Positions 1-34,742 of a DNA stretch of 34,742 nt are shown here, piece by piece (the first letter of the stretch is position 1; every line of letters begins with the position of its first letter). This DNA is from a virus, in the IMG/VR virus record IMGVR_UViG_3300000930_000030, positions 1 through 34,742 of that record. The stretch is one strand, 5' to 3'. The notes under the pieces were generated by a model. That model was not told the origin of the DNA. It worked only from the letters and a program-made list of their open reading frames with translations, and ran no database searches. Both the position numbers and the translations under genes were made by a program.

Positions 1-2
1 TG

Positions 3-929
3 ATTGAAGCCTTTAAAGAAAAAATTACTTCAATGATTGAAAAGACAATTAACAAAGTTAGAGATGCTATTAAGAATTTTAATATAGGCAATATCATGAA
101 TGATGTAGCTACCTTTGTAAACAATAACATTGCTAAACAAATCAATAATCTCAAAGAAAACATTTTAGGATTTTTTAGCAAAGAAAATATAGAGCAAATT
201 ATTAATAGAGCTAAAGGTTTATTTGACTATGGCGTTGGCTTATTTGCTAATCCAAGTTTAGAAGAAATCCAATTTCTTATCTCTAGGTTTTGCGCAATGG
301 CTGCTGGTATTGAAGATGCAATCCAAGCATTAAAAAATCCACTTGATAGTTTTGCAAATAGATTTACATATTCATTACAAAGAGTCGCAGCTGCTGGTAA
401 TTTAAATACTGCAAGCGCTGTTGCTGCAGGGCGCCAAGTTCAATCACCAGCGGCGCGGAATACTGAGATAAATAATCAAAGACAGAGGTGGTTAGCCGCT
501 GGCAATGCTAGACGTATTACTGATGAAGATTATAAAGATCTTCCGGACTTTGAGGATTTAGAGGCAGGCGGAAATGGCAGTGGGTTATATTTTGACAGAA
601 ATTTAACATCATGGCCAAGATATGATGGAGCAGATGGATGGAAAAACGCAAACATAGATTTAAGAGTTATTCTTATGAGAGTAGCCAAGGCATTTGGTAC
701 TGATTTACATATTAATAGTCCATGGCGTAGCGCCGCGCATAACGAGCGGGTAGGCGGTGTAAGTGGATCATTACACTTGAGTGGTAACGCATTTGATATA
801 TCATGGAGAGGTTATCCAAATAATCGTACAGAGTTTTTACGGATTGCGTATCAAGAAGGATTTACAGGCCACGGAATATATGGCGGATTTGTTCACATAG
901 ATTTAGGGAATAGGGTGTTTACACCTTAA
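3..929 (+). CDS. M15-like DD-peptidase domain protein, probable baseplate hub/tail lysin (5' partial)
   Basis: The reading frame is open to the left edge. An in-window ATG lies at 33, but the first bases (TG ATT GAA) could also complete an ATG just outside, so the true start is unknown; residues here are numbered from the ATG at 33. Residues 1-120 are helical and Asn/Lys-rich, 125-200 look like a linker, and about 205-298 form a zinc D-Ala-D-Ala carboxypeptidase-like domain (Peptidase_M15_3 type). The SxHxxGxAxDI motif supplies H248 and D255, and FVHIDLG supplies H288, the expected Zn-ligand triad. The family cleaves peptidoglycan cross-links. A position just before gene 25 suits a hub or tail lysin used during injection, comparable in role to the lysozyme domain of T4 gp5. 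That role is inferred, and no gp5 OB-fold is visible in this window. A free lysis endopeptidase is the alternative. Confidence 0.8.
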   Translation: MEAFKEKITSMIEKTINKVRDAIKNFNIGNIMNDVATFVNNNIAKQINNLKENILGFFSKENIEQIINRAKGLFDYGVGLFANPSLEEIQFLISRFCAMAAGIEDAIQALKNPLDSFANRFTYSLQRVAAAGNLNTASAVAAGRQVQSPAARNTEINNQRQRWLAAGNARRITDEDYKDLPDFEDLEAGGNGSGLYFDRNLTSWPRYDGADGWKNANIDLRVILMRVAKAFGTDLHINSPWRSAAHNERVGGVSGSLHLSGNAFDISWRGYPNNRTEFLRIAYQEGFTGHGIYGGFVHIDLGNRVFTP

Positions 930-943
930 TAAAGGAAAAAATA

Positions 944-1360
944 ATGGTAGTTAGTTTAATAACACCAAGACAGAAAAAGTTTACAGTTTACACTGACTTT
1001 AAAATGGATTTAGAAAAAAGTCCTGTGTCTAGTGACTTGACTCTAAATAAAAATGAAGAAGCTGTAAAGCAATCAATTAAAAACCTTATCTTAACTGATA
1101 GAGGTGAAAGATTAATGCAACCAAACCTTGGTGGAAACATCAAGGCTATGTTGTTTGAAACAATTACGCCAGCAACACTTAAACTAATTGAAGAGCAAGT
1201 AAGATCCACGATTAATTTGCATGAACCAAGGGCTGATCTTATTGACGTACTCGTTTCGTCAGAAATAGATGACAACACTGTGGTCGTCAAAATAGCATTT
1301 TACATATCAAATAACCAACAGCCAATATCGCTGAGTGTAATATTAGAGAGGACACGATAA
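944..1360 (+). CDS. 25: Baseplate wedge subunit gp25 (GPW/gp25 family)
   Basis: This is a 138-residue protein, close to T4 gp25 (132). It carries the family core: the helix ending LTDRGERLMQPNLGG (about residues 50-64), followed by a hydrophobic segment and a beta-rich C-terminus (ISLSVILER). GPW/gp25 proteins are lysozyme-folded wedge components that sit near the sheath-baseplate junction in contractile injection machines and bind the gp6 core. AAAGGA lies about 7 bases upstream of the ATG at 944, supporting this start; a later in-frame ATG at 1004 would remove conserved N-terminal sequence. The stop is separated by one base from the next start (gene 6), matching the gp25-gp6 or W-J partnership seen across contractile tails. 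Confidence 0.93.
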   Translation: MVVSLITPRQKKFTVYTDFKMDLEKSPVSSDLTLNKNEEAVKQSIKNLILTDRGERLMQPNLGGNIKAMLFETITPATLKLIEEQVRSTINLHEPRADLIDVLVSSEIDDNTVVVKIAFYISNNQQPISLSVILERTR

Positions 1361-1361
1361 G

Positions 1362-3158
1362 ATGGCTACGAAGCTGAACATAACAGAATTAGATTTTGCT
1401 AGTAACAAGCAGCAACTGATTAATTATTTAAAAAGCCAGTCGCAATTTAAAGATTATGATTTCGAAGGTTCCAACTTAAATGTTCTTTTAGATGTGTTAT
1501 CATATAATACATATCAGAATAACTTTTATACCAATATGGCAATCAATGAAATGTTTCTTGACTCTGCGGTATTACCAAACTCGGTTGTATCACATGCAAA
1601 AGAATTAAATTATTTGCCAAGCTCAAGGAAATCTGCGAGGGCTTCAGTAAGAGTTACTATCCGTGATACTACAATTACAGGTCAAACAATTACGATCCCG
1701 CAGTTTGCAGCATTCAAGGCTTCTTTCCAAGGAGAGAATTATGAATTCGTTACGGATAAAGCGTATGTTGCAAAGAAAACAGAACCAGGTGTATTTGTTG
1801 CAGACAACATTGAACTCTTTGAAGGACAAATGCTAACAAGCTTTGAACGTGAAGGTTATTTTGTTGATGAAGATGGCATTCTTACAGTTATTCTTTCAAA
1901 CGAAAACGCTGATATTGATTCTCTCGAGGTATTTGTTGACGCCGAGTTTACAGAAGACGCAAATATATTTACTCGCAAAAACGATATCTTTGGAGTCGGA
2001 CCTGAAGATAAAGTATTCTATGTAGAACCATATTACGATGGCAGATATAAAATTTATTTTGGTAACAACGTGTTTGGTGTACAGCCTGATGAATACGAAG
2101 ATATTCGTGTTAAGTATAGAATTTGTTCAGGAGCTGAAGCAAACGGCGCAAGCGTATTCACAATTCAAATTACTTCAACAGGTACAACTGAAGTTGAAAC
2201 AATACAGGCGGCACTCGGCGGTGCAGACTCAGAGTCATTAGAAAAAATCCGTTACTTTGCTCCTAAGGCTTTACAAATTCAGGAGAGAGCTGTAACAACT
2301 TCTGATTATGAAGTATTACTTAAACAGCAATTTCCAGAAATTAAAGCAGTGTCAGCATACGGTGGAGAAAATTTAAATCCTCCACAATTTGGCCGTGTTG
2401 CGATTTCAGTTTATTTAGGAGAAGCTGAAGAAACCTTATCAAATACTTTGGTAAATACGTATCTTGATTATTTGTCAGATAAGACTCCATTAGCTATTGA
2501 ACCAACATTTGTTCCATCTGAATTTGTGTATGGTAAAATTGCTGTTCGTGTCAATTATAATCCAAAGCTTACTACAAAAAATTCTGATTTTATTGCGCAG
2601 TTGGTTAGAGACACAATACAGGCCTACTCAGAAGGAACATTAGATAACTTTAATACTACCCTAAGGCTATCAAACCTGTCCTCTAACATCGATGCAGCTG
2701 ACGTATCTATAACTTCAAACGCTATGACGGCGAAGCCGATTATTGAATACACACCAGATCTTAATATCAAATCTAATCCTATATTTAAATTTGGTACACC
2801 ATTAGTAAGGCCATATCCGTTCCGTGAAACGAATGGATTTTCAGAATATAAACCATCTATTGTAAGTGGACAATTTTCAGTAGATAATGTTTGTGTATAC
2901 TTACAGGATGATGGCATCGGAAACATGCAATTAGTTACTAGTGATCTTTCTAATCCACAAATTATTGATCCAACTGCCGGTACTGTTGACTATGATGCAG
3001 GCGATGTAAAACTAATTAATTTTAGAACCGACGGATTTACTGGCTCTGCTATTCAATTTATTGCCACAACTGTTTACGATGACATTGCTGCGCCAAAAGG
3101 TAGAATTTTTGCAATCCGCGACGACGACGTAGAAGTAACATTAAGAGAGACTGAATAA
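1362..3158 (+). CDS. 6: Baseplate wedge subunit gp6
   Basis: This 598-residue protein resembles T4 gp6 (660). The N-terminal 90 residues contain the diagnostic stretch SYNTYQNNFYTNMAINEMFL followed by LPNSVVSHAKELNYLP, typical of gp6/gpJ proteins. The middle contains ERAVTTSDYEVLLKQQFPEI (about residues 310-330), the J-like domain signature. gp6 dimers form the continuous ring at the heart of the T4 baseplate wedge and drive its conformational switch, with gp25 and gp7 as direct partners; those genes flank it here. The ATG at 1362 follows a purine-rich AGAGAGGA and lies one base after the gene 25 stop, so translation is probably coupled. The C-terminal 100 residues are beta-rich. No frame disruption was seen. 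Confidence 0.93.
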   Translation: MATKLNITELDFASNKQQLINYLKSQSQFKDYDFEGSNLNVLLDVLSYNTYQNNFYTNMAINEMFLDSAVLPNSVVSHAKELNYLPSSRKSARASVRVTIRDTTITGQTITIPQFAAFKASFQGENYEFVTDKAYVAKKTEPGVFVADNIELFEGQMLTSFEREGYFVDEDGILTVILSNENADIDSLEVFVDAEFTEDANIFTRKNDIFGVGPEDKVFYVEPYYDGRYKIYFGNNVFGVQPDEYEDIRVKYRICSGAEANGASVFTIQITSTGTTEVETIQAALGGADSESLEKIRYFAPKALQIQERAVTTSDYEVLLKQQFPEIKAVSAYGGENLNPPQFGRVAISVYLGEAEETLSNTLVNTYLDYLSDKTPLAIEPTFVPSEFVYGKIAVRVNYNPKLTTKNSDFIAQLVRDTIQAYSEGTLDNFNTTLRLSNLSSNIDAADVSITSNAMTAKPIIEYTPDLNIKSNPIFKFGTPLVRPYPFRETNGFSEYKPSIVSGQFSVDNVCVYLQDDGIGNMQLVTSDLSNPQIIDPTAGTVDYDAGDVKLINFRTDGFTGSAIQFIATTVYDDIAAPKGRIFAIRDDDVEVTLRETE

Positions 3159-3159
3159 A

Positions 3160-5760
3160 ATGGTCGGTTATAATAATCAAAAAGAGTTAATTGAAAAAAA
3201 GATTGCCTTCAAGGTTAATAGTATGTGGCCTGCGATTTATCGTGATGAAGGCGCTGAACTTGTTCAACTTGTAAAAGATTATTATGAATTCTTAGAAACA
3301 GAATACAACCAAAGCCATTATAACAATCGGCGAATGTACGAATACCGTGACATATCAACTACGTTAGCGAGTATGATTATACATTTCCAAAAAGCATTCC
3401 TTGCGGACTTGCCATTGTTGGATGATACAACAGTAAGAATTGTAATTAAAAATATCATGGACCTTTACAGAAGAAAAGGTACTCGTGGTGGTATTGTTGT
3501 ATTCTTTAGACTATTTTATCAAGAGTACGCAGAAGTTGTATATCCGTCTAAATATATGTTCAAGCCATCTGACTCAACATGGAAAACCGGTTCGTATTTA
3601 GAAATGTTTCCAAACGATAACGTTTTTGTATCAAACAGCGGTCTTAGCTATACTTATGAAAATTTACTTTCACGAAATATTAAAGGTTCTGTATCAGGTG
3701 CCAAAGCAGTTGTTGATAAAATTAACTTTATTATTAAAAATAAAACCATCTATGCGGTTATTTACTTAAATAATATAAAAGGACAGTTTCAAAAATTTGA
3801 TGATATCCTAGCAAGAATTGCCGGTGAAGATGTTAGCTTTGGAAAAATTGGTGGATCGTTAAATGCAATTCAACCAATTGATGAAGCCTATGGTGGTACA
3901 ACAGGAAATAAAGTTGGAGACGTTTATAACGTAAGAAGTAGTTATGGATCTGGTGGTAAAGTTTTAGTAACTGATGTATCTGCACAGCAAACTGGTATAA
4001 TAAAATATGAATTGACAGACGGCGGATTTGGCTATACAATAGAAGGCACAAGGCTTATAGTTTCAAATCAAGTAATTGTTTTTGATAACCCAAATTTTAT
4101 ATTTGAACCTGACTTAAGAATTGAACAACCATCTACTTCCGCGCTAGCAACAGTTATTGGACAGAACTCTGTTGTGGCTGGAGTTAAATTAGATATTGGC
4201 TCCGCCGAATTTGAAGACTCTTCGTTTATTCAAACAGTTCAAGCTACAGATCCTCTTAAATCAGTAAAGCTTATTCCTGCGTCTGAGACTGCGTTATATA
4301 ACGCAACATATACAATAATAGAAGGTATGCAACGCGCTGCAAATGGGCAACAGCCAGAACTTACAAACTTTACCCCAATTGTTGGAACACGTCAACTCGG
4401 TGATGTAAACAATGACTCTTTCGTTAACCAATTAGATGTAGATAATATAACAGCATATTTTGATGGTACATTAACAGATGAAGCTACGATTGAATGGATT
4501 GAACGAGACTTTAAAATAAGACTTACGCAGAATCCTCTTTACGATGCTTATCCTGCATACAAAGTATATTTTAACGCAGTGTCTGCAAAAAATGACAGTT
4601 CTCCTGGCCCACTATATCCTGACACTCTTAACACCGCTGACGTTAAAGTAGAAAGTTTATCTAATATTGAAAACATCAGCTTGATTACCGATCTTATTAG
4701 TGACTTCCTTAGTGTGCCACTCAATTCAAGTAATTATAATACCGTCCCGCCTGCAATTCAAGCAATGTCAGGTACTGCAGATCCAGTAACTCTTGCAACT
4801 CCATTAAATGAAGCGTTTGATTTAACGCCATTTAATATTGGAGTTATTGACGCGTTTGAAAATGTAAATCCAGGAAACGATTATGTTAACGATGTATTTG
4901 CATTAGTACAAGACTCAACGATGATTCCATTTGCAAGATACGAGCAAATTATTATTCTTTCAAATATAACCGCGGCGTTTTCAGTTGGTGATATTATTAC
5001 ACAAGAAACGTCTGGCGTGGTTGGTAAAATTACCGGAGTTAATAGTGGAGAAAAATTTATTAAAGTAACGCCGTATGCTTATTACGGGTTTAACTCCACA
5101 AACGATATTTTATTCAGAGGAAATAATTATCCTATCCTTGCATCAGAACGAGATTACACTTCTAAAGTAATTGGTGCCAATGCTGATATGAATGCTAAGA
5201 CTATATTTGAGGATGGCAGGATTGCCGGCGTAAAGGTTATTAATTCAGGATTTGCATATCCGGATGGAGAAGTAATCTTCATAGTAGATGATGATAATAA
5301 CATTCAGGCGAGAGGTACTGCCCAGGCTGTAACGGAAGGTATTACAGAAGGTTTCTGGGGACAACTTAATTCTCATGTTAATGGCTACACAAGTACAGTA
5401 GCTGAAAACGGCGCTGATGTTTACTACGAAGGTCAAATGAGAATACAAGATAGTGATTTCTATCAAGAGTACTCGTATGATATTAAATCTTCAGTATCAC
5501 AAGAAAGATATCGTGGTTCATTAAATAAAAATGTTCACCTTGCAGGTACAAAGCAATTTGGTTCATTCTTATATCAGAAAAAACAAAACAGTGGTATCGC
5601 ACAAAGATTTTATCATAATGTTAAAAACGATTATCTGCTCGGCGGTATTGATGTTGTCGGACCAGGCCAGGATACATCAGGTCAAGGCGGAACAATTACA
5701 ATGGACACTACTGGGTATACCTCTGATAGTACGATTTTACGTGCGGACCTCGTGAGATAA
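3160..5760 (+). CDS. 7: Baseplate wedge subunit gp7-like protein
   Basis: This is an 866-residue protein. Residues 1-130 hold a module recognisable in the C-terminal half of T4 gp7: MWPAIYRDEGAELVQLVKDY, then MDLYRRKGTRGGIVVFFRLF and a VVYPSKY tail, equivalent to the 'SKGIEASYKFLFKVLY' region of T4 gp7. In T4 the module is internal, whereas here it starts the protein, so the N-terminal half of T4 gp7 has no counterpart. The rest is beta-rich with repeated 'GFGYTIEG'/'GFAYPDGE'-type strands common in marine phage baseplate proteins. Residues 414-430 match a dockerin-type calcium loop (GDVNNDSFVNQLDVDNI). The start ATG lies one base after the gene 6 stop. The position directly after gene 6 agrees with T4 order. 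The gp7 assignment is good for the N-terminal module; the function of the remainder is unknown. Confidence 0.75.
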   Translation: MVGYNNQKELIEKKIAFKVNSMWPAIYRDEGAELVQLVKDYYEFLETEYNQSHYNNRRMYEYRDISTTLASMIIHFQKAFLADLPLLDDTTVRIVIKNIMDLYRRKGTRGGIVVFFRLFYQEYAEVVYPSKYMFKPSDSTWKTGSYLEMFPNDNVFVSNSGLSYTYENLLSRNIKGSVSGAKAVVDKINFIIKNKTIYAVIYLNNIKGQFQKFDDILARIAGEDVSFGKIGGSLNAIQPIDEAYGGTTGNKVGDVYNVRSSYGSGGKVLVTDVSAQQTGIIKYELTDGGFGYTIEGTRLIVSNQVIVFDNPNFIFEPDLRIEQPSTSALATVIGQNSVVAGVKLDIGSAEFEDSSFIQTVQATDPLKSVKLIPASETALYNATYTIIEGMQRAANGQQPELTNFTPIVGTRQLGDVNNDSFVNQLDVDNITAYFDGTLTDEATIEWIERDFKIRLTQNPLYDAYPAYKVYFNAVSAKNDSSPGPLYPDTLNTADVKVESLSNIENISLITDLISDFLSVPLNSSNYNTVPPAIQAMSGTADPVTLATPLNEAFDLTPFNIGVIDAFENVNPGNDYVNDVFALVQDSTMIPFARYEQIIILSNITAAFSVGDIITQETSGVVGKITGVNSGEKFIKVTPYAYYGFNSTNDILFRGNNYPILASERDYTSKVIGANADMNAKTIFEDGRIAGVKVINSGFAYPDGEVIFIVDDDNNIQARGTAQAVTEGITEGFWGQLNSHVNGYTSTVAENGADVYYEGQMRIQDSDFYQEYSYDIKSSVSQERYRGSLNKNVHLAGTKQFGSFLYQKKQNSGIAQRFYHNVKNDYLLGGIDVVGPGQDTSGQGGTITMDTTGYTSDSTILRADLVR
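4399..4449 (+). other. Dockerin-type calcium-binding motif inside the gp7-like protein
   Basis: Codons 414-430 encode GDVNNDSFVNQLDVDNI. This matches the type I dockerin loop pattern G-D-x-N-x-D-G-x-V-N-x-x-D, with D415, N417, D419 and D426 as candidate calcium ligands; Ser replaces the usual Gly at 420. Only one copy is visible, whereas true dockerins carry two, so this is a calcium loop rather than a proven dockerin. It may stabilise an inserted domain in the baseplate. Confidence 0.55.
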
Positions 5761-5768
5761 AATAAACG

Positions 5769-5776
5769 GATAAATA
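5769..5776 (+). promoter_or_regulatory. Possible T4-type late promoter box, GATAAATA (one mismatch)
   Basis: GATAAATA differs by one base from the T4 late -10 box TATAAATA. It lies in the 39-base gap before the cupredoxin-fibre gene, 23 bases from its ATG. The ten bases CGGATAAATA recur exactly at 19681-19690 in another intergenic gap. T4-like late genes rely on the extended -10 box read with gp55 and the sliding clamp. The mismatch at the first base makes the call tentative. Confidence 0.4.
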
Positions 5777-5799
5777 ACTAAAACACTTAGGAGCTAATA

Positions 5800-7185
5800 A
5801 TGGCAAAGCAAACAATTGGTGTAGGGCTAGCGGCTAATGATGGTGGCGGGGATCCGTTACGATCAGCCTTCGTCAAAGTTAACGAAAACTTTACAGAACT
5901 TTATAATTCAACTGCCACAATACCCACAGCGCTTACAGATTTGGGAATAACAGACGGAACTAGCGGTCAAGTTTTAACAACTGATGGCGCAGGCGCGTTT
6001 ACTTTTAGTACCGTATCAGGTGGAGGCGGTGGCGCAACTACATTGGGCGCATTAACCGATGTTAGTGCTACAGCACCTACTACAGGTCAAGTATTAAAAT
6101 GGTCTGGTACTCAGTGGGCTCCAGATACAGACGCAACTGCAAGTGGTGGTAGCGGAATTGCTCTAACTGATTTGAGTGTTGCAGCTGAGCCGTCGGCATC
6201 AGGAAATGGCAGCCTTGCTTATAATAACGGAACAGGTATATTTACATATACTCCTCCGGTTATTCCAGCTGACTTAAACGATTTAGGAATATCAGACGGA
6301 ACTAACGGTCAAGTTTTAACAACTGATGGTGCAGGTACCTACTCATTTACAGATGTGTCAGGCGGCGGCGGTGGAGGTTCCTCGACCTTTAATGCATTAA
6401 CAGAAATTGCGTTGGCTGATCTTGATGTTCATGATATTGCCTTGCAGGCCAAAACAAAGTATATTGTAACTCATAGCGGTAGCTCATCTTATAAATTTGA
6501 TACTCACGGGCAAACTGATAATCCAACAATTTATGTTAGAGCTGGAGAAACCATTGGATGGGATTTAACATCAACATCCGGAGCGCATCCATTTGAAATT
6601 AGAGACAATACTAATAGTGCTTATAATATTGGTTTAAGACATTACGCGTTTGACGGAACTAAATCTGAAGGTCTTAGCGCGCAAGGAAAAACATCAGGAA
6701 CTCTTTATTGGAAAGTACCTAACACTCTTAGTGGTACATACAAATATATTTGTACTAGCCATCCAAATATGGTAGGCGATATTATAGTTGAGGCAGAAGC
6801 TGGTACAGGTGGTCTGAATACACGCGTTTCTACAAACACTCTTAACGGAGGAATGATTGCAACGCAAACTGCAAACTTTGATCTTGCGGCGGCAAAAACA
6901 TTTGTTCTATATTCAATTGAAGTATCAGACGCAGCCTGGGTAAGGTTATACACTGACGCTGCATCAAGAACGGCGGATGCTTCGAGATTAAGAGGTAACG
7001 ACCCAGCGCCTGACGCAGGAGTTATTGCCGAAGTAATTACCACAGGGAGCGAAGTTGTTAATTTTGCTCCAGCAGTTATTGGTTATTGCACCACAGGCAA
7101 TACACTTCCGGCCGCAATCACAAACGACACTGGCGTAACTTCAAATATTCGTGTTACGATAACGCACTTAAGCTTAGAGGCATAA
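5800..7185 (+). CDS. Fibre-like virion protein with amicyanin-type cupredoxin domain
   Basis: This is a 461-residue protein, started at the ATG preceded by AGGAG at 5789-5793. The N-terminus (VKVNENFTELYNS, about residues 26-38) is typical of marine T4-like fibre proteins. Residues about 40-205 are Gly/Ser/Thr-rich and contain two copies of a DLGI(T/S)DGT(S/N)GQVLTTDGAG unit, each ending in a poly-Gly run. Residues about 213-334 resemble a type I copper (plastocyanin/amicyanin) fold: GAHPFEIRD supplies H263, and YICTSHPNMVGDIIVE supplies C318, H321 and M324. The C-x2-H-x2-M spacing is that of amicyanin. Residues 340-461 are a beta-rich tail of unknown role. No signal peptide is present, so copper would have to be acquired by the virion. 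The role may be electron transfer, metal binding or simply a sturdy beta fold for adhesion; the ligand set is visible, the function is inferred. Confidence 0.75.
   Translation: MAKQTIGVGLAANDGGGDPLRSAFVKVNENFTELYNSTATIPTALTDLGITDGTSGQVLTTDGAGAFTFSTVSGGGGGATTLGALTDVSATAPTTGQVLKWSGTQWAPDTDATASGGSGIALTDLSVAAEPSASGNGSLAYNNGTGIFTYTPPVIPADLNDLGISDGTNGQVLTTDGAGTYSFTDVSGGGGGGSSTFNALTEIALADLDVHDIALQAKTKYIVTHSGSSSYKFDTHGQTDNPTIYVRAGETIGWDLTSTSGAHPFEIRDNTNSAYNIGLRHYAFDGTKSEGLSAQGKTSGTLYWKVPNTLSGTYKYICTSHPNMVGDIIVEAEAGTGGLNTRVSTNTLNGGMIATQTANFDLAAAKTFVLYSIEVSDAAWVRLYTDAASRTADASRLRGNDPAPDAGVIAEVITTGSEVVNFAPAVIGYCTTGNTLPAAITNDTGVTSNIRVTITHLSLEA
5951..5993 (+). repeat. Intragenic direct repeat, copy 1 of 2
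   Basis: These 43 bases recur at 6293-6335 with only two mismatches, 342 bases (114 codons) apart and in the same frame. They encode DGTxGQVLTTDGAG. The near-identity at third codon positions points to a recent duplication or gene conversion within the fibre stalk. Confidence 0.85.
6293..6335 (+). repeat. Intragenic direct repeat, copy 2 of 2
   Basis: This is the second copy of the 43-base unit at 5951-5993 (two mismatches). It is followed, like the first, by a poly-Gly stretch that probably acts as a flexible hinge before the cupredoxin domain. Confidence 0.85.
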
Positions 7186-7186
7186 T

Positions 7187-9844
7187 ATGGAAGATCCAAC
7201 TCTTGAATGGATTATCACTCTTCATAATCATGAAGACTTAGAAGATTTCTATAATGATATGGAAACTCCTGGCGGAAATCTGTTTATTCCAGACAGAGCA
7301 GTTGGCGTTGAAAAAAGAAGATCAATTAGTCGTAACACTCATTACATGTTGACGCCAGCTGAAGCTGCACTTGTTAAACAAGATGAACGTGTTTGGGATG
7401 TTGACATGGCGGACATGATTGAAAATCGCCCAACATACGAGTTTTTAGGTAATTTTAATAAAACAACTTCAGGAGATGCAAATCATATCAACTGGGGTAT
7501 ATTAAGACATACGATAGAAGACAATTTGTCAGACTGGGGTCTTCCTGGAACATCAAATAAAATACGTGATGTAAATATAACAGCATCAGGAAAGAATGTT
7601 GATGTTGTAATTTTTGATGGACACTTTGACCCTTCCCACCCAGAATTTGCAGCGCCTGATACATTAATTAGTCAATATACTAATGGCGCTCTTACAAACG
7701 ACTCATCTAACGGAGCAGTATTTGATAGATCAATTACAGTTCGTGGAATTAAATGTGTTATTGCTGGCGCAGTAGGTGGGCAAACCGCCGTACCTGATGC
7801 CTGGGCGCTTAAAACAGCAAAAGCTATTACATTACTTATTGACCCAACATATCCTTTAATTAATAAAAGTCAACAAATTAAACTTATTAAAACATTAGAA
7901 GGTGCAGCAGGAACTACCCACGCAGGATTACCTACGGCACAAAGAGTTGCTTGGGGTGGTGGTGCTTCATATTCACCAAACTTTTTAACAGACTCAGGTG
8001 CTGCTCAATATTCAGGTTATCAAAACTTTTTAAATAATAATGTTATGGACGATATGGTATGGTATAGAAATACATCAGGACCAAATCCGCCAACGAGTGA
8101 TAGAGACATTGAAGAAATTATTGAACACTTGTTCCATACAATTCATAACTTTGGTATTCCAGGTGCAGTTCCTGGAAGTGAAACAGAAGTTCCTATGCAA
8201 TCTTTAGGACCGATACTTGAAGGCAATCCTAGTTTTTCTTGGACAACTACAGAATTACACCTTGCAATGAAAGAAGCAATTGATGCATCTTTGTATGATC
8301 CATCTGGTTATTCTACAGATTGGGCAACAGATGCTGATGCAGCTATGGTTGCATATAAAGAATATACTTATTTAGTTAATTGGTCAATGTGGGATATGAG
8401 TCAATTCTGGGAAAACGAAAGTCTTGAAACTGAATGGTCTGATACGTTAAAAACACCGGCAGGTATGTTAGCAAATAACCCGTTGGGTCATGCACTATTT
8501 AAAAAATACTTTGAGCCAGTTTTAAGTAAACCTGATTTTGTAGTATTACAAGATATTTTTAGAGATAATGACGCCGGCCCAGATTATTATTTTGCGCAAA
8601 CAAACGGTGCTTCTAGAGTTAAACAAGTTAATTGGTTCCAAAACGATATTGGTTCAGGAACTGGCACTTACGTCTATACTCCATATATTGATGCTGCTTA
8701 CGCAGATAACAACGGCGACGGAGTTCCAGATCGTACCGATGACAACAATCACGGATGCCACGTAGCTGGTACAGTTGCCGGAAATAAACAAGGATGGGCT
8801 CGTGATGCAAACATTTATAACATCAGTATTTATGGCACAAACCAAAACTTCGGAACAAATGGTTTAAGTTCATCTACTTATTGGGATTACGTACGTGCAT
8901 GGCATAATGCTAAGACGGTAAACCCTGCAACTGGTAGAAAAAATCCTACAATCACAAATCATAGTTATGGGTCATCCCAAACGCTTCGAGCGTATACTGG
9001 AAGTAGTGGGGCGGTTTACAGCCTCCCTGAAAAAATAGAATATAGAGGAACTGAATACGATAAAGGAAGTGCTTTAGTTGAGACTGATTATACATCTCGT
9101 GGTATATACACAACCGACGATACGCCAACAGTTCAGGCATATTTTACATCAAGGTTTGCAGATATTCAAGATGCAATAGATGATGGGATTATTGTTGTAG
9201 CCGCGGCCGGAAACGATCGTAATAAAATTACTAACAGTACTGACCAAGATTATAATAACAAAGTATATTGGCCTTATACGTTTTTTGGATTTGACTATGA
9301 AGCGACAGTTTACACTCATAGAGGTACAGGTTCTGCAGCTGGTAAACCAGAAGTAATTGTTGTTGGAGCAATGAGTAATGACACTGACGAAAAGAAAGCA
9401 GAATTTTCAAACACAGGTACTCAAGTTGATATCTATGCAGCCGGTGAAACAATTCAAAGTTCGCTAAATACAAATCAGTACGCATCTTATGGGCCATATA
9501 CTGACTCAAGAGATAGTAATTACGAAGGCGCAAAATATTACGGAACATCTATGGCTAGCCCGCAAGCAGCTGGTGTTTTGGCTATCTTAGCTGAAAGTTG
9601 GCCAAACATGACTCAGGCCGAGGCACAGCAATGGATAATTGATAATGCTTCCGACGATAAGATGTTTGATAGCGGAGCTGACAACCCAATGGACTTAACA
9701 AGTTTACAAGGCGGCCCAAATAAAATATTAAGATGGATTAACCAAAGACCTGAAGAAGGTTTTGCATATCCACAAAGAAATTTTAAACCACGCCCAACCA
9801 CAGGCGCAGTTTATCCTCGAACTAAAATTAGAAAAAGAGGCTAA
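7187..9844 (+). CDS. Subtilisin-family (S8) virion protease with large insertion
   Basis: This is an 885-residue protein whose catalytic residues are all visible. VVIFDGHFDPSHPEF gives D144, NNHGCHVAGTVAG gives H522, the oxyanion Asn is N676 in VVAAAGNDR, and YGTSMASPQAAG gives S788. In ordinary subtilases Asp and His are a few tens of residues apart. Here residues about 159-474 are inserted between the strand after HPEF and the KQVNW strand that normally follows it. The insert contains an EHLFHTIH motif (E313, H314, H317, H320). Residues 507-515 (DNNGDGVPD) look like a calcium loop. The usual HGTH is HGCH. Residues 1-140 resemble the N-terminal part of subtilase-containing structural proteins of marine T4-like phages (HINWGILR). 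There is no signal peptide. The ATG lies one base after the cupredoxin-fibre stop, so the two are probably translated and assembled together. It could mature fibres or digest host surface protein. Confidence 0.88.
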   Translation: MEDPTLEWIITLHNHEDLEDFYNDMETPGGNLFIPDRAVGVEKRRSISRNTHYMLTPAEAALVKQDERVWDVDMADMIENRPTYEFLGNFNKTTSGDANHINWGILRHTIEDNLSDWGLPGTSNKIRDVNITASGKNVDVVIFDGHFDPSHPEFAAPDTLISQYTNGALTNDSSNGAVFDRSITVRGIKCVIAGAVGGQTAVPDAWALKTAKAITLLIDPTYPLINKSQQIKLIKTLEGAAGTTHAGLPTAQRVAWGGGASYSPNFLTDSGAAQYSGYQNFLNNNVMDDMVWYRNTSGPNPPTSDRDIEEIIEHLFHTIHNFGIPGAVPGSETEVPMQSLGPILEGNPSFSWTTTELHLAMKEAIDASLYDPSGYSTDWATDADAAMVAYKEYTYLVNWSMWDMSQFWENESLETEWSDTLKTPAGMLANNPLGHALFKKYFEPVLSKPDFVVLQDIFRDNDAGPDYYFAQTNGASRVKQVNWFQNDIGSGTGTYVYTPYIDAAYADNNGDGVPDRTDDNNHGCHVAGTVAGNKQGWARDANIYNISIYGTNQNFGTNGLSSSTYWDYVRAWHNAKTVNPATGRKNPTITNHSYGSSQTLRAYTGSSGAVYSLPEKIEYRGTEYDKGSALVETDYTSRGIYTTDDTPTVQAYFTSRFADIQDAIDDGIIVVAAAGNDRNKITNSTDQDYNNKVYWPYTFFGFDYEATVYTHRGTGSAAGKPEVIVVGAMSNDTDEKKAEFSNTGTQVDIYAAGETIQSSLNTNQYASYGPYTDSRDSNYEGAKYYGTSMASPQAAGVLAILAESWPNMTQAEAQQWIIDNASDDKMFDSGADNPMDLTSLQGGPNKILRWINQRPEEGFAYPQRNFKPRPTTGAVYPRTKIRKRG
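7661..8608 (+). other. Inserted domain within the subtilase (unknown fold)
   Basis: Codons about 159-474 interrupt the protease between its Asp and His motifs. The insert is largely helical, rich in Trp/Tyr/Phe, with DDMVWYRN, a conserved-looking IIEHLFHTIHNFGIPG segment, and paired NWSMWDMSQFW aromatic residues. The clustered Glu and three His could bind a metal, but the order (E-H-x-x-H) is not the standard HExxH. I do not recognise the family with certainty. Confidence 0.6.
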
Positions 9845-9851
9845 AATTGTA

Positions 9852-9859
9852 TATAAATA
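9852..9859 (+). promoter_or_regulatory. T4-type late promoter box, TATAAATA (perfect)
   Basis: This is an exact TATAAATA in the 36-base gap before gene 8, 21 bases upstream of its ATG at 9881. It matches the T4 late promoter -10 consensus recognised by the gp55 sigma factor, and its intergenic position makes chance less likely in this AT-rich DNA. Confidence 0.7.
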
Positions 9860-9880
9860 TTAAGAAAGAGTGGAAGTGAC

Positions 9881-11533
9881 ATGACAGAAATTCTAACTAC
9901 AAAATATAAAACAGATTTGCTAAGATTATTTTATAATGATTTAGCATCTAATGAATTCTATGTTTTTGTTTCTTCGCTTACAACAGATCCAACTTCACGG
10001 GTTTCAGCGGCTAATACTAAAGTTTCAGAAATACAATTTTTAGATAATGTTTTATTCGGTAAAAAGATTTTAACATCTGATACCAAATTTATGATTAAAT
10101 ATTATCCGTGGCAAGAAGGCCAAGTATTTGTTCAATACGATGACAATACAGATTTAGAAGACCAAAAGTTTTTCGCAACTGTTGGACCAAACGTTAATGA
10201 CACTGGCGATTATAGAATTTATAAATGTTTAAATAATAACAACGGTGCTAAAGTTACAAGTCCTCCACCTTTTGTTGCATCAGACGCGAATCAGATTTAT
10301 GAAACAGCAGATGGTTATGTTTGGAAATATATGTTTGCTTTAACTCAATCGGATTTTGAAGCATACAACGCTATTGGCTATATTCCAATCGGCGGTGCCT
10401 TTGAGGTAGATCCAGTTGCGTCTAACCCGTCTAATTTTACAGGGTCTGTAGTTGACCAAATCTTAATTACAAACATAGAAGCCAACCAAGGATATTTTAG
10501 TGTTACGGGAATGAATGTTGCCGAAGCACCTGATAACGCTGGCTTAATTATTTGCGATGATAATTCTTTATCTGAAATTGCAAACTATTATGCAGGAATG
10601 ACTTTATATGTAACTGACGGAAACGGCGTTTCGTATGTCAGAAGAATTACTTCATATAATTATAATTCCATTGACGAAACCGGCGAATTCACTGTTGTAT
10701 TAGATACAGATAATCCACGTCTTCCTGGCGCTGCAAAAAATGGAACGGCGGCTGTGTATCCTAGAATTGAAGTTACAGGTGATGGAACAGGAGCAACCGC
10801 TATCCCGGTAATAAACAATAATGGAACCATTACAAAAATTAGAATGATTAACGCAGGTAGTGATTATACTCGTGCAAGTGCTGAAATTATAGATCCACTA
10901 TACGATTTTGATCCTGAGTCAGAAGCAAGCATTGAAGTACGCGCAACCCTTCGCCCAATATTATCTCCAAGGGGTGGTCATGGATCAAACCCAGTGGATG
11001 AATTTAAATGTAAACATATTCTTCTTTACGGTTATGTTACAGAAGCAGATAACAATGCAATTGGTGCAACAGGTAGTTATTCACAACTTGGTATTATCAA
11101 AGATCCTGAGTTTGATGCTATTTTATATCCTACAGACGGTCCAAATATTTTTGACAACAGACTTGCGATTGTTACTAACGATATTGCAAAGGCTGTATCC
11201 GCTGGAACTGTATTAGAGCAAATAGATGTCAATAACGAAGTAATATTTAGTGCTACCGTTCATGAACTTGATTACTCTGCAAACACAATATATCTTGATG
11301 GGTATATGGGACCTTATGCAAATCAGCCTGGATCTGATATTGCACTTAGTGAACTTTATCCGTTAACGACTCCAACAGGTCAGACAATTAATATAAATAC
11401 ACCAGTAGCAGATAATATAACCGAATCAGCGTATAAACAAAGAACCGGAGAAGTGTACTTCATGGAAGATTTATTTCCTCTTACACGTAACAACTCCTCC
11501 CGTGAAGAGTACAAACTCGTGCTAGAATTTTAA
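9881..11533 (+). CDS. 8: Baseplate wedge subunit gp8
   Basis: This 550-residue protein matches the gp8 family over its N-terminal 170 residues: NEFYVFVSSLT, YPWQEGQVFVQYDDNTD, YRIYKCLNNNNGAKVTSPPP and TADGYVWKYMFALTQSD. gp8 is a dimeric wedge protein that bridges gp7 and gp6 at the baseplate periphery in T4. T4 gp8 is 334 residues; the extra ~200 residues here include a beta module with GDGTGATAIPVINNNGTITK and GSDYTRASAEI (about residues 299-332) of the sort seen in marine phage homologues. The C-terminus (TGEVYFMEDLFPLTRN) fits the family ending. It lies behind a perfect late promoter box, separating it from the upstream insert. An AAAGAGTGGAAG stretch precedes the ATG. Confidence 0.9.
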   Translation: MTEILTTKYKTDLLRLFYNDLASNEFYVFVSSLTTDPTSRVSAANTKVSEIQFLDNVLFGKKILTSDTKFMIKYYPWQEGQVFVQYDDNTDLEDQKFFATVGPNVNDTGDYRIYKCLNNNNGAKVTSPPPFVASDANQIYETADGYVWKYMFALTQSDFEAYNAIGYIPIGGAFEVDPVASNPSNFTGSVVDQILITNIEANQGYFSVTGMNVAEAPDNAGLIICDDNSLSEIANYYAGMTLYVTDGNGVSYVRRITSYNYNSIDETGEFTVVLDTDNPRLPGAAKNGTAAVYPRIEVTGDGTGATAIPVINNNGTITKIRMINAGSDYTRASAEIIDPLYDFDPESEASIEVRATLRPILSPRGGHGSNPVDEFKCKHILLYGYVTEADNNAIGATGSYSQLGIIKDPEFDAILYPTDGPNIFDNRLAIVTNDIAKAVSAGTVLEQIDVNNEVIFSATVHELDYSANTIYLDGYMGPYANQPGSDIALSELYPLTTPTGQTININTPVADNITESAYKQRTGEVYFMEDLFPLTRNNSSREEYKLVLEF

Positions 11534-11546
11534 GGAATTAAGATAG

Positions 11547-14500
11547 ATGCCTATTAACACAGATTTAAATATATCACCTTATTATGATGACTATGATATA
11601 GAAAATCAATTCTATAAGGTTTTGTTTAAACCGGCGTATGCGGTTCAGGCTCGTGAGCTTACACAATTGCAAACGATATTGCAAAACCAAATTGAACAGT
11701 TTGGCGATAATATATTTAAAGAAGGTAGCATCATTAAAGGTTCTACTTTTACAAATCTTAACGATTTAAAATATGTTAAGCTAAATAACAAAACCGGGTT
11801 TGATCCTGAGCTGTATAAACCAGTAACTGTCGTTGAAGACATAAGCGGTGTTGATACTGAAGTTGATATTATATATCAAGTAGAAGGTTTGATTAACGGA
11901 CTTAAAGCTAATATTATTTCAGCACAAATCGGTTACGAAACGCGGCCACCTGATCTTAATACTTTTTGGGTTAATTATTTAAACGCTAATGAAGCTGTTG
12001 CAAACGTAGACTACAGAAAAGTGTTTCAGGAAGGCGAAGAATTAAATATTATTCGCTACAAATTTGTTGGTGGACAACCACACCCAACAGCGCCTGGGCC
12101 AGATATTGTTCAAACTTGTAACGTAACAGATCAAGTAAATGCAACAGGAAACGCGTTTGGTATACAAAGTGCTCCTGGTATTGTTTTCCAAAAAGGTCAT
12201 TTTCTTTTTACAAGCACGCAAACTTTAATTGTTGAAAAATATTCAAACGCTCCTAATGATGTTTCAGTAGGATATAAGGTTCAAGAAGAGCTTATTGATT
12301 CATTAGGTGATAGTAATCTGTTTGATAACGCATTAGGATCTAAAAACTATAATGCTCCTGGCGCTGACAGATTAAAGTTAACTCCTATTCTTACAGTGCT
12401 TCCAACAGCGACTGCTAATTCTGATAAAGACTTCTTTACTCTTATTCGTTATCAAAACGGTGATGCGGTACTTCTCAGAGATGTATCTCAATATAACGTA
12501 ATCGGCGAAGAAATGGCCAAGCGTACGTATGAAGAATCAGGTAACTATGTCGTAGAAAAATTTAATGTTGTTCCTGACCGTAGAAACGGCGATCTTACAA
12601 TGCTTGTTAATCCAGGTGTTGCATATGTTAAAGGACACCGTGTAGAAAATAAAGGTCAGCAAGATTTTAGAATTGACCCGGTAACAACAACTGAAACTAC
12701 AGAAGCGCAGCCTATTAACCAATCTTATGGTGGGTATGTAGACATTGTTGCGTTTGGCGGTACAAATACAAGTATCCCTGATATTGATAACGCAACATAT
12801 GATTTACAAGACGCCTCTAACGTTGATATTGGCACAGCATGGGTTAGAAATATAACTCCTACAAAAATATATCTTTCAGGTATCAATATGGTTACTCCTG
12901 GAAAAACATTTGCTGATGTAAAATATATTCAAACCGGTAGCGGTAACGGAGATCATATTGAAATTGCAGAAGGATCTGTTTTTAAAGATGCAGATCGCTT
13001 TCCTGCGATTTTTGACACTGGTACATACAGTTTAGAATCAACTGAAAATATTACTATCGTAAAACGTTTAAAAGAATTAAAATCACCTGCAAGTACAACA
13101 TCTATGCAGATTACAATTTTGAATACGGCGGATGAAAACTTTGATTGTAATAACGATGACATTCTGATTATACAAAGCGATGGCACACTGCATACAGTAA
13201 CAAACGTAGTTGTAAATGTTAATAATAGTGTTCTCACAATTACTACATCAACAAATATGACTAACACTTGCTATGTTTACTATAATAAAAGATTTACAGC
13301 AATCCCTTACGCAAAATCAGTTGCCACGCCATATATTAAAACAACATATAACCCAGCTGATGCAAACCAAAAATGGGCATTAGGTTTCCCTGATGTGTTT
13401 GAAATCAAAAGCATTGTTGATGTAAACGGCAAAGAATGGAAAAACAGTTTCCGTTTAAAACCAAACCAAAAAGATACTCATTATGGCAAAAGTTATTACG
13501 AACATGTTGCTGGCAGACCAAAACCAGCGTCAGGAACTTTAACTGTTCATTTGGGAGTATTTGAAGTTAATCCTAATGATGATTATTTCTTTACTATTGA
13601 CAGTTACCCAATTGATAACAGCGCAACTCCAGCCTCTGGGTTTATAAACACAAATAGAATTCCAGTTTATACATCATCGAGCGGTAGGCGTTACAACCTA
13701 AGAGAATGTTTTGATTTTAGACCATACGTAAATAAAGTTGCTGGTTGTGATTATACTGATACTATTGGTACGGCCGAAACTCTTTCTATTCATACTGAAA
13801 GTGCTACAGGTTTAAACACTGTTAGTCTTGGAACTCTTATTACGCCAGCAAACGATAATACTGCTGAAGCAGACATGGATTATTATCTTTCAAGAATAGA
13901 CCATATTACAGTAGATACGTATGGGCAGTATGCAGTAATTAAAGGTACTGAAGAAGAAAACCCACGCCCTGCTAAAATTGATCCAAACCAATTAGTTATT
14001 TCAACTGTTTCAATTCCTGGTTTTCCAGCTTTAACTCCTAAAGAAGCTGCGCAGCAAGGTAAAAATTATTATGCGGTTACAGCTAGAGCAAATGGTGTTA
14101 AAAATTACACCATGAAAGATATTCAAAGAATTGATAATAAAATTCAAGCTATTGAGTATCAAGTATTACTTAGCCAATTAGAAAGTGAAGTACAAAATCT
14201 TAATATTCTTGATGAAAATGGATTGACAAGATTTAAAAATGGTTATATAGTTGAACCATTCAAAGATCTTCAACTTGCAAATTTAGAAGATACTAATTTT
14301 AATGCGTCTGTGCCATTTGATAAAGAAATATTAGCGCCAGCAGTACGTACTTTTCCATTAGATCTTAAATTAAAATCAAATACAAATGCAACTATCTTCC
14401 CTGATACTGCAAGCCCTGAAGTTGCAACATTAAGTAGAAACTCTCATGTTTCTTTAATATCTCAAACGTTTGCAACAGGATTTAGAAACGCTGTAAGTAA

Positions 14501-16979
14501 CTTTTATAAGTATAGCGGTGTTGGAAGATTATCGCCAGACCATGATGGTGTACATGATACTGTTGCAGATCCAATCAATATTGTTTCTGATTTTTCAGCA
14601 CCATTTAATAACTTTTTAGAAAATCTACAAGAGTTCTTACCATTAACAGGAACCGAAGTAACGACATTCCAAAAACAAATTGGTAATGCTGCGCAATGGT
14701 TCCCAAGTACAGTAACAAGAACAAAAACATCAACATTAGTTATGAACGAAGGTACTTCTCAAAACTTTAGTGCCGGTGACATGGTTTCAAATTTCCACTT
14801 TGAACCATATATGAGATCACGAGATGTTAATGTATATATGTCAGGCTTACGTCCTAACACAAGGCATTACTTCTTTTTTGATGGAGTATCTGTTGATGCC
14901 TATGTTATGCCGGGTACAGAAGTTGATTCGGCAAGAGAAGTTGAAAGATTTGGTGTAAAAGGTGCAGAAGTTAAAACAGACGCAAACGGTGTTTTAAGAG
15001 CTGTATTTAATGTTCCTGCAGAAACATTCTTTGTCGGTGATAGAGAATTAGAAGTCGTTGACGTAAATCAATATGCAAGCATTGATTCATCATCGACATC
15101 TTACGGTTCTTTAATGTATCACGCATTTAATATTAATGTTGAAAAAACAAACATAACAGGATCTGTTCGCATTCCTTCGTTTGATATTAACACAACTACA
15201 ACTGAAAGAAACGGTCCGCGCCGCGCAAGACCACGTGAAAGAAATAATGACCGAAATAATGATCCTTTGGCACAAACATTCTTTATTAAGGAAGGAATGG
15301 GTAAAGGTTCTGGATCAGTATTTGCTTCAAAAGTTGATTTATATTTTAAAAAGAAAAGCTCAACAAACGGCGTTAACGTTGAATTAAGAGAAGTGGTTAA
15401 TGGATATCCATCAGCGCATATCATTCCGTTTTCGCAAGTTCATTTAACACCTGCACAAGTAAGCGTAACTGAAAATGCATCTACCGCAACGACTGTTGAT
15501 TTTGAAGCGCCAGTTAGACTTGACGTGGAAAAAGAATACGCAGTTGTAATTAAGCCAGACGCAAATGATCCAAACTATTTGGTATTTACTTCAAAGGTTG
15601 GCCAAACCGATCTTACTCCAGGTAATGTAGGAGCCGCAGTTGTTCAAGACTGGGGTGATGGTGTATTATTTACATCTACAAACAACCGTGCTTGGAAATC
15701 GTATCAAGATGAAGATATTAAGTTTAATTTATATCGCCACGATTTCAACGCCTCTACTGGTTCTGTTGTACTTTCTCCTGAAGATCTTGAATTCTTTAGC
15801 ATATCAGACCGTGATGGTGAATTCCTGGCCGGTGAAAAAGTATTCCAGCAAAAGGCATTATCTGGCGCCACTATTGCAACAGTAAGTGGTACACTTGGCA
15901 GTGACTTTGTAACAGGTACCGCCGTCAATGAAACTTATGCTGCTGGTATGTCTGTAATTATTAAAGATAGTACAAATACGTTTAGAGATATATTTAAAAT
16001 TGCGTCAGTTGATAGCGCAACACAAGTTACTTTAAATAAAAAATTGCCTTTTGTAGTTACAAGTGGAACAATGCTTCCTTGCGTTGACGGATCAGTTAAT
16101 TACTTCAACATATTTTCAGATGAAGTACTATACTTAAGAAAAAGTACAGCGGATGCAACTTTGCAATTCCAAGGTGTTGATGTTACTTTAAGTAGTTCAC
16201 TTAGTGCAATTGAAGGATTAGATAGTCGAGCAACTGCGGTAATTGATTCTGTTGATAATATCAATGTTAGTTACGTTCAGCCAATGATTTTAAAATCAAA
16301 CGATGCAATCACAACAACTACATTGGCTGGTCAATTTAATGACCCTGCTAATAGTTTGCAGAACTATAATCTTCCTATGAAGTTTGCAGATAATAATTAC
16401 TTCAACAAAAAAGGTAATTTGCTTTATAGTAAATCAAATGACACTGGAAACACTAAGCCGTTTGATCTTACAATAAACATGGCAAATAAATCCAATTCCA
16501 CTTCAACACCGATTGTTGATTTGGAAACTGCATCGTTAATTGCATATCAATATAAGAGTACAAATTCAGCGGATACAACTTGTAAATATATTTCTAAAAC
16601 TATAGAATTAAAAGAGAGTTTAGATGCTGAAGATTTCAACGTAATCTTAACAGGATATAGACCAAACGGAACAGATATTAAAGTTTATATTAGACCTATT
16701 AATGCTCATGACTATACAGATGAAGCGTCAATTGGCTGGATTGAATTAGAATTGTATGAAGGGCTAAACTTATTTTCATCGTCTTCAAACATCAATGATT
16801 ATAAAGAATTTAGTTATAGAGTACCTTCTGCAAATCTAGATGGCGGGGTGCTTACATATTCTACCGCGCTTGGCGAATATCTAGGATTTAGAAAATTTGC
16901 TGTAAGAATTGACTTGTTATCTTCAAATAATTATCAAGTACCATACGTGGCTGACTATAGAGGAATAGCATTAACATGA
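11547..16979 (+). CDS. DUF4815-type giant virion structural protein
   Basis: This is an 1810-residue protein whose N-terminus (LNISPYYDDYDIENQFYKVL, then YAVQARELTQLQTILQNQIE from about residue 31) is the hallmark of DUF4815, found in large tail or baseplate proteins of T4-like marine phages. About 840-890 (MKDIQRIDNKIQAIEYQVLL) is a predicted coiled coil suggesting trimerisation. About 1222-1240 is an Arg/Asn-rich linker (NGPRRARPRERNNDRNND) leading into DPLAQTFFI and a beta domain with SKVDLYFKKK and ELREVVNGYPS, a block common in phage fibre-attachment proteins. The C-terminus is beta-rich. AAGGAATT precedes the ATG at 11547. It sits after gene 8 where T4 has genes 9-12, so it may take over peripheral baseplate or fibre-attachment functions; that is inference. 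It overlaps the next gene by four bases (ATGA). Confidence 0.8.
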   Translation: MPINTDLNISPYYDDYDIENQFYKVLFKPAYAVQARELTQLQTILQNQIEQFGDNIFKEGSIIKGSTFTNLNDLKYVKLNNKTGFDPELYKPVTVVEDISGVDTEVDIIYQVEGLINGLKANIISAQIGYETRPPDLNTFWVNYLNANEAVANVDYRKVFQEGEELNIIRYKFVGGQPHPTAPGPDIVQTCNVTDQVNATGNAFGIQSAPGIVFQKGHFLFTSTQTLIVEKYSNAPNDVSVGYKVQEELIDSLGDSNLFDNALGSKNYNAPGADRLKLTPILTVLPTATANSDKDFFTLIRYQNGDAVLLRDVSQYNVIGEEMAKRTYEESGNYVVEKFNVVPDRRNGDLTMLVNPGVAYVKGHRVENKGQQDFRIDPVTTTETTEAQPINQSYGGYVDIVAFGGTNTSIPDIDNATYDLQDASNVDIGTAWVRNITPTKIYLSGINMVTPGKTFADVKYIQTGSGNGDHIEIAEGSVFKDADRFPAIFDTGTYSLESTENITIVKRLKELKSPASTTSMQITILNTADENFDCNNDDILIIQSDGTLHTVTNVVVNVNNSVLTITTSTNMTNTCYVYYNKRFTAIPYAKSVATPYIKTTYNPADANQKWALGFPDVFEIKSIVDVNGKEWKNSFRLKPNQKDTHYGKSYYEHVAGRPKPASGTLTVHLGVFEVNPNDDYFFTIDSYPIDNSATPASGFINTNRIPVYTSSSGRRYNLRECFDFRPYVNKVAGCDYTDTIGTAETLSIHTESATGLNTVSLGTLITPANDNTAEADMDYYLSRIDHITVDTYGQYAVIKGTEEENPRPAKIDPNQLVISTVSIPGFPALTPKEAAQQGKNYYAVTARANGVKNYTMKDIQRIDNKIQAIEYQVLLSQLESEVQNLNILDENGLTRFKNGYIVEPFKDLQLANLEDTNFNASVPFDKEILAPAVRTFPLDLKLKSNTNATIFPDTASPEVATLSRNSHVSLISQTFATGFRNAVSNFYKYSGVGRLSPDHDGVHDTVADPINIVSDFSAPFNNFLENLQEFLPLTGTEVTTFQKQIGNAAQWFPSTVTRTKTSTLVMNEGTSQNFSAGDMVSNFHFEPYMRSRDVNVYMSGLRPNTRHYFFFDGVSVDAYVMPGTEVDSAREVERFGVKGAEVKTDANGVLRAVFNVPAETFFVGDRELEVVDVNQYASIDSSSTSYGSLMYHAFNINVEKTNITGSVRIPSFDINTTTTERNGPRRARPRERNNDRNNDPLAQTFFIKEGMGKGSGSVFASKVDLYFKKKSSTNGVNVELREVVNGYPSAHIIPFSQVHLTPAQVSVTENASTATTVDFEAPVRLDVEKEYAVVIKPDANDPNYLVFTSKVGQTDLTPGNVGAAVVQDWGDGVLFTSTNNRAWKSYQDEDIKFNLYRHDFNASTGSVVLSPEDLEFFSISDRDGEFLAGEKVFQQKALSGATIATVSGTLGSDFVTGTAVNETYAAGMSVIIKDSTNTFRDIFKIASVDSATQVTLNKKLPFVVTSGTMLPCVDGSVNYFNIFSDEVLYLRKSTADATLQFQGVDVTLSSSLSAIEGLDSRATAVIDSVDNINVSYVQPMILKSNDAITTTTLAGQFNDPANSLQNYNLPMKFADNNYFNKKGNLLYSKSNDTGNTKPFDLTINMANKSNSTSTPIVDLETASLIAYQYKSTNSADTTCKYISKTIELKESLDAEDFNVILTGYRPNGTDIKVYIRPINAHDYTDEASIGWIELELYEGLNLFSSSSNINDYKEFSYRVPSANLDGGVLTYSTALGEYLGFRKFAVRIDLLSSNNYQVPYVADYRGIALT

Positions 16980-17158
16980 TGCTTGAGCGAGATAAACATT
17001 CTAATGCAATCATTAACTCTGACGTGAATGCTCTTAATAAATATAAACAAGATAGAGCTTTACACAGAAAAGTCGACGCGCTCTCGAAAGAAGTTGCAGA
17101 AATTAAACAAACTCTTACACGCGTTTGTGAGACATTAGACAAAACAGAGAATTGGTAA
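16976..17158 (+). CDS. Small coiled-coil protein of unknown function
   Basis: This is a 60-residue, charged protein, almost wholly helical. Residues about 30-56 form heptads (KVDALSKEVAEIKQTLTRV), suggesting a short coiled coil or trimeric chaperone/attachment peptide. Its first ATG (16976) overlaps the stop of the DUF4815 gene as ATGA; a second ATG follows at 16979, so the start may be either Met. It ends one base before the next fibre gene. The tight coupling on both sides indicates a real gene serving the neighbouring structural proteins, perhaps in fibre assembly. No family is recognised. Confidence 0.7.
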   Translation: MMLERDKHSNAIINSDVNALNKYKQDRALHRKVDALSKEVAEIKQTLTRVCETLDKTENW

Positions 17159-17159
17159 G

Positions 17160-17999
17160 ATGGCAAAACCTGGATTAGTACAAATTAACACCACGCAAAC
17201 GTTTCAGAATTGGTTAGATAAAACCAACGAAATGGTTGACTTATTTCAAACATCGGTAGTCACGGCATCAGCATTAGGTGATACTACTGTAGGAGACGCT
17301 GCATTAGCAGGAGATTTTACTGCTGCTAATATTATTGCTGATACTCAAATGAAAACAGATAGTTTGGCGCCGTATTCTCCTGGAGCAGTTATTGGAATTA
17401 ATGGAGAAATAAGTGTAGTTTCAGCAACTGAAAAAGTAGCTGCAACTCTTACTCACGCAGCCGATGGACCAACTTTACGATTTACTGATTCTACAATATC
17501 ATGGGATATTGGATTTAAAGATAACAGTACTAATAACTTTCTTATTAATACAGGAATAGGAGCGTCAAAGTTTGAATTAACTCCAACTGGTACTCTTACT
17601 GTTCCAAACCTAAATGTGACTGAAAGTTTTTCAACAACCGGAGACGTTACTGCAAACAACGTCTTTGCAACGAATGACGTTATAACTAAGTATACCACCT
17701 CTGATGAAAGATTAAAAGATAACATAATCAAGATTGAAAATCCATTAGAAAAAATGGATGAAATAAATGGATACACCTTTAACTATAAAGACAGCGGCGA
17801 AGTTGCAACCGGAGTTATTGCACAAGAAATAGAAAAAGTACTCCCGGGCGTTGTTTACGATGTTCATTCTGACAACGGCGAAACGTATAAAGCCGTTAGG
17901 TATGGTAACATTGTTGGGCTTTTAATTGAAGCAATAAAAGAATTAAAGGTAGAAGTAGAGGATTTGAAAAATGGTAAACTGGTCGACCCTCCCAAATAA
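17160..17999 (+). CDS. Tail fibre protein with C-terminal S74 intramolecular chaperone
   Basis: This is a 279-residue protein. The N-terminus (INTTQTFQNWLDKTNEMVDL) looks like a virion-attachment helix, and residues 40-175 are a beta-rich, Gly/Thr-rich shaft with ...TTGDVTANNVF, which usually precedes the chaperone. Residues about 179-275 are the Peptidase_S74 / endosialidase chaperone domain: TSDERLKDNI, YTFNYKDSG, TGVIAQEIEKVLP, then a C-terminal helix LIEAIKELKVEVEDL. The self-cleavage dyad is S181 and K186, so cleavage before S181 would release a ~99-residue chaperone after trimer folding. The protein is short for a complete fibre, so it may be a tip or spike. Its end overlaps the next gene by 29 bases. 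Confidence 0.88.
   Translation: MAKPGLVQINTTQTFQNWLDKTNEMVDLFQTSVVTASALGDTTVGDAALAGDFTAANIIADTQMKTDSLAPYSPGAVIGINGEISVVSATEKVAATLTHAADGPTLRFTDSTISWDIGFKDNSTNNFLINTGIGASKFELTPTGTLTVPNLNVTESFSTTGDVTANNVFATNDVITKYTTSDERLKDNIIKIENPLEKMDEINGYTFNYKDSGEVATGVIAQEIEKVLPGVVYDVHSDNGETYKAVRYGNIVGLLIEAIKELKVEVEDLKNGKLVDPPK
17957..17962 (+). promoter_or_regulatory. Ribosome binding site (AGAGGA) inside the S74 gene
   Basis: AGAGGA lies eight bases before the ATG at 17971 and inside the preceding fibre gene. It decides the start of the overlapping glycine-rich gene and supports genuine overlap of the two reading frames. Confidence 0.6.
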
Positions 18000-18825
18000 C
18001 GGTACTAACGGCGAAAACTCTTTGTCTCTTCAAGACATCGAAGATGAGTTCGGTGGAGATGGTGACGACATTGAATTATCATTTTATTATAACGGCGGGG
18101 CATATGTTCCTGACGTTGCTTGGAACTATGCAATCCCAAATCTTTATAACAACACCGGTAATTTCAAAGATCCTCTAGACCCACTAAGTTTTAATGCCTT
18201 CTATGGCGCTGTCTGGGGAACTTTTGTTAATTTCACGATGGCCGGTGGCGGTGGAGGCGGCGGCGCCGGTAGTTCTGCCGGACGTGGATCTAACAACATA
18301 GGGAACGGGTCTGCAGGCGGCACTTCTACTGTTTCAATGGACACCAATTCGGGTTTTGGTGGAACCGCGGCTGGTGGCGCTGGCGGTTTACATGGTGACT
18401 CGGCTAATTTTGAAGGAACAGCAGGCGGAGGTAGTATCTTTGGAAACGGCGGTCAGGCTACACCTGAAAACACCAACGGCAGTAATGGCGCGGGCGGTGG
18501 AGCCGCTGGTAGCGGTGGCGGTGGAGACCGAGATAGCGGTAAAGGTGATAATATTGGATATGGCGGTACTGGTGGTACTGGCGGAGCAACGCTTGAAGGC
18601 GGATCACCATTTCCACCTGATATTAATAATAACAGATACAAATATAATAGCGTTATTAACTTTTCAGCTGGTAACGCTGGCGGCGGTGGCTCCGGTAGCT
18701 TTTCTACTGGCGGTAACGGCGTAAGAGGAAGACTTGCTATAACTTACGATGGCGATACATATTATTTAGGCGGGTCTGGTGAGCATGTCGTAGGTTCACT
18801 TGCGGACATTGATGATGTTCCTTAG
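17971..18825 (+). CDS. Glycine-rich tail-fibre adhesin candidate (polyglycine type)
   Basis: This is a 284-residue protein. Residues 1-89 form a compact N-terminal part (DIEDEFGGDGDDIELSFYYN, then FNAFYGAVWGTF). About 91-250 are extremely Gly-rich with runs such as AGGGGGGGAGS, GGAAGSGGGGDRDSG and GGTGGTGG separated by short variable pieces. This resembles the polyglycine type II sandwich tip adhesins gp38 of T2/S16-like phages and the Gly-rich ends of other fibre tips. The final ~35 residues are beta strands (RGRLAITYDGDTYYLGG). In T2-like phages gp38 caps the long tail fibre; here the preceding gene encodes a fibre with a self-cleaving chaperone, which suits a fibre-plus-tip pair. Local GC is raised by GGC/GGT codons. 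Adhesin function is inferred from composition and context, not from a family match. Confidence 0.72.
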   Translation: MVNWSTLPNNGTNGENSLSLQDIEDEFGGDGDDIELSFYYNGGAYVPDVAWNYAIPNLYNNTGNFKDPLDPLSFNAFYGAVWGTFVNFTMAGGGGGGGAGSSAGRGSNNIGNGSAGGTSTVSMDTNSGFGGTAAGGAGGLHGDSANFEGTAGGGSIFGNGGQATPENTNGSNGAGGGAAGSGGGGDRDSGKGDNIGYGGTGGTGGATLEGGSPFPPDINNNRYKYNSVINFSAGNAGGGGSGSFSTGGNGVRGRLAITYDGDTYYLGGSGEHVVGSLADIDDVP

Positions 18826-18857
18826 ACAGTATTGATATTTTTTGGAGATTTTTTTTA

Positions 18858-19667
18858 ATGTCAAACACAAGTAATTATTTAAGAAGATGGGTTGAAGATG
18901 TAGTTGGTGACACTACAACTATTATTGCTGACGATGTTGAAGATGCCTGCTATTTATGTATTGTTAGAAAAACTAACGGTGTTGATAAAAAAACATGGGG
19001 CTATGTAACATCTGGATCTAACGTTGATATGTTCCATAAGTTATTAACAGATAATGGTGTTACGTTAACAACCACTATTAGAAATTTTATTAATCAATGC
19101 TCGGCTCCAAAAGGTTCAAGGATTGTTGTTGATACAAAATCGTTTGAAGGTGATAAATCTCAATTGTGCTGGGGTGTTACTTTTAGAAGGCAAGAAGATA
19201 TCTTTTTCTATGATAGGTGGAATTACTCTCCATATATTACAGATGAAAATGTTCCGTTGCGTGGAGGCATTAAATTCGTATACGATTTAACTCAAGATAA
19301 GTTTGTCACTCTTAAAATTTATGAGGGTACAGCGCATGATACCGTTGAAAATCCAAATGTTATTTTTAGTGTTGCCGATGATGACAGCTTAACAGTTGTT
19401 GATGAACAGATGTGTGGACACTTAAGCTTAGAGCACGATCTTGCATCTATAGCCGATGTTCCTGCACCTTACAATTCTCGTTTTGCAGATGAAATACCAA
19501 TTGCAATTGCTTTAAGAGACGAGGCAAAAAATGCGAATGGTACAACGTTAGCATTAAAATTAGCTGAAAGAGGTTCACGAACTCAAGGATATTTCTATTC
19601 TGGATTTTTAAGAAGGAAAATTCATCCTGACGAAAATAAGATACCACTTTTTCCCGCCTTATCATAA
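18858..19667 (+). CDS. Conserved-looking hypothetical protein, function unknown
   Basis: This is a 269-residue protein that I do not recognise. It begins with a short helix (NYLRRWVEDVV), followed by a mixed alpha/beta, aromatic-rich centre (VDTKSFEGDKSQLCWGVTF and RRQEDIFFYDRWNYSPYI) and a charged C-terminus (FLRRKIHPDENKIPLFPALS). It has no signal peptide or membrane helix. A GGAG at 18844-18847 precedes the ATG by 10 bases. It lies between the Gly-rich adhesin candidate and a late promoter, at the end of a transcription block, so a structural or fibre-accessory role is likely. Five Cys residues are scattered with no zinc-finger spacing. Confidence 0.7.
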   Translation: MSNTSNYLRRWVEDVVGDTTTIIADDVEDACYLCIVRKTNGVDKKTWGYVTSGSNVDMFHKLLTDNGVTLTTTIRNFINQCSAPKGSRIVVDTKSFEGDKSQLCWGVTFRRQEDIFFYDRWNYSPYITDENVPLRGGIKFVYDLTQDKFVTLKIYEGTAHDTVENPNVIFSVADDDSLTVVDEQMCGHLSLEHDLASIADVPAPYNSRFADEIPIAIALRDEAKNANGTTLALKLAERGSRTQGYFYSGFLRRKIHPDENKIPLFPALS

Positions 19668-19680
19668 CAAAAAGGCTTTT
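19656..19680 (+). terminator. Weak candidate rho-independent terminator
   Basis: GCCTT (19656-19660) can pair with AAGGC (19672-19676) across an 11-base loop, followed by TTTT. The stem overlaps the stop codon at 19665-19667. A five-pair stem is short, but it lies at the boundary between two blocks and just before a late promoter. Confidence 0.3.
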
Positions 19681-19682
19681 CG

Positions 19683-19690
19683 GATAAATA
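19683..19690 (+). promoter_or_regulatory. Possible second late box, GATAAATA
   Basis: This has one mismatch to TATAAATA, 16 bases before the perfect box. It lies within the ten-base CGGATAAATA that is also found at 5767-5776. It may be a weaker tandem late promoter. Confidence 0.35.
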
Positions 19691-19705
19691 GGTTCGAAGT
19701 ACCTT

Positions 19706-19713
19706 TATAAATA
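19706..19713 (+). promoter_or_regulatory. T4-type late promoter box, TATAAATA (perfect)
   Basis: This is an exact TATAAATA in the 75-base gap that is the longest non-coding stretch of the window, 30 bases before the ATG of the giant gene at 19743. An upstream CGGATAAATA (19681-19690) may be a second, weaker start. It would drive the three coupled genes that follow. Confidence 0.75.
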
Positions 19714-19742
19714 AAAATAAAAGAAAAATAGGATAATCTCGT

Positions 19743-22700
19743 ATGTCAAAGATTTCAGAATTAGGTCCGATTACAGGCGCCAATACTAGAAGCGAAGACC
19801 TTTTTGTTATTGTTAACTTAGTACAAGGCGATGACGGTACAAAGAACATTAGTCGTTATGAACTTGTAGAGGCAATCCAATATGAAGTGTTTACAAGGAT
19901 AAACATTACTGGTGGTACAATTTCAGGTACTATTCAGACTAACAACATTATGAACGAAAACGTTATGAATGATAACGAGTTCAATGATGGTACCATTAAC
20001 CAATCAACATTATTTGACGTTACGATAATTGGCGCAACCGCCAACGCAATGATAATTACCGCGTCTGAATTTAATGACAGCACTGGTAATAACGACGTAT
20101 TTACATATTCTACAATTGATAATTCGCAAATCTTAAATAGTACAGCGAACAACATAACTATGACTGCGTCTGCAATTACAGGTTCTGATTTCTCAGACGG
20201 AACTGGTAACAACAACGTCTTTACTAACACAACAGTAGAAAACATTACTATTGAAGGCGGTACTGCCAATAACCTAACAATGACTGCAATCACAATAGAT
20301 AATGTTGTGATAACCGACGCGTTGATTTCAAACAGTGATATCCGCGATACAGATTTAGATAATGTTGTTATTACAAATTCACAATATGCAAATGGTACAG
20401 TTTATGATACTGTAGTATCTAACTCAACTATTGAAAATTCAAATATGATAAACGGTACAGGCAGTAACATTGTCTTTACCGATCTTACAATTTCTAATTC
20501 TGCAATTTCAACATCAGACTTTAGCGATGGCACTGGTAATAATAACATCTTTACCAATACAACTGTTGACCAAAGTTTAATTCAAAACTCAGTGATTGCC
20601 AACACCACATTTGAAGGCGCGCTGAACGATGTTGATATTACTAATGCAAGGATTTCAAGTACAACTTCTGATGGTCTTGGCCAAGTTAAGTCAACGATTG
20701 AAGATTCTATTGTTTCAAACTCAACTATTGAAGACTCAGATCTCGTTGACTTTGATATGGATCTCCGCAAAAAGTTTCAGCCTGAAATGGATGAAGACTC
20801 TTATTTTGCTATTAAAAACGCTAAGACTGGCGAAACTGAGCAAATCACATATCGTCAGTATTACGATGAACTTTCCAAATCAACAGAAAACGCATTAAAA
20901 GTATATGCTTCTGTTAGCGGTGATGATAACAACCCAGGAACGATTTTACAGCCAGTAAGAAACCTTAAAAGAGCTGCAGACATTGCTCTTGAAAAGGCAG
21001 GCGGATCATACGATCGTAATGATATTAATAACGCGGTTCACATTTCAGTTGGACCTGGTGTTTACTTTGTTGACGAACCAATTTCACTTCCTGATGATTG
21101 TGCTATGACTGCAGAAGCTGGTCAGTACGCAACTATTATTCGTAAGAAACCAGGTTGGGAAAGAACAAACGGTATTCAAGTTGGATCAGGTTGTTATGTT
21201 CAAGGTTTTGCATACATGAACTTTGAGGTTGACAACTTTGACTATCCTGAAGGCGGTTTTGCAATTGCATATCGCCCTGGTGCAAAACTGAGAAGATCTC
21301 CATATATTCGAGATAGTTCACAACTTTCAAACTTTAACCGTCTTGATGTTGAACCGCCTTTACAGCCATTTAACTCAAAAGGTACTATTGCTGACTTAGG
21401 TTTACAACTTATAATGGAACCAGGGCATAGTGCTGAAGCATTGTTTGCTGAAGACGATCAAGTTGAATTTTCAAACGGTGCAACAGGATTTGTTTCTTGG
21501 ACAACTGATATTAATTCAGAGCGCGAACTTTATGTTCGTAACATTAAACCTTGGGGTTCTGTCAAAGCTGGCATGACCTTTATGACACAGCAAGGTGCAA
21601 CAGGTACAATCCAAACAGTTGGTATTGATGACTTCCCTAACAGATTAGTTGGCCGTGGTGGCGGTTGTTTGCTCGCAGACAGAAGAGTTGTGGATCCTGA
21701 CTCATTATATATTTACGTTCTTTGCTTCGGCTTTACTCCTCGTACACAAAACGGTATGGGTTATGTCGCTAGAGACGGCGCTGGTGTTAACGGGATTGGT
21801 TCATTGTCAATCTTTGTTCGTACTGCGTTCTATGCATTAAACGGCGGCCAGATGACCTTGAACAACTCAGGTACTCAGTTTGGCGATATCTCCATGAGAT
21901 CAAAAGGTACAACTAATGTTGTTCAGCCATCTTCAACAAGTGCTACTTTACTCGGTAACACTGTGTTTGCTCAAGCGATTACTGATAATAAAGATGCAAT
22001 TATTGAAGACATGGTAAGTTACTTGAATGCTAATACTGCAAACGGTGGTCTTGGTTATCAAGGATATGACTCAATGAAGTGCCGTAGGGATACTGGCATT
22101 ATTATTGATAACGTAGGATTTGATGTTGCTCTTGATACAAACTATTGGGGTCGTCTGAACGGAATTACATATCAGTCGCCAATTTCGTATGTGGTTGTTG
22201 GCGAACAGCTTACCGAAACTGCAGGAGCAATTGAGCATCTTCAAGGAGATATTAACTATGCATTTAGAAATGCTGATGCAAGTGTTAATACTCGAGTCGA
22301 CAGATCGCTTGACGAAACAATTAACATTCTTAACAACGGTGTAGAAAATCAAAGCGATCTTGTCTTTGCTGATACCGGTGTTGAAGCAAGAACAAATGCT
22401 CGTGAATTAATTCAAGATAACCGTGAACTTATTATTAAAGGAATGGTAGATTGGATTGATAATAACGATGAATTCTTTGCTTATGATAGTAATAAATGTC
22501 GTAGAGATATTCAAGAATATATTCTTCCAGCAACAAAGTGGGATATGGTTCTTGACACAAATTATAACTCAGTTACAGCAGGTAATGCGTATTACTTTAA
22601 ACAGGCAAAAGTTTCAATTGAAAACCAAAGAGATGAAACTGTTGGCTCGTTTAAATATTTAAGAGACATAACTGATACATTAATTGATGGAAATACTGCA

Positions 22701-25700
22701 TTAGGTTCTACAAGACTTTACGATAAATTTAATCAAGTCATTGACATTCTTGATAACAAAGGTGATAAGTTTACTCCAACAAATGCATCTTATGATGGTA
22801 CAACTGGAGAGTTTATAATTACAATTGCGAACCACGGTTTGACCGTCGGTCGTTATGTTACTCTCATGGATAACAGCTTTAAGTTTACTTGTGAAGCTGA
22901 TGGAAACACAACTGTTAAAATTCACCCAACAAAAGCTGACCCAGCATATCGCGCGTTGCTGCCAATTACCGCAGTGACAGCTAACACAATTACAATTAAT
23001 GTTGGCGACGGCGGTGGATATAAAGGCGCACATACATTTGTGAGCGCAGAAAAAAGTTCAGTATCTGTTTTAGGTACTTCAATTACGTTTAGTGATGATG
23101 CTTCAATTTCAGAAGACAAGAGAAACGCTCGTAAGTTGTTACAAGCCAACAGAGATTACATCCAAGACTATATGATGACTTGGGCTGAAAACGAATGGTA
23201 CTTCTACGATAGTAAAAAATGCCAGCGCGACACAAGCGAGTATATCTTACCAGCAGTTAAAAGAGATATGGTAACAGGTTCAACGTATAACGCAATCCAA
23301 GCTGGTTTTGCATATCGTACAGGAACTGGTAAATTCCTTATCGACAACCAATTGTCTGAAACTATCGGAGCGTTCTCTCACTTGAGAGACGAAGTGTTGG
23401 AAGATCTTACAGATCCGGTTGCAGAAAAACATGCAACTGACTCATTCAATACTCTTATTGATATTATGCAAAACTCAGGTAGAAAATATACTATCACGGA
23501 TGCATCATACGATCCTGTAACCGGTGTTCAAGTATTAACAGTTGGTGATCATGACTTTGCAACTGGCGATGAATTCTTGATGGAAACCGGTGCTGTTACA
23601 TTTAGTTGTGTTAACACTGCAACTAACGACACGGTTGAAATTGCACATCCAAGAACTACAGATCCATGGCATAAAACACCAATTACAATTACAGGTATAA
23701 CTGATACCACTATTACTGCAAACGTCGGTAATGCAGGTGGATACACTGGAGCCCATACATTTGTAAGAGGATTACTCAACGGTGTACAAAAACAAGAACC
23801 ACTGAATAACGCATTTACTCCAATTGACTCATCATATGATCCATTAACTGGTATTACAACGTTTGACTTTGGGGCAAGCCACGATTTCATAATCGGTGAT
23901 ACAATTATGATTGACCCAATGTCAGTAACATATAGTTGTGATAATGGAAATGGCGTTGAAGAAGCAACATATCCAAGACTTACAGATCCTGCATACAACG
24001 TTGCATTAACAATTACTGCAGTATCTGCAAACACAATTACAGTCAACACTGGTGATGGAAATGGTTACACAGGAGCTCATACTTTTGTAGGTTCTAAACC
24101 AAATGCAATTAAGAAAGCATCGTTCTATACTGGATCGTTTACTCCAATTGATGCAACATACAGCGCAAACACTGGACAGCTTGACGTTAAAATCGGTCAA
24201 CACAGTTTACCTGTTGGCAGATGGATTAAAATCAAAGGAGAAGGAATTACCTTTACCTGCGATCATGATAATAATTTAACTGAACATGCGTATCCAAGAA
24301 GAACTGATCCAGCGTTTAAACAGATTGTTAGAATTACAGACGTATCTGACGAATGGATTACAGTTAACGTAGGAAACGGTGGAGCAGGTTATCAGTATTC
24401 TTCAAACACCGCTCATACCTTTGTATCATCTCTGCCAAATGCAATTGATACAAACGTTTCATACTTTACTGACGCGGCTAAGATTACAGATTGGCTTACA
24501 CCAACAACTGCAACATACGACCCAGTAACAGGCGATATGGTTGCAACTGTTGCAAACCACGGCTTAACAACAGATGACCATGTTGAAATGAAACCACTTG
24601 GTATGACATTTAGTTGTGACCCAGGAACTGGAGTTGCAAACGACTCCAACCCAAGAATTGGTGAACCAAACTACGGTAAGCCACTCGCGGTAACTGCAAC
24701 TACAACAAATACATTTACCTTTAACGTAGGTGGTGCAGGTACTTATACTGGTGCCCATACATTTGTAAGTGCTGAAGCCGGCGCAATTATGAAAGTTAGC
24801 TCAACAACCGAAGGCAGAAACGCCGCGGACCAATTGAGAGCAAACAAAGTATTCTTACAAAACGAAATTGGCGCATACATGGAAGCCAATTACTTTATAT
24901 ACAATAAAGATAAGTGTATGAGAGATACAGGCTATATCTTGAACGCAGTAGCAAGAGATATCGCAACTGGATCAAATGTCAACTCAATTTATGTAGGACA
25001 AGGATATCGTATTGGTACAGTAGGTGCTAATAACGTTATCAATAACCAGCTTACAGAAACTGTTGGCGCGATCACATGGCTCAAAAATAAAATTGCAACC
25101 GAAGTCTTAACAGATGCAACTGCAATTGCTCGCTCAAACGCCGCTTTTGATGATATCATTGATATTATGCAAAACGGTAACGCAAACTCAGATGCAATTG
25201 ATTTTGGCGTACAAGCAACTGAGCTTGACGCATATCACGCAAGAGTTTCGTTACAAACAAATAAACAGTTTATCCAAGAAGAAGTTATTGGTTGGCTTGC
25301 AACAAACTACCCTGGATTTGTTTACGCATACGATGCTTGTAAGCGTGACTTAGGAGTATTCATTGATACTGTATCATACGATATTCAACACGGCGGTAAT
25401 GCAGCTACAGTAAATAACACAAGACTGTATTTTGAAAATGCAATGCCAGTTTTGGCCGATGATGAAATTGTTCCAACTTCAGAAGCATATAACTTTATTG
25501 CTAATTTGGTAGGTCAAGTTATTCGTGGCGAAAATGTTATTGAGTTAACATCTAACACGGCACAAGTACTAACAGCTGAAGCATCCTATACACCAACTGA
25601 CGCAACATATAATCCTGTAACTGGAATTATGGAAGTCACAATTGGTTCCCACACATTTGCTGAAGGTGACAGACTTTCAATTGACCCAGCAGGAATTACA

Positions 25701-28700
25701 TTCAGTTGCGCATTCAACGGCGGCGGTAATGACTCGCATCCAAATGCAAATGATCCAAATTATAAAGGAACATTTATCGTAACTGCAAATACTGCGACTA
25801 CTGTAACAGTGAATGCAGGTACGGCTGGAACAAATACAGATGCACATACATTTGTAAGCGCAACAGCTGATGCTGTAAGAGCTGCAAATATGCCTGAAGC
25901 TTATACACCAACTGATGTATTCTACGATCATATAACAGGTCGTATGACTATGACACTTGGAAACAGACATAGGTTTGCTGCCGGCGATTGGTTGATCTTT
26001 GACGAAGGCGCAATCACATTGTCTTGTAAAGATGCAAACGGTATTGTGTTCAACCTAGCGCATCCAAGACAGACAGACCCAGTATGGAATACACCTGTAT
26101 ATATTGACGAAGTTACCGCAGATACTATAACTTGTAACGTTGGCGCTGCAGGAGTTGATAAAGTACATACATTCGTAAGTGCTACAACAAATGGTGTAAG
26201 AAGGTCTATTCAACCTGCTGTGGCAAATAGAGCAGTTAAAATGTTTGAAGATATCGGTCAAACATTGCGTAACAATGATGGCGAAGTGGTTGCTGTTACT
26301 GAAGCAATCTTTACACTGCCAGCAACATATGGTATTGCGTTGATTGCTGATGCTGATAGAGTTTGGGGAAATAAAGCAAAATATCAAACTGAAATTATTG
26401 ACCACATTACCGAAACATATAACGGCCTTGGTTACGATGTATCTAAATGTCCACGTGACGCAGGATATATTGTTGACGCGGTTGCAGAAGATATGGAATA
26501 TGGTGGAAATGCTGCAACAGCATGGGCTGCCGCTTACTATTTTGAGAACGCAATCAACGTCTTACCTCTGTATCAAAGAGCACCAACTAAGGCGGCGTTT
26601 GAACATCTAGCAAACGTTGTAGAGGACATTATCCAAGAAACTGCAGTGACACCAACAGCTGGAAACGTGACGGTACAAAACACCTCAGGGACTGCTGCTA
26701 GCGCTGCTACTGCATTAACTGCTAAGAACCTTGTAAATGTTATCTCTTCAATCTCTGATGATAATTCACCAGTCAATGTTCCTGCTGTAGTTGATGCTCC
26801 ATTAATGGAACCAAGCAGAACATTCGCAAGAAAAGCATTGCAGAAAAACCGCGAGTTTATTCAAGAAGAAGTTATTAACTTTATTGACGAGCAGTACTTT
26901 ACAATCAACGAAGGTAAGTGTGCAAGAGATGTTGGATTTATTATCGACGCAGTTAAGAGAGATGTTCAGACAGGTTCTGATTATAACTCTAAGTACAACG
27001 GTAAAGCTTATCGTGTAGGTAACCCACTTGCAGAAAAAGTAATTGAAGAACAACTTGCAGAAACTATTGAGTCTCTGAAATATGCTCAACGTGATATTGA
27101 AGCTCAATTAACAGGTACAGCACTGTCTCGTACCACCGCAGCGTTTAACAATGTTTATGATGCAATGACTAATGATTATACCGCTGACGGAACCAACTAC
27201 GAATATGGTGACTCTTGGTATACATTAGGCTCAGTATCTACAGAGCAAGGTATGCAGTTTAATAGAACCTTCCTTCAAGAAGAAGCAATTGCATGGATCA
27301 CACAAGAATATCCATCTTTAGTATACGATCAAGCAAAATGTCGTAGAGACACTGGGTTTATTGTTGACGCATTGACTTGGGACTTGATGAACGGTAGTAA
27401 CACTGCAACTCGTAACGTGGCGAAACTATATTTTGAAAACGGAGTACAAGTTGGTCTTCCTGCTTCTCAAAGAGCTGAAGCCGCAGCGTGGTATACTCAG
27501 TTAGCAACTTTGGTTGAAGCAATCCTTCTTAAACAAACTGTAACGCCAACAAGCGGTAACTTAGAAAATGTTTCACAATCGTTCGGAACAGTTACTGCTG
27601 CGGTTGCACAAGAAGCACAAGACTTAGTTACAATCATTGCTCGTGCAGTTGCAGAAAATACTTTAATCAATATGCCAGCTGAAGTTGAGCCGCGCGGTTT
27701 AACAGGAGCAGGCGCAGCAGGTTACATTGTTGATGTAGCAATCTTTGATACTCGCAAGCCAATTATTCAAGCTGGTGTTGTTAACTATCTCAAAGAAAAC
27801 TTCAACTATCTTCAGTACGATCAAGACAAATGTCGCCGAGATACTGGATTTATTGTTGATGGTATTGCTCACGATATTCAGTACGGTGGTAACTCAGCTA
27901 CGGTCGGTAACGCAGGTTTGTATTTTGCCAATGCGGTATCAATCTTGCCAATGAAACAAAGAGATGCAACTAAACTCGCGTTTGAACATATGGCTGAAGT
28001 AGTTAGAAGAGTTGTTAGAAACGAAGAAGTTGATATTAAAACCGGCGAAGAATTTACTCCAACCGACGTTGTTTATGACGGGGTTGCTGGTACAATGGTA
28101 ATTACTCTTGGCGCAGGCCATGATCTTAAGGTTAACGATTATATCCTATTTGCTCCAGAAAGCATTGTATTAGATTGCGGTGCTTCGGTTGAAATCTCTC
28201 ATCCACGAGTTCAAGATCCTGCATATCAAACTCCTTGGAGAATTTCTGCAAGAACAGCAACAACTATTACACTGTCTGACCTAAAAGCTAATTATGCTGG
28301 AGCTCATACATTTGTAAGTGCATCACTCAATGCAATTGCTAAAGTTATCGGTAATACTGAAACTCAATGGAAATCATATACACCTGCAAGAAGATCTATT
28401 GCAAATGAAGCAAAAGCACTCGCAACAATCATTGCAGATATTTCAGATGATGCAACACCAGTTAACTTGCCGCAAATGATCCAACCAAAAATGGATTGGG
28501 TACCTGCAAGATTGGTTGCAGAAAAAGAACTAATTGAGAACAACACCGTTGAATTGTCTACCGATATGATTAACTATATCTCAAAAACATATAACGGTAT
28601 CAGTTATGCTAAGGAAAAATGTCGTAGAGATGTTGGAGGTCTTGTTGATGCAATTTCACACGATGTTCAATATGCAACAAACTACGCAACAATAAGAGCA

Positions 28701-30362
28701 TCAGAACTATACTTTGTAAACGGTCTGAGCATCTTACCATTTGACCAAAGACAACAAACCGCAGATTTCTATGCTGAAATGGGATTGTTGGTACAAGGTA
28801 TCGCAACTGCGAACACAGCCACTGTACCAGGAATGGCAACTCCAGTCGCAGGCGGAACCGCGGTTGAAGGTGAATGGGCTCAAGATATGATTACTCATAT
28901 TGAAGAAGTAATTCGCCGCGATACTTTAGATGCAATGCCTGAGCTTATTGAGCCTGATACAACTTGGGTTGATAACAGTTTAGTTTGGGCAGCTGATTTG
29001 ATTGAAGAAAATCTTGACGAGTTAGCTGACGACGTTACAACTTGGATCAATACAAATTACGATGTTCTTGATTACGATAAAGCAAAATGTTATAGAGATG
29101 GCAATTATTTGCTTGATGCAATTAGCCACGATCTTAACTACGGCGGTAACCTTGCATCGAGATGGAACGCTGATTTCTACTATTGGAATAACACTGCTAG
29201 ACTTCCTGAGTCGCAAAGATTGCCAACAGCATCGGCATACAAGCAATTAGCTGAAATTTGTAGACAGGTTGTTCTAGGGGATTACCCAGGTCAAGTTATC
29301 AAAGGCGATGCTTCAACTGTTGAAGAATCAAAACATGCATACGAATTAGGTTTAATATTCTTTAACATCTTGTTTGAAGGCGGACCTAAGAGAGGGCTAC
29401 CACCTCTTGAATATCCTGACTTTGACTACGCAGATGTTGATACATATTCGTTTGCAAGACGTGTTCTGATTAATCGTAGAAAGAAACTGCAGTATTCAGT
29501 ACAAGGATTTATTGGATCAGAATACAAGTTCTATGATATTAATCTTACACGCCGTGATGCAGGTAACTTGCTCACATCCTTGAAACAAGATTTTGAATAT
29601 GTAAGTAACACAATTAATCCATCTACACAAATACTATCAACAGTGGAAGGTTCACAACAGTCAGTAAGAACATTTGCTGCATCCCTCTTTGATGGAAATG
29701 CAATGCACGTGTTCCCTGTATTTAATCCAACATCTGGAAGACGTGGCCTAACTTTCATAAATACAGTTCAGAATACTGGAGATTTGCCTGCGACTGATAA
29801 GATAAATAATGCGTATATAGTATCAGCTGGTAATTACGCTGCTGGCAACCGGTACGATGGAGATATATATTATTGGGACGGATCGGTATGGGTAAACGAC
29901 GGAGCAAACAACGTGGATCTATTATATAGCTTCTATAAGGCATTTGAGAGAATGAATTCATACATTAAAACTAACCTATCGCCAAACGCAGCTCATAATG
30001 CAATGCTTGATGGATTGTTTAATGATTGCTTGATTGCAACAACATTAAGACCAGCAAACTTAACGTTTGGATCTCTCGTCGAGTCAATTGCGCACCAGTT
30101 TAACGGTGCATCTGCCGGTGTTAACAGAACAGCATTGCCGCTGAACTTTAGAAACCTTGGTGCTGCAATTTCAGCATCAGCTTCGGTTATATCTGAAGAC
30201 GGTGGTAGAACTCGTTGGTCAGGAGCTGACGAATTGAATAACCAATACTTTGCAAGAGGTCTTAGAATTAACGGTAGAACAGGTCGAATTGAAGGCCGGC
30301 CGTTTACATCATCAGTAAGAAAACTTGCAAGAAGAGCATCACAAAGTAGGGCAAGCATCTAA
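19743..30362 (+). CDS. Giant modular virion protein (3539 aa), probable long fibre
   Basis: Residues 1-45 form an attachment-like start (MSKISELGPITGANTRSEDL). About 50-330 are Asn/Thr/Ile-rich degenerate repeats (SDFSDGTGNNNVFTNTTV) likely to form a beta-helix or similar solenoid. About 386-700 look like a pectin-lyase-type right-handed beta helix (VSGDDNNPGT, PVRNLKRAADIALE, VHISVGPGVYFVDEPI). From about 760 to 3300 there are twelve helical modules, eleven with K/A-C-x-R-D followed by a hydrophobic helix and D-(I/M/V)-x-x-G. They are interrupted by eight ~90-residue beta modules that end in HTFV. About 3400-3539 is a distinct C-terminus ending in a basic tail (RKLARRASQSRASI). Similar very large proteins with these beta modules occur in marine T4-like phages. 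No enzymatic triad is evident. The role is inferred to be a long tail fibre or adsorption protein. The stop overlaps the next start (TAATG). Confidence 0.82.
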   Translation: MSKISELGPITGANTRSEDLFVIVNLVQGDDGTKNISRYELVEAIQYEVFTRINITGGTISGTIQTNNIMNENVMNDNEFNDGTINQSTLFDVTIIGATANAMIITASEFNDSTGNNDVFTYSTIDNSQILNSTANNITMTASAITGSDFSDGTGNNNVFTNTTVENITIEGGTANNLTMTAITIDNVVITDALISNSDIRDTDLDNVVITNSQYANGTVYDTVVSNSTIENSNMINGTGSNIVFTDLTISNSAISTSDFSDGTGNNNIFTNTTVDQSLIQNSVIANTTFEGALNDVDITNARISSTTSDGLGQVKSTIEDSIVSNSTIEDSDLVDFDMDLRKKFQPEMDEDSYFAIKNAKTGETEQITYRQYYDELSKSTENALKVYASVSGDDNNPGTILQPVRNLKRAADIALEKAGGSYDRNDINNAVHISVGPGVYFVDEPISLPDDCAMTAEAGQYATIIRKKPGWERTNGIQVGSGCYVQGFAYMNFEVDNFDYPEGGFAIAYRPGAKLRRSPYIRDSSQLSNFNRLDVEPPLQPFNSKGTIADLGLQLIMEPGHSAEALFAEDDQVEFSNGATGFVSWTTDINSERELYVRNIKPWGSVKAGMTFMTQQGATGTIQTVGIDDFPNRLVGRGGGCLLADRRVVDPDSLYIYVLCFGFTPRTQNGMGYVARDGAGVNGIGSLSIFVRTAFYALNGGQMTLNNSGTQFGDISMRSKGTTNVVQPSSTSATLLGNTVFAQAITDNKDAIIEDMVSYLNANTANGGLGYQGYDSMKCRRDTGIIIDNVGFDVALDTNYWGRLNGITYQSPISYVVVGEQLTETAGAIEHLQGDINYAFRNADASVNTRVDRSLDETINILNNGVENQSDLVFADTGVEARTNARELIQDNRELIIKGMVDWIDNNDEFFAYDSNKCRRDIQEYILPATKWDMVLDTNYNSVTAGNAYYFKQAKVSIENQRDETVGSFKYLRDITDTLIDGNTALGSTRLYDKFNQVIDILDNKGDKFTPTNASYDGTTGEFIITIANHGLTVGRYVTLMDNSFKFTCEADGNTTVKIHPTKADPAYRALLPITAVTANTITINVGDGGGYKGAHTFVSAEKSSVSVLGTSITFSDDASISEDKRNARKLLQANRDYIQDYMMTWAENEWYFYDSKKCQRDTSEYILPAVKRDMVTGSTYNAIQAGFAYRTGTGKFLIDNQLSETIGAFSHLRDEVLEDLTDPVAEKHATDSFNTLIDIMQNSGRKYTITDASYDPVTGVQVLTVGDHDFATGDEFLMETGAVTFSCVNTATNDTVEIAHPRTTDPWHKTPITITGITDTTITANVGNAGGYTGAHTFVRGLLNGVQKQEPLNNAFTPIDSSYDPLTGITTFDFGASHDFIIGDTIMIDPMSVTYSCDNGNGVEEATYPRLTDPAYNVALTITAVSANTITVNTGDGNGYTGAHTFVGSKPNAIKKASFYTGSFTPIDATYSANTGQLDVKIGQHSLPVGRWIKIKGEGITFTCDHDNNLTEHAYPRRTDPAFKQIVRITDVSDEWITVNVGNGGAGYQYSSNTAHTFVSSLPNAIDTNVSYFTDAAKITDWLTPTTATYDPVTGDMVATVANHGLTTDDHVEMKPLGMTFSCDPGTGVANDSNPRIGEPNYGKPLAVTATTTNTFTFNVGGAGTYTGAHTFVSAEAGAIMKVSSTTEGRNAADQLRANKVFLQNEIGAYMEANYFIYNKDKCMRDTGYILNAVARDIATGSNVNSIYVGQGYRIGTVGANNVINNQLTETVGAITWLKNKIATEVLTDATAIARSNAAFDDIIDIMQNGNANSDAIDFGVQATELDAYHARVSLQTNKQFIQEEVIGWLATNYPGFVYAYDACKRDLGVFIDTVSYDIQHGGNAATVNNTRLYFENAMPVLADDEIVPTSEAYNFIANLVGQVIRGENVIELTSNTAQVLTAEASYTPTDATYNPVTGIMEVTIGSHTFAEGDRLSIDPAGITFSCAFNGGGNDSHPNANDPNYKGTFIVTANTATTVTVNAGTAGTNTDAHTFVSATADAVRAANMPEAYTPTDVFYDHITGRMTMTLGNRHRFAAGDWLIFDEGAITLSCKDANGIVFNLAHPRQTDPVWNTPVYIDEVTADTITCNVGAAGVDKVHTFVSATTNGVRRSIQPAVANRAVKMFEDIGQTLRNNDGEVVAVTEAIFTLPATYGIALIADADRVWGNKAKYQTEIIDHITETYNGLGYDVSKCPRDAGYIVDAVAEDMEYGGNAATAWAAAYYFENAINVLPLYQRAPTKAAFEHLANVVEDIIQETAVTPTAGNVTVQNTSGTAASAATALTAKNLVNVISSISDDNSPVNVPAVVDAPLMEPSRTFARKALQKNREFIQEEVINFIDEQYFTINEGKCARDVGFIIDAVKRDVQTGSDYNSKYNGKAYRVGNPLAEKVIEEQLAETIESLKYAQRDIEAQLTGTALSRTTAAFNNVYDAMTNDYTADGTNYEYGDSWYTLGSVSTEQGMQFNRTFLQEEAIAWITQEYPSLVYDQAKCRRDTGFIVDALTWDLMNGSNTATRNVAKLYFENGVQVGLPASQRAEAAAWYTQLATLVEAILLKQTVTPTSGNLENVSQSFGTVTAAVAQEAQDLVTIIARAVAENTLINMPAEVEPRGLTGAGAAGYIVDVAIFDTRKPIIQAGVVNYLKENFNYLQYDQDKCRRDTGFIVDGIAHDIQYGGNSATVGNAGLYFANAVSILPMKQRDATKLAFEHMAEVVRRVVRNEEVDIKTGEEFTPTDVVYDGVAGTMVITLGAGHDLKVNDYILFAPESIVLDCGASVEISHPRVQDPAYQTPWRISARTATTITLSDLKANYAGAHTFVSASLNAIAKVIGNTETQWKSYTPARRSIANEAKALATIIADISDDATPVNLPQMIQPKMDWVPARLVAEKELIENNTVELSTDMINYISKTYNGISYAKEKCRRDVGGLVDAISHDVQYATNYATIRASELYFVNGLSILPFDQRQQTADFYAEMGLLVQGIATANTATVPGMATPVAGGTAVEGEWAQDMITHIEEVIRRDTLDAMPELIEPDTTWVDNSLVWAADLIEENLDELADDVTTWINTNYDVLDYDKAKCYRDGNYLLDAISHDLNYGGNLASRWNADFYYWNNTARLPESQRLPTASAYKQLAEICRQVVLGDYPGQVIKGDASTVEESKHAYELGLIFFNILFEGGPKRGLPPLEYPDFDYADVDTYSFARRVLINRRKKLQYSVQGFIGSEYKFYDINLTRRDAGNLLTSLKQDFEYVSNTINPSTQILSTVEGSQQSVRTFAASLFDGNAMHVFPVFNPTSGRRGLTFINTVQNTGDLPATDKINNAYIVSAGNYAAGNRYDGDIYYWDGSVWVNDGANNVDLLYSFYKAFERMNSYIKTNLSPNAAHNAMLDGLFNDCLIATTLRPANLTFGSLVESIAHQFNGASAGVNRTALPLNFRNLGAAISASASVISEDGGRTRWSGADELNNQYFARGLRINGRTGRIEGRPFTSSVRKLARRASQSRASI
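20064..20570 (+). repeat. Degenerate solenoid repeats in the giant protein N-terminus
   Basis: There are four related units with core (D/N)GTGxNxxFTxxT, beginning near 20064, 20184, 20442 and 20514. Copies at 20184 and 20514 share SDFSDGTGNNN followed by FTNTTV. The intervening strands repeat N-S-T-I/N-x-x-I patterns. This is protein-level repetition with diverged codons, typical of beta-solenoid shafts. Confidence 0.7.
20898..21850 (+). other. Pectin-lyase-like beta-helix region of the giant protein
   Basis: From residue 386 the sequence reads KVYASVSGDDNNPGT, then a helix (RNLKRAADIALEKAGG) and short strands (VHISVGPGVYFVDEPISLP, ATIIRKKPG). This is the usual start of a right-handed beta helix in phage tailspikes and DUF1565-like proteins. 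No lyase active-site cluster is identifiable, so binding rather than cleavage is the cautious call. Confidence 0.6.
22080..29570 (+). repeat. Twelve-copy helical module array (C-x-R-D) in the giant protein
   Basis: The Cys codons of the C-x-R-D signature begin at 22080, 22497, 23220, 24915, 25338, 26448, 26919, 27339, 27831, 28620 and 29088 (residues 780, 919, 1160, 1725, 1866, 2236, 2393, 2533, 2697, 2960, 3116). A twelfth copy near 29550 (LTRRDAGNLL) lacks the Cys. Where no beta module intervenes, the period is 139-164 residues. Each copy is preceded by a helix of the type (F/L)IQEE(V/A)IxWI and followed by (I/V)D(A/T)V...D(I/M/V). Confidence 0.85.
22770..28322 (+). repeat. Eight-copy beta module array (..YDPVTG..HTFV) in the giant protein
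   Basis: Modules begin at 22770, 23487, 23814, 24138, 24495, 25587, 25902 and 28053 (residues 1010, 1249, 1358, 1466, 1585, 1949, 2054, 2771). Each runs about 90-100 residues: (Y/F)TPTxAxYDPVTG, a GDH or NHG turn, a (F/Y/L)xC strand with a single Cys, HPRxTDPxY, (I/V)TVNxG, and a terminal (A/V)HTFV. All eight carry the one Cys. They lie only between helical modules, in groups of 1, 4, 2 and 1. Confidence 0.88.
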
Positions 30363-30784
30363 TGGCATACACAACAATTACAACATCACAGGCGCCCGAC
30401 GCAAAACCGGTCGCTTCCAATTTAGAAGTAACTACAAATTGGCAAGTCATCATTGAGGTACCAGACTACGAAGTTCCAGAACTTGTATTTGGTGGATCTA
30501 CTACAGTTGAAACTGGGGTAGGCGAAGTTATTTCCCCTTTAATGTTATGTAATTATACAGCCAATACGGTTTATGTAGATTTACAATCATTTAGATTTAC
30601 AACCGGGGATTATTTTTATATTTTAAGAAACTTTCCAGTACCTGGATTTGATACTGTACCAATTCCAATCAACGGCCAATTCTTTAAATCAGGCGATCGT
30701 TTAGAAGTTAAGTGTGACACTAACTTAGCTCTACACTCTACGTTGTCCTTTACATTAGGTCAATCGGAGGAGGATGACGTATAA
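30362..30784 (+). CDS. Small beta-rich virion-associated protein, function unknown
   Basis: This is a 140-residue protein predicted to be mostly beta strand: TTNWQVIIEVPDYEVPELVF, VISPLMLCNYTANTVYVDLQ, YFYILRNFPVPGFDTVPIPI and a final LHSTLSFTLGQ with an acidic tail. It has no signal peptide or catalytic motif. Its ATG overlaps the stop of the giant gene by one base (TAATG), and its own stop overlaps the collagen-like gene the same way. Stoichiometric, coupled translation with the two fibre genes suggests a connector, cap or trimerisation partner between long fibres. The family is not recognised with certainty; similar proteins occur in marine T4-like phage fibre regions. Confidence 0.72.
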   Translation: MAYTTITTSQAPDAKPVASNLEVTTNWQVIIEVPDYEVPELVFGGSTTVETGVGEVISPLMLCNYTANTVYVDLQSFRFTTGDYFYILRNFPVPGFDTVPIPINGQFFKSGDRLEVKCDTNLALHSTLSFTLGQSEEDDV

Positions 30785-33700
30785 TGGCTTTTAATTCTCT
30801 CGCAGGCGGAAAAATAATAGGACAGGGTCGGCCTTTACCTACTCCTATTGCCTTAGATCCAGCACCGTTTAAAGGTGCATTAGTTTATGGCGATGATGGC
30901 GTCGTTTATGTTTCAAACGGAACAGCGTGGGTTGACGTTGGATCCGGTGCTCAAGGTACAATCGGTATACAAGGTAACGACGGTATCCAAGGGATCCAAG
31001 GTACGTATGGTCCAGGGTTTACAATCCTAGGATCGGTTCCTGACGTTGATGCGGGAGGAAATCCACAAACAACACTTACTGCTGCGTTTCCATCACCAAA
31101 TATCGGTGAAGGCGTTATTGATGAAGCTGACGATGAGCTGTGGATTTGGGATGGCACAAACTGGGTTAACATTGGTACGTTCCGCGGCGTTCAAGGTATC
31201 CAAGGTAGTATAGGTCCACAAGGCGCGCAAGGTACAATTGGTGAAGAAGGTATTCAAGGTTCACGCGGTGATAGAGGTGTGCAAGGCGTTCAAGGATTGC
31301 AAGGTACACAAGGTCTCCAAGGATTTAGAGGTTTCCAAGGTACGCAAGGTATTCAGGGTGTTCAAGGCCCGCAAGCATTCCAAGGTGTACAAGGTATCCA
31401 AGGTTTTGTTGGTAACCAAGGTGTTCAAGGACCACAGGCGTTTCAAGGTGTACAAGGTATCCAAGGATTTGTAGGTCTTCAAGGCGACACCGGTGATTTT
31501 GGTGGATTGACTTTTGATTACACATATGATACTACAACAACAGATGCAGACCCAGGAACTGGTATTATCAGATTTAATAATGTTGCACTGAACAGTGTTT
31601 CATTGGAAATGTATATTGACGACGAAGATGATGCAGCCATTAATGTTATGGATGCTCTCTTAGGAGAATATGCAGGAATAGGTGGAGCCGTTAAAGGTTA
31701 CTTTAAAGTTATAAACGGCGCTGACGTTACTAAATATACTACTTATCGTATTGACTCAATCACAGATGCCACCGGGTATTGGAGATTGGGCATTACATAT
31801 TTGTTTGGTGAAACAAGCTACGCAAATGGAGCCGACTTACGAATAACATTTACTCGCAACGGTGACCAAGGTGTCCAAGGTATTCAAGGTCCACAAGCAT
31901 TCCAAGGTGTACAGGGTATGCAAGGTCCTCAGGCCTTTCAGGGTATCCAAGGTATTCAAGGTTTCACTGGTTCTCAAGGAGCTCAAGGTTTACAAGGCTT
32001 TATCGGTATTGATGGCGGTTTCTCGTTTGACTTTAGCTTTAATGCTTCAACAACACCAAGTACGGATCCTGGAGTTAACAGTTGGAAACTTAACAACTCT
32101 AACCCAACAACCGCAACAATATTAACGATTGATGATATTCCTTTAGATCAGTTTACAACAGAAATTGACGCGTTTTATGATTTCATTGACGGTCAGGCTG
32201 CAACTCCTAAAGGCTACTTGGTAATTAAAAATAGACCTACAGGTGCTGGCGGTATCGGCGGCCACCATTTTGTAATGTATGAGATTACAGATTGGACATG
32301 GGACAGTGGAGCTAAAAACTGGGGTTACTTCAACGTAGTTTATATTGAAGGTAATGTTACTGATTGGCAAACTGTTGCGTCAACTCACGGGACAAAAACA
32401 CATATTTCATTCGTACCGGCTGGACCAATTGGTGTTCAAGGTACACAGGGTATTCAAGGCGACTTTGGCCCACAAGGTATACAAGGTATTATAGGTCAAA
32501 CTGGTACACAGGGTGTTCAAGGTATTCAAGGTGACTTTGGTCCGCAAGGTATTCAAGGATTTAGAGGTGATACTGGATTACAAGGTGCACAAGGCATCCA
32601 AGGTCTACAAGGCGTGCAAGGACCGCAAGGGGTTCAAGGAGTACAAGGCGTCCAAGGTACGCAAGGTGTTCAAGGTATCCAAGGTTACACCGGTGTTTCT
32701 GGTGGAATTACATTTACTTATAATTACAACACGACTTCAAATATCGCAACAGACCCAGGTTCGCAAATATTCAGATTGAATAATAATACTTATTCTTCAG
32801 TAACTGAAATCTTTGTTGATGCTGAAGCAGGTCCGGGTCCAGTTGACTTATCAAGTCTTTACAACAGTTATGACGCTGTCACAGGACCTTATAAAGCAAT
32901 TGTTAGAATTGTAGATCCAGCAAACACAGACGAATTTTTACTCTATAAAGTTAAAGATGTTACAGATAACACTGGATGGTTTACACTTTCGGTTGAATAT
33001 GTTACTCATAACGGTATGTCATATACTGATGGCCAAGCTACTTTATGGACATTCAGCGAAGTTGGCGCTCAAGGTGTTCAAGGTCCACAGGCATTCCAAG
33101 GTGTGCAAGGTATCCAAGGTGAAATCTTACAAGGTGTTCAAGGTTTCACTGGTGACACAGGACTTCAAGGCGTTCAAGGTATACAAGGTGACTTTGGACC
33201 AGCTGGTGAATTTGGTGGCATGACATTCTCTTATGTGTTTGACACTGACAATACTGCTACTGACTTTACAGGATTTGGTAAAGTTAAATTTAATAACAGC
33301 AACTTAGCACTTGCAACAGCTATGTATGTCGATGACCGCGATATTAACTTTGTTGATATACAAGCGTTCCTTAGATCTATGGATGAACCAACATCTGCAG
33401 TTAAAGGGTATGTTAGAATTATTGACTCATTCACAACATCAGACTATGCTGCATTTGAAATCACTGAAATAACAGAAGCTGGTGGATATTTCCAATTTGA
33501 TGTATCATTCTCAGTTGCTTCACAAACTTCATGGAATGCCGCGGAGCCAGTTAAACTAACATTCTCAAGAACTGGTGATGCAGGTACGGATGGCGCACAA
33601 GGCGTTCAAGGTATCCAAGGTGATGCAGGTACAGGTGGTATTCAAGGTGTACAAGGTAACCAAGGTATAACTGGGTTTGGATTTCAAGGTATCCAAGGTA

Positions 33701-34742
33701 TACAAGGTGACGCTGGTAACGACGGATTTGGATTTACTGGTACACAAGGTACACAGGGCGTTCAAGGTATACAAGGTGATGCTGGAACCGACGGTAACGA
33801 TGGCGGCGAAGGTGTCCAAGGTGTTCAAGGTATACAGGGTAACGACGGAACTGACGGTTTACAAGGTGCTGATGGTATCCAAGGCCTTGATGGTAGTGAT
33901 GGCTTTGGAGGAGTTGGTGTTCAAGGTAACCAGGGTATCCAAGGTATTCAAGGCGAAGGTCCTCAGGGTGTTCAGGGTATTCAAGGCGCGTTAGGTTTTG
34001 GTTCACAGGGTGTCCAAGGTATACAAGGTTTCACTGGTGCTCAAGGTATTGCCGCTGAAGAAGGAGGAGCTGGTGCACAAGGTACTGATGGTGGACAAGG
34101 TGTTCAAGGTTTCCAAGGTGTAGGTATCCAAGGTATTCAAGGTATCCAGGGTGAAAGCGGCGACGCAATCCAAGGTGTGCAAGGTAACCAAGGCTTTACA
34201 GGTTCTGGGTCGTCAGGTATACAAGGTAACGATGGTATTCAAGGTATTCAAGGTAATAGTGGTGATCTTGGAAACGAAGGACCGCAAGGTACGCAAGGTT
34301 TTGTTGGTAACCAAGGTATCCAAGGTACTGATGGAACTGGGAACGTTGGCCCACAAGGTATTCAGGGTCAGCAAGGACCACAAGGTGTCCAAGGTTTCTC
34401 AGGTGTTGTAGGTGGAGCTGGTCCGCAAGGTATTCAAGGGGATCAGGGTGTCCAAGGTTTCACTGGCGCAAACGGTACTGGTGCTAACGGTGTTCAAGGT
34501 GTTCAAGGTATTCAAGGTGACTTTGGTCCTCAAGGTATTCAAGGCCTTGTAGGAACTGGTAACTCAGGTATTCAAGGTTCGCAAGGTGTACAAGGTTTCA
34601 CTGGCCAAATTGGTCCTCAAGGTGTTCAAGGTCTACAAGGTACAGCTGAAGCTTCTGAAATAATTACAAATAATCTTCATGTTGCTGACGTATCGTTGCA
34701 ACAGGCAGCTATGTTCCCTGCAATGGTTGAAGGTGGCGGTGG
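30784..34742 (+). CDS. Collagen-like fibre protein (3' end outside window)
   Basis: This open frame has 1319 complete codons and no stop before the right edge. The start MAFNSLAGGKIIGQG is a TAATG overlap with the upstream gene, with GGAGGAGG at 30766-30773. Residues 30-57 (FKGALVYGDDGVVYVSNGTA) and 118-135 (ELWIWDGTNWVNIG) are the small 'label' modules common in phage fibres. Collagen-like G-x-y stretches fill about 30955-31017, 31189-31497, 31864-32016, 32431-32697, 33067-33213 and 33577-34650, with Gln dominant in the y position (GIQGIQG, GVQGPQG) and little Pro. Four ~120-residue beta domains separate them. The last visible segment (ASEIITNNLHVADVSLQQAA) leaves the triple helix. Trimeric collagen-like stalks are known in phage fibres; the receptor-binding end lies beyond the window. 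Confidence 0.9.
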   Translation, partial: MAFNSLAGGKIIGQGRPLPTPIALDPAPFKGALVYGDDGVVYVSNGTAWVDVGSGAQGTIGIQGNDGIQGIQGTYGPGFTILGSVPDVDAGGNPQTTLTAAFPSPNIGEGVIDEADDELWIWDGTNWVNIGTFRGVQGIQGSIGPQGAQGTIGEEGIQGSRGDRGVQGVQGLQGTQGLQGFRGFQGTQGIQGVQGPQAFQGVQGIQGFVGNQGVQGPQAFQGVQGIQGFVGLQGDTGDFGGLTFDYTYDTTTTDADPGTGIIRFNNVALNSVSLEMYIDDEDDAAINVMDALLGEYAGIGGAVKGYFKVINGADVTKYTTYRIDSITDATGYWRLGITYLFGETSYANGADLRITFTRNGDQGVQGIQGPQAFQGVQGMQGPQAFQGIQGIQGFTGSQGAQGLQGFIGIDGGFSFDFSFNASTTPSTDPGVNSWKLNNSNPTTATILTIDDIPLDQFTTEIDAFYDFIDGQAATPKGYLVIKNRPTGAGGIGGHHFVMYEITDWTWDSGAKNWGYFNVVYIEGNVTDWQTVASTHGTKTHISFVPAGPIGVQGTQGIQGDFGPQGIQGIIGQTGTQGVQGIQGDFGPQGIQGFRGDTGLQGAQGIQGLQGVQGPQGVQGVQGVQGTQGVQGIQGYTGVSGGITFTYNYNTTSNIATDPGSQIFRLNNNTYSSVTEIFVDAEAGPGPVDLSSLYNSYDAVTGPYKAIVRIVDPANTDEFLLYKVKDVTDNTGWFTLSVEYVTHNGMSYTDGQATLWTFSEVGAQGVQGPQAFQGVQGIQGEILQGVQGFTGDTGLQGVQGIQGDFGPAGEFGGMTFSYVFDTDNTATDFTGFGKVKFNNSNLALATAMYVDDRDINFVDIQAFLRSMDEPTSAVKGYVRIIDSFTTSDYAAFEITEITEAGGYFQFDVSFSVASQTSWNAAEPVKLTFSRTGDAGTDGAQGVQGIQGDAGTGGIQGVQGNQGITGFGFQGIQGIQGDAGNDGFGFTGTQGTQGVQGIQGDAGTDGNDGGEGVQGVQGIQGNDGTDGLQGADGIQGLDGSDGFGGVGVQGNQGIQGIQGEGPQGVQGIQGALGFGSQGVQGIQGFTGAQGIAAEEGGAGAQGTDGGQGVQGFQGVGIQGIQGIQGESGDAIQGVQGNQGFTGSGSSGIQGNDGIQGIQGNSGDLGNEGPQGTQGFVGNQGIQGTDGTGNVGPQGIQGQQGPQGVQGFSGVVGGAGPQGIQGDQGVQGFTGANGTGANGVQGVQGIQGDFGPQGIQGLVGTGNSGIQGSQGVQGFTGQIGPQGVQGLQGTAEASEIITNNLHVADVSLQQAAMFPAMVEGGG
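31189..34650 (+). repeat. Gly-x-Gln collagen-like tracts
   Basis: Long in-frame GGN-NNN-CAA/CAG triplet runs encode G-(I/V/L/P)-Q. They are broken only by four globular domains and rare triplet defects. Codons for Gly, Ile and Val vary, so the tract is conserved as protein rather than as a simple DNA repeat. The longest run is 33577-34650 (about 358 residues). Confidence 0.9.
31498..33576 (+). repeat. Four homologous beta domains interrupting the collagen fibre
   Basis: Domains occupy about 31498-31863, 32017-32430, 32698-33066 and 33214-33576. All begin GG(L/F/I/M)(T/S)F with alternating aromatics, then Thr/Asn/Asp-rich sequence, usually DPG, and an (R/K)(F/L)NN strand, a Y/F-(V/I)-D acidic turn, a K-(A/G) strand (KGYFKVI, KGYVRII) and an (I/V)T(D/E) strand. 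They resemble one another in sequence and length, so they arose by duplication and probably form trimeric knobs along the stalk. Confidence 0.8.

Follow-up and report, generated by a model that had tools for sequence, protein, structure and literature searches.

A putative zincin-like domain inserted in a phage baseplate subtilase and carried between virion proteins as a DNA cassette

In a marine phage with a baseplate cluster of the T4 type, the subtilase gene is interrupted between the codons for its catalytic Asp and His by a conserved domain of about 315 residues, which leaves the catalytic residues of the protease intact and recurs in a wide range of phage and bacterial proteins. The window analyzed here is the entire stretch of 34,742 nucleotides of the IMG/VR record IMGVR_UViG_3300000930_000030. 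Our interpretation is that the inserted domain is complete and folds on its own, that it belongs to an extracellular, so far undescribed family of zincin-like (PPEP/LF-type gluzincin) metal-dependent hydrolases, and that it serves as a mobile accessory module; we consider the chances for and against this to be evenly balanced. A broader scenario is put forward tentatively: an active family with a rewired E-[H/E]-x-x-H...E site, which in phages is a cassette entering virion proteins, including the core of an active subtilase (a two-protease chain), and to which secreted proteins of Bacteroidota, Verrucomicrobiota, Gammaproteobacteria and Actinomycetota from the sea also belong.

The interrupted subtilase and its locus

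The host of the insert is a protein of 885 residues (7187..9844, plus strand), whose assignment to the subtilases (S8) is based on the open reading frame, the Pfam match and the synteny of the baseplate locus. The Peptidase_S8 domain (Pfam: PF00082) matches residues 503-827 with E=1.2e-31, and the score of 110.6 bits exceeds the curated cut-off of 21.8. The protein possesses the complete triad as well as the oxyanion Asn of the family, all encoded on the plus strand: Asp144 in DVVIFD144GH (7616..7618) and, identified in aligned columns of the relatives, His522 (8750..8752), Asn676 in AAAGN676D (9212..9214) and Ser788 in GTS788MASP (9548..9550). In the same alignments, these four residues are intact in all 38 distinct subtilases that carry the domain in the loop between Asp and His (D-H loop) and in 80/80 un-inserted ones; the five subtilases with a C-terminal fusion of the domain all retain His, Asn and Ser. 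Because every inserted relative has kept them, the insert does not replace a dead protease, and this reading is excluded. Judging by these residues, the subtilase of the window is very probably active, as an earlier note on this DNA had supposed; nor do the subtilases without insert show the degenerate catalytic residues which that note had considered as evidence against its claim.

The borders of the insert were set by alignment with four un-inserted cyanophage subtilases (Sf-FR1, S-CREM1, S-H38 and S-RSM4). In these proteins HPEFAV is directly joined to RV.QYNWF, whereas the window protein contains about 315 extra residues between ..SHPEFA (residue 155) and GASRVKQVNWF (around residue 473). 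The insertion of 315 residues that the earlier note had placed between Asp and His is hence real, but its coordinates shift from 7661-8608 to approximately 7655..8602 (plus strand). According to this alignment, the homologs and the AlphaFold2 model, the putatively zincin-like EHxxH domain comprises residues ~157-472.

Profile matches identify gp25 (944-1360) and gp6 (1362-3158) in the T4-type baseplate cluster. Directly upstream of the subtilase lies a gene for a gp9/gp10-like baseplate tail-fibre connector (5800..7185, plus strand; PF07880, E=3.2e-4; phrog_677, E=1e-34), and downstream one for a gp8-like baseplate wedge subunit (9881..11533, plus strand; phrog_438, E=2e-48). In S-H38 and S-CREM1, the gene of an un-inserted subtilase has an annotated tail pin gene on one side and, at a distance of two genes on the other, one for a baseplate wedge protein.

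The surroundings of the gene deserve some separate observations. The gp9/gp10-like protein includes a cupredoxin-like segment (residues 242-331, ~6523-6792), whose match to PF00127 (E=0.0023) is below the cut-off of that family; like type-1 copper sites, it has a His (in GAHPF) followed by Cys, His and Met (in CTSHPNM). Segments of the similar form HPxxF/HPM...C..H..M occur at the C-terminus of a subtilase of Marine virus AG-345-P14 (L005, 7968-10139) and within the 1721 aa protein of Syn33. Just upstream of gp25, the protein encoded at 33-926 ends in a Peptidase_M15_3 domain (residues 208-290, E=8.7e-15) and is possibly a virion-associated endolysin. The tail fibre protein encoded at 17160-17999 carries a C-terminal Peptidase_S74 domain (intramolecular chaperone; E=4.1e-15), and beyond the genes for baseplate and tail fibres lie very long open reading frames (19743-30362, 3539 aa; 30784-34740, >1319 aa).

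Carriers of the domain and its movement as a cassette

Scans of 33 domain members against Pfam, NCBIfam and PHROGs returned nothing credible, including no notable Pfam or NCBIfam match that would place the domain in the ATLF/PPEP family (PF07737). The earlier note had held that the insert differs from the usual protease-associated domains, and this is borne out. Sequence searches of the PDB yielded chance matches only, and no plasmid matched the domain. A tblastn search of 50,697 phage records revealed homologs of the insert with 40-45% identity in phage proteins other than proteases, namely the 'baseplate wedge' proteins (1713-1721 aa) that Syn33 and S-RIM2 encode between gp9 and gp8, and a gp7-like protein of S-B43. 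Scans of IMG/VR provided 132 and 260 related stretches, and 40 were found in 84,980 prokaryote genomes; in further genome sets, few bacteria beyond the seed genomes proved to have the domain.

The dataset comprises 196 open reading frames with the domain. Of these, 83 are subtilases with the domain ahead of the part containing His and Ser, eight have it after the start of this part, and 105 possess no such part by profile, the latter being proteins of bacteria, virion proteins of other kinds and a number of truncated subtilases. In one of the eight (L061), the domain separates the motif of the oxyanion Asn from that of the Ser (N-S segment). Three positions within subtilases are thus occupied: the D-H loop, the N-S segment and the C-terminus. 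The 112 distinct complete domains are divided into 37 D-H inserts, five C-terminal fusions, one N-S insert, 35 domains of other phage proteins and 34 bacterial ones. Most bacterial carriers are short and have the domain as their last part; their N-termini resemble lipoprotein or signal sequences, and InlB-type repeats are frequent. A metagenome bin of Rhodobacteraceae (L090, G004) includes two contigs with the domain, one of which is 82% identical to the insert of the window and lies inside a subtilase. Both contigs are probably phage sequences that were binned with a host, so that the bin may give a clue to which host it is.

At the DNA level, the domain travels between phages as a sharply bounded cassette of ~0.9 kb. 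The clearest pair consists of a D-H insert (L070) and a C-terminal fusion (L079), which share 903 nt with 97.5% nucleotide identity; outside the cassette, other alignable stretches are mostly 66-77% identical, and the flanks are ~68% identical or cannot be aligned. Two further loci (L085 and L053) are 86% identical over 924 nt with no match elsewhere, and the domains of Syn33 and S-B43 are 90% identical over 954 nt. The cassette starts with the codons of xEYxN and ends with those of SGYVxD, and in the C-terminal fusions the stop codon follows immediately. On the tree of the 112 distinct domains, which was obtained by a quick search with SH-aLRT support only, the D-H architecture changed at least seven times when well supported branches are counted. 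Since near-identical copies are found at different positions, these changes are more than an artefact of the tree. This is a clear case of an enzyme-like domain that passes, as a cassette with precise borders, from one structural gene of phages to another, unrelated one, and whose movement can be traced at the nucleotide level.

The conserved cluster, its sister family and the predicted fold

At the center of the domain is a cluster that the earlier note had described as conserved-looking, and the homologs confirm this impression. The putative metal-site helix E310-xx-E313-H314-xx-H317-T-x-H320 is encoded at 8114..8146, with E313-H314-L-F-H317-T318-I-H320 at 8123-8146 of the window; E392-Y393, with E392 as putative third metal ligand on the next long helix, is encoded at 8360..8365. 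Further invariant residues are His245 (7919..7921), Tyr262 (7970..7972) and Glu416 (8432..8434); all these features are on the plus strand. Altogether H245, Y262, E310, E313, H314, H317, T318, G323, E392, Y393 and E416 are identical in 112/112 distinct homologs, a count that is partly biased, as two of the scans used peptides of the cluster itself. H320 is kept in 110 of the 112 and replaced by Gln in the remaining two. A profile search independent of the motif was carried out on 299 genomes of one flavobacterial family, nine of which matched: EHxxH is present in at least four of the six full-length matches, two of these four having Gln in place of H320. Weaker relatives read EHLLHTVTN and EHILHAVTG at this site. 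Accordingly, the core of the cluster consists, at the level of these alignments, of E313, H314 and H317, while T318 and H320 appear to be replaceable. With conservation in 112/112 and a dN/dS of ~0.17-0.29 between the insert and its relatives (dS is saturated for the more distant pairs), the cluster is not a product of chance.

The canonical HExxH is not present in the insert; its place is taken by EHxxH in 112/112 domains and by EExxH in a sister family of secreted proteins (L303, L304, L305, L306 and the N-terminal half of L095). Hence the insert may function in a zincin-like manner, yet it is no canonical member of clan MA. The two families are related according to hhalign (probability 97.5, E 5e-12): the real score of 85.6 compares with 23.7 for the best of 60 column shuffles and 17 for reversed columns, and a subtilase profile used as comparison control found nothing. 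Besides this profile homology, both families are found in secreted proteins and have Glu, His and Glu at matching positions; in the alignment of six EExxH members, both Glu of the motif, the His and the later Glu are invariant. What distinguishes the sister family is the Glu in place of His314 and its absence from the phage carriers examined. Its members are lipoproteins, T9SS-sorted or RTX-like secreted proteins without Pfam family. A second secreted protein with E-E-I-L-H adjoins one weak relative of the EHxxH domain (L300/L303), and members from other genomes read E-E-[IV]-x-H. EExxH and EHxxH domains even occur in one chain, a protein from Opitutales (L095). A flavobacterial locus (L303, 416-3400) contains a tandem cluster of two secreted EExxH proteins and one EHxxH protein.

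In gluzincins, H-E-x-x-H is followed by a downstream Glu, and E-[E/H]-x-x-H with its own downstream Glu has the same spacing. Canonical motifs are found next to the domain: in two flavobacterial loci, genes adjoining those of EHxxH domains (L109, 5870-7507; L103, 6106-7470) encode proteins that share the lipoprotein and InlB-repeat front end and contain HEMGH and HEYFH, respectively. The former weakly matches ATLF (E=0.0028), the latter M61 (E=0.0022). No profile link was obtained from the domain to these HExxH neighbors (P0009, P0011), nor any sequence-level link to canonical HExxH families. As neighbors of bacterial domain genes, they point in the same direction as the other evidence, toward a hydrolase or peptidase.

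The fold was predicted with AlphaFold2 for the insert of the window (pLDDT 89.2, pTM 0.90) and for a domain from Acidimicrobiia (L120; pLDDT 94.0, pTM 0.92). In the window model, the cluster occupies the central part of a helix of 20 residues (model residues 147-166), and E392 is likewise central in a long helix further on (226-244). In the structural comparison with VIA-align, rows 1-30 of the list for the window model and nearly all 50 rows for the bacterial one are zincins or their relatives, i.e. PPEP-1/2/3, LF domains, collagenases, lugdulysin and a Bacteroides metallopeptidase. Among the matches listed, the best for the window model is PPEP-2 (Z 7.0, 150 residues, rmsd 4.1) and the best for the bacterial model reaches Z 7.2 (160 residues, rmsd 4.5); none attains Z 8, and values of about 7 lie in the range of possible chance. 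Foldseek alone found no significant match in the PDB and BFVD. We nevertheless regard a zincin-like fold as probable, because the match lists are coherent over two different proteins, the putative site residues occur in the order of those of zincins, and a sister family exists. From spacing, helices and the sister family, we infer that E313, H314, H317 and E392 correspond to the residues of HExxH...E. The spacing of the M16 inverzincins, HxxEH...x76...E, is close to ExxEH...x77...E of the insert. An 'inverzincin' reading of the M16 type was not adopted, since the structural lists contain no M16 enzyme and the insert has Glu as first residue of its motif.

Function, alternative readings and known systems

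According to the model we favor, a metal would probably be held by E313 and H317 of one helix and by E392 of the next, at the places of HExxH...E, with H314 (Glu in the sister family) at the position of the general base. The domain would most likely be a peptidase that acts outside the host cell on a host-surface or extracellular protein. Displayed at the phage baseplate beside a still active subtilase, it would provide one polypeptide with two proteolytic centers. In this view the domain is an accessory module, whose ~0.9 kb cassette lands in subtilases, at the three positions described, and also in further proteins of the virion. Should the domain prove to be an active metallohydrolase, a zincin site tolerates the replacement of the first His by Glu and of the catalytic Glu by His, and genome annotation based on HExxH would miss the family; the tip of a marine phage tail would then digest protein by two different mechanisms. 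Metal binding, catalysis and substrate are part of this prediction, and without the canonical motif catalysis could be altered or lost.

The main rival is a role in binding: a zincin-derived, non-catalytic, metal-stabilized module for adhesion that helps the baseplate or tail fibre to hold the host surface or extracellular matrix. The domain does move among tail and baseplate proteins like receptor-binding modules, it has no canonical HExxH, and its better structural matches include domain I at the N-terminus of LF (residues ~30-253), which is not catalytic. However, nine residues of the putative site and its surroundings (E310, E313, H314, H317, E392, Y393, H245, Y262 and E416) are invariant despite identities down to ~43-50%, which is typical of an active site and not of a variable binding face, and stand-alone secreted bacterial proteins carry the domain as well. 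We consider this alternative unlikely, though it deserves serious attention. Of the three roles suggested in the earlier note – second enzyme, metal-binding targeting domain or built-in regulator – the first, with a predicted metal site, has the best support, namely from the zincin-like models, the invariant E/H/H/E and the secreted stand-alone homologs of bacteria; binding or targeting retains some probability.

The third role is disfavored. An insert between D144 and H522 could gate, activate or process the surrounding subtilase, and in CspB of Clostridium a jellyroll interrupts the subtilase domain and stabilizes the enzyme (PMC3567191). Yet the domain is not primarily a regulator of subtilases, because virion proteins that are no proteases also carry it, and many of them do; it is likewise found in bacterial proteins without a subtilase. 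In subtilases it also follows the catalytic Ser or lies between Asn and Ser, and of the related phage subtilase loci, which number in the hundreds, all 80 that were retrieved, those closest to the un-inserted cyanophage ones, lack it. Regulation thus seems improbable to us. Slightly more improbable still is a structural or decoration domain that has no enzymatic role and spreads by recombination, its conservation reflecting a metal-stapled core. The carriers are indeed structural proteins of the baseplate, but the charged His/Glu cluster is strictly invariant, secreted homologs exist in bacteria outside phages, and neighbors of the same architecture bear a canonical HExxH. An intein-like element that splices itself out of the protease would fit an in-frame insertion in a conserved enzyme core that is mobile at the DNA level, but we reject it almost with certainty: the models resemble zincins with no HINT structure among the matches listed, and exteins do not flank the domain on both sides in all carriers, as it forms the C-terminal end of many (no C-extein) and in bacteria comes after a signal peptide or lipoprotein sequence.

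Returning to the proposed zincin-like hydrolase, the open-access literature we searched contains no paper with 'EHxxH' and nothing relevant on baseplate subtilases of cyanophages. We found there no description of the domain family, of the E-[H/E]-x-x-H site, or of a cassette whose movement includes the core of an active protease. The closest structures are PPEP-1/2/3 and the LF-type (M34-like) gluzincins, which both models match best, with Z values reaching 7.2 over 150-170 residues. In these, the residues corresponding to the putative metal site appear in matching order, first those of a helix and then a Glu on a later long helix. They differ by H-E-x-x-H in place of E-H-x-x-H and show no detectable sequence similarity to the insert, which is also ~100 residues larger than the PPEPs and has its two site helices separated by an additional helical segment. 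The next best zincin matches (Z ~4.5-5.8) are clostridial collagenases (M9), lugdulysin (M30) and the putative metallopeptidase 4L7A of Bacteroides, enzymes of other families that are similar to the insert at the level of the fold only.

Two elements of the system were already known: subtilases with an inserted folded domain (CspB; PMC3567191) and the shuffling of fragments between phage proteins (PMC10684548). The jellyroll insertion of CspB and the jellyroll extension of Tk-SP demonstrate that a subtilase can stay active with a foreign folded domain that interrupts or extends it, as the window protein very probably does. The jellyroll, however, is a stabilizing domain of ~130 aa with no putative active site, and the passages of PMC3567191 consulted mention no mobility between unrelated proteins. 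In PMC10684548, domain shuffling in phages is described as mosaicism at the protein level tied to host interaction, whereas the present case concerns one sharply bounded cassette with a putative enzyme site, found inside and outside a protease and at several positions.

Follow-up and report, generated by a model that had tools for sequence, protein, structure and literature searches.

A giant fibre protein of a T4-like marine phage with predicted phycobiliprotein-fold units and insertable beta-barrels

A virus record of IMG/VR (IMGVR_UViG_3300000930_000030), analysed here as one stretch of 34,742 nt (the window), carries a giant fibre gene, a single uninterrupted open reading frame (ORF) with helical and beta repeats. 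What are these repeats, how were they put together and what might they do on the virion? A sequence-only reading of the locus had described twelve helical units, each marked by a C-x-R-D motif, with a basal period of 139-164 residues, and had proposed that larger spacings reflect beta domains inserted in the linkers and multiplied there, rather than two separate arrays.

Layout of the giant fibre gene and its surroundings

We located exact C-x-R-D motifs at residues 780, 919, 1160, 1725, 1866, 2236, 2393, 2533, 2697, 2960 and 3116, which accounts for 11 of the twelve units claimed; the twelfth (residue 3268, nt 29544) reads T-R-R-D, lacks the Cys and is degenerate. A helical-unit HMM returned twelve matches (E 1e-28 to 1e-48), the twelfth of only 15.6 bits and with a wider model. 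The successive motifs are 139, 241, 565, 141, 370, 157, 140, 164, 263 and 156 residues apart, confirming the basal period, which spreads over 139-164 residues because the units fall in two classes, namely A (residues 780, 919, 1160, 1725 and 2393) and B (residues 1866, 2236, 2533, 2697, 2960 and 3116). As anticipated by the sequence-only reading, the beta-module HMM revealed exactly eight modules (E 1e-42 to 1e-48), distributed as 1, 4, 2 and 1 in the gaps of 241, 565, 370 and 263 residues, and none elsewhere. With the base distance taken from the matching class, the excess spacing amounts to 101, 106, 106.5 and 106 residues per module, respectively. The counting rule, that is, gap excess equals inserted beta modules, holds in this protein. 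The region preceding the units (residues 1-740) is also found in the orthologs; it yielded a weak Pfam Pentapeptide_4 match, and none by tblastn among annotated phages.

Table 1. Features of the giant fibre gene (nucleotide positions in the window)
Feature	Position	Strand	Remarks
Giant fibre gene, 3539 aa	19743..30362	+	Single open frame
N-terminal region, aa 1-740	19743..21962	+	Pentapeptide-like repeats (aa 105-178), then parallel beta-helix-like stretch (by eye only)
Unit A1, CRRD at 22080	21963..22337	+	HMM 136 bits
Unit A2, CRRD at 22497	22389..22757	+	HMM 139 bits; predicted phycobiliprotein fold, Z 15.7
Beta module, slot 2	22761..23069	+	HMM 126 bits
Unit A3, CQRD at 23220	23112..23474	+	HMM 154 bits
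Beta module, slot 3 first	23478..23792	+	HMM 117 bits
Beta module, slot 3 second	23811..24119	+	HMM 115 bits
Beta module, slot 3 third	24135..24452	+	HMM 109 bits
Beta module, slot 3 fourth	24489..24794	+	HMM 121 bits
Unit A4, CMRD at 24915	24810..25175	+	HMM 154 bits; sole Pfam match Phycobilisome, 17.2 bits, E 0.0054, below cut-off
Unit B5 helices 1-5, CKRD at 25338	25233..25571	+	HMM 129 bits
Beta module, slot 5 first	25584..25886	+	HMM 117 bits; by alignment, empty-site homologue of L006 nested stack
Beta module, slot 5 second	25893..26207	+	HMM 116 bits
Unit B5 helix 6 (H), after inserted modules	26214..26279	+	Aligned to L006 model helix 549-568
Unit B6, CPRD at 26448	26349..26687	+	HMM 144 bits
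Unit A7, CARD at 26919	26811..27173	+	HMM 148 bits
Unit B8, CRRD at 27339	27234..27575	+	HMM 132 bits
Unit B9 helices 1-5, CRRD at 27831	27741..28067	+	HMM 136 bits
Beta module, slot 9	28047..28343	+	HMM 110 bits; slot 9 empty in L056, L014
Unit B9 helix 6 (H)	28383..28451	+	Conserved flank in filled/empty alignment
Unit B10, CRRD at 28620	28503..28829	+	HMM 129 bits; slot 10 empty in window, filled in L006
Unit B11, CYRD at 29088	28971..29297	+	HMM 136 bits
Degenerate twelfth unit, TRRD at 29544	29460..29618	+	HMM 15.6 bits

The contig also carries T4-like baseplate genes (gp25, gp6 and a gp8-like gene) and fibre genes, and the PHROGs labels of the giant fibre's relatives vary among tail fibre, short tail fibre, and head and packaging. 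Additional structural genes were noticed in the window: a gp7-like baseplate protein (3160-5760), which has short stretches in common with PHROG 701 and other cyanophage virion structural families; a short fibre protein (17160-17999) that has a Peptidase_S74 domain (intramolecular chaperone of endosialidase) close to its C-terminus; three neighbours of the fibre gene (17971-18825, 18858-19667 and 30362-30784), for which no convincing family match was obtained; and the next large gene (30784-34740, 1319+ aa), which runs off the contig end and contains about eight repeats matching collagen-like/tail fibre PHROGs. The 140-aa gene directly after the fibre gene could encode a fibre chaperone or adaptor. 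As for lineage, the major capsid protein on the contig of one ortholog (L006) matches those of Sinorhizobium phage phiM12 (67%) and Methylophilales phage Melnitz (66%), and gp6 that of phiM12 (38.7%); a DNA-level search of the capsid flank retrieved no match. Judging from these protein sequences, the window lineage may have a non-cyanobacterial host.

Beta modules as insertions in a conserved helical chain

A scan of viral contigs uncovered 79 related loci, including 30 full or nearly full ORFs (16 distinct) that have the helical order AAAABBABBB(B) in common and differ, slot by slot, in their number of beta modules. In the 16 distinct marine-virus orthologs, 160 gaps fitted a slot constant plus 101.1 aa times the beta number (R2 0.9991, residual SD 4.3 aa), with split beta matches counted once. 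Throughout this set, slot 2 always contains one module and slot 3 three to five, slot 5 holds one, two or four, slots 6, 9 and 10 hold none or one, and slots 1, 4, 7 and 8 are empty in all proteins. Alignment of filled with empty versions of slots 6, 9 and 10 further revealed sequence conservation on both sides of the insert. The common backbone order, the varying beta number and these empty and filled sites identify the beta modules as insertions in a conserved helical chain. Two separate arrays are ruled out, since every beta module lies in one of few slots and the spacing is explained by beta number. The helical backbone is not absolutely fixed: six loci (L020, L030, L031, L047, L049 and L066) contain an extra B unit (AAAABBBABBBB), which bears a beta module in four of them, and the chain itself can thus also grow in this clade.

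While the insertion of beta domains was borne out, their recent multiplication was not. The copies in the window are 31-45% identical, and in a beta-module tree (110 rows, 106 columns; many forks unresolved) modules cluster by slot and position, next to those of other phages, which rules out recent tandem amplification in the window.

Predicted folds, insertion sites and self-nesting

For structural analysis we relied on single-chain AlphaFold models of residues 865-1352 of the window protein (27 sequences, mean pLDDT 68) and residues 1866-2666 of L006 (17 sequences, mean pLDDT 73), with pTM values of 0.47 and 0.39, respectively, and shallow alignments. The A2 model from the window superimposed on phycobiliproteins with Z 15.7 and rmsd 2.1-2.4 Å over 120-123 residues, and all 50 matches listed were phycobiliproteins or proteins derived from or modelled on them. 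Likewise, the L006 B5 model matched phycoerythrin and phycocyanin beta chains (Z 15.8, rmsd 2.0-2.3 over 138 residues) along a model range from 1 to 567 that spans the inserted beta cluster, which would therefore sit in the G-H loop of the phycobiliprotein fold. In these predicted models the structural matches mostly start near phycobiliprotein residue 24-35, and the N-terminal X/Y helices were not detected in the phage units. Foldseek alone found no significant PDB match for the window model (E above 1e-3), its long matches being misleading, with large rmsd.

Profile comparisons were in line with this assignment. Searching the PDB with the unit profile gave phycocyanins as best, albeit weak, matches (E 0.06-1), in which YDKDKCRRDTGYIL aligned with IGKAKCARDIGYYL at Cys84. 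Alignment of the units to 150 cyanobacterial phycobiliproteins with hhalign scored 37.5 for class A (E 2e-5) and 36.1 for class B (E 3e-5), against maxima of 19.7 and 23.7, respectively, among 100 column shuffles each. A unit of Synechococcus phage S-WAM2 exceeded the cut-off of Pfam Phycobilisome, the only family matched (28.2 versus 22.2 bits, E 2.1e-6), and those of the window stay below it, A4 being the best. Helical units were present in all nine cyanophage genomes tested, most of which had been picked because they matched; four T4-like phages, infecting Sinorhizobium, Caulobacter, Stenotrophomonas and Methylophilales, had none. It could be argued that the units are merely a convergent helical bundle with a coincidental likeness to phycobiliproteins, given that the window's own units score under the Pfam cut-off and that, as the structure-comparison tool warns, helical bundles reach Z values of about 13-14 by chance. 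However, structure, profile-profile scores far above the shuffles and the above-cut-off Pfam match in S-WAM2 agree in register, making this explanation highly improbable and already largely refuted. The unit is homologous to phycobiliproteins within the phage family, and its predicted structure is the phycobiliprotein (globin) fold.

The phage protein thus has in common with phycocyanin, phycoerythrin and allophycocyanin (PF00502) the predicted globin fold with helices A-H, the C-x-R-D register and profile-detectable homology, but differs from them in having twelve units per chain, in being a viral structural protein and in the beta-barrels predicted in the G-H loop. Among predicted structures of viral proteins, the matches were mainly giant structural proteins of Synechococcus phages that go by names such as tail protein, long tail fibre or baseplate wedge initiator. 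Giant cyanomyovirus structural proteins (PHROGs 701, 5342, 4527 and 18802; for example in S-WAM2, S-RIM32 and P-HM2) contain the same helical units and beta modules; they are, however, not orthologous along their length, their units are fewer and more scattered, and their beta modules are often nested. We found no description of their composition in searchable papers. A frame of 4464 aa (L120, IMGVR_UViG_3300037804_000252) contains at least twelve near-consensus phycobiliprotein-like units and two beta stacks of depth 4.

The AlphaFold models display six helices per helical unit and place the insertions in two different settings. In type-A slots the beta module is predicted to occupy a genuine linker, after helix 6 of one unit and before helix 1 of the following one, whereas in type-B slots it would separate helix 5 (G) from helix 6 (H) of the same unit, rendering the type-B unit a discontinuous domain. 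The proposal that beta modules occupy linkers therefore fits the A-type slots but not the B-type ones, where the models put them in a G-H loop within the unit. None was predicted inside a helix, and no helix is interrupted.

The beta module was predicted to resemble an endosialidase beta-barrel. For a well-modelled copy, the best structural neighbour is that of phi92 endosialidase (4hiz), with a middling Z of 8.0 and rmsd 2.1 over 82 residues at 21% identity, and further neighbours are the EndoNF/K1F endosialidase barrel and the small barrel of the ubiquitin-activating enzyme UBA1. By sequence, the beta profile matched nothing convincing in the PDB, and a search of 16 records for Pfam End_beta_barrel (PF12195), a family that also rings in unrelated control genomes, produced weak matches below cut-off, the best of 15.8 versus 35 bits and outside the beta-module genes. 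Fibronectin-type folds were discarded, since their Foldseek matches had an rmsd above 18 and VIA-align did not support them. The likeness to phage endosialidases (K1F, phi92) thus lies in the predicted barrel fold and in its use as an inserted domain; unlike these enzymes, the phage-fibre beta module comes without propeller or catalytic domain, occurs in tandem and self-nested copies, and scores below the Pfam cut-off.

In the clade of L006, the beta module is interrupted by copies of the beta module. The first slot-5 module of the window (residues 1940-2046) represents the empty-site homologue, with TVTVNAGTAGTNT and DAHTFVSATADAV contiguous, and in its L006 counterpart TVTLDAAASGPN is followed by about 209 additional residues, that is, two modules, one inside the other, before the sequence resumes with PQTVHTFVSVTADAV. 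Nesting also occurs in isolated cyanophages, where it reaches, judged by eye, four levels in S-RIM32 and Sf-CH1b and involves two loops of one beta module in P-RSM4. Run on 143 ORFs, many of them from near relatives, a segment parser detected nesting of two or more levels in 81; four or more levels were reached in 36 and five or more in 6. The outer module resumed at exactly the next segment after the inner one ended in 270 of 332 cases, when about 107 would be expected, according to the parser table, were interruption and resumption points independent. Truncated copies or HMM noise as the origin of split beta matches are ruled out, the missing end being found after the inner module. As read from these sequences, the beta module is inserted into itself in relatives, at least five deep.

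Several loci exhibit related architectures. Three huge ORFs (L158, L160 and L165; IMGVR_UViG_3300020470_000113, 3300020411_002770 and 3300020457_000045), of up to 8645 aa in the whole record, are largely nested beta; the parser counted 28 modules and at least five closed levels in them, and a greedy parse many more. L114 and L121 show a higher-order repeat, with about four tandem copies of a nested stack of four modules. In P-RSM4 (L085, aa 3532-3800, frame from nt 1) the terminal loop of beta is apparently interrupted, by eye, by a LamG-like (jellyroll) stretch, hinting at other domains using the same beta loop.

A candidate fibre function and its alternatives

Starting from the demonstrated units, their counts, the fixed slots, the empty and filled sites, the unit homology and the nesting, and from the two predicted folds and the T4-like baseplate neighbourhood, we infer that the gene encodes a very long virion fibre of a T4-like marine myovirus, with a phycobiliprotein-fold shaft and insertable, probably glycan-binding barrels; we give this reading a probability of roughly two in three. 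The shaft would be formed by twelve tandem phycobiliprotein-fold (globin-fold) domains, with endosialidase-type barrels inserted at a few permitted loops: two type-A units would take them in the linker that follows helix H, and type-B units in their G-H hairpin loop. From there, the barrels would project sideways and most likely serve as low-affinity glycan-binding (adhesion) modules, many of them acting together on host glycans. Their number could change without breaking the shaft, and copy number might tune avidity or reach. Because the barrel appears to tolerate insertion in its own loops, side arms could be enlarged in related phages by recursive nesting as well as by tandem copies.

Alternatively, the beta modules could simply be spacers without any binding role, determining how long or stiff the fibre is, as would suit a copy number that varies freely among orthologs and modules in which no ligand site was identified. 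We regard this as unlikely, though less so than the other alternatives: modules in B slots would hang in a hairpin loop off the chain and so would not lengthen the shaft, and the predicted fold resembles a barrel that, in endosialidases, binds polysialic acid. A different alternative concerns the helical units. In 133 A and 183 B units selected by HMM score, the Cys, Arg and Asp never vary; no other columns of the unit are as conserved, and the three residues are in register with Cys84, Arg86 and Asp87 of the bilin site. In phycobiliproteins, Cys84 is the point of thioether attachment, and Arg86 and Asp87 are chromophore contacts. Each C-x-R-D might accordingly hold a linear tetrapyrrole and the fibre be pigmented, which could serve to sense light, to protect against it or to present a host-like surface; loading of the bilin would, in cyanophages, fall to the phage CpeT lyase and bilin reductases. 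Indeed, of the nine tested cyanophages that have units, eight encode CpeT and two a bilin reductase, both are absent from the four T4-like phages devoid of units, and the reason why such phages carry pebS/pcyA has been called unclear for cyanophages (PMC2984593).

True bilin binding is nevertheless quite improbable on the whole. The invariant residues may be kept for structural reasons, no CpeT match was obtained in S-ShM2 although it has units, and the capsid protein of the window lineage resembles those of phages whose hosts are expected to lack phycobilins; a non-cyanobacterial host would speak against bilin binding in this lineage. The co-occurrence of CpeT and reductases with the units is no proof of it, because host and gene content are confounded and the window lineage looks non-cyanobacterial. 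Neither CpeT nor psbA was found in 14 partial ortholog contigs. Slightly more doubtful still is the broader proposal that tail fibres of marine T4-like phages display working bilin-binding domains, so that CpeT and the reductases would partly pigment the virion, not the host antenna.

Fibre proteins with inserted domains are already known, and recursive self-insertion has a precedent in the cyanobacterial RNA polymerase, where hybrid motifs of rpoC2 SI3 are likewise one domain family repeatedly inserted into itself, with six levels reported (PMC13114784). In the viral fibres, unlike in that unrelated protein, recursion occurs at several loops, is mixed with tandem copies and varies between close relatives. 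Our search, which left most subscription journals and preprints outside, retrieved no paper on phycobiliprotein-like domains in phage fibres or on nested domain insertion in phages, and viral fibres made of phycobiliprotein-like arrays are, as far as could be found, undescribed.

Under the long-fibre reading proposed here, some of the largest proteins of abundant marine phages that still lack annotation are made of phycobiliprotein-like units and so gain a predicted fold and an ancestry. It also provides a construction rule, in which a conserved shaft, barrels at permitted loops and recursion of the barrel would let surface modules change with the shaft untouched. Prochlorococcus has no ordinary phycobilisomes, yet its phages carry bilin reductases and lyases (PMC2984593). 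The phage units keep the pigment-attachment motif of light-harvesting proteins almost without exception, and such a candidate viral substrate opens to testing the long-standing question why phages, including those of Prochlorococcus, carry these enzymes.
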